From Clytia hemisphaerica (lineage: Eukaryota > Cnidaria > Hydrozoa > Leptothecata > Clytiidae): DNA of 64,000 nt. The stretch is from positions 1,483,000 through 1,546,999 of the forward strand of contig CACVBU010000053.1 of NCBI GenBank assembly GCA_902728285.1, in the 5' to 3' direction. Shown here piece by piece: positions 1-64,000 of this stretch. The position numbers were made by a program, and so were the translations under genes. A model generated the notes under the pieces. The model was not told the origin of the DNA. It worked only from the letters and a program-made list of their open reading frames with translations, and made no database searches. Numbering within the stretch: the first letter of the stretch is position 1; every line of letters begins with the position of its first letter.

Positions 1-515
1 TGGTTAAAGGGAATACAAAAAATCCATTTTTTAAGGCGAATAAGAATTTTCCAGGAAAAACCACTTCAGCCATTCTTTAGAGAATCTTGCCCTCCATCTT
101 TGTACAAAAAATCAGAAAAAAGTAATGACAGGATTTTGGACAAAGTCCAAATAACCCTATTTTTAGGCAGTTTTTGGCCCAAATTTGCCCAAATATATAT
201 ATTTTTTCGAAAATCGGGCTCCAAAACATTTTAGGCATTGCCATTTTGCATCATGGTGCAAAAAATCAGAAAAAAATCATGAGTCAACATTGAGAAAAGC
301 TATATTTTCTTATTTGGTTAAAGGGAATTTCCCCTAAAATACGAAAATCTGTTTTTTAAGGCGAATAAGAATTTTCCGGCATAAAATCAGAAAAAACTAA
401 TGAGCCAATCCTGAGAAAAGCTGGTAACAGACGGACAGACGGACGGACGGACATGGGTTAATTTATAGAACCTCCACCGGGGTACCCGGAGGTAGGTCCA
501 ATAAATACAAGTAAG
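1..515. repeat. Dispersed repeat family A, copy 1 (cut by window edge)
   Basis: AT-rich non-coding repeat with internal near-repeats such as 'tttttggcccaaatttgccc' and 'aatcagaaaaaactaatgagcc', ending in a CAGACGGACGGAC run followed by 'ggaggtaggtcca'. The same order of motifs recurs at about 36,940-37,760, including the 'gtaacagacg...gacc...ggtaggtcca' end. The left end lies outside the window. No coding potential seen; class of element unknown. Confidence 0.75.
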
Positions 516-724
516 AAAATAGAAAACAAGGCAAACATTCTCTCGAAATGGTCGAGTACATTTCAATTTTCAAGATTCTCATTTAGAAATGAAGCCTTTC
601 ATGCTTATGAAAATTATTCTTGATACATATCAATTTGCTGATAGAAAAGTATTTTTCTTGAAAACTACTTTAGTTACATTTCGTTACAAATGCTAAAGGG
701 ACTTTTAGTTAAAAAGAAGTAAAC

Positions 725-730
725 TTTATT
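725..730 (-). terminator. Poly(A) signal overlapping the F-box stop codon
   Basis: On the minus strand the stop codon TGA (732-730) runs straight into AATAAA (730-725), giving TGAATAAA. The 3' UTR would be only about 15-25 nt unless a later signal is used. Confidence 0.5.
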
Positions 731-1890
731 CATGAGACAAAGGTATAAATGTATTCTTTTCCAATGCTGTTACCAAGCGATCGCAAAGATTCTCTGCAGT
801 CTGACAACTCCCAATCAGAAGAAAGCTCCTGGGTAATTTCATGAATACTTTCTTTTGGGCTGTATATTGTTATCTTCCTCAAGGTAGAAATACAATTTAA
901 TTGCCCGACTTGAATTTTTGCTTCTTTGAAATTGCACATTGAATGATTAAAAGTAATTTCTTTCAAAACCATGACAGGTGTAAAGTATTTGAAAAATAGT
1001 GTTGTCATATAGTGATACCGTGGAGGCAATATCTCCAATTTTGTCAAATTTTTAAGCATATACAAGCTTTCCATTCCACCATCTTCAAATGATGATTCAT
1101 CAAACAAAAGCACTTGCAAATTAACAAGGTTTTCACAGAGTTTCTTTAATGATACATCAGAAATATAACAACACTCAAATTTTAGATAATTCAGCTTTAC
1201 CAACATATGAAGTGGTCTAAAGTCAAAACAGGTTTCAGGATCTGAGTGATGAGCCCTGTTATGACAACAAAGCTCCAGCTTAGTTAAGGTGCTTATTCTG
1301 CCAAGGATCTTGAGTGATGCAGAGTTAACAAACCATCCTTCCTCAATGTAAACCTCAGTAACTTTATTTTGACCATTCAATATTCGTTTTAAACCACTAC
1401 AATCATCTATATCATCAGTCTCTTGCCATTGGTTGTCCAAATCAGCATTTTTGAATTTCAATTTATTAAAAATTGGCACTTTAGATAATGATTTGCCATC
1501 TTTTAGGTAGCACCGATCAAAATGGAGCATGTTGATTTGATCAAAATGGGACAGTGCTAGTGAGGTACCATCCTCGAGATAAATTAAACTCAGGCATAAA
1601 ACATCAATACTTTCTTTGCAAAATGGTAAGACTAATTTCAAACTTTTCTGACAGTCTTGATTGGTTGTGAATGTGTCAGCAATAAATGTTAACCTTCTGG
1701 TGTGACAGAGATTTGTCAGAGGTTTACATTTAAGTTCCTCATATGAGTTTACTGGTAAACACACACTATGCCAAAGAACAGAGCACACAGTATTTTTATA
1801 AAAAGAATTACAGCATGCCAACAACTTCAAATCTTTACTTCCACAGAAGCTAAATATTTTGGAAAGTAACTCAAAAGGTAAATCTTCCAT
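730..1890 (-). CDS. F-box protein with leucine-rich repeats (single exon)
   Basis: An uninterrupted 386-residue frame. Residues 1-45 (MEDLPFELLSKIFSFCGSKD... then a Trp-containing LWHSVCL stretch) match the F-box pattern of 'LP.E.L..I..' followed by hydrophobic positions, the Skp1-binding module of SCF ubiquitin ligases. The rest has irregular leucine-rich repeats, for example around residues 195-210 (LKILGRISTLTKLEL), 230-245 (LVKLNYLKFECC) and 255-290 (LCENLVNLQVLLF, LYMLKNLTKLEIL), which would be the substrate-binding part. The likely role is substrate receptor of an SCF E3 ligase in cytosol or nucleus; the substrate cannot be read. The start is the only ATG that keeps the F-box at the N-terminus. 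No introns, unlike the other long genes here, so a retrogene is possible. The closest named family (FBXL) is an inference. Confidence 0.8.
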   Translation of the reverse strand: MEDLPFELLSKIFSFCGSKDLKLLACCNSFYKNTVCSVLWHSVCLPVNSYEELKCKPLTNLCHTRRLTFIADTFTTNQDCQKSLKLVLPFCKESIDVLCLSLIYLEDGTSLALSHFDQINMLHFDRCYLKDGKSLSKVPIFNKLKFKNADLDNQWQETDDIDDCSGLKRILNGQNKVTEVYIEEGWFVNSASLKILGRISTLTKLELCCHNRAHHSDPETCFDFRPLHMLVKLNYLKFECCYISDVSLKKLCENLVNLQVLLFDESSFEDGGMESLYMLKNLTKLEILPPRYHYMTTLFFKYFTPVMVLKEITFNHSMCNFKEAKIQVGQLNCISTLRKITIYSPKESIHEITQELSSDWELSDCRESLRSLGNSIGKEYIYTFVS

Positions 1891-2030
1891 ATTTATAAAA
1901 AGTACTAATCTATGGAGAAAAAAATTACAGCCAATTAATGAGCCAATCCAATATTACTGATTTTATTTTGTAATATCCTATCAAATTAAAATTAATTCCC
2001 TTAAGGTATTTTTTCAAAGAATTTGTTACG

Positions 2031-2152
2031 ATTGGATGAAAGCGCTTTTACCTTCATTTGATTGGATACTTTTTATACAATTGTAAGGCAATTTTTTGAC
2101 AACAAAACAATTGATATTGCTGTGATTGGATGATAAAATATTTGGCGCTTTC
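2031..2152 (-). promoter_or_regulatory. Putative F-box gene promoter: three CCAAT boxes and an E2F-like site
   Basis: ATTGG (CCAAT on the gene strand) occurs at 2031, 2061 and 2125, and TTTGGCGC, an E2F-type core, at 2141-2148. They lie 140-260 bp upstream of the ATG with no other open frame between. Motifs are seen; promoter function is inferred. Confidence 0.35.
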
Positions 2153-2451
2153 ACAAGCGTTTGCGATTGAACAAAATAAACAGTGTGTCACAAAGTGCAA
2201 TATTTTGATCGCACGGAAGCGCACAAAAACTTTAGTCCTTTTTTAGTCCCGGTAAGGGTCCAAAGTTCGAAAGTCGGGCGGCACCCCCTCCCCCGTCAGC
2301 TCGCAACCCTAGTACGGGTACGGGGGTCCCCCCTGGATTTTTACTTACTGTTAAATCTCTTTGACAACTAATTTGTTTTGATAACTACTCCACCAAGTTT
2401 ATCAATCATACTTTCTGTCATAACATGTCACAATAACTTTTACTGATATCG
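2153..2451. other. Gene-free stretch, locally GC-rich
   Basis: No supported gene. A short GC-rich patch (2260-2340) stands out from the AT-rich surroundings, with short frames only. Confidence 0.5.
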
Positions 2452-2640
2452 TGAAGTCGGGTAACCGGTAATTTGCATCTGTGGAGGATAACATGCATAG
2501 CCCTCAAATGAATGACCTGGCTGGCCATTAAAATACAAAGTTAAATCAAAGCAAAAATGCGGAGCTGCGTACTGAAGTTCACTTGTTTTAAAATTTTACT
2601 GCTTTGATTGGTCATTCATATGATGGCTATGCAAGTTTCC
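2452..2640. mobile_element. Degenerate copy of palindromic element B
   Basis: The left part 'gtggaggataacatgcatag' through 'gacctggctggccattaaaa' matches the left arm of the intact hairpin element at 9477-9702. The right part (2608-2640, 'tggtcattcat...ggctatgcaagtt') is a decayed right arm. Confidence 0.6.
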
Positions 2641-3166
2641 CTCGCTCCCAGTTTTCAGAGCATGTCATGGCTGCCCCCAAGGAAAAATTATACCATTGAA
2701 ATCCTGCCCTTAAACTTTGTGTACCCACCTAGCAACTCCAGAAGTCAGGCAACTTTCCTTGACGTCAAACCAAATGTTTCATTTTTCCGTGAACTTTGAA
2801 TCCTTCGAATTTGTTTTCTATGTATGCTAAAGCATTCCGGTTTTTACTAAAAGAAAGCCTGTGATCTTAGCTTTCCAGCAGTATATAACACTGTGGACTC
2901 GGGCTAGAAGGCAAATTGGTAAAGTGCCGAAAGTTTTTGCAACATTTTCAGAATTGTTTTTCGACGGGAGAAAAATAAGTTGCAACTATCGATGAACAAA
3001 TGTTTCTGGAAATGGAGGAAAATGTACTTGACTTTGTATGTTTATCAGAAAAAAGGTGAGGAATTCAAAAATCACAATCGCTAATTTTAGTTTTTTCATT
3101 TTTATGTAGTTTTTTTAACTTTTTTATTTTTGCTTCTTTAGCATGGGAATGTCCCAAAAAAAGTTT

Positions 3167-3311
3167 ATATTTCTGCCGAAATGGATTTTCTTTTCATTTG
3201 GGGTTGCTCCTTTCAGATTAACTTATTCTTTATTTATTTTATATTTCTGCCAAAATGGATTTTTTTTTCATTTGGGGTTTCTCCTTTCAGATTAACTTAT
3301 TCTTTATTTAT
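3167..3311. repeat. 74-bp tandem duplication
   Basis: Two adjacent near-identical units, 3167-3240 and 3241-3311, both opening 'atatttctgcc.aaatggat' and ending 'attctttattta'. Short frames across it are by-products of the duplication. Confidence 0.85.
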
Positions 3312-4140
3312 AACTTTTCGTTCCTCCATTTCCAGGGGACCCTTGAAAATGGGTCCTATCGCCTTTTTAGACTCATTTCAACCTTTTCCAAGCTAATTTT
3401 CTTCAAAAACAAAAAAAAAACAATGCAATGTCTTCTTTTTTCAAAAAAAGATATATCTTTCGTTATTTTCATAAATATACTAAATATTTTACAAATATTT
3501 TTATATAATAATATTCTAACACCATCAAAGAATTCTCCCTCCAAATTTCAGGTCTCTAGCTACACTAGAAAAAGAGACATGCAAAATTAAAGAAGCCTGA
3601 CTGGGAAATATCTTTTTTTTCTTTTTTGACACATTTTAATAATTTTTCCAAGCTATTTTCCTAACTTTTTTTTTGACATTTTTAGTCAAATTTTTGACAC
3701 TAAAATTTGAATATCTTTACAACCACTTATCCTGGAGGCCTATGACCCCTCATTTTCTTTCTTTTTCAAAGCTCTACAAGATAGGATAGGTTTTGAGAAA
3801 AAGAAATTGAAATTTGAAAAATCTTCTGGAGTTGCTAACCCACCCAAAATAACCTGAGATCAGATTGTGGTTGTTTACTGCCCACCACGCTGAAGCTCTA
3901 AAGGGATGGGTGAAAACATACAATCAGACGAATATGCAATCTCGAAATCGTAAGGACCCCGTTCGTCTAAAAGGACTGGGGATGACAACAAAGTTACGTG
4001 ATTGTGTTTATGAATAGGGCGCTGTATCAGTTTTTGACTTTCTGGCGCACAACAAGATTCTTGTTGTAAAATTTTCCGCGGGAGGACTATTTTCCTCAGA
4101 TGTATAATTTTCAAGTGCCTTCAGAGGTTTACCGTGCACG
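3312..4140. other. Gene-free AT-rich stretch
   Basis: Long T and A runs, no frame with recognisable protein features and no clear element ends. I see nothing I can name. Confidence 0.5.
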
Positions 4141-4149
4141 TAAGAAAAT

Positions 4150-4495
4150 AGGACCCTGCTGACGCACCGGACTGTCCGGTGTATTTGTCCCGTGGCAAAA
4201 AGTATCCTTTCGCTACACCGGACGCAATAAGTCCAGTGTCAGTCCGGTGTTAAATACAGGGAATTTTGGACGCCGGACATTTATGAAACAAAAAATTAAG
4301 AAACACTGGACGCACCGGACTGGTCATGTCCGTGTTTTGATTGTTTGGTGGAAAAAATTATCCTTCTCCGTCACCGGATATCCGACTTCCATAAGTCCGG
4401 TGTAAAGATTGTCCGGTGGTAAAAAAAATTATCATTTTACACCAGACTTTCGCGTGTCCGGTGTTCGTTAAAGTCCGGTGCGTCGGCAGGGTCCT
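4150..4495. mobile_element. hAT-like MITE, 346 bp, with 8-bp target duplication
   Basis: Terminal inverted repeats AGGACCCTGC...GCAGGGTCCT continue inward as 'gacgcaccggact'. The element is filled with short inverted and direct copies of 'ccggac/gtccgg'. AAGAAAAT flanks both sides (4142-4149 and 4496-4503), an 8-bp duplication as made by hAT transposases. No transposase frame, so non-autonomous. Confidence 0.85.
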
Positions 4496-4550
4496 AAGAA
4501 AATTATGGGACCCAGAAAAGGCTGCTAAAAACCCAGAAAAAGTAACAAAA

Positions 4551-4743
4551 CCAGACAATCTCAATCGAACAGAATCGACGATCGAACCAGTCGAAACAAA
4601 TCGAATGCAATCGACCGATTGAAATTCGATTGTCGAACGCAATCGAATCTCAATCGAATATTACCGCAATTTTCAGATTCGATTGATATTCGATTGCGTT
4701 TGATTGATGTTCGATTGCGTTCGATTGCGTTCGATCGTCAATT
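4551..4743. mobile_element. Palindromic 'TCGATTG' element, degraded copy
   Basis: The left end 'ccagacaatctcaatcgaac' matches the intact copy at 5672-5859; the interior is built from repeated 'aatcga/tcgatt' words. The right terminal repeat has decayed. Confidence 0.65.
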
Positions 4744-4824
4744 CATTGACCCCCGGATTGTTCATCGCATAATTTCTACGGGAAATCGAAAGTAATTTCA
4801 TTCAGCTTGTGATGTTTGAGAGCT

Positions 4825-5650
4825 GCACAAGTGTTTCAACCGGTATTCCAACAAAGCCATATTTTGGTTTGTACAGAAATTTCGCCCGCTCAAATCTAAA
4901 CAACAAAATGGTCAATCTCACTAAAGCAAAACATTGCGGCCACGGCATTTCCCTGGATAAAAATTCTGGTCACGTGACCATCCGTGATTTTAGACCAATG
5001 AAAACGCTTCATTTCCCCGGATTAAAGTTGTGTCTACACTAACGCGCGAAAATTAGCTAGAAAAAAAGAGGAAAAACCGGGGGTCAAATTAAATGTTTCT
5101 CCCTTCTTTCGGCAAACATAAAAGACTTTAAGAGGCCATTTATTTAAGAAAAGGGTGTTATATTATAAATTATGTAAGTAAGTGATATTTAAGTAAGAAC
5201 TTCATTAACAATGTTATTAAAAAACAAACCCCCCGCTATATGATAATTCATTTCTTAACTTATGGACCCTTTGGAGTCTTTGTAAACGATCATCTGGCGT
5301 GTAGTTGCAGCCTATACAAGAATTGGAATCTAAAGTCTGAAGTCGTAACTCCTTGCCAGTGACCCCCAGAGAATTTTTAGTTGGAGCACTGACTTTAGGT
5401 TGGTTTGGAAACTTTTTTTTGAAATGACACTTTAGATGAAACCTTTATTATTGGATCATAAAGGTTCATTTGTTTATTTTTTTTCAAATTATTGGAGCTG
5501 CAATAGCTTTGAAAAACGAAGATTTTTGATAGTTATCAGTGTGGGCTTGGCCGCCATTTTGAATTTCGATTTTTCTTCTCTTGTACTCGGCAATTTAGAG
5601 GTTGTTCGTAATACGCGATTTGGCTTACGCGTAACACCTGTGGCTGGGAT
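4825..5650. repeat. Segmental duplication, copy 1
   Basis: The order of sequence from 'cacaagtgtttcaacc' to 'cgcgtaacacctgtg' is found again at 6505-9085, where it is broken by two extra blocks (6875-7565 and about 7921-8938). Copy 1 contains the palindrome TGGTCACGTGACCA (4967-4980). No open gene in it. Confidence 0.85.
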
Positions 5651-5671
5651 GTTGGGAAGCTGCAAGAATAA

Positions 5672-5859
5672 AGCCAGACGATCTCAATCGAACGGAATCG
5701 AAGATCGAACCAGTCGAACAACAATCGAACCAATCGAATATTACCCAGAATTTTGACATTCGATTGAGATTCGATTGCGTTCCACAATTGAATTTCAATC
5801 GGTCGATTGCGTTCGATTTGGTTCGATCGTCGATTCTGTTCGATTGAGATCGTCTGGCT
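5672..5859. mobile_element. Palindromic 'TCGATTG' MITE, intact copy
   Basis: The ends 'agccagacgatctcaatcga' and its inverse close a 188-bp hairpin made of repeated 'caatcga/tcgattg' words. No coding capacity; the target duplication is unclear. Confidence 0.75.
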
Positions 5860-6229
5860 GGCCAAAAATTGGCGCATCTCCACCGTAGAAGCGGTAGGTA
5901 AAAATACTCACTTTAGTACTGTGGAAGGTTAGAGAAATGTAAACATTTCCATTTTTTTTCTTTCCTTTAAAGAGAATTTTTAAGATATTTGAACATGATA
6001 TTAATGACAATTTTATGTATCTCTCCTGAAAATTTCAAAAAAATTCATCTAGAGGAAAAGAAGTTATGATTAAAAGGAGTTCTTTACCTACCATTTCTCT
6101 GCTGGGTTTTCTTATGAGAACTGGATGTTTACCTACCATTTTTTACGGGGGAGAGTGAAGTTTCCCGTGGTTGCCAAAATCAAAACAATGGCAAATTGTT
6201 TACGCATTTGCGCATATTTGTGTTCATTT

Positions 6230-6448
6230 TATATTTCTAGTTGCAGGAGGCTTTAGAGGCTATTCTCGCAAATATAGACGCTACTAAAGCGTCCCGTCAG
6301 CATGAAATGACTTACCCAATTCCCTCACATGGCATGGGTTGACCCGGGTGAAGGAATGTTCACTTGCCAAGTGAACTGCCGTGAGTGGGAATCGAACCCT
6401 GGCCTCCTGCACAGAAGCCAAGGTCGACTACCACTATACCACGGCACC
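6230..6448 (-). mobile_element. tRNA-derived SINE, copy 1
   Basis: Read on the minus strand, the 5' end is tRNA-like: an A-box-like TGGTATAGTGG and a B box GGTTCGATTCC lie about 35 nt apart. A shared body follows ('ttcacttggcaagtgaa', 'tgacccgggtgaag') and an A/T-rich tail of 'atttctat' units. Copies 2 (10,427) and 3 (27,109) share head, body and tail. RNA polymerase III transcription is inferred from the two boxes. Confidence 0.8.
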
Positions 6449-6890
6449 TATCATAATCTATTTAGACTACCTTTGCCCATTCTGGATTTGGTTTAAACAT
6501 CTTACACAAGTGTTTCAACCGGTATTCCAACGAAGCCATATTTTGGTTTGTACAGAAATTTTGCCCGCTCAAATCTAAACAACAAAATGGTCAATCTCAC
6601 TAAAGCAAAACATTGCGACCACGGCATTTCCCTGGATAAAAATTCTGGTCACGTGACCATCCGTGATTTTAGACCAATGAAAACGCTTCATTTCCCCGGA
6701 TTAAAGTTGTGTCTACACTAACAAGCGGGAAATGGCTAGAAAACGAGAGAAAAAACCGGGGGTCAAATTAAATTTTTCTTCCTTCTTGCGGCAAACATAA
6801 AAGACTTTAAGAGGCCATTTATTTAAGAAAGGGGTGTTATATCATAAATGAATTATGTAAGTAAGTGATATTTTAAATCAGTTAGGGAAA

Positions 6891-7564
6891 CCATTCAGGA
6901 TCCTGCCATTCTACAAGCCAGCAAAAACTAAATGACACTTGTAACTTAAGTTTCTTACCATCTTCCATCGAAAACAACCAAAAACATTGCTACTTCCCAA
7001 AGCCGGAGACCAAAACAAATTATCTTCCAAGATTATGGCGCCCTTTTGGATCTATTGTTAAGGCCATCTAAAATGGTGGAAAGAGTTGCGGAAAGACAAA
7101 GGTGCCCGCTGCTTTGAGGGTGGCAACGCCAAAACGCCCGATATGATCTTCCAACAGAAGGCGAGTTAATTGCCGCGCGAGTTACATCATGCACTCCACC
7201 GCAGCGCACAACGAAGCGTGTTTCAATGAATATCATTAATTATAAGAATATCTTATGTGCTTACCTTCAGTAAACTTTGAGTGCTTCATTGAAAATGAAG
7301 AAGGTAAGAAGATAAAAAATGCGCTGGATAATTTTCATTGTAACAGTTTGGTCAATCATCGCTGAAAGTTTGAAAAAGTTTTTCCGACGCAAAAAAAATC
7401 TCAGCCAATTAAAAGCACAGTGTGCTTATACTTACTATGTTTGCTAGATCGTCTAGGCTAGAAAAAATGCGAAAAGACACGAACGCCATTTTTTAATGAG
7501 TGATGTTATGATTTTTTTGATTGCGGCCGTGTACAGGAACTCGCCAAATGTTCCTAACTGTAAA
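6891..7564. other. Extra block 1 in segmental duplication copy 2
   Basis: Unique sequence of about 670 bp with a short GC-richer core (7033-7220). No convincing gene; frames here are short and start without a recognisable domain. Confidence 0.4.
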
Positions 7565-7920
7565 TAACAAGTTCATTAACAATTTTATTTTGAAGTTTGT
7601 TTTTAAAAACAGAACCCCTGTGTTATATGATAATCTCATTTTCTTAACTTATGGACCCATTTGGAAGTCTTTGTAATACAGATCATTTGGCAGTGTAGTT
7701 GCAGCCTATACAAGAATTGGAATCTAAAGTCTGAAGTCGTAACTCCTTGTCAGTGACCCCGCAGATAAGTTTTTAGTTGGCAGACACTGACTTTAGGTTG
7801 GTTTGGAAATCGTTTTATTTTGAAATGTAATCTTTATTTATTTGGATTCATCATGAAAGGTTCAAGGTTTGTTTACTTTTTATTTCAAAATATTTCATTG
7901 ATTTATTGAGCTGCAATAGC

Positions 7921-8939
7921 CAGTGAGGGTCTTATCGCGATTCTCAGATTTACGGAAAACACCAGCTTTTTGCTGATTTTTTCCTCGATTGCCCAAAACC
8001 CGTAACCTTTTTAGCTTGAGGGAAAAAAAAAATTAGAGTTTTTGGCTTTGCCAAAAAAAACGCCTAGTCAAAATTTTTTCATCTTCGCAGGATCCATTCC
8101 CAACCTCAAAATACATCTTTTTGTCTAGGGGTTTGTTTGGCAAATTCTTCCTTCGAAGAATATCCATCACTTTCGTTTTCCCCTGAAGACCGCGAGAGAA
8201 AAAATATTAGGGCCCGCGCTCTAGGCGGGCGACCTAGACTCCCTTTCGTTTTGTATAATTTTATAATGACGTATAAGGTAGCGTAATTCATGCAAAAATG
8301 ATATGATAAATATAATCTTTTTGTTTTTATTTTCAGGTATGCCGCCAAACATTGACGTCATCGTGTATGGATTCAGCATGAACAATAGGACCGACAGACT
8401 CGACAAAAGGAACAAACAATAAGACGACCCGAGAATCTTACGATGAGGGCGTTTTGTCTCCGCCTGATATCACGCCCACAGAAGACGCTGTTTAAAAAGC
8501 GGGGGTAAAAATAGTGAGTAATAGCTTTTGTAAGTGTTTATTTTGCGAAATATATAACCATTTTCTAATATGGTCTACAAACTAGCATTTCTAGAATTTT
8601 GATAATGAAAACTTAAATATATAATGAAGAAAAAAACAAACCATTTCAATTTTATTTATAAGTTTAACCCCCGGAAAAATTATGTATTACCTATTACATA
8701 ACTTTACATTTCCCGACTCGCTAACTCCCAGAGGAATTCCGATTGTAAACCCGATTGGTTAATTTCGGAACATCTTCATAATGGCAGATAATTTAGAAGT
8801 GTCTAGTGGAAAGGTCGTGTGAATTTTCAGATGTCAGTGGTAATTTTGTTGGTTGATGGCTTGTTGAATCTGGGAAGAAAAAAGTAAACAGGTATAGCTT
8901 TTTCTAACCAAGGATCTGAAGGATTCGAGCCACACTGAT
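7921..8939. other. Extra block 2 in segmental duplication copy 2, with an exon-like patch
   Basis: About 1 kb absent from copy 1. 8335-8500 is GC-richer and follows a pyrimidine tract ending TTTTCAG (to 8337). A 27-codon frame begins MPPNIDVIVYGFSMNN and stops at about 8420; a +1 frame continues to 8490. This may be a decayed exon; I recognise no protein family. Confidence 0.3.
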
Positions 8940-9186
8940 AGCTGAATGAAAAACGAAGATTTTTGATAGTTATCAGCGTGGGCTTGGCCGCCATTTTGAA
9001 TTTCGATTTTTTTTCTCCTGTACTCGGCAATTTAGAGGTTGTTCGTAATACGCGTTTTGGCTTTACGTGTAACACTTGTGCTTAGTTCATACGCGTGCGC
9101 AGTCGACACTGTTAACTTAAACGGTGTATTTTAAGTCATTTTGCCCGAGACCAGAGATTATCAAAAATTTGCCCCTGCCCTACACA

Positions 9187-9368
9187 TAGACCTTTTTTTA
9201 AAGAGGCAGCCATGTCGAATAATTATGTACTCCAGCATAAAAACAATGATACAGCCATGCATAATTTGTTAAATATGCATGATACAGTAATTATACATGG
9301 CTGTATCATTGTTTTTATGCTGGAGTACATAATTATTCAACATGGCTGCCTCTTTAAAAAAAGGTCTA
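9187..9368. mobile_element. Near-perfect hairpin MITE, 182 bp
   Basis: Arms 9187-9259 and 9296-9368 are almost exact inverse copies (ends TAGACC/GGTCTA, inner 'gatacagccatg'), with a 36-bp loop. Very little divergence between arms, so recent or under conversion. Confidence 0.9.
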
Positions 9369-9476
9369 TTCTGCCCCCGAGATTTCGATATGATTTCTGC
9401 CATACTCTGCAACCTCGCTGGATGCTTTTGCAAACTGGCCTCGCTCCCAACTGCAAGTTACCCAGCTTCACGGTAT

Positions 9477-9702
9477 ACCGTGAGATTGGGTAACTTGCAT
9501 CAGTGGAGGCTAACATGCATAGCCCTTAAATGAATGACCTGGCTGGTCATTAAAATACAACTACACAGCTCCGCTCGCAGCTCTACTGTACCATTTTTGT
9601 TTTGATTTTTAAAACTTTGTATTTTAATGACCAGCCAGGTCTTTCATTTGGAGGGCTATGCATGTTAGCCTCCACTGATGCAAGTTACCAAATCTCACGG
9701 TA
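9477..9702. mobile_element. Palindromic element B, intact copy
   Basis: The left arm from ACCGTGAGATTGGGTAACTT through 'gacctggctggtcattaaaa' is mirrored by the right arm ending 'aaatctcacggt'. Just outside the left end a further inverse copy of the terminus (9451-9476) makes a small extra palindrome. A degraded relative is at 2452-2640. Confidence 0.85.
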
Positions 9703-9929
9703 CCATAAAGAGAGATTGCCACTAAAATTGCCAATAAAAATGCCACTGAGCTACTCTGTCTTTTATTTAATCGCAAATAGGAATATAATGGTAAGGAAAG
9801 AACTTACAAATCTCAGCAATCTTTGTTTCTTCCAGAACTTTCACGAGGCCAAAGTTTTTCACATGTTTCTTTCAAAATGGCGTCCAGAAAACTGATGCAA
9901 AAGATTACGTAATAAAGATTTTTCAAAGA

Positions 9930-10110
9930 AGGCCCCGGGGGGCGTCGTGACGACCGACTGGCCGCCCGGGCATTAAACTCCAAGCAGCTCTTCGTGCTCC
10001 ACGCATTCCACGCATGCGCTCTAAAGGGAATGGTTCATCTGCCTTAGCTAGCTGGTGATCGGTTATGAGATTACCCGGGCATAGCCCCGGCGGTAGCCAT
10101 CGTCATACGA
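9930..10110. other. GC-rich island of unknown nature
   Basis: About 180 bp clearly GC-richer than the flanks ('ggccccggggggcgtcgtg', 'gccgcccgggc', 'acccgggcatagccccggcg'). No frame of note and no tRNA or rRNA recognised. Confidence 0.4.
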
Positions 10111-10426
10111 GTAGGATTAAATTAGTTAAAATGATATATTTTGAAAAACTTGGCCTTGCTTGGTCCTCGCTACAGTGACATATACATATAGTAATTCCCA
10201 CGCGATTTGCAAAATCAGATATGAAATACCGTCGTTTTGTGTATAAGTTTCCCAATTCCACTCTAAGATTCTTGTCAATGCCACTCTTCCTGCCTTCCGG
10301 AGGGCTTATTTCTAAAGGTACTGAAAATCATGAAACTGCCTAACTTTCCGAAGCTTATTTTTCAACTACCCGGAGTCCTGGTTTTTTTCCGCTAGAAAAG
10401 TGGCAAAGGAATCTTAGTACGGAAAT

Positions 10427-10630
10427 GGGTGCTGTGGTATAGTGGTAATTGACCTTGTTGCTGCACAGGTGACTGAGGTTCGATTTCCACTCGCAGCGAT
10501 TCACTTGGCAAGTGAATGAACCTTCGCTCGGGTCAGTTCAATGTGCTGACGGGGCGCTAATTGAAAGCGTCTATAGTTGCGAAAATGGGCCTCAAAGCCT
10601 CCTGCGACTCAACCAAATAGAAATAGAAAT
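10427..10630 (+). mobile_element. tRNA-derived SINE, copy 2
   Basis: The head carries GTGGTATAGTGG and GGTTCGATTTCC, then 'ttcacttggcaagtgaa', 'gaaagcgtctat', 'cctcaaagcctcctgcgac' and the tail AAATAGAAATAGAAAT. This is the most complete copy for body and tail. Confidence 0.85.
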
Positions 10631-10733
10631 GAGAGACTTATAAAACGACAGTAAAGCCTTGATACCCGATCTAAAGTAGAGACGGGGGAACGAGTGTTGT
10701 CATAACATCATACTGTACCATAATAGTGCCGTA

Positions 10734-11069
10734 GCCACCGGGGGGGGGGGGCGGGGGGCCTTGGGCCCCCCAAAACATTTTTTAGATTATGGTATTTTTT
10801 TTAAAAAGGTGTAAATTTCATCAACGGTGTCTGTATATTTACTAACTATGTAAGAAGATAGTGTTATGATTTGAAAATATACTAATATGCACGCAATTTC
10901 TACTTGCCTTTTCCTGAAAATTGACTTTCGACTTTCGGAGAGGCAGTTTTAGCCAATCTGGAGGGTATAAAGCCCAAAATTTTCCTGGCTCGTCGGCCGC
11001 AACCAGTGGGTCTCCTTAGATACTGAACATATAGGGCCCCCTAAAACATAATTTGTGTCTACGGCACTG
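10734..11069. mobile_element. hAT-like MITE of the CAGTGCCGTAG family, copy 1
   Basis: Inverted ends AGTGCCGTAGCCACC...CTACGGCACT with a subterminal poly-G/C tract (twelve G at 10,740), like the copies at 52,905 and 58,188. Flanks CCATAATA and CCATATCA look like a mutated 8-bp target duplication. No transposase frame. Confidence 0.75.
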
Positions 11070-12118
11070 CCATATCAACTTTATCTAATTTCGCTTTTTT
11101 GTGATTCTGCCCACCCTCGCGAGCCAGGGCCGATAAACGATTCTGCGACTTAAAGAGGCCAGTACCGTATAATTGGAGGTAATGGCATGTAAAAGATGCA
11201 CCAATTATACGAAATAGGCTAATATCTTCTTAAACAACGACATGCTTTGATCTTCTTTTCTACTTTTATCAAGACACCTTGTATTATCACTATAACTCAA
11301 TAACGTCATGATGCCATACTCTCTGGCTCATTCTATGAAATGCGGCTACGGCGTTGTTAAAATAGTGACGTGATTTGTTTCGATATCGTTAAATAGAGCT
11401 AAATAAGTCATTTTTGTAACCCTAGAAACAAATGACATAATTGTTCACGATCCAAAACTAATTAAATCATAGATAAAAGGTTCTTTAGAAATTTGACGAA
11501 ATGCAATGTATTCGATGTTGGGTTTTTATAAGTTGTCGCAAACCTTATTATTTATATTTAAACTTCGAGAAAGAAATATGCATGGTGAACTGATGTGAAC
11601 TTTTGTAATCCTGTGCAGTTGGCCTACAGTCGTTTTAAAACAGAAAGAGAAATTGTTAAGTATGGCAAATTTAAACATTGCTACACCCCCTTCTCACAGA
11701 ACAGACCCGGTAGGTTTTTTTCAGCCAGTGGGGATAAAAATAATGAACTGAAACTCTTCTATGGCTGGAGATTTTAATTCTTTTGTTTTCAAATCAGAAA
11801 ATTCAGCGAGAGGGGAGTATGGATCCTATTGTAAACCTTGGTGACTGGTGACTCGATAACGACTTTAGGTTGATTTAAAAAATAGGTAACATACGATAAA
11901 AAGGGAAGTTTTAGATCTGGGAGACAGGAAGACGGGAAATGACGCACTTTTCTGAAATTTTGAGTCTAACGAATTTTCACGCAACCAAAATCACTTCTCT
12001 AGCACATTCAGTCCTTTCGTCACCCTATGACGACTAAAGATTTTTTGAATCACTAATTTAATTGATCTAATTGCCTGGGAGCCTTTAGCATCAATCTTAC
12101 ACTTACTTTAAAATGACC
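11070..12118. other. Gene-free stretch
   Basis: No supported gene. A small hairpin ('ccgtataattgg'...'ccaattatacg', about 11,164-11,212) is the only structure noted. Confidence 0.5.
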
Positions 12119-12340
12119 GCACGTTTTTTTATAAGAACATCCATAAAGCCCTTGGATGTTCTTAACTTTTCGAGTTTTAAGCCCAAAAATGTTCTTGAAA
12201 TGTTCTTATTTTCAATATTTTGTTATGGAATTTCTTAAGAAATCAGGTCAGATCAGGTGTTTAGAGACTTAAAGTGTTCTTAACTTGTTCTTAAAATTTT
12301 GATCATCGAAGCCTTATGTTCTTATAAAGATATAATCATA
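12119..12340. mobile_element. MITE of the ACGTTTTTTTATAAG family, copy 1
   Basis: Begins CACGTTTTTTTATAAGAACAT; the interior is dense in TGTTCTTA words. Related copies lie at 45,906, 51,595, 56,876 and 63,200. The right end ('atgttcttataaag') is less exact. Confidence 0.6.
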
Positions 12341-13473
12341 CCGTTACTAAGAATTAGAGAAAGTAGATTTTGATCAAAAAGAATAAAAGTGATTATAAAC
12401 GACCGTAAGCCCTTATTATCCCAACAAACTTTTGTATCATGTCTCGAAACCACGGTCAACTAAAAAGCTTTTCGCTGACGATCAAATAGAGAGATTGATA
12501 TCTCAGAAATAATCAGAAATCTGTTTTATTTTGACTTGTTGTTTAGTGTCATGAAATTGTATCATGCTTGAGAAAATTATTTATCACTGATGAGAATTTT
12601 TTCATTGGAGTGCTGACGGTTTGAGTCAGAAACAATGCATGTTTCAGTTGTCTTAAAAGAATCGAAACTGTGATTAACTGGACTGACTCCTTACTTTGGC
12701 TTTTAGTACATTTTCGGTTGTAAAAGCATTTTGTCAATGAATTTACATTCGTTACTTTACTAGCCGATAATTTATGTCACGCATGACTGTTTGAGAAATA
12801 ATTTAACTTTTGGCTTCTAAGGATGAAAACATGAAACTAGCCTGAGTTTCTTGTTATGTTGTCCTCGTGATGAACGGGGTCTACTGTAGTTTTGTCATTG
12901 TATTTGCGTATTTACATATCTGTCGACGCGTTTATTTACTCGGTAAGCTGATAATTAGAACTGTGGAGGGTAAAAGAATTCAAAAATTGACTCGTAAGAA
13001 AGACAGTGATGTAAGGTTATCAATGTTTCTGTTGCAAGTAGCTTTAACTAATATGAAAGTCCATTTTACTGAATAGTCTCTAAATGGGCACCCTTTACGG
13101 GGGGAGGGGCAAGGGGGAAATTGGGTTACGACAGCTTCATTCTTTTGCAGAAAAACTTTTTAAATTCAAAAAACTTTTCTATGCTGTTTAGGTGCAGCAA
13201 GTGAAAAATGATGGTAAGTTTTCGTCACTGGATTAATCTTTTTGGATGATTTCTTGCTCTCTGACTGTGTTAGCAATTTATTAGTGGGTGTTAACGGTGA
13301 TCCAAGAAAAATTCGTTTCAATGTTATTTTAAGTTTTTTGCGACCCCCTTCTTAAGATGTCCTGGCTTTATTACATATTTCTCTTTTCTTGAAAGATAAA
13401 ATTACAAAACAGACAGTGAGCAAGATTACAAAAATTGGCGTTACGGCAAGCGATGTAAAAAGGGAAAAAGAAT
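12341..13473. other. Gene-free stretch upstream of the receptor gene
   Basis: Contains the presumed receptor promoter, but I see no convincing TATA box. A hydrophobic 24-codon frame at 12,870 that reaches a GTAAGC is an unproven alternative first exon; the next acceptor leads to a stop. Confidence 0.4.
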
Positions 13474-13518
13474 ATGCCCAAAGACAAAAAGTGGAAAACC
13501 AAAATTGGTAATGCTTGA
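13474..13518 (+). promoter_or_regulatory. Short upstream ORF overlapping the receptor start codon
   Basis: A 14-codon frame beginning MPKDKKWK ends in TGA at 13,516-13,518, just past the main ATG at 13,511. An ATG-TAA start-stop lies at 13,453. If the transcript includes this leader, translation of the receptor would depend on leaky scanning or reinitiation. Confidence 0.35.
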
Positions 13519-16500
13519 TTTCAATAAGAAGAGAAAACTGGTCCTGTTGGTATTGGTTATAAGCACATGTTTAGAGGTATGTAAATCGACCGTGGTTGAG
13601 AGATTCAATGATGGTGAAGATGAGTTCGAAATCAAAGCAGGGTTAACATGTGATTTGTTCAACGCGTATGAGGTTTTTAAGCATGAAGATGGTACAAGAT
13701 CTTGTGCGTGTGACCAGGACGAGCATTTGGCGTCAATGGATGACCACGGCTCGCACATGAGATGTATCAAATTCAAAGGTAAGTTGCGCTTGGCTTAACT
13801 ACGGGAAGACTTTAGAAAGAAAATCAATACGCAGGTGTATACCGTATTACTCAAAATAAACGCCTCCGAATAAACGCCCCGGGCGTTTATTAAATTTTTT
13901 GATTTTTAGGAGGGGCGTTTATTCGAGGGGGAGGCGTTTATTCGAAGTAATACGCGGTATTTGAAATAAACAATGGATGTACTGCTAGGGTACGTTTATC
14001 ATCACCTCTAGGATAGCCCCCAAAGACAACAAATTAAAAAAGCGAATTTTTATTAGGGTTTCTTTTTGGCAAAACACAATATAGAAAATTTTGATAAAGT
14101 TTTTGGAATTTCAGTCCCTCAGGAGAACTTTATCCACAATCGTCTTGATTGAAATTTTCTATCAGTGAAGAGTCTTTGACAAGGCAATATTGCTACTTTA
14201 GACTATTGCAATGTCGAGTACTTAAAAAACCGAAAGCAAACCGTCCGAACTCGAGAAAAAGTTGACAAAATCTTGAAAATGGAGTTTTGGAACATAGTTT
14301 CGAACAATAAAGGCAAATGGGTCGATTTGACGAGTGAATTAGATGATGTGATTCGAATAAAAAGAGCTGGCAGACTGGTAAGTTTGTTTTGAAATTCAAT
14401 TTCGTACCCTAATGCCATGTTTAAGAGTTGTACTAATGGACGTGATACACTATGAATGGTATTTTCCTAACGGGGGTGAAATTTTGACCAAATTTTCCAG
14501 TGGGGTGGGGATCCCACCGGGTTTGTGACACTTGAGGCTTAAAATCGAATTCTTTGAAACTTATTATACTTGGCAAGTTACTTCTTAGCTCATGGAAGGT
14601 TAAATTTAAATTGCGCATTTTATTGTGATTTTTATATCTGAATTGAAATGACAGTACTTCATAGGCACCGAAGCACGTATGGTAATATTTTCTAGCTCTT
14701 TACTCAATAATTTCTCATTTAAAATGATGTTTTGATGTCTTTTAGAACGTGAGGGCCACAAAGAAGAAATACAAGGGCCAACTGATTAAAATCTCGATGA
14801 ACAAGGATACTTGTCTTTATTTGATTGGAGAAGGTGATATAACATGTAAGTGCATTACTCCGACTATATGAAGATACCGTAAAGGAGAAAAATTCCTTGT
14901 AAAAACAAAGTAAACCATCAAAGTTGCTATCCATAATGCATAGCACAACTACTTTAAATATGAAATTTGAATTTCGAAAATTCCGTATCTTTTTAGATCC
15001 CTTTGATTTCAACAAGATTTTTCCAGGGTCAATTCCTACAACAACTACCACCACAACCACCCCTCCAACAACAACGACCATCTCTCCAACTACTACGACA
15101 AAAACTACAACAACAACAACAATGGTCCCAGTACAAACAACAACGCCATCGACAACTCTTTACACACCAACAAAAAAAACATCAACACATACTAAAACAA
15201 GCAGCTTACAACCACAAACAACAACAGTATATAAATCATCAACAAACGCAATTAGAACATCCTCAACAGAAAACCATAACACATCTCCACTTATTCAATC
15301 TACTCAGTATTCAACAGACCAACCTGTCACCAGATTTCCAAACAACCAGAAAGAAACAGCCGATGAAAAAACGAGTTTCAACATTGGGTTGATCGCAGGC
15401 TTGGTCATCTTTTCAGTCATTGCATTAGCGTTGATTGTAGTGGTCTCCATATTGTGTAAAAGAAGGTAAGTCTGATCATACAAATGACACACGACGTTAA
15501 TCGAACCTTATTTGGACGTTATATGGACGTTTTTTGGACTTCAGTCATAGCATTAGCGTTGATTATAATTGCTTCCATACTCTGTAAAAAAGGTATAGTC
15601 TAAGATTTTACAGTGAAGTCTCCTTAACTCCAACCTCTACAACTCGAATGTCTTTTTAACTCGAACGACCATGAGACACGCACTTTTTTTCTTGTGTTGG
15701 TGGGATGGAGCATATTGCATTGCACCAACGCGAAAAAAACTTCTCGTGTCCCAAAGCCTCAACTGTTAACAAAAGAAAGAAACAAAAGCTTTCCAGACCG
15801 GGGTTTTTTATATTGACTATGTTGTTATCATAAAATGCCTCAAGGGAACTAACTTTGACGAAAAAAAAAAACAATTTATCGTCAAAACAAAATAAAAAAA
15901 ATTGCTGCCTTGCCAAAAAAATAAATTCCTCACCCAATTAAATCTTTTAAAGATTTTTGCTACTAGCCTAAATCAGTTCCCTTAGGGTAATACTTATGAC
16001 TGTCATTTCTTCAACAGAGCTAAAGCCCCAAGTAAACAAGCACAATCATCAATCGAAAACCCTATCTACACTGTACCTGCAACAAGCCAAAACGAGAATC
16101 TCTACTTATCACCGATTGACTTTATGAACGATGCAAAAATGTACTCAAAAAGCGGACAAGATGGCGCAAATATATACTCGGATATCGGCCACCTCGGTCA
16201 GGCTTCACGAACTGGCTCCTTTAACTCTCTTATTACAACATCAACAAATAACAGTCCACAAGTACAAAGACCTAGTCCCCTGGTCGTTTGTGATACCGAG
16301 AGTCCAGAAGGATTGTATGTAGGGTTATCCCAGAATGCGACAGTTGGACAGACAGAGAATAACTATCAAACATTGCCATCATCAAGTTTTACAGGTATTT
16401 TAGCAGTTAGAATGTATGTAACACACCTTTTCGACCGTAGCCGCCAATAGATCTTATCGGAGCTTTTGATTTTTCTAAAAAAGCGATGCATTGTTGGATT

Positions 16501-17282
16501 GTTTCGAGTGTATTACAATATAATTCCCTCGAGGAATTCCTAAGATATTTCTATTGTAATACACTCAAAACAATCACACAATACATCGCTTTTTTAGAAA
16601 AATAGAAAAACTCCGATAAAGTCTATTGCTGCGCGGGCATTTTTTGTCCGTTTTACCACCCTAAAATCGTCCCAGTCTTTTTTTTTGCACCTAAAGACAA
16701 TAAAAAAAAGTGTAAAAAAAAGGATTGGATCGAGTTTAGGGTGGTAAATTAAATAATATAATAACGCGTCTGACCACGTGACTACGGTCGAAAAGGTGTA
16801 TTCCATCAATATATTTTATTTTCAAGATCTGAAATTTGAAGGTCTGAAATTTCATTCCAATGCACCGAGCTTCAGAGCTTAAGTATATATACGGAGCGCA
16901 AATCGGTTGGTGGGATGCCAGCAACATAAAGGGAAAATGCAAAAGAAGTAGATTTTAAACTTTTTAGCGAAAATTAGTGAAGATCTGAAAGAAACAGAAA
17001 GTTCATCGATTTACGAAATTTTCTTCCTAAAGTAAAAACTTGATATAAATATATATATTTTCAATCTTACTAGGAAGCGAATATACAGCATTATCACCAG
17101 ACAATTCTGGCGCTATTGAAGCAACGAGTGAACCAATGTACCGTGAAGTATACGAAGATCCCAACAGTCCTGGTGGCAGTAGTAACACCTACATTGAACC
17201 TTCTCAAGGTGGTGGAAATTATCAATCATTGAATTTACAGAATGAACCACCTAGTATCTATCACCAGCTGCAGAACAACTAA
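13511..17282 (+). CDS. Mucin-like type I membrane receptor with tyrosine-rich tail, six exons
   Basis: Exons 13511-13778, 14202-14377, 14746-14845, 15027-15465, 16018-16394, 17074-17282; all GT-AG and all join in phase, giving 522 residues. Residues 1-26 are a signal peptide. 27-182 form an ectodomain with six cysteines (47, 65, 67, 85, 92, 171) that I do not recognise. 183-295 is a Thr-rich mucin stalk, 302-324 a transmembrane helix, then CKRR and a 195-residue tail. The tail has twelve tyrosines: NPIY at 342-345, ITIM-like SEYTAL (455-460) and SIYHQL (514-519), plus YxxL/YxxI sites at 381, 428, 444 and 503. Known families with such tails bind SH2/PTB proteins; signalling through phosphatases or kinases is inferred. 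The start is the first ATG giving the signal peptide. It converges on the MMP gene, 478 bp away. Confidence 0.8.
13840..13959. mobile_element. MITE of the TACCGTATTA...AATAAACGCC family, in receptor intron 1
   Basis: Inverted ends TACCGTATTACTC and its inverse 'gaagtaatacgcggta' enclose repeated 'aataaacgcccc' words. Related copies at 38,991 and, more distantly, 39,579. Confidence 0.75.
15540..15592 (+). pseudogene. Duplicated transmembrane-coding segment in receptor intron 4
   Basis: Repeats 15,415-15,465 with about ten changes; it would encode SVIALALIIIASILCKK against SVIALALIVVVSILCKR in exon 4. It is preceded by TTTTTTGGACTTCAG (acceptor-like) and followed by AAG/GTATAG (donor-like), so it could be a relic or an alternative piece of exon. 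It lacks the stalk-side half of the helix. Confidence 0.6.
16423..16799. mobile_element. Outer MITE interrupted by another MITE, receptor intron 5
   Basis: 'acaccttttcgaccgtag' (16,423-16,440) and its inverse (16,782-16,799) bracket the block, and the element at 16,446-16,627 is nested in it. Confidence 0.6.
16446..16627. mobile_element. Hairpin MITE of the AATAGATCTTATC family, copy 1
   Basis: Arms AATAGATCTTATCGGAG...CTCCGATAAAGTCTATT with an inner 'aaaaaagcgatg' and a central 'ttcctaagatatttctattg'. A second copy is at 63,744-63,934. Confidence 0.85.
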
Positions 17283-17721
17283 TATGTTGTTTTAACTTGC
17301 CAAATAGCTTAGTAAAACTCCCTCTTTAATATTCCTTTAATTTATAACAATATTTATAAAAATGACTACCCTAACCATATATAATTTTTTGTAAATAATT
17401 TGATACCAAGAAAATACTTTAGAACATTTTTAGCTGAAAATATATCTTTTCTTTATGAAGGAATTTTTTCAGCTGATTTACTTTTGGCAAATTTGTTCCA
17501 AAAGCCACATAAACATGACATCACATCCCTGTCTTTGAATGTAATAATTTATACAAATTTGGTTTTCCGATGTAGTAGTTAAAGTCGGTCAGTTGCAATT
17601 TCAATGGTTCGAAATTTGTGTAAAAGTCGTTTTAGAATGCTGTAAAGAAGTCATCGAATATTTCTGGTTGGTGGCTTAAGAGTCACTTTTTCTTTGATGT
17701 AAAATTCTATCTTTGGTGGTG

Positions 17722-17738
17722 AATAAAAAGGTTTTATT
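17722..17738. terminator. Near-palindromic poly(A) region between converging genes
   Basis: AATAAA on the plus strand (17722-17727) and on the minus strand (17738-17733) lie back to back. The minus signal is 22 nt past the MMP stop. The plus signal is 440 nt past the receptor stop and is the first exact AATAAA I see after it. The two 3' UTRs would overlap by a few tens of bases. Confidence 0.6.
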
Positions 17739-17759
17739 GGAAAGATTATCGAATCTTGC

Positions 17760-20700
17760 TCAAGGATCGCTGAGTCGGAGCAACGTTTTGATGTTGCTGC
17801 TTTGTATCAGCTCGTCCTCTGATTCACCGAGTTCTGGTATTTTTGGCGCTCCATCACATTCTAAGAGTCTTTCAACACCGTAGTCTGATTGTACGCGAAA
17901 TTTCCTGTGAAAAAAAGATAGATCTATGAGTAAAAAATAACGCCTAATAAACATAGATTTATAAAGTCCGAAGGACTAGATGTCGTGCCGTCGCAGGCAA
18001 AAAAAAGTGAATATCGGAAAAAAATTTTTACTATTGTTTTCGAAAACCCGCGAAGCTTCTGATTGGTCAAGCGCTGAAATTCTATTGTAATGTCACGTGA
18101 CTTTAGGATTTCCTACCTAACCACGGCACACTTTTCAGCAAAGGTACGCCATCTATGCTAATAACATGGGAACTTCCTAGAACCCGATATTGACAGTTGA
18201 TACGGTAAGCCGAATTTTCGGTAATCCAGCGTTAAAACTATTTTGACCGTCATTAGAGAAATCTTTAGAAAGCTTTCCGGATATGAAAAATAATAAATAA
18301 AACCAGTCGGCAAAGAAGTACTCAGTACTGAAAAAGTATATCTTTTACAGGGCTGTGAATTGTCTAACAAGAATCACTCTTAAGTTTTGCGTGAAAAATT
18401 TGTCTAACAAACCTTGTATCAAAGACATAAACTCGGTTTCGTGCAAAGAAAATTGTTTTGCTTTTATCAGGAGGTGAATATGCTGCATCGATGGACGACG
18501 GTAGTCCTCTCCATGCCCTTGAGATGTCTTTCGGGTATCCTGTTTTATTCAAAAAGAGGAAATAAACAGACGTTTTGCGAACCTTGCGTAGTGTAAAGGT
18601 AAAGCATTTCGCTACGGCGCGCAAGAACGTGGGTTCAATGCCAGGTCGGGTCGTACTAAAGACTTTACACTTGATACAAAAATTGTACTTAATGCTCAGC
18701 AATTAAGGGAAGGATAGATATTAGTCTGGGTAGAAAAAGTGGAGTTCTTGATTATCAAGTTCTCGAAACAGGAACCTTCGAGTATTATCTTCTTTGGTCA
18801 TATCAAAGGTTTAAAAAATGGTACTTGATGCCTGTCTGCTTAATTCTCAGTAATTCATGATATTCATGACGTAATGTTTTCTACGGAAAGACCCCAGTTT
18901 TTGCCAGTAGTGACAAATTTTATATAACTTTAAATTTTCCACTACTGGCTAAAACCAGGGTATTTCCGTAGAAAACATTACGTCATGAATATCATGAATT
19001 AAGAAAAGGATGGAGCAATCAAGGGAGAAAGAGTGGCGATCTTTCCTACGTTCACGTAGATCGCTATCGAAGGAAGAACCTTTGAGTTGTCTTTAACTTC
19101 AGTTGCAGAACTACTTACTTACCTATGAAGCTTTACAACTAGAAGTGACGGAAGTTGTGAAGCCTTTTACGGTCCTAATAAATCATGAAATCGGGACTTG
19201 AGTGCACTTTAATAGCAAGTTTCAATTTCTTGGGTGACTGTGATTTAAAGCCTCTACATATTTCTTTCTTAGTATACCTCTAGCAATCTATTTCAGATAG
19301 ATTGTTTAATGTTAGGAATTTTGGGTTCGAGTTTTTAAGCTTACTTCTATAAGTAAACCTTGTCAAGAATTTCCAGCTCAGATTGTTCTGAAAAGAGTTA
19401 ATATTACCTTTATCAAAGTCATTTTTCTTGTTGTTATATCTCCAGTATTGGGTACCCGCAAAGAAATACGTTCGTCTGTTACGTGGCCAAAACAAGGCTG
19501 CATCAATTTTACTGACGTATCTTGGGAAATTGAAGTTCAGTGGATCAGTAGTACCTTCACTGATAGAGTGAGGACCAGAAATATGATCAAAATTGTTGTA
19601 TATAACGTACCTGGAAAAAGAATAAATTAGGAAAATCATTTCAGTGGTTTGTCAAAAATTAAGGTCACGGGTTTATTTTGACCGTAAAGTGCGATACCGT
19701 AGGCATGTACATAATTTGCCAAAGCAAACCATGCAAGTGAAATCTTATGTACAGGCCTACGGTATCGCATTTAACGGTCTAAATAAACACTTGCTTAACC
19801 TCGCTAATATCCAGGAAGTCGCCGTTTGTCAAAAGCTCGTGGATTTTAAAGGGAGTCATACAAAATAGAAAAAAGAGGACGGGTTTTAAATGATGAAACT
19901 AACCAACCTTTTTCCAGAGAAAACAATGAGATTTTTCTTTTTACCAAAATCATTCGCTAATACTGCATCAATATTGCCAGGGACGTGTCTCCTTTTGAAA
20001 TAGCTATATCTGTTAAACGTTGGTAAAGAATTTCTGTAGCCTAAGAAATACATTTTGTTTGTATTTGTGAAGCCTATTTTAAGACCATATCGTTTAGCGT
20101 CAAAGATAGCTGTCGTAATGCCAGTTGGACAACGGCGATTGGATTGCGATTTAGATTTTGATTGTGATTTAGTTGTGGTGATTGTCGTGGTCGGGGTGGT
20201 GATTGTCATGGTCGGGGTGGTGGTTGTCGTGGTCGGGGTGGTGGTTATCGTTGTGGTTGGGACAGTCGTTGTTGTCGTAGGAATGGTCGTTATAGTCGTT
20301 GTCGTGGTTGGGATGGTGGTTGTTGTTGTAGGGATGGTGGTTGTCGTGGTCGGGGTGGTGGTTATCGTTGTGGTTGGGACAGTCGTTGTTGTCGTAGGAA
20401 TGGTCGTTATAGTCGTTGTCGTGGTCGGGATGGTGGTTGTTGTTGTAGGGATGGTGGTTGTCGTGGTCGGGGTGGTGGTTATCGTTGTGGTTGTGATAGT
20501 CGTTGTCGTGGTTGTAGTAGGAATGGTCGTTGTAGTCGTTGGGGTAGTCGTTGTCGTGGTTGGGATGGTCGTTGTTGTTGTAGGGATGGTGGTTGTCGTG
20601 GTCGGGATGGTCGTTATCGTTGTGGTTGGGACAGTCGTTGTTGTCGTAGGAATGGTCGTTGTAGTCGTTGGGGTAGTCGTTGTCGTGGTTGGGATGGTCG

Positions 20701-23700
20701 TTGTTGTTGTAGGGATGGTGGTTGTCGTGGTCGGGGTGGTGGTTATCGTTGTGGTTGGGATAGTCGTTGTCGTGGTTGTAGTAGGAATGGTCGTTGTAGT
20801 CGTTGGGGTAGTCGTTGTCGTGGTTGGGATGGTCGTTGTTGTTGTAGTGGTCGGGGTGGTGGTTGTCGTAGTTGTTGTAGCAGTAGTCGTTGCTCTCGTT
20901 GTTGATGGAGTTTTTGTGACTTCGAAAGTATCGGTAGTGTCGATCAGATCTTGTTCAGTAATTACTAGGGGTGGTTCTGGTGTAGGGGTGGTCGTTGTAG
21001 TTGTGGTTGCAGTGGTCGTTGTAGCAGTTTGAGGCACATCCTTTGCACCTAAGGAAAATAGACACGGTATATAAATTGACCTCTGAATGAGATAAGGACT
21101 CCAATAGCATAAAGTCAGATTACTTAGCTTTAAGATAAACTTCTTAGATTTTTCTTCATAATAAACATGATAACACTCATAACAAAGTAGGGGGCCAAAC
21201 CTTAGGATCCGTGACAACTTTTCTAGGACTCAACCACATAAATTTTATTCAAAAGTTGAATGTATTTAAATACATTTTCTCGGGGGGGTCCGATGCTTAG
21301 GCCTGGCAAAATTTTTTAGGGGGCAAGTTGGGAAATTACTCATTGGAAAATTAACCTTTTTTGACCCCATGAAAAATTGTCCTTAAGGGCGATGCTTTGG
21401 AAATCATTTCCGCTATGTAGCATTCGCGACGTCGCATTTTCTATGTTCATCCTAGGAAAATTAATTGGTCAGCCCCGATGACCCTTCAAATCCCTTTTTT
21501 CCAGCCGCCGCAACTTAAGAGTTTGGTTTTTTTATTCCGATTTCTAAAGTTTTTATCCGATCGGGTTAAGTTTGGTCTCCCGATCTGTGTATTTACTCTC
21601 AAGCTTTTTTAGGGCAGTGTTCCGGTTGGGATACGCTTTCAATTCATCCAATCGGGCTAAGTTTGGTTTCCCGATATGTGTTAAAAACAATTCAATATGG
21701 CTGCCAAAGCGGTGCTTTTTCGTTCGTTCGTTGTTTATCTCTTGCCAGCTTTTATTTTATATACAATCATTATATTTTGTTGAAGTGGCTTTTAAACTTA
21801 TAACTAAGGAAGATACAACACTGGAGTTAGATTATTAGGATGTTCTTTTCTTTAAGGTATGAAGATTTTAACTTATTTGCTCAAGTTTTTTCCTGAATTG
21901 TGAGTTATTGTTTTACCTGCTAGACCTCATTATTTTGTAGCATGAAAACATATTTTTTCATTTTGGACTTGAATATAGAGTAACCACCAACAATTGCTGG
22001 AATTTGATGGAGTGTATATATATTACAGTTCACAGCTTAATTATCTGATTATTCTTATTCACAAAAATAATGTTTTCTCGAACTTGAGCGTTTTTTTTTA
22101 TTTGATACATTTATAGACATTTTATATGCTTGTTCTTCTGGACAATTGGAGATAATATTGATAAAGCGTAAATGGAAATTGTTCAAGGATATTAAAGTAC
22201 AGCTCCTATGTAAATTCGAGAAGGAACGAAGTTCTTAATCAAATTATATTGACGCAAAAATGATTTTTTTCTAGACTTGCGTTTTTCACTGGTAGTTACG
22301 TTTGTTTTTTCGGACCGACTTGGAGATAATTATCATAAAGCGTAAATGGAAATTGATCAAGTATATTAATAAAGTACCTCCTATGTAAATTTAAGAAAGA
22401 ACGAAGTTCTTCGTCAAATTATATTGACGCAAAAATGATTTTTTTCTAGACTTGCGTTTTTCACTGGCAGTTACGTTTGTTTTTTTGGACCGACTTGGAG
22501 ATAATTATGATAAAGCCTAAATGGAAATTGATCAAGTATATTAAAGTACCGCTCCTATGTGAATTTGAGAAAGACCGAAGTTCTTCATCAAATTATTGAC
22601 GTAAAAATGATTTTTTCTAGACTTAAGTTTTCACTGTGATTTGAAAGCAGACACTTGCATTAGTTCTTTTTGACTTGGAGATAATTAGGATCAAGCGTAA
22701 ATGGAAATTAATCAAGTATATATTTAAAGTGCAGCTCCTGTGTAAATTTCAGAACGGCTGAAGTATTCTTCATCAAATTATTGACAAAAATTATGTTTTT
22801 CTAGACTTGCATTTTTTCACTGTGATTTGATGGCGAACATTTATACATTCTGGACTAATAATGATAAATAATAAATGTATATAAATGGATTGAATATTTT
22901 TTAATAGATAAATATTGCACGTTTAAGCATATATATTTAGGCTCAGGTTAGGGAAAATACAGTACAATAATTACAGTCTTTCTGGGACGACACCAGGTAT
23001 GCTAAACATAAAACTTTAAATTTGAATAAATTTTAGATGTCAGTGTAAACCTTATTTTGAATTTTTCATTGCTTATTATAAAAACATGTAGTTTTAAGCT
23101 AAACTATTTCTCTGCAGTTAAGATGAATAAGAATGACACCATTTTAACTTTTACTGATTTACAGCATCTTTGTTTTTGAAACTTTTTTGATTTTTTGTCC
23201 AGCTTGAGCTTGAATATAATTATAAGTCTAAGCTTAGTAAAAAATAATAAGTGTATAAACTTTTTGTGGTTTTTGATAAGTACAGTATGCCTTGCATTTA
23301 ACTTCCTTGCAAGGATTTTTATTTTCTTGAATCTGTTGTTGATGTAGCCTTTTGTTGCTGTTCGTCTGTATAATTTGATGATTTTTTTACTCTCGTTTTA
23401 GTAAATCATATCAATTTTTATTAACAACATATCTTTCTAATCATATTAAAGCAATTTAGGCTGACCTTCCAGCGTAGCTGGTTTATTTATCTTATATTGG
23501 CACTAACTTTAAATATCGAACTTAGTATAAGTCAATTTAGGAAGATCGCTTTTATATAGCTAAAAGGCTTGTTACCGACTTCAATCAATTCTAAACACAA
23601 CCCTTTCCGACAATTTGAGCTCATCTATAGAGCAACAAATTATATGCCTGAGGGAATTGCTATTCTAGCTTTTATAGAGCCTTCAATTCTCTTACGAATA

Positions 23701-26700
23701 TATCAATTCTTATTTTATAGCTTGACCATATTTCTAAAACTGTCGAAAGTGCTAACCGCACTGGCTTAACTTCAATATCTTTTAAATTACTCGTAGGCCC
23801 AATTGTAAACATAAGATAAAAATTAAAAAATTTAAAATCAAAATTTTGAAAAAGTGAAAAAAAATACCCCCAGATATTCACCCAAGGAACAAGTGTGCAA
23901 GATTTCAGCTGAATCGGAATTTTTTAAATCTCCAGCCTCCCCCAAAGTTTTTAGGCTTGTTTTGAGGCTAAAACTCGTGACCACGCTCCTAAAAAACAGA
24001 CAGACAGATAGACAGACAGACATTCTCAGATTCTAGCTTCAACTGAAGTTGAAAACCTGTTAATAATTACCATAAATAGATTGGATTCCAAATATGTCAT
24101 CCAGGCTGAGTTGCAAATCTGGATCATAGGCAGTAAACCAAGGGTACATGACCGCATCGTCGAAATCAGAATGTTCTAAACCAATGGAATGACCTGAAAA
24201 GAAATGACAGACAGACATAATTCATGATATGCACCATTGCAATCTCTTCTGACATTACATCATGGATCCAATAGCTTATTGGTTGTAAATGACGTAAAAT
24301 CAATCAATACGTCACTTGCAACCAATCAGTTGTTGGGTCCATGATGTAATGTCAGAAGACATTGCAATGGTGCATGTCACGAAGTAGTCATTTACATAAA
24401 TCACGTGTCGAACAATATTTACCTCGTTTCGAAATGATAACTAATGTGATCGCCTTCCTTGGGAACAAGTTTAGTCAAATCGGAGACAAGGTCGGAGTCA
24501 ATTGTAAGTGAGAAATCTCGATATTCTAATCCAAATCCAGCCCGGGGGTCCTCTCAAGATTTTAAAATGGATGGCAATATTTTTATATGAAACATCAAGA
24601 ATTATCAGAAGACATAGTTCAATCGTAAGCAAGTTCTATTCTAAGCCAAATCTAGAATTCTAGCCCGATGAATAAAAGACAAGTCTTCAAGATGATATTC
24701 TGAGGTCCTACCACGAGTCTGTCTCTTACTAGACGATGCTATCGTCCATTTAGAGGGTCAGTAAACGCGGGAAAATATATATGCGCAAAGTCAGGGCGTC
24801 AGGGCGGTTTACGGGAAAAGTAGTGGTAGAGTTTTGGAACACTGTAAACACCTCCGCCACAGTTTACTCCGCCCCGAGCTGAACTCCGTTTTCAAATTTA
24901 ACCCGCCTCCCGAATTATTTCCTTTTTTAGTAATAATGTGTAAACGATAAGATCGTCGAGTCTCTTACCTATTTCATGAACAGCTACCCAAAGGAAATTA
25001 TATCCATCTTTCGATTGAATAGTATAATTTTCATCATCGTCAAAATGAATGTCACCACTTAAACCGACATTTGTCAACGGATAAAACGCATGCGCAAGAG
25101 TACCATCTGAAAAACAAAGATCAGTTCTCATTACGCTTGACCTCTAGGGAAACAAACTTCACTCCTTTACTACTAAGGAAGGCACATAGTGAGTAGAGAT
25201 CGGGGGGAGATGTCCCACCATGGTTGGGCGACGAAGAAAATTTTCGACTTTTTACCCCTCTAAACGGTATATATGAAATTTTTTAAAGTAGAAAAAAATT
25301 ACTTTGCAAAATATTGGGGGGGGGGGAGAGGGGGAGAAGGAAAATCCAAGTGCGTACGAATACACCTCAACCCTTGTAATGAGGAGGCTGGGTTCGAATT
25401 AGCCAAGAAGGAATGATGTCAAAATGTTTGAAGTCGTTGTATTCACATTTTTATTAGCGAGTTTATATATCGGAGGATATGGAGGGTGACGGAAAGTGAA
25501 GTCGACGCAAAACAAAGTCGATAGTTGATGGACGACTATATATCGTCTTTGCTCACCGTCCTTTCCCTGAAAATTTAATACCAGCCCCCCTTGAAAGCAA
25601 ACCACGCCATTAAGAGTTGGAAGGCGTATAAGAGTTTAAGCTTTGAAAATAGCTAACATTGACACAGGTGTTAACCTTTCCAACGCTACGTTTATATGCT
25701 CAAATGAGCCAATATACCGGATGCTAGATTTAAGGCTATATATACCTTTCTAATGCTGACAGAACCATTGTCTAACTCTCAAGTTATAAGCCTTTATATC
25801 AATATGACGGTTTGAATTCACACTTTCCAAAAGAGGGTACCTTATCGGCCAAAACTTAGTCGGGCTTAATTTTAGTCGGCCTTAATTATTAGTCGGCCCT
25901 AATTTTAGTCACCTCGTCAAAATTTAGTCACTAAGAGCCGACTAATAATTAAGTTTTAGCCATTTTTTAAATTTTTAGTTGGCCCAAATTTTTAGTCGGC
26001 CCTAATTTTAGTCACCAAACCAAAATTTAGTCATTAAGGGCCGACTAAGTTTTGGCCGATGAGTTATCTGATTATGACATCATAAGAGACTCTCCAAATA
26101 CGAAGAGCTTGAGTAGTTTTGTCTCCCGAATAGACGTCCCCCCCCCCGCTAATTGCTAAGAGACAAAAAAATCCATCCCCCCGCTCTTATTAAGACCCCC
26201 CCCGCTAATTAAATTCGAATAATTCAAAATTTTATTACAGTGTAGATAGACCTTAAATTTGTTAAAAAATTTCTTTTTGTTAGTATTGGTTCTTATTTTA
26301 CGTGTTTATTTGTTAAAGTTTCTTTTTTGTTGTTGAAATTGATATCAGTTTAAAAAAATTCTGTCTTCAAATTACCCCCCCTCTTATTCCATCCCCACCG
26401 CTTATTAGAATTTAGAAAATTTTCCTACCCCCTGCTTATTTGAACCCCCCGTCTATTCGGGAGACAAGAGTAGTTTTCTAATGCAATCAAAGGAGGACAT
26501 AAGCTGCTTTAAGTTTTGCGAACTTTACTTTATGAACAAAATTCACTTTCGCGAAAAAAAAGGCCAAAAACTTGAAAATCTTAAAAGTTTCGGTTTATGA
26601 AACTTTTTGCTTTTTATACTAAGACACGACAATCTGTTTGAGAAAGAAACGTTACCTGGTCCGTCAAACCAATATGGGTCATTATGTTGCCCTGTTACAA

Positions 26701-29700
26701 AACTCACTAAAATTTCAATGTCGTTTTTCTCGAATCCTGGTTCGCCTACTTGTGATTCAGGGATTTCAATGAATATGAGGTTAGTTACTTGGGACCAGAA
26801 ATCAAATGCTTTTCGAAGGTTGATTTTGATGATGGATGAGTCCAACGTCCGTCCTGAGTTTTCCAAAGTCCATTTTAACTCATTCTAAAGATGGAAGTAT
26901 TATATTGAAATTATTTAGTACCTTATCGGGGTAAACTTTGTCCGGGAAAAATATTCGTCACTTACTGGTAGTTGGTAAACGCATTAAGGCCGGGGAAAAT
27001 TTTCGACGTGGAAAAATATTCGTCAATCGGCCAAAATTTCGTCACTTTTCCCCGACGAAGTTTTCCCCGATAAGGTAGATTATTGTCTAAGCGCGTTCGC
27101 TCACTATAGGCGCTGTGGTAGAGTGGTCCTTGACCTTAGTTGCTGCACAGGCGACTGAAGTTCAATTCCCACTCGCAGCAGTTCACTTGGCAAGTGAATG
27201 TGAACCTTCACCCGGGTCAAGCCATTTCATGTGAGGGGAACCGGGTAGTCAGTCCAAGTTGCTTGCGGGGTGCTCATCGAAAGCGTCTATTAGTTGCGAA
27301 AATAGACCTCAAAGCCTCCTGCAACTCAACCAAATAGAAATATAGAATATGGTCGAGACTAATCATTTTTTTATTATTACTGAGCACCAAGCAGAGAGAC
27401 ATCAACCCAGCTGGCACACAACGTTGTTTCAACGTTCATCTAACGTTATATGGACGTTGTAAACGTCAGATAAACGTTGAAACAACGTTGTGTGCCAGCT
27501 GGGAAGTAGGATTTTTGTACTAAGTACGAAGTCTTTGGTGTGCCTCAGTCGGGGATTTAACTCACGATTATGCGCACCGTATCCGGATCTGTCGGAGACG
27601 GAAGAAATTTTAGCACAGTCACTGAGAGTAGAATTTTTTAATAGTATTTTGATAAAAGACCCAGTAAATTCAGGCCCGTAGGAAGCATTTTCATTTTGAG
27701 AAATATTTCGAAATAATTTCACAATTTAAGGTGTCTCGATTGCTGGAAAACGCATCTAATTAAAGGATTATGTTTTTGTTTTTTTGTGTGCCCCCCCCCC
27801 CGGATGCTACGGGCCTGAAATTCTCTATATCCATTAAATAGCCGTTTCGGAGAATTTGAGACTCCAATTTCTTGAGCTTCTTTTTTAAATTTGAAATACA
27901 ATTCTTAAGAATTTAAAGCAATACTTCTAAATGAAGGTACCATTAGGTAAATTTTAAGCTTGTCTGTCTGCTTAAGAATTAACAGTGCAGCAAAGAAAAC
28001 ATCCGTTTGTAAATAAATATAACGATAAGTATGTTAAGAGTAGATCATTAAGGCTGTCGACGGAATTAGACGCTAGAAACCGCAGAAAATCCGAGCAATT
28101 TCAAGTTGCTGCGATGACAAACAAACTCTCATTTGTTTAAAATTTGTCATCGAATCAATGGGATCTATGATGTCATAATTATTCCAGACTCGGTCGAAAA
28201 TTATGCGTATCATCCTCTAATAGCAATTGAATAAAGAACTTTCACTTTCGATTTCATGAAAGAATAAATTATAGCAGTCATAAATTACGATTTTCCAAGG
28301 TCACCTTTACTTGAAAAAAAATTATGGAAATATTTTCTATTTCGTGCTACCATGTTGCTACCATGGAAAATCCCTCATTTTTACAAACATTTACAAAGTT
28401 TTGGTTAGGAAAATTGTAAAAGTGTGAAAGATTGGAAAAGTGGTAAGTTTTTTTCCCAAAACTTTCTCCTGTTGGTCATCGAATCAATAACAATGCTGTG
28501 ATACCTACTTGGAGTACTTGCAAGTAGTTCGACGCTCTGTGACATCCACTCATATCGTCGAAACCAGTGCCACGTGTGCAAAACATCGATTTCAAACATG
28601 AAACGTCACGATGTTTGAAGAACAATGTTTGATGGTTTGCTCCCAGCTTTACTCTGCTTTATCAGTTTTTTTTGGATTTGTTGAAAAATCGATTCTCACA
28701 GTGCATTTTGGGATGCTGAAAAATCCTACCCATAAGCGCGGCGCGCGGAACACGACCTGTGCCAAATCATAGTGCCCCCTCCGGGAATACTGTTCGTCTC
28801 AGCTCTCCTCAAGCTTGTGTAGCCTGAAACAAGAGGTTCATCTGGGACACTTCACAAGTAACAATCAAGTTTTCTTTTGAATTCGGCTTTTTTACATTTT
28901 GTAAGATTCCTCAAATCTTTGGGTAATGATTTGAACAATTTTGGTCCCTACATACGAATGGATGCATAGAACACAGATCTGTAAAGCCCGAAGGGCTAGA
29001 TTTGCGGCTTTTATCGAAAAGTGAAGCCTAGGTTTGGAAGGATTTCCTACCAAAGTCACGTGACTAAAATATGCAATTTCACCGGGTTGAGAGATGTGAA
29101 ATAGCGTTTGCCGCCTACTTTTTTTGATCTCGCGCTCCGAAAACAATTAAAATGCTAGATCCTATCCATCGGCACGAAATTTAAAAAGTCAAATTTTTGC
29201 TTCACTTTTTTTTGCTGAAGAAAGCTTAAAGTTGCCTATCTAGCCCTTCGGGCTTATAGATATCTGTGGCATAGACTTGGCGTTGAATGGGACTTCTCTT
29301 TATCAGGGGAATGAAACACTTCCTTCCATGTCTCTCATTGAAATAGCTGAAGATGCCCCTATTCTCTGTTTCATAATCAATTGCAATATATGGAACTAAG
29401 GCTTCTAGGATGCTCTAACGTATCTTTCCCTCCTTCGTTGCAAAGAACATATTACAAGCTCCGTCAGTCTTTCCCATAGCTCAATGCTTTGACATCAGTG
29501 ATTTGTCTTTGAACAGCCTCGATTCCTTGGATCAGGCCCTTTACCATTTACTTTCGCGAAAAGGGCCAAATTTCGCGAAAATCGCGAAAGTCTCTGCTCG
29601 CGAAAGTTTGTACACCTAAAGTATTTATAATTTTAGGTGAGTCTTTACAAGATATTATGAGAAATAGTTGATGAGGCTTTCTCAGTAAAAAGATTACAGC

Positions 29701-30814
29701 GCATTATTATCATTACTATACCTTCCCAGTTTTCTGAAATAGAGGTAGCCAGGAAGTTCCTTGTTGGAGGTATCTACGACTTCTCCCACTTCTATTATAA
29801 TCATCTTCATTTTCATCGTCAGTTTCGTTCGCGTTCTTCTTTTTCCCTTTGTTTCTCCGTCTCCCTCTTCTAGCATTGATTTGTTCGACATTTTCTGGTA
29901 ACCCACATCGAGGTTTTGAAAGTTGGTCAACGGTTGCATCATCCAAAATACCTGGAAATTGGGGATTAATAAAGAACAAGAGGAGTTATGTGTGAGGATG
30001 AGTATAATCTGTCAATTTTACAAACATTATATACCTTAAGTGGATTAAATTTCGTATGGATTTATTTCACGAAATTTTGTCAACAAGAATAGGATAAATT
30101 GATAAAGCAATCAGCAAAGTCATCATAACTGATAAAACAAGTTCTATGAGCGTGTGCAATATTTCTATAGAGGTATGTAAGCTCAATATCTCACCTGTTT
30201 CGGGAAGGTTAGCATAATTTTGAAAATCTTTGATATTTTCTGCTGGTATCTCCATGCTCTCGGAAAAACTGTCCGTATTCAGATATCCCCATTTCAAAAA
30301 TGATCTCTGAAAAGAAAAATATCAGAATAGTTGGCAAGATAATTGGAAGTGGAACAATTACGTGAACATTCGATTGAAAACCTCAAGGTGAAAAGGAATT
30401 ATGGTATAATTCATCCTAGATAAACGGAAAACAAACAGTTAAATCAGAATGAGGTTTCTAATACACAATGGTTAAAAGTTCATTATTTTCTTCAATTTCC
30501 ATATTCATTTTCCTAAAATTTTTGAATTATTTTTCTCAAAAGTTATAGTGTTCTAAAGTTTCTATTCAACGGTAGACATTTTTTTTGAATTTGAAGCATT
30601 GGCTTAAAAAATGGCAAGCAAAACAAAGATTAGTGCGAATAGACTTTATTTCTGAATATATGTCATAGTTTAGTGAGATGATATGATATACCTGTGGGGT
30701 ACGTTTTAATTTCTTGATTTTTTCTCGCAAGCTTGCACTGATCACTTGAGAATGTACCACCAATGCAAGTTGACTGACAATCACCAGAAGAAACAAACGA
30801 TACACTGGTACCAT
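17760..30814 (-). CDS. Secreted matrix metalloproteinase with Thr-rich linker and hemopexin domain, ten exons
   Basis: Exons (5' to 3'): 30692-30814, 30195-30306, 29722-29951, 26656-26884, 24969-25106, 24071-24193, 19908-21048, 19408-19610, 18413-18539, 17760-17904; all GT-AG and in phase, 856 residues. Signal peptide 1-23; prodomain with YANLPETG and the cysteine switch PRCGLPE (Cys94, which holds the zinc in the zymogen); a basic then acidic insert; RSRR 135-138 (furin-type cleavage); catalytic domain about 139-318 with [18 protein letters not shown] (zinc ligands His275, His279, His285; Glu276 the general base) and the Met-turn AVMYPW (Met293). A Thr-rich linker covers about 325-611. The four-bladed hemopexin domain is closed by Cys625 and Cys825, followed by a 31-residue tail. 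No membrane anchor seen, so secreted. It would cleave matrix or surface proteins. The linker makes it nearly twice the usual 450-500 residues. The paralogue type cannot be assigned. Confidence 0.92.
17953..18160. mobile_element. MITE of the AAAGCCCGAAGGGCTAGA family, copy 1 (MMP intron 9)
   Basis: Starts ATAGATTTATAAAGTCCGAAGG. The interior ('attgttttcgaaaaccc', GTCACGTGAC at 18,092, 'ggatttcctacctaacc') matches the copy at 31,073-31,310 inverted. The right terminal repeat has decayed to 'gccatctatg'. Confidence 0.75.
18560..18650 (+). other. tRNA-like relic in MMP intron 8
   Basis: 'gtagtgtaaaggtaaagc' resembles an A box and GGGTTCAATGCC (18,632-18,643) a B box at about the right spacing. 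Stems are poor, and no SINE body like the other family follows. Possibly a decayed tRNA or SINE head. Confidence 0.3.
18851..19001. mobile_element. Hairpin MITE, 151 bp (MMP intron 8)
   Basis: Arms TAATTCATGATATTCATGAC... and its inverse, nearly exact for about 60 bp ('gtaatgttttctacggaaa'), with a loop of about 25 bp. Confidence 0.9.
19671..19788. mobile_element. Hairpin MITE, 118 bp (MMP intron 7)
   Basis: Inverted arms GTTTATTTTGACCGTAAAGT and ACGGTCTAAATAAAC, continuing inward as 'gcgataccgtaggc...tgtacata'. Confidence 0.8.
20171..20893 (-). repeat. Coding minisatellite for the MMP Thr-rich linker
   Basis: Within MMP exon 7: ACN codons with ATC and CCC/CCN inserts encode runs of TTTTT broken by IP or TP. 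Blocks of about 60-150 bp recur in order, so the array has probably changed length by slippage or unequal exchange. The plus-strand complement gives a long Val/Gly frame that is not a gene. Confidence 0.9.
22146..22870. repeat. Four tandem units of about 175 bp in MMP intron 6
   Basis: Each unit opens 'ttggagataatta.gataaa' and contains 'cgtaaatggaaatt', 'cctatgtaaatt', 'gaagttctt', 'aaattat(att)gacg' and 'ttctagacttg'. Similarity falls toward the 3' unit. No coding potential. Confidence 0.85.
23820..24060. repeat. Repeat-like block ending in a CAGACAGACAGA run (MMP intron 6)
   Basis: AT-rich block with a CAGACAGACAGATAGACAGA run at 23,997-24,022, similar in style to the ends of repeat family A. 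Boundaries unclear. Confidence 0.4.
24229..24375. mobile_element. Hairpin MITE (MMP intron 5)
   Basis: ATGCACCATTGCAATCTCTT...CATTGCAATGGTGCAT; the arms also share 'ctgacattacatcatgga' and 'ttggttg.aaatgacgta'. Confidence 0.85.
25841..26063. mobile_element. MITE of the CTTATCGG family (MMP intron 4), copy 1
   Basis: Ends CTTATCGGCCAAAACTTAGT and its inverse; interior of repeated 'ttagtcggcc/ggccgacta'. Related in ends and layout to 26,921-27,075. Confidence 0.75.
26119..26467. mobile_element. hAT-like MITE with 8-bp target duplication (MMP intron 4)
   Basis: Inverted ends TTGTCTCCCGAATAGACG; GAGTAGTT flanks both sides (26111-26118 and 26468-26475). The interior has several C-runs followed by 'gctaatt/gcttatt', like the 'aataagcgcccc' words of the 39,579 element. 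Confidence 0.85.
26921..27075. mobile_element. MITE of the CTTATCGG family (MMP intron 3), copy 2
   Basis: CCTTATCGGGGTAAACTTTG...GAAGTTTTCCCCGATAAGG with TA on both sides (26919-26920 and 27076-27077), the target duplication expected of Tc1/mariner-type elements. Confidence 0.75.
27109..27350 (+). mobile_element. tRNA-derived SINE, copy 3 (MMP intron 3)
   Basis: Head GCGCTGTGGTAGAGTGG and GTTCAATTCCC, body 'ttcacttggcaagtgaa', 'cacccgggtcaagcc', 'gaaagcgtctat', tail 'aaatagaaatatagaa'. It lies antisense to the MMP transcript. Confidence 0.85.
27406..27503. mobile_element. 98-bp CCCAGCTGGCACACAACGT palindrome, copy 1 (MMP intron 3)
   Basis: The whole element is a hairpin of 'aacgtt' words closed by CCCAGCTGGCACACAACGTT. 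A second copy of the same length is at 30,864. Confidence 0.85.
28972..29268. mobile_element. MITE of the AAAGCCCGAAGGGCTAGA family, copy 2 (MMP intron 3)
   Basis: CACAGATCTGTAAAGCCCG... against ...GGGCTTATAGATATCTGTG. Interior keeps 'ggatttcctacc' and GTCACGTGAC (29,055-29,064). Confidence 0.8.
30500..30640. repeat. Dispersed repeat shared with the transporter units (MMP intron 1)
   Basis: 'ttctcaaaagttatagtg' followed by 'aacggtagacatttttttt' and 'gaatttgaagcattggctta' also occurs at about 45,600-45,720, 51,300-51,420 and 56,575-56,700, in the downstream part of each transporter unit. Confidence 0.7.
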
Positions 30815-30863
30815 TTTTTCAACGCCCTGGAATTTGTTAGGGAAACGGCATGTAAAATCAAAA

Positions 30864-30961
30864 CCCAGCTGGCACACAACGTTATTTTGACGTTTATCTA
30901 ACGTTCACAACGTCCATATAACGCCAGATGAACGTTGAAACAACGTTGTGTGTCAGCTGGG
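30864..30961. mobile_element. 98-bp CCCAGCTGGCACACAACGT palindrome, copy 2, just upstream of the MMP start
   Basis: Same ends and length as the copy at 27,406. It sits 50 bp upstream of the MMP ATG, between it and a TATA-like TTATAATG (minus, about 30,968-30,975), so it is probably in the promoter or 5' UTR. Confidence 0.8.
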
Positions 30962-31072
30962 AAAAGCCATTATAAGGTCATGCACAACACCTACAATATT
31001 TATATGAACACTTCAAACCCAATGTTCAAAATAAGCCCATATACCGAATTTCAGACATAAGGCTATAATACC

Positions 31073-31310
31073 CATAGATTTATAAAGCCCGAAGGGCTAG
31101 ATGTACAACTATTGCTATAAAGCGTGCCGTGGTTAGATAGGAAATCCTACCTAAGTCACGTGACATTATAATAGAATTTCAGTGATTGACCAAACAGAAG
31201 CTTTGCGGGTTTTCGAAAACAATAGCAACAATATTTTTTCCGATATTCAATTTTTTTACCTGCGATGGCTTAAAGCCCGACATCTAGCCCTTCGGGCTTA
31301 TAAATCTATG
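31073..31310. mobile_element. MITE of the AAAGCCCGAAGGGCTAGA family, copy 3 (intact)
   Basis: CATAGATTTATAAAGCCCG... and its inverse close a 238-bp element; GTCACGTGAC at 31,155-31,164 next to 'aaatcctacctaa'. Confidence 0.85.
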
Positions 31311-34300
31311 ATAATACCTTACCCCTTGATTAGGGCTCAACCTCTTAAATTGTGAACTTCCCCAAATGTCAAAATAGAATCGCTTTTTTTTCTAAATGTA
31401 CGCTCATTAAAAATGTGACAAGTCAATATAATTAGGACTCGTATACCTTTACCTACCAATATAAAAGCAGCGAAATTCAACAACTGAAAGTGAAAAAAGA
31501 TACACAATCAGGATTAGATGCAACGAAATTTGATTTGTAGATCTAATTAAACCCGATAATCGAGAAAGAAAAAAATTGTCCCACCGCTTTAACACTAAAT
31601 CAAAACAAACATTCAAATCCGAGAAGCAAACCTGATATACAAAAAAGTGAGATTTAATTTAATCAGCACAGTTTACCAGCTTTATGCAACCCCTTAAATA
31701 GAACAATATTTTTCCAATGACAATCGATTGTTGACAAACCCCTCATGATTTATTAAACAAAATATTTTCATTGATAGAAAAATTGAACAGACACAATAAG
31801 GATGACAGCCCGGCGTAGACGGATGCAAACTCGAATCGTTTTTTTATTATTAGAAAATATTAGAAGACATCCAGTTCTTAATATGGAAGTCAAAATCTTA
31901 TTAAAAGGGGCTCCTTCTTACAGTGCAACGATAGTGAAATCTTAAGGTCGATGAAAAGATTGATATAGCTACTACCTCCATATTTGCTTACACAGCATAT
32001 CTAAACAAAAAAGGACAACTTTTACCCCACGTCAGCCCCTCCTTTCTACGTCATGAAAAAGAATATCTTGAAATCATCATACAAGAATTATAATACATCT
32101 GTCTGTAACATAAAATCTTACTTACTGGTGAGTAGTTTGATGAATCAAAAGTGTTCACAGGGAGGTCAGGCGGAGGTTTTATTTCAGGATAATATTTCAT
32201 TGGTGAGATGGTTAATGAGCAGATGCCTTGCTATAATTTATACTCCTGGCGAAAATGTGCGTATGTGACGATTTTGAATAATCCAAGCAAATATACAATC
32301 TTGTTATAAAAAATTTCGATTTCCGCGTGATAGCGCCGTTTCATGTTGTAATCCATACTCATGGCGAAAATGTGCATTTATACAAATTTTGAGCATCTAT
32401 CCACGTATTCTTACAAAAGATACACGGTTTCCGCGTGATAGCGTGATAGCGTGATAGAGGTTGACTTTGTCCCAAACTCCCTATAAAAAAAACCTGTTAG
32501 TGGAAAGGAGATTATGAAATCAGTTCATTATATCATTAGTACCATGTAACGACCAATTTTACTAATAGTGGGTCGTTTAGCATAATTTACGGGAAAAAAT
32601 AAGATGTAGCTGAAACTTTCTCCAGACCTTCTCTATAGGATGGTTATGCCTCAGGAAAAAATCCCCTAAAATCCCACTGGTGGAACATCCCTTTTTTGGG
32701 ACATTTCTTTTTTCCCCAGGGAAAACCCTAAGGGCGAAATTTTTTGAAAATTTCAAACTTATTTTCAGAGATTATCAAGTATACAATTCGAAAGCTCTCG
32801 AAAAACTATATAGAAGACTTTTAAACGGGTATAGGCGATTTCATTACCAAACTCAAGATAATTCACGCAGAAGATGCTATATTTATTGTCAATTTTAGAC
32901 CAAAGTGTGGCGAAAAGTGGAACTTGCGCATGAAATATCTCGAGTAAGGTAAGGAAATCAGCTATAACCGAAAGTTTCAGCTAGATCTCATTTTTTCCTA
33001 CAAACAGCCTGTATTTTTGTAACACGACCACACTATAAACAAACATTATGGAATGAAAAGCGAATAAAATCCACTCTCAGTCTATGATAACTTGAATAAA
33101 GGTTTTTCTTAAATATATTTTTGGAAAACAAATTTGACTAAAAAAGCTCTCAATTGTGGAAGTAGTTGATCAACTTTAAAAAGTAATACCTCAAATTTAA
33201 GGATTTCTACTTTCTAAATATAAAGCTTCGAGCACTTTAGGATATTTCTTCAGCCTCAAGATGTCAAAAAGCTGTTTGAATTTCGTCCCCCGCCCCCGGT
33301 AAATATTATAAACCAATACTTAAACTAGGGATGATTTCGTCAATCGAATTTTTACAAAATTGGAAGATATCTTATTTCTTATAAAATTAATTTACATCTA
33401 TTTTTGATATAAGCGGTCTAAGTATAAAAAATTTCCTTTAAATTAATGTGTCAATTATGTCATCATAAAATTCATTGACATTTTAATATTTTCTGAATTT
33501 CAAAATAATTTGTAACTGAACTGTAAAAAACCGATTTTCACATGAGTAATCTATCATCGATTCAATAGAAAATTATCAAAGTCAAAAATCAATCCAGGTG
33601 ACCAATTGATAAAAATAATAATTTCAAAAAATTTCTAAAAAAACATAAAATTATAAGGTCTTACATCAAAGAAAAAATAGTTGAATCTTTAAAGTGAAAA
33701 TGTGATGAATAATACAGTCCCCTGAGTCACTAGCCTGGGGTCCACTTAAAGCTTTTTTTATAGACTGGATGGTGCAATTAAGTGGCCCGGTGTAGTATAT
33801 GGTAATATGCTTTTGCTTAGGCCAGATTTTTGTTGTTTTTTTGAAGGTAAAAACAGAACGAAGCAGTGTTTTTATTTGATATTAAGGGATTGCAAATCTG
33901 TTATTGATGTTTGTTTCTCGTTTTTGATTTTATCTTTCAACTCAAGTAGTTTTATTGTTATTTGGATTTTTAACGTTTTCTCTCAAAATGGCGACCTCGC
34001 CAAACGCTCCTAGTCTACTTTACTGGACTCAGCGTCATAAAAAAATTATCAAAAAGTAAAGTTCAGCCAAAAGTAGACTCTAGTCTACTGTGTCACTGAA
34101 AGTATAATTCACTATTTCGTATTTAAAAAGAATTTCGTATTTTCGGCCACACTGATTTTTTCTCTTGTGTATATAAAGATTGAATATTGTTAAATAAATC
34201 CATTTTTATGCTGAAAAAGACCAGTCGGCCTAAATAGTCACAGAAAGATGATGTGTTTCCTTGATTACGCTGATTAACTTGAATATAGTCATTCTGATAG

Positions 34301-34326
34301 ACTCAATTAATTACCTAAATTACATA
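31311..34326. other. Intergenic stretch between MMP and WASHC4
   Basis: No supported gene in 3 kb. It contains two imperfect units of about 105 bp (about 32,226-32,455, each with 'tggcgaaaatgtgc' and 'tttccgcgtgatagcg', the second ending in three 'tgatagcg'). The MMP promoter should lie at its left edge and 3'-flanking DNA of WASHC4 at its right. Confidence 0.5.
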
Positions 34327-34484
34327 CAGTTGCCGCTCTCTAATTCGACGTTCTACTATTCGATAGGCTCCCTTATTCGATGAAATTTCAAGTTTCCGTC
34401 AACAAGAAACTCTCACAAACGACGCTCTCTTATTCGATGAAAGTCCAACTCCCCTTGAAGATCGAATTAGAGAGCGTCAACTGT
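34327..34484. mobile_element. pogo/Tigger-like MITE, copy 1
   Basis: TA-flanked CAGTTGCCGCTCTCTAATTCG...CGAATTAGAGAGCGTCAACTG with repeated 'ttattcgatgaaa'. The 'CAGTTGA...CTCT.TAATTCGA' end style is that of pogo-group Tc1/mariner elements; assignment by memory of that style. Confidence 0.7.
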
Positions 34485-34498
34485 AAATTGAATGCATA

Positions 34499-35125
34499 TA
34501 CCGGGTGCCTCAGAAAAATCTTTGGACGTTTGGCGAGCCACTGAGGCCAAGCAAAGTCTTTTTTGAACTCGAAACCATTTTTATTAGAAAGAGGATAGTC
34601 TAACTTAAATTTTGCGGTATAACTTTTTAAGTTTGGTCAAGTAGTTGTCAAGTTATAAGCTTTTGAAGTTAAAATTCACTTTTCGAAAAGTGTGAAAAAC
34701 ACGTAATAAAAGGGTATTAAATTAAGCATTTTTAAGCGTTTTCGATAAGAATTTTTTTCAAATATTTCTAAAAACTGACTATTTACTAAAAACTGACTAT
34801 GTTGTAAACGAAAACTGCTTTTAAAAGTATTTTAACAATTAATTATGTCGTAAAAGTCGTTAAATAAGTCAAATACTGAGCTATTTTTTCATTATTTGCA
34901 TAAATTTAATACACCTTTTTTTACGTGTTTTTACACTTTTCGAAAAGTGAATTTTGACTTCAAAAGCTTATAACTTGACAACTACTTGACCAAACTTAAA
35001 AAGTTATACCGCAAAATTTAAGCTAGCATGTCCTCTTTCTAAAAAGTGGTTTTGAGTCTAAACAAGACTTTGTTCGGCCTCAGTGGCTCGCCAAACGTCC
35101 AAAGTTTTTTCTGAGGCACCCGGTA
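34499..35125. mobile_element. Long fold-back element, 627 bp
   Basis: Arms of over 200 bp are near-exact inverse copies: ACCGGGTGCCTCAGAAAAA, 'ggacgtttggcgagccactg', 'tataactttttaagtttgg', 'acttttcgaaaagtg'. Flanked by TA. No frame inside. A transcript would form a very long hairpin. Confidence 0.9.
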
Positions 35126-35231
35126 GCTTTAATCGTTTAGGACACGGTCTAGTTAGCATGAGGAAGAAAAAACTAAAATATCAAAATTGATTAAAAAGAA
35201 TACGTCTCCCCTGTGTTGTGTACGACTTTCT

Positions 35232-38200
35232 TCACGACGCTGCGGTCTCAGTGGGTGTTGGAGTTTCGGTTTTCTCTTCGCCATCTGCGGTAGTTTCTAA
35301 GGAGTACAAAAAGTAATAGATATCTTTTTGTCAGTGAAGAATTCTTTGATAGTCCACTTTCAAATCACGTGATTTGAGTATTGATAAGTTCCATATTATA
35401 CCGTATAATTTTTTTTTGATTTTCTATACCGTAATTGAGGTACCATGAAACCAAATGAAAGATTATGTACACAGATTATATACAGTAAAGCTTATTCAAA
35501 CTTTTGTTACTTCATTCGAATCTTTCTATAATTCGAACTTATTTCTAGTCCCCGTCAAGAAGAAACTCTCCTAAAATACTTTCTATAATTCGAATCTCTC
35601 TGTAATTCGAAACAATAAAGTTTCCCGTTCGAAGTCGAATTGGCGAGGGTCAGCTGTACCTCAATTACTGTTTAGAGACTCATCGACAACATTTGCATGC
35701 CTCAATTGTGGTATTACAAGCCAGGTAGGGAAATTCGAAGCTATAAACTATCTGGGCAAAAACCTTCTAATTAAACGCTCTGAAATAATATGCCAACTTC
35801 GTCAAAAATTCAACTTTTTTCTTTATTGTCACGCGCAAGATGCACCAACTGTCAGCAGAATAAATATTATTTCAATAAAAATATCGAAAAAAATTACCCC
35901 TATGTTGAAAATATCATTCCGGAAGGTTCTCTTCCCTAATTCAACTAACCCGTTTTCTCGGCAGCTGGTTTGGTTTCTTCAACTGCTTCTTCGTCAGCGC
36001 GGAAAAAGATACGTGCGCTACTCATGGAGAAGAAAACCAACTCGAATTCCTAAAAAAAAATGAATTGGGGTTGATGAATAGAATATCTGTAAAGTGAAGC
36101 AACGTTGAGTGAAGTGAAATCGCAAAAGAAATTTCTACAAAAAGAATACACAAGAACAGGATTTCGTTTAAAATAACAACCTACTACCACCCTATACCTT
36201 TGAGACATCGAGTTTAAAGACCGAAGGGTTAGAGAGAATATTCATCTTTTTTCAAGCAAGAAAACGTAAAGGCTTCAGATTTGTGCCGCATTAAAAATGA
36301 AGAATTTAACCCTTTCTTTATTGTTTTTACGCGGCATATTTTTTTGAAATTTGTCTTCATATTTATCTGGTGTTCGTGTGCAAACCTTGCGGGTCAAGCG
36401 TTTTAGATGGGAAATAAACACATCATTTTCCATCCAAGAAGATCTCTAGCCCCTCCGAGGCTGTAAACTCAATCCTTAACCTAGCCCGAGTACCACTTGA
36501 TGATTTTAGATAGACTGTAGTTTGATAGACTGGATGCTAATGATAAGTGTGATGGTCTTGTTTTAGCTTTGGTAGAGCTTCTACAAATCCTAAAATTTGT
36601 TTGGTTTGATGGGGTACGTACTCTTTGATAGTTGGTGAGACGTTTGAGAGTTAGATTAGTGGTCTGTTGCAATTTTTCATCTTTTACTCCAGCTGCACTG
36701 GACACCGTTGCACTCTGAAAAAAAAACAACCGAAACAAGAGAAATGAGTCATTTATACAGGTCTTGTGAACAATCGTACATCATGGACAATCGTACATCA
36801 TGGCTGGCATTGAAAAATGATGAACATGAATTGTGATGAAATATCATGTCATCTTGATACTTTTATGGACCTACCTGGCCAATCAACATAAAAAATAGTC
36901 AAACAAGCAACATGCTGAATGGACCTACCTGTCGATCAAAATCAGAAAAAAATAGGACAAATAGCAAGGGAATAAGAAAGTGTAGTGAGCAGCTTGAATA
37001 GATTACCGTGAGTATCAGAGCTCAAATTAGTCAAAAAAGTCTAAAAAAAACAAACATTAGGCACTTTTCTACCCAAATTACCATATACAAAAAATAAGAA
37101 AAAAAATACCAAGCCAATCTCGAGAAATGCTCATTTTCCCTAAATATGACAAAAGGGAATTTCTTTAAGAAAATCCGATTTACTTTATGCATAAAATCAG
37201 GAAAAACTAATGAAGCAATTTTGCACCAAGTCCAAAAAAACTTATTTTTAGGTAGTTTTTGGCCCAAACTTGCGAAAATCCGTATTTTACGACGAAAAAA
37301 AATTTTCCGAGAAAAATTACTTCAGCCACATTTTAGGGTGCCTTGCACTCTATCTTTCTGCCAAAAATCAGGAAAAACTAATGAAGCAATTTTGCACAAA
37401 GTCCAAAAAACCTTATTTTTAGGTAGTTTTTGGCCCAAATTTGCCCCCAAAATTTTTTTTTCAAAAATCGGGCTCCGTCACTTTTCAGGCATTGCTATTT
37501 TGTATCATTGTGCAAAAAAATAAAAATAAACTTATGAGCCAATCCCGAGAAAAGCTTGTAACAGACGAACGGACAACGGTCAAATTAAAGGACCTCCCGG
37601 TAGGTCCAAAAACCAGGAAAAAATACTTATTTTACACAAGTTTGTCCAGAAAGTCAGAAAAATTCAATGCGCCAATCACGAGGAAAGCTAGTGGGTTACT
37701 AACGAACGGACAACAGTTAATTTATAGGACTTCCACAGGTAGATCGAAAAACTTACCAGGAATTTTTTAGCTTGGGAATCTAGATGTATTTTCAAGACTT
37801 TTAACCAAACATTTACAACATACTGAATAACTAAGCTATATAATGAATGGAGGGGTGATATGAGTTGGGGAATGATCAAGATTCATTGCAACAAATAAAG
37901 TAAATCAAGCCGCTTACATATTCCATCAAAGTTCAAACTCAAAATATTGAAAAACACCCGAAGGCTTCAAAAGTTTTGGATGTTCTTATAAAAAAAACGT
38001 GTACCATGTCGTGGTAGAGAGTTAAAAGGAGTCCGTAAGAGATGCACGTAGTACCTTTTCTTTCTGATATTTTTCTCGAACAGATTGGAACCAGTGAAGC
38101 GAATCAAATTCTTTGTACTGGTCCAATAGTTTGAGAATGTAAGCCAAACCCATGACAAATCCATCGTCAGTGAAACTGGCTCCTATCTTGTTCTTCTTAT

Positions 38201-41200
38201 TCACTTTCTCTTTGCAACTCATTGAAAACTCGATGAAATTTAATGTCTAGGAAAAAACAGTTGTTACTGTTATTTATCAAGAAAATAAAGATGGGTCAAA
38301 TTCTAAACTCAAGGGCTAGAGAAGACGGAAAACCAGGTTAATAGTCTTACTTTCTTCACAGAAAAGAACTACTTAAACGGCTTCAATAGGAATTTTGTTA
38401 GATGTTTTCCCTAAAGCTAAGGTTGAACAATCCAGCCTCGAGGTTGAACCTACAACCCTGCAAACTTAAAAAGTGCAAACACAAACTCGCTAATGAATCC
38501 ACTTACCAAAGGTGGCAGTATCATGAAGAAGTTCTTCAAATGCATATTCTTTTGATCACGAAATTCCGCTGAGAACACATCTACCAAAATCTAAAGTCAA
38601 AGAAAAAAGATAAGAAAAGTTTTTTACTACAGTTGACGCTCTCTAATTCGACGTTCTACAATTCGATACACTCCATTATTCGATAATATTGAAAGTCACC
38701 GTCAGAAACTCTCGAAACGACACTCTACTATTCGATACGGTCCCTTATTCGATGAAAACCCATTATATGAAATTTGCCGATTTTTTTTAGCTTTGTACCC
38801 TACTGGTACAGATATAAGAGCTCCGTACCTATGTTCCATATCGAGTTAAAAAGGATAATATAGTTATTTTACCTTGAAATACTCTGTTCCTTGAGCGAAA
38901 TTTTTGGTTAAATTCAAAATGGCGGTGTCAACATTCCTTAAAAGAAAGAGTCAAAGTAAAATCTCAACCAAGCTTAAGAGCCAAAGTATATACCGTATTG
39001 CTTCGAGTAAACGCCCCACCTCGAATAAACGCCCCTCTTAAAATCCAAATAATTGGCAAACGCCTGGGCCTTTATTCAAAGTAATACGGTAGTGATACTT
39101 TTGGTTAAAACAGATTTGAAAAACACGCACCACCATTCTTTCATCAATACCTTATTGATAACACTGATTGCTTTGGATGTTGAGAAATCACACAATTATC
39201 AATTTTTTTTTCGACTTGACGAATATATACATATTAACATTACATCGTGGTAGTCGACTTTGAGAAAACTTACTTTGCAGCTTCTTTCGATTCAGTGGAT
39301 AGATCAGCCTCAGAAACTAACTCCTCGAAATTGATGATGTCGTCCAGATCTGGCAAAAATCTATTAACAAAGATTTGAAAATATGACATCGATTGGTGCC
39401 CACAGCTCATCGCAAAAAAATTAGTGGGTAAAAGAGGACAATATTTTAATTTTAATTGAAACCAGAAATATTATATTAGTAGAAAAAAAATTCAACTTTG
39501 ATCCACGGCCGTCATTATCATTCTGTTTCAATTTCATGGATGAAACCCTCTCGAATAAAACTATGTTCTAATTTCTACTACCGTAAATCCTCCAATAAGC
39601 GCCCCTCTCGAATAAGCGCCCCCCTTTTAGTTAAAATAATATCATAAGCGACCCGCTCGAATAAGCACCCCCTTCGAATAAGATATTGAGTAGATACTTG
39701 TGTCTTAAAAAGAAAGAAAGCCATCAAGAATAAAATTATATAAATTGTCAATTGGATTTTTCCAATTTTTCTTTTATTCATCTTTTTTTGAAAAATCAAC
39801 CCTTTGAAACAGTTAAGTTTAAGCAGATTCCAAACTTGTTGATATACGAATTTCTGAAATAAAAAAATAAGCGCCCCGCTCGAATAAGCACCCCCCTTAG
39901 AGCCTGAAAAATTAAATAAGCGCCCGGGCGCTTATTCGAGGATTTACGGTATGATCAAATTGTTTTTTCCCTCCTTTTCGCAGGACTGAACAACTTTTCA
40001 AACCAAAGTTTTCCAGTAAAAACACACGCCCATCGCCGCCTTATAAAGATCTACGGTTGAGTCTCCATAACTCATACACACACACGGGGAGTCGAAATTC
40101 GTTCGAGTTAAATGAAATTTCGAGTTATGGAGATTGATTCATAAGGCAAGAAAACTTGTTCGAATTAAGGAGACATTCCATTAACAGAGGTTCGAATTCT
40201 GGAGGCTCCAGTGTGTAACAAAGATTTCACCTGACAGCGTTCCCGACAAAATGAATACCACCCGATCTGATCATGCGGATGTATCCCATTGCATTGCCGA
40301 TTTGTGTGATCAAGTTACGGAACTGGTCCAAATAAGAATGACCGTCCGGCGTCAAACCCAGCTTCCGAATTCCTTTATTGAACTTCTCTGCACGGTCGAA
40401 TGGATACTAAAATCGGGAAGAGAAGCAATTTCAAGATCTTACGGGCTGTTAGACAAGCATTTTGACTCTTTGTATCCATTGCATATGCCAAAAGGGTCAG
40501 GAAGATTGAAAGGGTTTCACCTTGATCTGATAGAGGGGACACATTAAACGTCAGGGCCTTTTTTTAGGCCTTTTTTACATAGTAACATCTATTTCAATTT
40601 GTGACTTTTTCGAATGTTTGGAGCCTAGGTTTTCAGGCTGTAAAGGTCTCCACTTGCACGCGCTTCGATCGCACTTTTTCGAGCAAAGCTTTTCACGCTA
40701 TTGTTCAAAAGAAAACTGACAGCGGTTAAAAAAAGTTGAAATGTGTTCAACTTTTTTTTCAAAAGCGCGCTACATTTTTATGACGTAATTTTTTCAAACA
40801 AAAAGGCCAAAAAATGCGATCGCAGCGCGCGAGGAGACACGCCTTAATGCTAAACATTCGATCTTTTTACGAAATAATCGAATTTACGTCAAAATACTTC
40901 AAATGCTTCTCTCTTTTTAGTAAATCACAAGAGAAGGAATGAAAAATCATGTTTTTTGGTAAGACAATCACTACTTCCTTTTGGTTACTTTTTAAAAGTT
41001 TGCCCCATAAACGAAAGTATCCATGATACAGTCATGTTTCCCCTGTAGGATAATTTAAACTTTTAAAAATCATAAAAAAAATCCCCTGGACGGTTGGCAT
41101 GACATAAAGAACTTTCATAGAAAGTTTCTTTATGGACGACACGACATGTGTTCGGAGAAAAGAAAACCTAAAACTAACCTTTTGATCCAGTGCTTCTTTC

Positions 41201-44200
41201 GAGTCCTTGAAAAATCTGATATCCTAAGATAGAGCGAATAAAAATGTTAGAAAAAATATTAATTATCCTTTAAAATCACTTAAACCGTGGCTTACGTACG
41301 GGTTCACCAGGGTATAATCTGCATTGATGCACTCATGGAAACAGACATTCTACGTCAGTCGTGCCAAGTAAATTTTCATTTCAAGCCAAGAGTTGTTGAA
41401 ATCATTTAAAGGATTTTCTGATTCGTTATGAACTCTTCGTCCTTCTTATTCGAGGATGTTTAAACATAATGACGAAAACGTATTTTACTAGTTTAAATTG
41501 GTAAAATTTTTCAAAATGTTAAATGGAGGTTTACATAGAACACTATTAATGCTAAAAATAATACGAATAAGCCTGACATGATGTTCGTCGTTCAGAAATT
41601 GAGATAAGGTAAAAGTAGGCGATCTCATGTCTAAGCACTGGACCTTGTAAATTAGGAAAGTTAGTACAATACCTTTATAAGTCTAGCTTTAATGTGTTCG
41701 TCGTACAAGAATTGTGAAAAGATGAAGAATTTCTTGCGTAAGAATTGATAAGTGAAGTTGACGGTCGTGTTCATGATGCCACTACCGTGCGTCCGAATGG
41801 AGTTGGCAATATGGCGGATGTTGATAGTGTTCAAGTGTTTATTGTTCGATGCACGCTCTACGAAAATCTGAAACAAAAAGAGGTGAATATGTCAATTTAA
41901 AAAGCATTTGATAATTTTGACATATGATGATTTTATACGAAAGTCAATTTCATGAGTACAATATTAAAAATCTGAGATTCGTCATTTTAACACGTTCGCA
42001 GCCGACTTATACCCTTAGAAAAGGGGTCAAAATATATCTCCGTGAAATTCTGCGTCGTTTGATGTACAATTTGAAGGCATTTGAAGCAAAAATGAGGCCA
42101 TAGAGCCTCAAACTTTTAATGGAATTCAGAGAGGTCGAATTTTCGATTTTTGAAATGTGTTTGGCAGTATGTTAACTCGTTGATGCTACCCTGAGTATCA
42201 GAAGTTAAGTTTTCAAAGAATATATTAACCTCTGAAGACCAATAATAGAAATTTTATCGCGCATGTGTCAATCTAATCACTGTAGAAAGAATCAAAGATG
42301 AAGAATAAATATTACCTTATTAATGTCTAGCAGACTGTATTAGTATTAGTATGCAGTTTACTATTTACAAATTCCCCAGAAACCTCCAAGTTTAATTGAA
42401 GTGAGTTTCTTTCGAAAGAAATATTTTACATTATCCCCAAATGTATAACAGTAATTACTAAACTATTAATTATGGAAATGTCACTTTAATTGAATCGAAA
42501 TAATAGACAGACTTTATGTTATGATTCTCTATCACTGACTCTTTTAAAAAAGTATTGATGATATTTTTTAGTTGTGTTTTCAACGACGGGAATAAAAATA
42601 TCAACTTTGAACTTCATCCTTCTTGGATCTTAGATGGTCGTCATGGTTCCTTTTGTCTGCGTTGATTGCGCGCTGAATAGAATCTCGATTGGTCGCCACA
42701 GCGTCGATATATGATTTCGACCTGTGCTTTTCACGGTACGTTGATGCACACTTCCAATGTGAAAGTATTTTTGATGATAGAGCCAATTAGGCTTTTCAAG
42801 AAGAACTTTCAAGACCCGAGCGCCACTCAACTAGGCTGCGCACATCCCCAGAATTTATTTTAATATAGGGGACACGTATCGCGTATGAAATTTCCGTCCG
42901 AGAGTTACCCCGAACCAAAGTTGCATGAATTAATAATTTGGTCGAGTGCAGCCTACCACTCTCCCAGTGTCGTTTGAGTATCAAGAAAGTTTTGTGATTC
43001 CTACTTTTGCGGTATGGCAGGGCCAATTAAGATAGCTATCAGAGAACAGTTGATCAATTTTTGATTAAAAAAAAAACAAAAAAAAAAGTCATCAAAAGCT
43101 TTTACCTGGTTGTTAAGATTGTAGGAATATTTGGCGACGAACACATGGATGTTTCTCATGATACCAAGGACGTCTAATCCCTGTTCAAAGCGAAAGAAAA
43201 ATCTAAGAAATTGAGTTGTTTAAACTTAGTTGTTTAGCAAACGGCATATTATTCACCATTGGCGATTTAACGGTCGAAATGAATCATGGGTAATAAGGAC
43301 TAGTTGCGCCACAATAACAACTTTTCTCTGGTTAGACACACAATTATCCAAAATTTTAGACCAACAGAAAGCGCGGTGGTCCTGATTACCCATAATTTCT
43401 TCAAACATGAAATGGCTGATACTTTCATTTGAGTTTATTGTTGAGTAGGAGCGCATGACCCGCTTAACAACCTCAAAAGGATACTTATAAAAGCTAAAAA
43501 AAGTCTTAGAATTAAAGGAGCTACAATTCCCCATGCAAATATCTTGAGACAGAAGAATTCTAAACATTTTTGAAAGATAAAAATCCGTCCCCCGGACCCC
43601 AATATCAGTGTCGAGTCCGGAAATGGCCGAGAACTCAACGCTGACAGTGGGGGAAAGGGGGACAATGTGAAGTGTCGAAGATATAAATTTCGGGATTGTA
43701 GTATCACGGCTATCCACACTTTTCCTGAGGTATAAAACTGTAACATTTATGAACCTGTTCGAGAGTTTGACTCGGCAAATGTGCTTCCATCATGTCTAAG
43801 CCATATTTTTGCGACGCCAAATTTCGCATTTCAGTGTAAGTTTTCCAATCGTGAAGAGCGACAGTGTTATTGTTGTAAAACGTCTGGTCCAAGTAATGAG
43901 TCACGTACCCTGTTGGTTGAAAACACAGATATCTTGTTTTAAACACTACTTTAACCAGCTAAATTTTTGTGAGATTTAATTTCACATTTTCGTGAATTTT
44001 CTCCGTTCGCAAAATAAATCTTGCGAAACTTTATCCCATTAAAGTAGATGAAGCTATCCCTGCTGGCAAGGAGAAATTATGCGCCACCTTTAAATGACGT
44101 CAAAGTTTTGCTTACGAAAGCCGACAAATTTTGACGTCACTACTAAAGCTAAACTCAGCATTTCCTTCGTCTCTGAATATACCCGACTAGGGAAATTTCA

Positions 44201-45333
44201 GAATTCATTGCTGTAACGATAACGCCACGATAAGTACAGAGGAGTCTTTCCTTAGCTCCTTATCAAATATAAGTCTCAGGTCGCTCTTCATTTGATTGTT
44301 TTTACATCTTAGGTTTGGTCCAAAATTGAGCGAACCGTTCTTACAAAATGTTCTCATAAATAAAACACAATACCTTTTATGTCAATAAGATCATCGAAAA
44401 ATTTGATCGGTCGAATATTCAACAGCTGCGACAAATCACGAAGTCCAACCTGTTGCAAAAGACGGGATTATGTTATAGACGTCGTTTTATATTAATATAT
44501 AGTCTCTGATAAGACCAACTTCAGGACAAATATTTTTTTTCTACAGTTTTTACACCTAGACTGTTTTCAAAGCTAGTTATGAATTCGTTCTATTCTCTCG
44601 GTAGAAAATGTGACTGAAAAATCTCTTTAGAGTAAAATTTACCGCAATGCAAAATAAAAATAGTATGTACCTTAAATGGGTTTCGGTCATCTAATTGTAG
44701 GTGGCGGTGAATACTCAACCGTAGGTCAGTTTCGATATCTTTGCATAATGGTGTAAGCAGGTTCTAAAATAAGGGAAATCGCAAGAAAAAGGTTAGTGGA
44801 CCAGGTCCCTAGCAGCGATTAACTCTCAAGGAAATCCCATAACCCAGGGCAATACTACTTTGGGGCTGAATCCAGAATTTTTTCTTAAATGCGATACCTT
44901 GTGGACGAAAAAAAAGTACCCTGCACATTCCCTGTACCACTTTTAGACTAATTACTCCTCCCCTCCTAAACCTAGGTTCGAAGCTTTGCACACATATTGA
45001 ATTCGGCCAAAATGTACGGTATAAAATCAAATTAATTTAAGAACAAAATATTTAGACATACATCTTTGGTAATCTGCATGATTTCTTCTTTGAAGTCATT
45101 GGTCATTTGGTCACTGTCTTCTTCGTGCTTTGCATTCTTCAATTGAGGTACACAATCTCTCAGGGCACCAAACATGTACTAAGAAAAAGATTAGGTTTTA
45201 TCGCACTGAAGAAATAATTTATGATAATTTACCTTTGGTACAGATTTTTCATTTTTGAGAAAGATTAGGTTTTATCGCACTGAAGAAATAATTTATGATA
45301 ATTTACCTTTGGTACAGATTTTTCTTTTTGGTC
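35232..45333 (-). CDS. WASHC4: WASH complex subunit 4 (SWIP/KIAA1033), C-terminal half
   Basis: Exons (5' to 3'): 45307-45333 (candidate), 45062-45178, 44671-44763, 44374-44449, 43755-43909, 43106-43180, 41673-41867, 41179-41223, 40231-40406, 39274-39360, 38873-38936, 38507-38590, 38055-38246, 36622-36714, 35950-36049, 35232-35296, with splice phases matching throughout. Recognised by stretches nearly identical to animal WASHC4, such as [73 protein letters not shown] and [21 protein letters not shown]4 is a scaffold of the WASH complex, which activates Arp2/3 on endosomes for cargo sorting. Roughly 540 of about 1,170 expected residues are here; the N-terminal half is not in the window. The last exon ([20 protein letters not shown]) is an acidic Thr-rich tail. 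Introns are 0.1-1.3 kb, so an upstream intron holding the transporter cluster would be exceptional. Confidence 0.95.
35483..35656. mobile_element. pogo/Tigger-like MITE, copy 2 (WASHC4 last intron)
   Basis: TA-flanked CAGTAAAGCTTATTCAAAC...GTCGAATTGGCGAGGGTCAGCTG with internal 'ctataattcgaa' repeats. Confidence 0.65.
36210..36470. mobile_element. Diverged MITE related to the AAAGCCCGAAGGGCTAGA family
   Basis: GAGTTTAAAGACCGAAGGGTTAGAG...'ctctagcccctccgaggctgtaaactc' are inverse ends, with the same 'cgaaggg.tag' core but a different interior. Confidence 0.55.
36940..37760. repeat. Dispersed repeat family A, copy 2 (WASHC4 intron)
   Basis: Internal period of about 180 bp ('aaagtccaaaaaaccttatttttaggtag' twice) and an end 'gtaacagacgaacggacaacggtcaa...ggtaggtcc', as in 1-515. 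Confidence 0.75.
38636..38766. mobile_element. pogo/Tigger-like MITE, copy 3 (one end only)
   Basis: CAGTTGACGCTCTCTAATTCG with 'cgatacactccattattcgat' and 'cgatacggtcccttattcgat' repeats; the right terminal repeat is missing. Confidence 0.55.
38991..39091. mobile_element. MITE of the TACCGTATTA...AATAAACGCC family, copy 2 (WASHC4 intron)
   Basis: TACCGTATTGCTTCGAGTAAACGCC...'tttattcaaagtaatacggta', with internal 'cgaataaacgcccc'. Confidence 0.7.
39579..39951. mobile_element. 373-bp MITE with repeated AATAAGCGCCCC words (WASHC4 intron)
   Basis: TACCGTAAATCCTCCAATAAG...'cttattcgaggatttacggta'. At least six 'cgaataagc(g/a)cccc' words, all in the same sense until the final inverse one. Confidence 0.8.
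40054..40215. mobile_element. pogo/Tigger-like MITE, copy 4 (WASHC4 intron)
   Basis: TA-flanked CGGTTGAGTCTCCATAACTC...'gttcgaattctggaggctcc', with 'cgagttatggaga' and 'cgaattaaggaga' repeats. Confidence 0.55.
40646..40838. mobile_element. Inverted-repeat element with GCGATCGCA ends (WASHC4 intron)
   Basis: 'gtctccacttgcacgcgctt' and 'gcgcgcgaggagac' are inverse ends continuing into 'cgatcgcactttttt/aaaaaatgcgatcg'. No coding frame. Confidence 0.6.
43276..43400. mobile_element. Short inverted-repeat element in WASHC4 intron
   Basis: 'gaatcatgggtaataaggac' and 'gtcctgattacccataattt' are inverse ends around 125 bp. The longer frame overlapping it (43,253-43,717) has no protein signature. Confidence 0.55.
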
Positions 45334-45336
45334 CTA
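45189..45336. repeat. 74-bp tandem duplication covering the candidate WASHC4 microexon
   Basis: Units 45189-45262 and 45263-45336 share 'gattaggttttatcgcactg' through 'cctttggtacagatttttc'. Each carries an AAAG/GTAAAT donor on the minus strand, but only the unit farther from the next exon keeps the upstream CTATAG acceptor. Confidence 0.85.
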
Positions 45337-45905
45337 TAGAACAACCAGAAAAGACCCCCGATTCAATAGAAAAGTTCTTGAACCTTTTGACAACCTTCGA
45401 ATTTTTTTATGATGACATCAATTTTTAGCACTAGATCTCAAGAAAAATTTGATTTAAATGTTGAAAATTGTCGAGTCAGCAGTTATTTAGCATATTTATC
45501 CCCTTGAAAATTAGTTATCTCGTGATCTCTCTTCAAAACTCCAAACTTTTATCACAAACCATACATTTTTTGGATACTACCTTCATCTTCTAAAATTTTT
45601 GGAATAATTTTTTCTCAAAAGTTATAGTGCTCTGAATTATCTTTTCAACGGTAGACAGCTTTTTAGATTTGAAGCATTGGTTGGCAAATGGCAAGAAAAA
45701 CAAACATTAGTGCACACTTAAAAGAGAATGAACTTTAAGCAGCAAGGGCCATCCAGTTGTGTGTTTATTTTTTTCTGAGAAATGTTCCCAGTAAAAAGCT
45801 GACGTCATTGGGAAACGCCCAAAACGTTAACTTTTAGCCTTAAAAAGGCTATTTCTCAGCATCAGGTGGTCGAAACTTAACAAATGACCTAATTTTTTGA
45901 CACTT

Positions 45906-46112
45906 TTTTCTTTATAAGAACATCCCAAATTTTTGAAGCCTTAGGATGTTCCTAATTTTTGAGCTTTAATCTTAACATGTTCTTATTTTCACCCTTTTGT
46001 GAGCATTTTTGTCCATTTTGTTAAGAAATTGGCTTTTTTAGAGTCTATAAAGCCTTAAAATGTTCTTAACTATGTTCTAACTGATATAGTTTTATCTTAT
46101 AAAAAAACGTGT
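45906..46112. mobile_element. ACGTTTTTTTATAAG-family MITE in unit 1
   Basis: 'tttataagaacatcc'...'cttataaaaaaacgtgta' with repeated 'tgttcttaac' words. Homologues sit at 51,595-51,785 (right end lost to a deletion) and 56,876-57,082. Confidence 0.65.
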
Positions 46113-46338
46113 ATATACTTTTGGCAATGAGACCGTTTGTAGCTTTAAAGATTTGATTTTCAGACTTTAAGAGAGGCAAATTCATATTCAAGATTTGCTC
46201 TGATCGAATTTCCGAATTTCGGACTCTGGTCTGTTTCAGTGGTTTCAAGTTGGTAAAGAAGAGCTTTTTCCAAAAAAAACAAACTGAATACGCTCTTTTC
46301 TTAAAAACTCATAGCTGGAAAAATTAAATAGCTATGAC

Positions 46339-47640
46339 CAAGAATTTATTATAGACACTGGATAACCAACGAGCTATATTTTTATTGATTTCTCATGTTC
46401 GAGCCTTGTCCGCAGTAATGACATTATTGTTCACTCTCCTTCCTTCATTAAACGATTTTTCGTAACATTTTAATCATTTTTTTCATCTTAAAACAGTTCG
46501 TGTTCAGACCAAGGTTTAAAGTAATTAAGTTTACATGTTTCTTTTATATTCCTTTTGTATTCAAGTGCACGCTCCTCATAAGTTAAACACAGTTTAAAAA
46601 GGAATCACCATCTGGTTTAAAAAAAAAGTTTTTACGATATTATCACAGTTTTCTGAATAGACGAAATCAGAATTCGCAAGTGAAAAGCATGCTCCTTTTG
46701 TAAATTATGAAAGGAGAACGTGAAATTTATGACTTAGTGACGCTCGGAGCGCCTCTAGCAATTTAGGCAGTTAATGGGCTTTTAATGAGAATATCATGGA
46801 TCGAAGTATGGAGATTCCCATACTCCGCAACAAAACTGTTTGCGATCTCCTCTATCTAAAAGCCTCACTCAAACATTCAAAAGGGGATTCCTTTTTCCTC
46901 TCTTATGTAATCTATCTAAAAGATGAAATAGCAATTAAGTCGTTCCATTTCTTAATTCCCATATGAACTTAGTACTACTCAAGCCTTAAACTTAAACTTT
47001 CATGTCTGAACACGACCACAGTCATTTCAATTCCCAAATGAAAATTAAGTTTTCCTTAGAGAGGCGAACGCGTCAAAATAATCGCTAATTACGTGTCGTT
47101 ATGACGTTTCAAGTTGCAAGAAAGATACGAAAACATGCTATGTATGAAAAATTGAATGTTGACACCAGAAATTTTCAAAATTTAACCTCAATAAAACCAC
47201 CGATCCACCACGAGCCTCCAAAATATTTTCATACCACGGTAAAGCCAAAACTCAAGTCTCATATATGTCGATCTTAGCTCTCCTCAGAAAGATGTTAGAG
47301 AGATATTGCCAACTTAAAATTCTGTGACATTTTTGTTTGATTTTTCTTATCTGATGATGTTTTTGTCACAACAGATTTAATACATGTATCCGTTAAATAT
47401 TTTAGCACTTGTTTTCAAATTTTTGGCGAGTAAAAGTACAAAAAGATAAAGATAGAGGACTTTTTAGAAAAGAGATTATCAATCATTTTTCAAAATCAGA
47501 GAACTTCGAGCCGCCATGACAGTTGTCCTTTGCGGACAAAGCTAAATCCGCGATTGTTTTCTTTTTAAAACAAAAGAAAGACAATACTTCACTCTCTACC
47601 GTTTTATACGTTGTTTTTCCAGTGTCTATAATAAATTCAT
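46339..47640. mobile_element. 1.3-kb non-autonomous hAT-like element, only in unit 1
   Basis: GCTATGAC is duplicated on both sides (46331-46338, 47641-47648). The ends carry the inverted repeat GAATTTATTATAGACACTGG. Units 2 and 3 have a single GCTATGAC with no insertion (about 51,990 and 57,250). No long frame inside, so no transposase. Confidence 0.9.
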
Positions 47641-48237
47641 GCTATGACTACTTTTTTCCTCGGTACATGTTGTCTTTTATAAGGAACTTTAATTTGGCCC
47701 CGAGCCTAAGTTCCTTATTTTTCCAGAGAATTTCAGCCTCAAAGTTCCTTATTTATTTAGCTGCTATGATTGGATTTGCCGAGTATGTAACTTAGGTATA
47801 AGTATAACAATGGACTACAGTACAGAAATAGACATTATTGAATGTTGTTTCGTCAATATTTTGTCATTTTCTTTTCTTTGTAAATGTGAGCGAGTTCAAG
47901 TTTAACTCTTTGTTTCTCATCTTATTTTCTTATTCTCAGCCTGAGCAGTTCCTTAACAATTCCTTATTTTTAGGACCATTTTCAGTCTCAATTTTCTTAT
48001 AAAAAAACGTGTAGAGGTTCTGTCATTTGATAATATTAAAAGACTGAAAGTTTCATAAGCCCTGGTCGATTTTTCGAATGATAAACGTGTCTGAGTTGTA
48101 TAAAACAAATACACCACGGGTTAAAACAGGGTTAGTTAAAAGGACTTTTGGTAGAGCATGATAGAAAATCAAAACTCTTTTTGACACGTTATATAAATTG
48201 TTAACTTTAGTATTTCAAAAAATAAATTTTTTTGTAA

Positions 48238-48252
48238 ATTCTATTCTATTCT
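48238..48252. repeat. (ATTCT)3 downstream of transporter 1
   Basis: Three ATTCT units; the same site has five in unit 2 and seven in unit 3. Confidence 0.8.
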
Positions 48253-48318
48253 AATTATAGTAACAGTCAGTGTAGTACAATAACAGTCCGAAATTTCTGG
48301 CCAATCAACTTTAAATCT

Positions 48319-49695
48319 TTATTCTTGCTCCAGTTTCTTCTTATAAGTCTCTTCCAAAGGCAAAACACAAATCATCGATAACGCCGTCAAACCAATCAAA
48401 AACCACATTACTCCAAGATAAGATTCATAAATTAAAAATTGAAATAAAAAAGGTATGAACACTTGTGATATTTTACCAACACTGGATATCATCCCAGTGG
48501 CCGAACTGCGTACCACTGTTGGATAAGCCTCCACAGTAAGCAGGTAACCATAAGTGCCAAATATTGTGGCAGTGCTATTAAGGATGAGTAGCGAAGCAAT
48601 ACTTAGCCAGTCTGGTATACAAAATAATTGTAAGATATAACAAATCAGGTTTAATGCGAATCCAACTTGCATGAACAATTTTCGTCCGTATAATCCTAAC
48701 CGGTACATTATCAGGGATCCTGGGACCATACTTAGAGATATAAGGAACGATTGTAAATGTGCTGAGTCAGGTAAAATATCCGTGCAGTTATTTGTTGAGT
48801 TTGTGGCGATTGTAGCTGAAAGATATTGTTTATGATGCACTGGTTTACAAACTGGATTCTGCAATCTGTAGGTTAACAAGAAACTCGAGCCGTAGAAACA
48901 AGTCATCGCTCCAATCCATATGATCAAAAACAAACATGTCGTTATAGGGTATGTCTTTAAGACGTATCTGTAACTAGCTTTATTTTTAGATTCTCTGCAC
49001 TGTAGATCCAGGTTGGACGGTATTTGGACGTCATTTGTACGTGCAAAACGATGTAAAATCTCCATGAGTTTCTTCTCCTTATTTGTGGTTTGTAAATAGC
49101 GGAAAGACTCTGGAACTATCTTCAATAATAGAGCGAAAAATAAACCTGGCGTGCATAGGATGAGCGTCAGTACACGCCAGCCGTACCGATTCAAAACAAG
49201 ATATGAAATCAGGTAAGCGTACATCATGCCAAATATAAAACACAATGCAAGAGCTAGAGAATCCTTAGAGCGATGTTTCACTTTGACATATTCGGCGGTG
49301 AGAGTGGTAGTAATCAGGTAAGTTGCTGTAACACCTATTCCCACGAAAAGTCTTGTTAGACTGAAAAACGTTGCAGATTGACTTGAAGCGTTCAAGAAAG
49401 CAAAATACAACATAAGTAATACTGCGAATACCAAGCTTGCTTTTCGACCACGTTTATCACTCATGTAACCAAAATATAATGCACCAATGTTGAGTCCAAG
49501 GAAATAGGCAGCTCCTGTTAAAGCGGCTTCAAAGTTGGTCAATCCGAATTGGCATTGTATGTAAGGTGCAACATTGGAGATTAACACTTGGTGAGCACCT
49601 GGTACAAACCATTGCAGTGAAAGAGCGATAACGACTTGTATAGTAAATTTATTTGACTTTGAATTTTCTAAAACATCCTCGAAAGTCAAAGCCAT
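48319..49695 (-). CDS. MFS transporter 1, SV2/SVOP/SLC22-like, intronless
   Basis: 458 residues from the start MALTFEDVLENSK; an ATG 39 nt upstream lies only 10 nt from the TATA-like box and is not conserved in the other two copies. Predicted twelve-helix carrier. The MFS loop signature GYMSDKRGRK lies between helices 2 and 3 (77-85), PESFRYL (195-201) corresponds to PESPRW/FL of SLC22/sugar-type carriers, RLGLYGRK (332-339) is its repeat in the second half, and VEAYPTVVRSSATG (388-401) is typical of SV2/SVOP/SLC22. The luminal/extracellular loop (about 280-312) has Cys283 and Cys304 and two N-glycosylation sequons (NST 299, NCT 303). It should move small organic solutes across a membrane; the substrate is not readable. 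Nearly identical to the copies at 53,625 and 58,916. Confidence 0.9.
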   Translation of the reverse strand: MALTFEDVLENSKSNKFTIQVVIALSLQWFVPGAHQVLISNVAPYIQCQFGLTNFEAALTGAAYFLGLNIGALYFGYMSDKRGRKASLVFAVLLMLYFAFLNASSQSATFFSLTRLFVGIGVTATYLITTTLTAEYVKVKHRSKDSLALALCFIFGMMYAYLISYLVLNRYGWRVLTLILCTPGLFFALLLKIVPESFRYLQTTNKEKKLMEILHRFARTNDVQIPSNLDLQCRESKNKASYRYVLKTYPITTCLFLIIWIGAMTCFYGSSFLLTYRLQNPVCKPVHHKQYLSATIATNSTNNCTDILPDSAHLQSFLISLSMVPGSLIMYRLGLYGRKLFMQVGFALNLICYILQLFCIPDWLSIASLLILNSTATIFGTYGYLLTVEAYPTVVRSSATGMISSVGKISQVFIPFLFQFLIYESYLGVMWFLIGLTALSMICVLPLEETYKKKLEQE

Positions 49696-49743
49696 TTTCT
49701 TTCTGTTTGAAAACCACCACGTTCTCCTCAACACATCACTCTC

Positions 49744-49753
49744 TTATTATAAA
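49744..49753 (-). promoter_or_regulatory. TATA-like box of transporter 1
   Basis: TTTATAATAA on the minus strand, 49 nt upstream of the ATG, conserved in all three units (also 55049-55058 and 60339-60348). In units 1 and 2 the LINE 3' end starts about 50 bp further upstream. Confidence 0.5.
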
Positions 49754-49800
49754 TGCAGTTTGTCATGCATGATCTATTTCATCTATGATATTAAATTAAA

Positions 49801-51178
49801 TTTTTTTGATTTATAGAAGTGTATTTCTCAGGTCTATTGACCTCTATGAAACAATCTTACATCTTTACAATTTATAGATCTTATCATATCATATAAACTA
49901 ATCTTATCATTCCATTCGTTTGTCAATTCTAGTTTGAATTTCCCTACGGACGGTGCATTTAGAACATTGGTTGCCAAACCGTTCCAAGTATCAATGCTCC
50001 TATAGTAAAGTGAATTCGTTTGGTATCCTCTAATGTCGTCTTCAGCGAAATTCCTCTTTAATTCGAGATTGTGCTTACGGTGAGGTCGATTTCAAAGAAC
50101 GAGTTTCTGACATTGGGAAGATTTATCGTAGACATTAAGATGTTTATATACTTCCACCATGTCCCCGATTTTACGCCGGATCTTGAGGCTGGGTAGGTTC
50201 ATGACTCGTAAACGTTCTTCATATGAATGGTTTCTATAACCACCGACAAGTCTTGTGGCCCTACGTTGGACACTTTCAATTACATCAGAGTGTTTGATCA
50301 GCCGTGGAGACCAAACAGCTCGCGCGTACTCAAGGTGAGGTCTCACAAATGCAATGAAAAGTGTGCGGAGCATCTCGGGAGAAAGGAAGTCGAAGCTTCT
50401 GTTAATCAATCCAACGATCAAGTTAGCCTTCTTGATCTTGGTGTAGATGTGTTCTTCGAAATTCAATTCACTATCAATAATCACTCCAAGATCCTTCTCT
50501 TGATCAACATGTTCTAGGACAGAGCCAGCGATCTCATAAGGATGTGCATCTTGAATGTTCCAGAATTTCCCTAGTGTCAACACGTGGCACTTGTCAGGAT
50601 GGAATTTCAACAACCAGTCACCAGACCACTTTTCCATTGCCTCGATATCGTGCTGAAGTCTAATTGCATCTTCAGCGTTATTTATTTCTTCAACAAGCTT
50701 TGTGTCATCGGCAAAGAGGAAAATTTCTGAGTTGGTAACTTCAGCTAGATCATTGATGTAAATAACGAAAAGGAGTGGACTTAAGACACTTCCTTGTGGT
50801 ACACCACTTGGCACCTGGCATTTCTTAGATAACTTTCCATTGACCTTCATATATTGGTAACGATCGGACAAAAATTCTTTCATCCAACCAAGTACCCTTC
50901 CTCTGATACCATACGCCTCGAGTTTTCTAAGTAATCTGCGATGTGGAACGGTGTCAAATGCCTTTGCGAAGTCGAAATAGATTACGTCAACAACCTTATC
51001 ATTGGATATCGAGTCCGCTCATTTGTCTAAGTAGTGAAGTAGTTGTGTCACTGTCGATCGCTTACCCATGAACCCATGTTGTTTTGTTGATAGCAATTTC
51101 TCATTCGTGAGGTGTTCCATTATTTGTTTCTTTAGGATTCTTTCCATTACTCTACACGCAACTGATGTTAAACTGATA
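49801..51178 (-). mobile_element. 5'-truncated non-LTR retrotransposon (CR1/jockey-like) fragment 1
   Basis: Minus-strand reverse transcriptase from RT block 1 (AISLTSVACRVMERIL) through AKAFDTVPH, SGVPQGSVLSPLLF and FADDTKL, then the usual C-terminal region. The frame is broken by TGA at 51,019-51,021 (TGT in copy 2) and by TGA at 50,092-50,094 (CGA in copy 2). No endonuclease or ORF1 remains. The 3' end is an A-run next to the transporter promoter. Inactive. Confidence 0.9.
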
Positions 51179-52225
51179 GCATATTTACCCCATTGAAATA
51201 ATTAATCATCTCGTGATCTCTCTTCAAAACTCCAAACTTTTATAGCAAACCATACAATTTTTGGATACTACCTTCATCTTCTAAAATTTTTGGAATAATT
51301 TTTTCTCAAATATTATAGTGCTCTGAATGATCTTTTCAAAGATAGACATTTTTTTGAATTTGAAGCATTGGCTTAAAAAATGGCAAGAAAAACAAACATT
51401 AGTGCACACTTAAAAGAGAATACACTTTAAGCAGCAAGGGCCATCCAGTTGTGTGTTTATTTTTTTCTGAGAAATGTTCCCAGTTAAAAGCTGACGTCAT
51501 TGGGAAACACCCAAAACGTCAACTTTTAGCCTTAAAAAGGCTATTTCTCAGCATCAGGTGGTCGAAACAAATGACCTAATTTTTTGACATTTTTTTCTTT
51601 ATAAGAACATCCAAAATTTTTGAAGCCTTAGGATGTTCTTAACTTTTTGAGCTTTAATCTTAACATGTTCTTATTTTCACCATTTTGTGAGAATTTTTGT
51701 CCATTTTCTTAAGAAATTGGCCATTTTAGAGTCTTTAAAGCCTTAAAATGTTCTTAACTATGTTCTAACTGATATAGTTTTATCTATGAGACAGTTGGTA
51801 GCTTTAAAGATTTGATTTTCAGACTTCAAGAGAGGCAAATTCATATTCAAGATTTGCTCTGATCGAATTTCCGAATTTTCGACTCTGGTCTGTTTCAGTG
51901 GTTTCAAGTTGGTAAAGAAGAGCTGTTTCCAAAAAAACAAACTGAATACGCTCTTTTCTTAAAAAACTCATAGCTGGAAAAATTAAATAGCTATGACACC
52001 TTTTTTCCTCGGTACATGTTGTCTTCTATAAGGAACTTTAATTTGGCCCCAAGCCTGAGTTTTTTTCCAGAGAATTTCAGCCTCAAAGTTCCTTATTTAT
52101 TTAGCTGCTATGATTGGATTTGCCGAGTATGTAACTTAGGTATAAGTATAACAATGGACTACAGTACAGAAATAGACATTATTGAATGTTGTTTCGTCAA
52201 TATTTTGTCATCTTTTTCTTTAGTT

Positions 52226-52301
52226 TCCAACAGTGGTACGCAGTTCGGCCACTGGTATGATATCTAGTGTTGGTAAAATATCACAAGTGTTCATACCTTT
52301 T
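52226..52301 (+). pseudogene. Antisense 76-bp fragment of transporter coding sequence, unit 2
   Basis: Plus-strand copy of the transporter segment for PTVVRSSATGMISSVGKISQ and the next residues (source in unit 2: 53754-53829, minus), with one visible mismatch. It lies about 1.45 kb downstream of the gene in opposite orientation and abuts the hairpin MITE at 52,304. The 86-codon frame running through it into the MITE is not a gene. Confidence 0.9.
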
Positions 52302-52303
52302 CT

Positions 52304-52507
52304 AGCAAAAAAGTATACTACAACAAGTCTCTTACTCGAACACATAAAGAAATACGGCCACTTAAAGTTCAAAATTCTGTCAGACTCCGTACGGTTTAGG
52401 CAAAATGTGACGTCAATCGTACTCTATCTAACAGAATTTCAAACTTTAGATGGCCGTATTTCTTCGTGCGTTCGAGTAAGAGACTTGTTGTAGTATACTT
52501 TTTTGCT
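52304..52507. mobile_element. Hairpin MITE next to the transporter fragment, unit 2
   Basis: AGCAAAAAAGTATACTACAA...TTGTAGTATACTTTTTTGCT with arms of about 80 bp ('cttactcgaa', 'aagaaatacggcca'). Confidence 0.9.
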
Positions 52508-52904
52508 CAGAATTTCATGCCCTTTCCGATGGTCTCATTCATTTTTTTCAAATTCGACTTAAAAAAACGTCAATTTTTACCCATTTTTTACCCTTACAGT
52601 TTTGTCTGTAAACGTCAGTCTTTTAGTCATAAAAACTTTTGCCGGGCCTAATTCGCGGGCCCCCTCTCAAAAAAGTCTTAAAAACCTTCCTACTTTCGAA
52701 CTAACCACATGCGGTTGCGTCGCATAAAAGATGTTACGGATCCTAAGGATTGGTCCCCTACTATTAGGCTTTTGTAAATGTGAGCAAGTTCAAGCTTAAC
52801 TCTCTGTTTCTCATCTTATTTACTTATTCTCAGTGTAAGCAGTTCCTTAACAATTCCTTATTTTCAGTGTCCCTTATAAAAAAAGGTGTAGAGGTTATAT
52901 CATT

Positions 52905-53167
52905 CAGTGCCGTAGCAACTGGGGGGGGGGTGGCAAGGGGGGCTATGCTGCCCCAATAATTTTTTCAAAAATGGTTATTTTGTAAAATGCAAGTTTTTCT
53001 TTTTTAATTTGTCATAATTGTCTTTATGTGCATGTTTTGAGTGTATTTTTAAGCAATCTAGAGCTCAAATTTTTTAAATCCCCCCCCTCGGGCCAAACCA
53101 TGGTTGGCCCTGGCGGTGTCACTAAACTTCAGCTCCCCCTAATATGAAAATGTTTCCTACGGCACTG
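52905..53167. mobile_element. hAT-like MITE of the CAGTGCCGTAG family, unit 2
   Basis: CAGTGCCGTAGCAACTGGGG...CTACGGCACTG; TCATT lies on both sides. Unit 1 has the uninterrupted site ('ggttctgtcatttgataa', about 48,017-48,034). Confidence 0.85.
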
Positions 53168-53540
53168 GTCATTTGATAATATTAAAAGACTGAAAGTTTC
53201 ATAAGCCCAGATTTTCCGAAGGAGAATTGTGCCTCAGTTGTATGGGACAAGCTGGAGTTTTTACAAGCTCTTATGTGATTTGGTTGGTCGTTAAGATGTA
53301 ATAAAAATAATCTCGTTCTTTTTCTAAAGAACGCGTCATCTCTATCACTTCAAATAACCAATTATTGAAGTATCTTATAAAAATTCCAGCTCATCCCGGG
53401 AAGTTGTATAGAACAAATACACAACGGGTTAAAGCAGGGTTGGTTAAAAGGAATTTTGGTAGAGCATGATAGAAAATTAAAACTCTTTTTGACATGTGAT
53501 ATTGTTAACTTTATTATTTCAATTTTTTTTTTTTTTTGAA

Positions 53541-53565
53541 ATTCTATTCTATTCTATTCTATTCT
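53541..53565. repeat. (ATTCT)5 downstream of transporter 2
   Basis: Five ATTCT units at the site that has three in unit 1 and seven in unit 3. Confidence 0.85.
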
Positions 53566-53624
53566 AGCTATAACAGTGAAGTATTGTAACAGTCCGAAGT
53601 TTTTGGCCAGTCAACTTTAAATCT

Positions 53625-55001
53625 TTATTCTTGCTCCAGTTTCTTCTTATAAGTCTCTTCCAAAGGCAAAACACAAATCATCGATAATGCTGTCAAACCA
53701 ATCAAAAACCACATTACTCCAAGATACGATTCATAAATTAAAAATTGAAATAAAAAAGGTATGAACACTTGTGATATTTTACCAACACTAGATATCATCC
53801 CAGTGGCCGAACTGCGTACCACTGTTGGATAAGCCTCCACAGTAAGCAGGTAACCATAAGTGCCAAATATTGTTGCAATGCTATTAACGATGAGAAGCGA
53901 AGCGATACTTAGCCAGTCTGGTATACAAAATAATTGTAAGATATAACAAATCAGGTTTAATGCGAATCCAACTTGCATGAACAATTTTCGTCCGTATAAT
54001 CCTAACCGGTACATTATCAGGGATCCGGGGACCATACTTAGAGATATAAGGAACGATTGTAAATGTGCTGAGTCAGGTAAAATATCCGTGCAGTTATTTG
54101 TTGAGTTTGTGGTGATTGTAGCTGAAAGATATTGTTTATGATGCACTGGTTTACAAACTGGATTCTGCAATCTGTAGGTTAACAAGAAACTCGAGCCGTA
54201 GAAACAAGTCATCGCTCCAATCCATATGATAAAAAACGAACATGTTGTTATAGGGTATGTCTTTAAGACGTATCTGTAACTAGCTTTATTTTTAGATTCT
54301 CTGCACTGTAGATCCAGTTTGGACGGTATTTGGACGTCATTTGTACGTGCAAAACGATGTAAAATCTCCATGAGTTTTCTCTCGTTATTTGTGGTTTGTA
54401 AATAGCGGAAAGACTCTGGAACTATCTTCAATAGAAGAGCGATAAATAAACCTGGCGTACATAGGATGAGCGTCAGTACGCGCCAGCCGTACCGATTCAA
54501 AACAAGATATGAAATCAGGTAAGCGTACATCATGCCAAATATAAAACACAATGCAAGAGCTAGAGAATCCTTAGAGCGATGTTTCACTTTGACAAATTCG
54601 GCGGTGAGAGTGGTACTAATCAGGTAAGTTGCTGTAACACCTATTCCCACGAAAAGTCTTGTTAGACTGAAAAACGTTGCAGATTGACTTGAAGCGTTCA
54701 AGAAAGCAAAATACAACATAAGTAATACTGCGAATACCAAGCTTGCTTTTCGACCACGTTTATCACTCATGTAACCAAAATATAATGCACCAATGTTGAG
54801 TCCAAGGAAATAGGCAGCTCCTGTTAAAGCGGCTTCAAAGTTGGTCAATCCGAATTGGCATTGTATGTAAGGTGCAACATTGGAGATTAACACTTGGTGA
54901 GCACCTGGTACAAACCATTGCAGTGAAAGAGCGATAACGATTTGTATAGTAAATTTATTTGACTTTGAATTCTCTAAAATATCCTCGAAAGTCAAAGCCA
55001 T
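53625..55001 (-). CDS. MFS transporter 2, intronless tandem paralogue
   Basis: 458 residues from MALTFEDILENSK, same length and motifs as transporter 1 (GYMSDKRGRK, PESFRYL, VEAYPTVVRSS, loop Cys283/Cys304). I see only scattered conservative differences, for example ILEN/VLEN, STTLTAEFV/TTTLTAEYV, SKLD/SNLD and ITTNST/IATNST. The frame is intact, so probably functional. TATA-like box at 55049-55058. The start matches the ATG shared by all three copies. The LINE 3' end lies about 105 bp upstream of the ATG, as in unit 1, transcribed in the same direction. Confidence 0.9.
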   Translation of the reverse strand: MALTFEDILENSKSNKFTIQIVIALSLQWFVPGAHQVLISNVAPYIQCQFGLTNFEAALTGAAYFLGLNIGALYFGYMSDKRGRKASLVFAVLLMLYFAFLNASSQSATFFSLTRLFVGIGVTATYLISTTLTAEFVKVKHRSKDSLALALCFIFGMMYAYLISYLVLNRYGWRVLTLILCTPGLFIALLLKIVPESFRYLQTTNNERKLMEILHRFARTNDVQIPSKLDLQCRESKNKASYRYVLKTYPITTCSFFIIWIGAMTCFYGSSFLLTYRLQNPVCKPVHHKQYLSATITTNSTNNCTDILPDSAHLQSFLISLSMVPGSLIMYRLGLYGRKLFMQVGFALNLICYILQLFCIPDWLSIASLLIVNSIATIFGTYGYLLTVEAYPTVVRSSATGMISSVGKISQVFIPFLFQFLIYESYLGVMWFLIGLTALSMICVLPLEETYKKKLEQE

Positions 55002-55105
55002 TTTTTTCTGTTTGAAAACCATCACGTTCTCCTCAACACATCTCTCTCTTATTATAAATGCAGTTTGTCATGTATGATCTATTTCATCTATGATATCAAA
55101 TTAAA

Positions 55106-56453
55106 TTTTTTTAATTTATAGAAGTGTATTTCTCAGGTCTATTGACCTCTATGAAACAATCTTACATCTTTACAATTTATAGATCTTATCATATAAACTA
55201 ATCTTATTATTCCATTGGTTTGTCAATTCTAGTTTGAATTTCCCTACGGACGGTGCATTTAGAACATTGGTTGCCAAACCGTTCCAAGTATCAATGCTCC
55301 TATAGTAAAGTGAATTCGTTTGGTATCCTCTAATGCCGTCTTCAGCGAAATTCCTCTTTAATTCGAGATTGTGCTTACGGTGAGGTCGATTTCGAAGAAC
55401 GAGTTTCTGACATTGGGAAGATTTATCGTAGACATTAAGATGTTTATATACTTCCACCATGTCCCCGATTTTACGCCGGATCTTGAGGCTGGGTAGGTTC
55501 ATGACTTGTAAACGTTCTTCATATGAATGGTTTCTATAACCACCGACAAGTCTTGTGGCCCTACGTTGGACACTTTCAATTGCATCAGAGTGTTTGATCA
55601 GCCGTGGAGACCAAACAGCTCGCACGTACTCAAAGTGAGGTCTCACAAATGCAATGAAAAGTGTGCGGAGCATCTCGGGAGAAAGGAAGTCGAAGCTTCT
55701 GTTAATCAATCCAACGATCGAGTTAGCCTTCTTGATCTTGGTGTAGATGTGTTCTTCGAAATTCAATTCACTATCAATAATCACTCCAAGATCCCTCTCT
55801 TGGTCAACATGTTCTAGGACAGAGCCAGCGATCTCATAAGGATGTGCATGTTGAATGTTCCAGAATTTCCCTAGTGTCAACACGTGAGGATGGAATTTCA
55901 ACAACCAGTCACCAGACCACTTTTGCATTGCCTCGATATCGTGCTGAAGTCTAATTGCATCTTCAGCGTTATTTATTTCTTCAACAAGCTTTGTGTCATC
56001 GGCAAAGAGGAACATTTCTGAGTTGGTAACTTCAGCTAGATCATTGATGTAAATAACGAAAAGGAGTGGACTTAAGACACTTCCTTGTGGTACACCACTT
56101 TGCACCTGGCATTTCTTAGATAACTTTCCATTGACCTTCACATATTGGTAACGATCGGACAAAAATTCTTTCATCCAACCAAGTACCCTTCCTCTGATAC
56201 CATACGCTTCGAGTTTTCTAAGTAATCTGCGATGTGGAACGGTGTCAAATGCCTTTGCGAAGTCAAAATAGATTACGTCAACAACCTTATCATTGGATAT
56301 CGAGTCCGCACATTTGTCTAAGTAGTGAAGTAGTTGTGTCACATGAACCCATGTTGTTTTGTTGATAGCAATTTCTCATTCGTGAGGTGTTCCATTATTT
56401 GTTTCTTTAGGATTCTTTCCATTACTCTACACGCAACTGATGTTAAACTGATA
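55106..56453 (-). mobile_element. 5'-truncated non-LTR retrotransposon fragment 2
   Basis: Same truncation point and 3' end as fragment 1. A 390-residue RT frame is open from 56,342 to 55,170 and includes AKAFDTVPH, SGVPQGSVLSPLLF and the catalytic FADD, but it has lost 9 bp (three residues before HVLTLG) and 16 bp near 56,342. No endonuclease; inactive as an element. Confidence 0.9.
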
Positions 56454-57492
56454 GCATATTTACCACCTTGAAATAAATAATTATCTCGTGATCTCTCTTC
56501 TAAACTCCAAACTTTTATAGCAAACCATACAATTTTTGGATACTACCTTCATCTTTTAAAATTTTTGGAATAATTCTTTCTCAAATATTATAGTGCTCTG
56601 AATGAGCTTTTCAAAGGTAGACATTTTTTTGAATTTGAAGCATTGGCTTAAAAAATGGCAAGAAAAACAAACATTAGTGCACACTTAAAAGAGAATGAAC
56701 TTTAAGCAGCAAGGGCCATCCTGTTGTGTGTTTATTTTTTTCTGAGAAAAGTTCCCAGTAAAAAGCTGACGTCATTGGGAAACGCCCAAAACGTCAACTT
56801 TTAGCCTTAAAAAGGCTATTTCTCAGCATCAGGTGGTCGAAACTTAACAAATGACCTAATTTTTTGACATTTTTTTCTTTATAAGAACATCCAAAATTTT
56901 TGAAGCCTTAGGATGTTCTTAACTTTTTGAGCTTTAATCTTAACATGTTCTTATTTTCACCATTTTGTGAGCATTTTTGTCCATTTTGTTAAGAAATTGG
57001 CCATTTTAGAGTCTATAAAGCCTTAAAATGTTCTTAACTATGTTCTAACTGATATAGTTTTATCTTATAAAAAAACGTGTATATACTTTTGGCAATGAGA
57101 CCGTTGGTAGCTTTAAAGATTTGATTTTCAGACTTCAAGAGAGGCTCTGATCTGTTTCAGTGGTTTCAAGTTGGTAAAGAAGAGCTGTTTCCCAAAAAAC
57201 AAACTGAATACGCTCTTTTCTTAAAAAACTCATAGCTGGAAAAATTAAATAGCTATGACACCTTTTTTCCTCGGTACATGTTGTCTTCTATAAGGAACTT
57301 TAATTTGGCCCCAAGCCTGAGTTCCTTATTTTTCCAGAGAATTTCAGCCTCAAAGTTCCTTATTTATTTAGCTGCTCTGATTGGATTTGCCGAGTATGTA
57401 ACTTAGGTATAAGTATAACAATGGACTACAGTACAGAAATAGACATTATTGAATGTTGTTTCGTCAATATTTTGTCATCTTTTTCTTTAGTT

Positions 57493-57568
57493 TCCAACAG
57501 TGGTACGCAGTTCGGCCACTGGGATAATATCTAGTGTTGGTAAAATATCACAAGTGTTCATACCTTTT
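57493..57568 (+). pseudogene. Antisense 76-bp fragment of transporter coding sequence, unit 3
   Basis: Same as the unit-2 fragment but with a different single mismatch (GATAAT for GATGAT), so each copy has kept near-identity to the gene while changing independently. Abuts the MITE at 57,571. Confidence 0.9.
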
Positions 57569-57570
57569 CT

Positions 57571-57774
57571 AGCAAAAAAGTATACTACAACAAGTCTCTT
57601 ACTCGAACACATAAAGAAATATGGCCACTTAAAGTTCAAGATTCTGTCAGGCTCCGTACGGTTTAGGCAAAATTTGACTTCAATCATACTCTATCTAACA
57701 GAATTTCAAACTTTAGATGGCCGTATTTCTTCGTGCGTTCGAGTAAGAGACTTGTTGTAGTATACTTTTTTGCT
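57571..57774. mobile_element. Hairpin MITE next to the transporter fragment, unit 3
   Basis: Orthologous to 52,304-52,507, with the same AGCAAAAAAGTATAC ends. Confidence 0.9.
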
Positions 57775-58187
57775 CAATGGTCTCATTAATTTTTTTTCAA
57801 ATTCGACTTAAAAAAACGTCAATTTTTACCCATTTTTTACCCTTACAGTTTTGTCTGTAAACGTCAGTCTTTTAGTCATAAAAACTTTTGCCGGGCCTAA
57901 TTCGCGGGCCCCCTCTCAAAAAAGTCTTAAAAACCTTCCTACTTTCGAGCTAACTACATGCTGTTGCGTCGCATAAAAGATGTTACGGATCCTAAGGATT
58001 GGTCCCCTACTATTAGGCTTTTGTAAATGTGAGCAAGTTCAAGCTTAACTCTCTGTTTCTCATCTTATTTACTTATTCTCAGTGTAAGCAGTTCCTTAAC
58101 AATTCCTTATTTTCAGTGTAAGCAGTTCCTTAACAATTCCTTATTTTCAGTGTCCCTTATAAAAAAAGGTGTAGAGGTTATATCATT

Positions 58188-58448
58188 CAGTGCCGTAGCA
58201 ACTGGGGGGGGGGGGCAAGGGGGGCTATGCCCCCCAATAATTTTTTCAAAAATGGTTATTTTGCAAAATGCAAGTTTTTCTTTTTTAATTTGTCATAATT
58301 GTCTTTATGTGCATGTTTTGAGTGTATTTTTAAGCAATCTAGAGCTCAAATATTTTAAATCCCCCCCCTCGGGCCAAACCATGGTTGGCCCTCGCGGTGT
58401 CACTAAACTTCAGCTCCCCCTAATATGAAAATGTTTCCTACGGCACTG
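58188..58448. mobile_element. hAT-like MITE of the CAGTGCCGTAG family, unit 3
   Basis: Same site and ends as 52,905-53,167. Just upstream, a 32-bp 'gtaagcagttccttaacaat' block is doubled in this unit only (about 58,083-58,150). Confidence 0.85.
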
Positions 58449-58821
58449 GTCATTTGATAATATTAAAAGACTGAAAGTTTCATAAGCCCAGATTTTCCGA
58501 AGGAGAATTGTGCCTAAGTTGTATGGGACAAGCTGGAGTTTTTACAAGCTCTTATGTGATTTGGTTGGTCGTTAAGATGTAATAAAAATAATCTCGTTCT
58601 TTTTCTAAAGAACGCGTCATCTCTATCACTTCAAATAACCAATTAGTGAAGTATCTTATAAAAACTTCAGCTCATCCCGGGAAGTTCTATAGAACAAATA
58701 CACCACGGGTTAAAGCAGGGTTGGTTAAAAGGACTTTTGGTAGAGCATGATAGAAAATCAAAACTCTTTTTGACACGTGATATTGTTAACTTTATTATTT
58801 CAAAAAAAATTTTTTTTGGAA

Positions 58822-58856
58822 ATTCTATTCTATTCTATTCTATTCTATTCTATTCT
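58822..58856. repeat. (ATTCT)7 downstream of transporter 3
   Basis: Seven ATTCT units; five in unit 2, three in unit 1. Confidence 0.85.
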
Positions 58857-58915
58857 AGTTATAACAGTGAAGTAGTGTAACAGTCCGAAGTTTTTGACCA
58901 GTCAACTTTAAATCT

Positions 58916-60290
58916 TTATTCTTGCTCCAGTTTCTTCTTATAAGTCTCTTCCAAAGGCAAAACACAAATCATCGATAATGCTGTCAAACCAATCAAAAAC
59001 CACATTACACCAAGATACGATTCATAAATTAAAAATTGAAATAAAAAAGGTATGAACACTTGTGATATTTTACCAACACTAGATATCATCCCAGTGGCCG
59101 AACTGCGTACCACTGTTGGATAAGCCTCCACAGTAAGCAGTAACCATAGTGCCAAATATTGTTGCAATGCTATTAACGATGAGAAGCGAAGCAATACTTA
59201 GCCAGTCTGGTATACAAAATAATTGTAAGATATAACAAATCAGGTTTAACGCGAATCCAGCTTGCATGAACAATTTTCGTCCGTATAATCCTAACCGGTA
59301 CATTATCAGGGATCCTGGGACCATAGTTAGAGATATAAGGAACGATTGTAAATGTGCTGAGTCAGGTAAAATATCCGTGCAGTTATTTGTTGAGTTTGTG
59401 GCGATTGTAGCTGAAAGATATTGTTTATGATGCACTGGTTTACAAACCGGATTCTGCAATCTGTAGGTTAACAAGAAACTCGAGCCGTAGAAGCAAGTCA
59501 TCGCTCCAATCCATATGATCAAAAACAAACATGTTGTTATAGGGTATGTCTTTAAGACGTATCTGTAACTAGCTTTATTTTTAGATTCTCTGCACTGTAG
59601 ATCCAGTTTGGACGGTATTTGGACGTCATTTGTACGTGCAAAACGATGTAAAATCTCCATGAGTTTCTTCTCGTTATTTGTGGTTTGTAAATAGCGGAAA
59701 GACTCTGGAACTATCTTCAATAGAAGAGCGATAAATAAACCTGGCGTGCATAGAATGAGTGTCAGTACACGCCAGCCGTACCGATTCAAAACAAGATATG
59801 AGATCAGGTAAGCGTACATCATGCCAAATATAAAACACAATGCAAAAGCTAGAGAGTCTTTAGAGCGATGTTTCACTTTGACATACTCGGAGGTGAGAGT
59901 GGTAGTAGTCAGGTAAGTTGCTGTACCACCTATTCCCAAGAACAGTCTTGTTAGACTGAAAAACGTTGCAGATTGACTTGAAGCGTTCAAGAAAGCAAAA
60001 TACAACATAAGTAATACTGCGAATACCAAGCTTGCTTTTCGACCACGTTTATCACTCATGTAACCAAAATATAATGCACCAATGTTGAGTCCAAGGAAAT
60101 AGGCAGCTCCTGTTAAAGCGGCTTCAAAGTTGGTCAATCCGAATTGGCATTGTATGTAAGGTGCAACATTGGAGATTAACACTTGGTGAGCACCTGGTAC
60201 AAACCATTGCAGTGAAAGAGCGATAACGACTTGTATGGTAAATTTATTTGACTTTGAATTCTCTAAAACATCCTCGAAAGTCAAAGCCAT
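58916..60290 (-). pseudogene. MFS transporter 3, frameshifted near the C-terminus
   Basis: Homologous along the whole length, but two single-base deletions about 8 bp apart (near 59,141 and 59,149, in the codons for GTYGYLLTVEAYP) shift the frame. After 376-380 normal residues the reading ends in about 20 foreign residues and a stop at 59,079. The last two helices are then lost, although their sequence continues unbroken in another frame to 58,916. Other changes (LGIGGTATYLTTTTLTSEY) also set it apart. Either a young pseudogene or a consensus error in the assembly. The TATA-like box at 60339-60348 is kept. Confidence 0.85.
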
Positions 60291-61266
60291 TTTCTTTCTG
60301 TTTGAAAACCATCACGTTCTCCTCAACACATCTCTCTCTTATTATAAATGCAGTTTGTCATGGATCATTTATTTCATCTATGATATCAAATTAAATCATA
60401 TTTGAATTATCTTTAATGAACCTTTTCATAAATTACGTCACGAACATCTCTTACATCGTGTTCAAACAATTTCCATGGTGATATCCTTCGAGACATTAAA
60501 TAATTTTCTTTTATGAATTGAAATTAAAGTCTGTACCCAGATATAATTGACAGTGGAAACAAAAATGCCATTAACTTTGATATTCAAATATAATTTCAAA
60601 TTTTTTTTTGCTTGTTTTAGAGAATCAAAAGCGCTATATTTCATTGTGTTTTTGGCTGAAAACTTTGCGATTTCTAGCGGTTAAATTTGCGATTGCAAAA
60701 ATTGAGCTTTTTTTCTACTTATGCTACAATGTTTATTTTTACACCAGTGGTATTTCAACCTTGGGTTAGGAAGGTTGTGAAATTTCAAGGCAAACGAAAA
60801 GTCCTTCGGAAGATACAGGAACCAAAATATCCCTTGCAAGCACTTTTCTGTGAAATATCTCCTAATTTTTACTAAAAACCGGGTGTAAAAACCTCACTTT
60901 TTAAAGTTATTTTTTCTTATAAATAATTTTCTAATTTTTCTTTATTTTTGGCATGCGGCGTAAGCGCTCGCTTCGATGTACTTAATTTTCTTATTATTTG
61001 ATTGGTAATTTATCACGTGACTTATTTTTATTGGCTAATTTTTCACTTATAACGGCCTCGTGTTTAGAAGGTCGCTCTCTTATTTCAATATTTTATAGAA
61101 GATAAGGTGCATCATGAAATTTATTGAAGATATTGTTTGAAGTGACTATCCTGATTTTCCTGAAAGGAATAAACATAAATTTCCGTTTTTACACCAGGTT
61201 CATATTATCTTTTTTGAACAGTGCAATTAAAAGTTGGAAAGTGTTGATGCATTGGTATTATTGGTA

Positions 61267-62266
61267 TAATCGTCAGCCGTGCAAAATTACTCGAATCTGA
61301 TTGGTTTAGAGGAGTGCAATTAATCGTTAATTGCACTATTACCACTTTTTGCACTCTTCGGCGGGGGGACACTTTTGTCCCCTTATTCTTTTCTCTCCCA
61401 AGTACTGTGTCAGAGACTTTTTTTTACTATATAATAAAAAACAAAGACATTTTTTTCTTCAATATAAAAAAGAACAAAGAAATTTTACGTTAAAATAGCT
61501 TCTTTTAATTGAAAACAAAGAAAAATTACACTGCAATGTTTTCTTTTTAAACACAAAAGAAAAAAAGGAGGTTTTCGAATGTTTATATTATGACGATTAC
61601 CTCGGAATCGTATGTTTTGTCGTGCAATTAACGATTAATCACTCGTAACAAAGGAGAAAATACCGTAATTTGCACTCGTCCTTCGGACTCGTGCAAATTA
61701 CTATTTTCTCCTTTGTTACTCGTGATTAATCGTTAATTGCACTCCAAACCATACGATTACTAGTACTAATCGTCAGCCGTGCAAAATTACTCGAATCTGA
61801 TTGGTTTAGAGGAGTGCAATTAATCGTTAATTGCACTATTACCACTTTTTGCACTCTTCGGCGGGGGGACACTTTTGTCCCCTTATTCTTTTCTCTCCCA
61901 AGTACTGTGTCAGAGACTTTTTTTTACTATATAATAAAAAACAAAGACATTTTTTTCTTCAATATAAAAAAGAACAAAGAAATTTTACGTTAAAATAGCT
62001 TCTTTTAATTGAAAACAAAGAAAAATTACACTGCAATGTTTTCTTTTTAAACACAAAAGAAAAAAAGGAGGTTTTCGAATGTTTATATTATGACGATTAC
62101 CTCGGAATCGTATGTTTTGTCGTGCAATTAACGATTAATCACTCGTAACAAAGGAGAAAATACCGTAATTTGCACTCGTCCTTCGGACTCGTGCAAATTA
62201 CTATCTTCTCCTTTGTTACTCGTGATTAATCGTTAATTGCACTCCAAACCATACGATTACTAGTAC
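61267..62266. repeat. Exact 500-bp tandem duplication
   Basis: 61267-61766 and 61767-62266 differ at one base that I can see (CTATTTTCTCC against CTATCTTCTCC). Each unit contains several inverse copies of 'gtgcaattaacgattaatcac'. Confidence 0.95.
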
Positions 62267-62833
62267 TCATTGATTATTTTGAAACGAAGTGAAATCACAG
62301 TATAATTGTTTTTATTGAGACGATAAGCATATTGAACTTATATTGCCTTTGTTATTTTTAAGTAATTAAAGAGCTTTGCTAAGCACAATTTGGCTATAAG
62401 GTCATTATCGTAAAAATATCGTAAAATGTGTTATGATTGAAAAACTGTTTTATCATCACTACCCCCGTTTTTGTTAAAAAATTGGAGATTTGATATTTCA
62501 CAGAAAAGTGCTAGCAAAGGGTATCTCGGGTCCCGTATCTTCCGAAGGACTTTTCCGTTTGTCTTGAAATTTCACAACCTTCTTAACTTAAGGTTGAAAT
62601 ACCACTGGTGTATAAAAATGAACATTGTAGCATAAGTAGAAAAAAAGCTCAATTTTTGCAATCGCAAATTGAACCGCTAAAAATCGCGAATTTTTCAACC
62701 AAAAATACATTCAAATATAGCGCTTTTGATTCTCTAAAACAAACAAGAAAAATTTTCGAAATTATATCGGACTATCAAAAGTTACAGGCCTTCTTGTTTT
62801 CACTGCCAATTATATCTGGATACACTTTAGTTC

Positions 62834-63037
62834 TAAAATATTAAAAGATATCTTTCATCACAAAAAATAAAAGAGTACACTACTCCGATTTTCGTGCTAC
62901 TGCACTTTTTAAATGTACAAAATAAAATCGTAAAAATATCAGATTTTATTTTGTACATTTAAAAAGTGCAGTAGCACGAAAATCGGAGTAGTGTACTCTT
63001 TTATTTTTTGTGATGAAAGATATCTTTTAATATTTTA
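62834..63037. mobile_element. Perfect hairpin MITE inside the right arm
   Basis: TAAAATATTAAAAGATATC...GATATCTTTTAATATTTTA, with arms of about 95 bp that look identical and a loop of about 15 bp. Absent from the left arm, so inserted after the inverted repeat formed. Confidence 0.9.
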
Positions 63038-63199
63038 CTTGGCTCTGGTTTTCATTGAGCACTCTGCAACATCAATCACAAACAATACTACACTTTAGTT
63101 GTAATAAAATTCGCTAAGAGTTAATCACCATGGTAATAATCTCAAAACGAGGTAAGTGATGTTCGTCGTGACGTAATTTATGCAAAGGTCTATTATATT

Positions 63200-63455
63200 A
63201 TGCGTTTTTTTATAAGAACAAACAACATAAACAATATATGAAGCTTCGATGGCCGAAATATTAAGAATAATTTAAGAACCTTTTAGGGCTTTTCGGTTTT
63301 TTAAAAGACACAATTTCTGAGGGAATTGCACAAAAATGCTTACGAAATGGTGTAAATATAAGAAGATGTTTAAGAACATTTTTAGGCTTAAAGCTCAAAA
63401 TGTCGTGAACATTCGAAGGCCTAAAAAAGGTTGACCTTTATATAAAAAACATGTA
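63200..63455. mobile_element. MITE of the ACGTTTTTTTATAAG family, last copy
   Basis: GCGTTTTTTTATAAGAACA...'ttatataaaaaacatgta', interior with 'ttaagaac' words. Confidence 0.6.
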
Positions 63456-63743
63456 AACTAAAGAATAGTATGCGACAGTGAATGCGGATAAAATATCAAC
63501 CAGGCCGTCATAATACTCAAACATCTCAGATTTGCCTACAAAGAAATTTCAAAATTCAAATAATTTAAAAACTGAACTATCTTTCGCTGCTCACAATTTA
63601 AAAAAATTTATAAATCACTCAAACTTCGAAAAGTCTTCAAGACTCATCGTCACAGTAAGACAATCAAAAATAAAGCGACAGCAAAAATTATTTAAAACCC
63701 AGCATACATGAAAAATTATTTTTAAAAGAATTCTCTTCTGTCC

Positions 63744-63934
63744 AATAGATCTTATCAGAGTTTTTGATTTTTCTAAAAAAGCGATGCATTGTGGGATTGT
63801 TTCAGGAGTATTACAATAGAATTCCCCTGAAGAATTCTTAAGAGATTTCTATTGTAATACTCCCGAAACAATCCCACAATGCACAGCAATGTATCGCTTT
63901 TTTAGAAAAATAAAAAACTTCGATAAGATCTATT
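63744..63934. mobile_element. Hairpin MITE of the AATAGATCTTATC family, copy 2
   Basis: Same ends and 'ctaaaaaagcgatgcattgt' arm as 16,446-16,627; a small extra 'cagcaatg' near the right arm. The remaining DNA from 63,456 and to the window end shows nothing else. Confidence 0.85.
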
Positions 63935-64000
63935 TTAAATAAATTTTAAGTAGATAACATTATTACACCAGGTCCTAGCTACATAAACAAATATGTATTG

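Follow-up and report, generated by a model that had tools for sequence, protein, structure and literature searches.

The window, by which we mean the whole 64-kb stretch of Clytia DNA that was analysed, contains at 13511–17282 on the forward strand a putative receptor gene that, as read from the genomic sequence, is composed of six exons. The exons comprise 1569 nt encoding 522 aa with no internal stop, all five introns are of the GT-AG type and the reading frame is kept throughout:

13511..13778, + strand: exon 1, signal peptide (about residues 1–26) and start of the ectodomain (Cys 47, 65, 67 and 85)
14202..14377, + strand: exon 2, middle of the ectodomain with Cys 92
14746..14845, + strand: exon 3, remainder of the ectodomain (Cys 171)
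15027..15465, + strand: exon 4, Thr-rich stalk (182–302) and transmembrane helix (about 303–325)
15540..15613, + strand: partial tandem copy, in intron 4, of the stretch coding for the helix end and splice donor
16018..16394, + strand: exon 5, membrane-proximal tail with Y345 (NPIY, also YTVP), Y357 (YLSPID), Y370, Y381 (YSDI), Y428 (YVGL) and Y444 (YQTL)
17074..17282, + strand: exon 6 including the stop, with Y457 (SEYTAL), Y476 (YREV), Y480 (YEDP), Y493 (YIEP), Y503 (YQSL) and Y516 (SIYHQL)

Coding potential was evaluated with a codon-usage score trained on four other stretches within the 64-kb window. Each of the six exons was stop-free and scored best of the six frames in the frame of the model. 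Between 0 and 0.8% of non-coding pieces (n = 2000) scored as high as the receptor exons, a lenient test because these comparison pieces could contain stops. For exons 2 and 4 the choice of acceptor is uncertain. Use of 14184 instead of 14202 for exon 2 is in frame and adds six residues, while the exon 2 acceptors listed from 14012 to 14173 all produce stops. For exon 4, use of 14997 instead of 15027 is likewise in frame and adds ten residues, the pyrimidine content being 11/15 versus 9/15 in the comparison of 14997 with 15027. These alternatives result in proteins of 528–538 residues. Rfam and tRNA searches of the window returned 0 and 0 matches.

The encoded protein has the layout of a receptor, with a signal peptide, an ectodomain containing six cysteines (47, 65, 67, 85, 92 and 171), a Thr-rich stalk, one membrane helix and a tail with 12 tyrosines. 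Two hydrophobic windows were observed, at residues about 9–30 (signal peptide) and about 303–325 (helix), and 45 of the 121 residues of the stalk are Thr, which supports the single-pass mucin-stalk receptor proposed in an earlier note on this DNA. The twelve tail tyrosines of that note were recovered, as was its numbering of Y457 (SEYTAL) and Y516 (SIYHQL), but its tail length of 195 residues was not; the tail starts at K326 and spans 197. In Pfam searches up to E 5, no kinase or phosphatase domain was matched in the receptor, nor any EMI, EGF-like or Ig domain, and no Pfam match to an SH3, PTB, DBB or ankyrin domain was obtained. The gene product seems to be a type I cell-surface receptor of a familiar signalling sort with an unfamiliar outer part, a candidate and no proven immune inhibitor.

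No family in Pfam or NCBIfam and no PDB sequence matched the ectodomain convincingly, in agreement with the earlier remark that it resembles no familiar family. Whole-protein Pfam matches to TMEM154, DAP10, RIFIN, SIT, TMEM132_C, ETS_PEA3_N, CD99L2 and RAB3GAP2_C (E 0.0015 to 0.35) were all below cut-offs and were rejected. Scores for three of these were 18.8 bits for TMEM154 (curated cut-off 30.3), 16.6 for DAP10 (22.9) and 13.5 for SIT (27.6), and the matched stretches fall within the stalk, the helix and the beginning of the tail, none extending beyond residue 348. A CD59 match of the ectodomain searched by itself (E 0.09, below the Pfam cut-off) and an RNA_pol_Rpb2_3 match of exon 5 by itself (E 0.2, below cut-off) were likewise rejected, as were four PDB sequence matches of the ectodomain, the best at E 0.11, with at most one Cys matched in the three alignments compared. 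The tail had no match among PDB sequences.

Nowhere else in the 417-Mb genome of the animal did a search with exons 1–3, which code for the ectodomain, reveal a clear relative. The exon 1 translation matched only itself at E ≤ 1e-3, and exons 2–3 matched themselves plus three sequences at E 3.6 to 5.4 that were considered noise. A search for a second copy in the window yielded, besides the helix fragment in intron 4, matches only at E 6.8 and 7.8, and twenty 10-kb pieces covering 100 kb on either side gave no convincing match (best E 0.47). Elsewhere, 0 of 85 matches to an exon 2 pattern in genome_contigs and 0 of 5 matches to an exon 1 pattern in viral_contigs were confirmed. No receptor of such make-up was found named in the titles, abstract openings and text passages of the literature surveyed.

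SH2 domains read the +3 residue. In the tail, 11 of the 12 tyrosines have I/L/V/M/P at +3, against a mean of 2.85 in shuffled tails and reached in 0 of 20,000 shuffles; the class was grouped after inspection of the tail, and this and the other P values are uncorrected for the 11 patterns tested. Only 1 of the 8 tyrosines outside the tail in the same protein has such a residue (Fisher P 8e-4 versus the tail), and among the tyrosines of three further ORFs in the window the proportion is 17/59 (Fisher P 7e-5 versus the tail). The +3 signature of the tail tyrosines is non-random. It is made up of four YxxP sites (shuffle P 0.009) and of seven sites matching YxxI/L/V/M/F (shuffle P 0.0014), all seven of which are YxxI/L/V. 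The YxxP site at Y345 doubles as the single NPxY of the tail (NPIY; shuffle mean 0.09, P 0.09). This bears out the dense phosphotyrosine-type tail with an NPxY described earlier. A Grb2 YxN site was not found in a motif scan of the tail, which counts against the docking function proposed below, as does the lack of canonical ITAM spacing.

We hold it somewhat probable that the receptor, carrying no enzyme of its own, uses its tail as a mixed SH2/PTB docking platform with wiring similar to that of Draper/MEGF10. The ectodomain would be held away from the membrane on the Thr-rich, presumably O-glycosylated stalk and would bind a ligand there, and clustering of the receptor would lead to phosphorylation of the tail by a Src-type kinase. 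The YxxP sites at Y345, Y357, Y480 and Y493 may then recruit SH2 domains of the Crk/CrkL type, and the YxxI/L/V sites at Y381, Y428, Y444, Y457, Y476, Y503 and Y516 may recruit those of the Shp2/Csw and Syk/Shark types. NPIY at Y345 could in addition be bound by a PTB adaptor. RasGAP, the SH2 preference of which is pYxxPxD, may also be suited to Y357 (YLSPID). The likeliest output would lie in adhesion, in engulfment or in signalling at cell contacts, and would, like that of Draper, have both a positive and a negative arm. These SH2 and PTB partners are inferred by analogy with other animals. Passages of the respective sources describe pYxxP as a canonical Crk motif (PMC4841779), expression of Crkl, Grb2 and Shp2/Csw in Hydra (PMC7260276) and the presence of a Syk-like gene and HTK16/Shark in invertebrates (PMC10253181).

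An activating, Draper-like receptor is a rather unlikely alternative to the docking platform. In this case the YxxL pairs Y428/Y444, Y444/Y457 and Y503/Y516 would act as ITAMs of wide spacing that engage a Syk/Shark-type kinase with tandem SH2 domains, and NPIY would serve a CED-6/GULP-like adaptor, the output being engulfment or a wound response. The tail does hold three YxxL-type pairs at x6-12 (shuffle mean 0.05, P 5e-5), and ITAM spacing wider than canonical can function; however, the canonical ITAM Yxx(L/I)-x6-8-Yxx(L/I) has 0 matches in the tail. The repeated 13-residue tyrosine spacing is borderline (245/5000 shuffles), a 36-residue spacing being equally frequent, and an internal duplication of an NYQ(T/S)L...SxYxxL module was rejected with 393/500 shuffles matching. 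The combination of NPxY with YxxL-type sites is, as far as the passages of PMC8092387 and PMC4503800 describe it, like that of Draper and MEGF10, and Syk-like and Shark genes are possessed by invertebrates (PMC10253181). Draper is described as having an NPxY and an ITAM in its tail, with one isoform carrying an ITIM that binds Corkscrew, and as partnering with a Src kinase, Shark and Corkscrew (PMC8092387). The Clytia receptor resembles Draper/MEGF10/CED-1 in being single-pass with NPxY and YxxL-type tail sites (PMC8092387), but differs in that no EMI or EGF-like domain was detected by Pfam, which counts against the activating alternative as well, and in having a Thr-rich stalk, four YxxP sites and no canonical ITAM spacing.

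The earlier note had emphasised inhibition. On such a reading Y457 and Y516 would be ITIMs recruiting an SHP2/Corkscrew-type phosphatase that damps a neighbouring activating pathway. Both sites do fit the consensus (S/I/V/L)xYxx(I/V/L) in the tail of a single-pass receptor, but two such sites are within chance (shuffle mean 0.60, P 0.12; P 0.31 when the −2 residues are redealt among the 12 tyrosines). The inhibitory emphasis was therefore rejected as the main reading, and inhibition, being weaker than first claimed, is considered improbable. It leaves nine other tail tyrosines with I/L/V/P at +3 unaccounted for, four YxxP sites suggest Crk-type adaptors instead, and Y457 and Y516 also take part in the loosely ITAM-like YxxL pairs. 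On the other hand, in both Hydractinia and Botryllus receptors that are candidates for allorecognition carry ITIMs (PMC12065747), and Shp2/Csw is expressed in Hydra (PMC7260276), according to passages of these papers. Activation of SHP2 is described as spacing-dependent (PMC7078208, PMC10231330), and Y457 and Y516 are 59 residues apart versus 25 for Y223 and Y248 of PD-1. The wide spacing is nevertheless compatible with inhibition because PD-1 acts mainly via one site per molecule, SHP-2 being argued to bridge two PD-1 molecules with one site on each (PMC7078208). PD-1 and other mammalian ITIM receptors share ITIM-like tail sites with the Clytia receptor, in which, unlike these, no Ig domain was detected, the spacing is 59 residues and the ITIM count is not above chance. 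Hydractinia Alr and Botryllus FcoR are similarly invertebrate receptors with tyrosine motifs in the tail, the FcoRs having ITIMs and the core YxxI/L/V motif (PMC12065747). They form multigene families, whereas for the Clytia receptor no Ig domain was detected and searches of the window and of the 100 kb flanking each side yielded no convincing additional copy.

As a further alternative, most of the tail tyrosines could be signals for trafficking, of the YxxPhi and NPxY types recognised by clathrin adaptors, in a membrane mucin with a structural role. This would suit the seven YxxI/L/V sites, the one NPIY and the Thr-rich stalk, but is very improbable given that four YxxP sites are incompatible with YxxPhi and that twelve is a high number of tyrosines if sorting is their sole role.

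Returning to the docking platform, we tentatively suggest, as possible if doubtful, a lineage-specific receptor that combines an ectodomain of undescribed fold with a built-in docking scaffold, in which Crk/RasGAP YxxP, Shp2/Syk YxxI/L/V and PTB NPxY sites in one tail would allow switching between positive and negative output. In that case a single receptor would fulfil the task that otherwise requires a receptor together with a docking protein of the Cas or FRS2 kind. In p130Cas, FRS2 and Dof multiple tyrosines are likewise described as known or predicted sites for Crk, Shp2 and other SH2 domains (PMC4841779, PMC7260276), but in the Clytia protein the sites lie in a transmembrane receptor tail and SH3, PTB, DBB and ankyrin matches are lacking. 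If the tail works as read, the lineage would have equipped an unrelated ectodomain of its own with the shared phosphotyrosine machinery (Src, Crk, Shp2, Syk/Shark), a pattern that has been claimed for allorecognition receptors in passages of PMC12065747. A single receptor gene would then offer twelve mapped tail sites, and the Clytia receptor is in this respect a good candidate and no surprise.

At its exon end, the copy of the helix and donor stretch in intron 4 is shorter by a single base, and the copy is probably a relic.

The probable receptor gene was modelled from splice sites and reading frames as a gene of six exons.

13511-13778, 14202-14377, 14746-14845, 15027-15465, 16018-16394, 17074-17282, + strand: probable receptor gene, six exons (splice and reading-frame model)

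All five introns are GT-AG with compatible phases, donors match 7-9 of nine consensus positions and the product has 522 residues. Using codon usage trained on four other stretches of the window, the model frame was stop-free and the top-scoring of the six frames in 6/6 exons. The codon scores of these exons were reached by 0-0.8% of 2000 length-matched non-coding pieces, which is a lenient test as the pieces may hold stops. Based on these sequence features the gene is taken as real. In-frame alternative acceptors are found at 14184 in place of 14202 and at 14997 in place of 15027, the pyrimidine tract being better at 14997 than at 15027, and depending on these two the receptor may be 522, 528, 532 or 538 residues long; neither choice affects the intracellular tail. 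A partial tandem copy of the membrane-helix end and splice donor (source about 15412-15483) lies in intron 4 at 15540-15613, short of one base at the exon end, so that exon 5, if spliced to this copy, would be read out of frame. In the region 13396-13510, ATGs at 13453 and 13474 precede the signal-peptide ATG at 13511 and could open short upstream ORFs if the region is transcribed. A candidate pyrimidine-rich acceptor ends at ~13395.

The model and its hydrophobicity reproduced the architecture described in the earlier note, namely a six-cysteine ectodomain, a stalk, one helix and a tail with twelve tyrosines. The signal peptide was read from sequence and hydrophobicity at residues 1-26 (basic start, hydrophobic core), the ectodomain cysteines are residues 47, 65, 67, 85, 92 and 171 and the stalk spans residues 182-302, where Thr accounts for 45 of the 121 residues, Ser for 14 and Pro for 11. 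The single membrane helix (~303-325) is without a charged residue, and a charged membrane adaptor would for this reason not be expected as its partner. The tail starts at K326 and contains 12 Tyr in 197 residues, a moderately high content (P 0.017 at an assumed rate of 3%).

The residue at +3 is a main determinant of SH2 choice. In the tail, I/L/V/M/P was observed at +3 of 11 of the 12 tyrosines; in 20,000 shuffles this count averaged 2.85 and never reached 11. The same class follows 1/8 of the receptor's non-tail tyrosines (Fisher P 8e-4 vs the tail) and 17/59 in three other ORFs of the window (Fisher P 7e-5 vs the tail). Individual patterns were YxxI/L/V at Y381, Y428, Y444, Y457, Y476, Y503 and Y516 (P 0.0014 for I/L/V/M/F, uncorrected), YxxP at Y345, Y357, Y480 and Y493 (P 0.009, uncorrected), YxxPxD at Y357 only (P 0.03, uncorrected), a single NPxY at Y345 (P 0.09) and three YxxL/I pairs with a spacing of 6-12 (P 5e-5, uncorrected). 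A pattern scan of the tail found no YxN, YxxM, ITSM or canonical ITAM. These P values come from eleven patterns and are uncorrected, and the grouped +3 class was picked after viewing the tyrosines; the grouped signal would outlast correction for eleven tests, the single motif classes less surely. A 13-residue spacing was borderline only, and a tail repeat pairing NYQTL...SEYTAL with NYQSL...SIYHQL was not significant.

This signal is stronger than, and different from, that of the earlier note, in which the receptor was read as inhibitory through two ITIM-like sites. That reading is partly supported. Both sites, Y457 (SEYTAL) and Y516 (SIYHQL), are present and carry the same numbers in the 522-residue model, but their count is within chance: two against a shuffle mean of 0.60 (P 0.12, 20,000 shuffles), with at least two in 31% of 10,000 trials redistributing only the -2 residues among the twelve tail tyrosines. 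The sites are moreover 59 residues apart as compared to 25 in PD-1, and SHP2 activation is described as dependent on site spacing (PMC7078208, PMC10231330). Since one PD-1 site on each of two molecules is argued to do the work (PMC7078208), spacing alone is no bar to an inhibitory receptor. The output may be positive or negative.

Most likely the tail is a mixed docking platform, which would be phosphorylated by a Src-type kinase upon receptor clustering and would then dock several SH2 and PTB proteins simultaneously. Such partners are proposed by borrowing from other animals. The canonical Crk motif is given as pYxxP (PMC4841779). Crkl, Grb2 and Shp2/Csw are reported to be expressed in Hydra, and Dof, with predicted Crk, Shp2 and RasGAP sites, is reported from Hydra, Acropora and Bilateria (PMC7260276), while a Syk-like gene and HTK16/Shark are described from invertebrates (PMC10253181). 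The nearest working parallel is the engulfment receptor Draper, whose tail has an NPxY and an ITAM, is phosphorylated by Src42a and is read by Shark, and one isoform of which has an ITIM binding Corkscrew (PMC8092387); the functions of Draper's ITAM and NPXY are reported as separable (PMC4503800). By domain make-up the receptor is not a Draper.

The gene is likely a real receptor gene, of a known kind with an unfamiliar ectodomain. In the earlier note the ectodomain was not recognised as any family; profile searches (Pfam, NCBIfam) gave nothing above cut-off, and PDB sequences gave no convincing match. Pfam, searched to E 5 with the ectodomain alone, returned a single match below cut-off (CD59, E 0.09), the three ectodomain exons scanned singly against Pfam and the ectodomain against NCBIfam had no match, and the best PDB sequence had E 0.11. 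RAB3GAP2_C on residues 101-220, from the whole-protein Pfam scan, was likewise below cut-off (E 0.35). In the genome (417,433,876 bases, 951 contigs, of which the window is part of one), exon 1 matched only itself at E 1e-3, and exons 2-3 matched themselves and three places at E 3.6 to 5.4. Within the window the receptor protein matched, besides the partial helix copy of intron 4, only places at E 6.8 and 7.8, and its best match in 20 flanking 10-kb pieces had E 0.47. The ectodomain is thus an orphan with respect to Pfam, NCBIfam, PDB sequences and its own genome, and need not be one elsewhere.

Features surrounding the receptor gene

730-1953, - strand: F-box frame (Pfam, just over cut-off)
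19280-19651, - strand: hemopexin repeat (Pfam E 8e-9)
19886-21229, - strand: long Thr-rich frame of tandem repeats, adjoining the hemopexin repeat (sequence)
48322-49743, - strand: MFS-like transporter frame (Pfam), with two further copies
50092-51018, - strand: reverse-transcriptase-like ORF
55170-56375, - strand: reverse transcriptase frame (Pfam, which covers this ORF of the two)
Flank piece L003 7220-8371, ~12 kb upstream of the window: Ig I-set frame (Pfam E 4e-19)

Nothing seen in the window or flanks suggested that related receptors are clustered here, most flanking sequence being probed with the receptor protein only. The Pfam-labelled window features above are drawn from the frames scanned. 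In the flanks seven frames were scanned: three had no match, and the others were a GrpE gene, a reverse transcriptase, a frame with an Ig domain and an F-box/LRR-like frame whose two matches both fell below cut-off. The Thr-rich frame and the hemopexin repeat possibly form one gene. Three tandem copies of a ~5.3-kb unit occupy 48319-60311 (- strand), with transporter blocks 90-98% alike and MFS-like ORFs of 474, 480 and 410 aa, the Pfam scan covering the first. Finally, two 123-base stretches, 16487-16609 in intron 5 and 63761-63883, are inverted relative to each other and 79% complementary, perhaps representing a mobile-element family.
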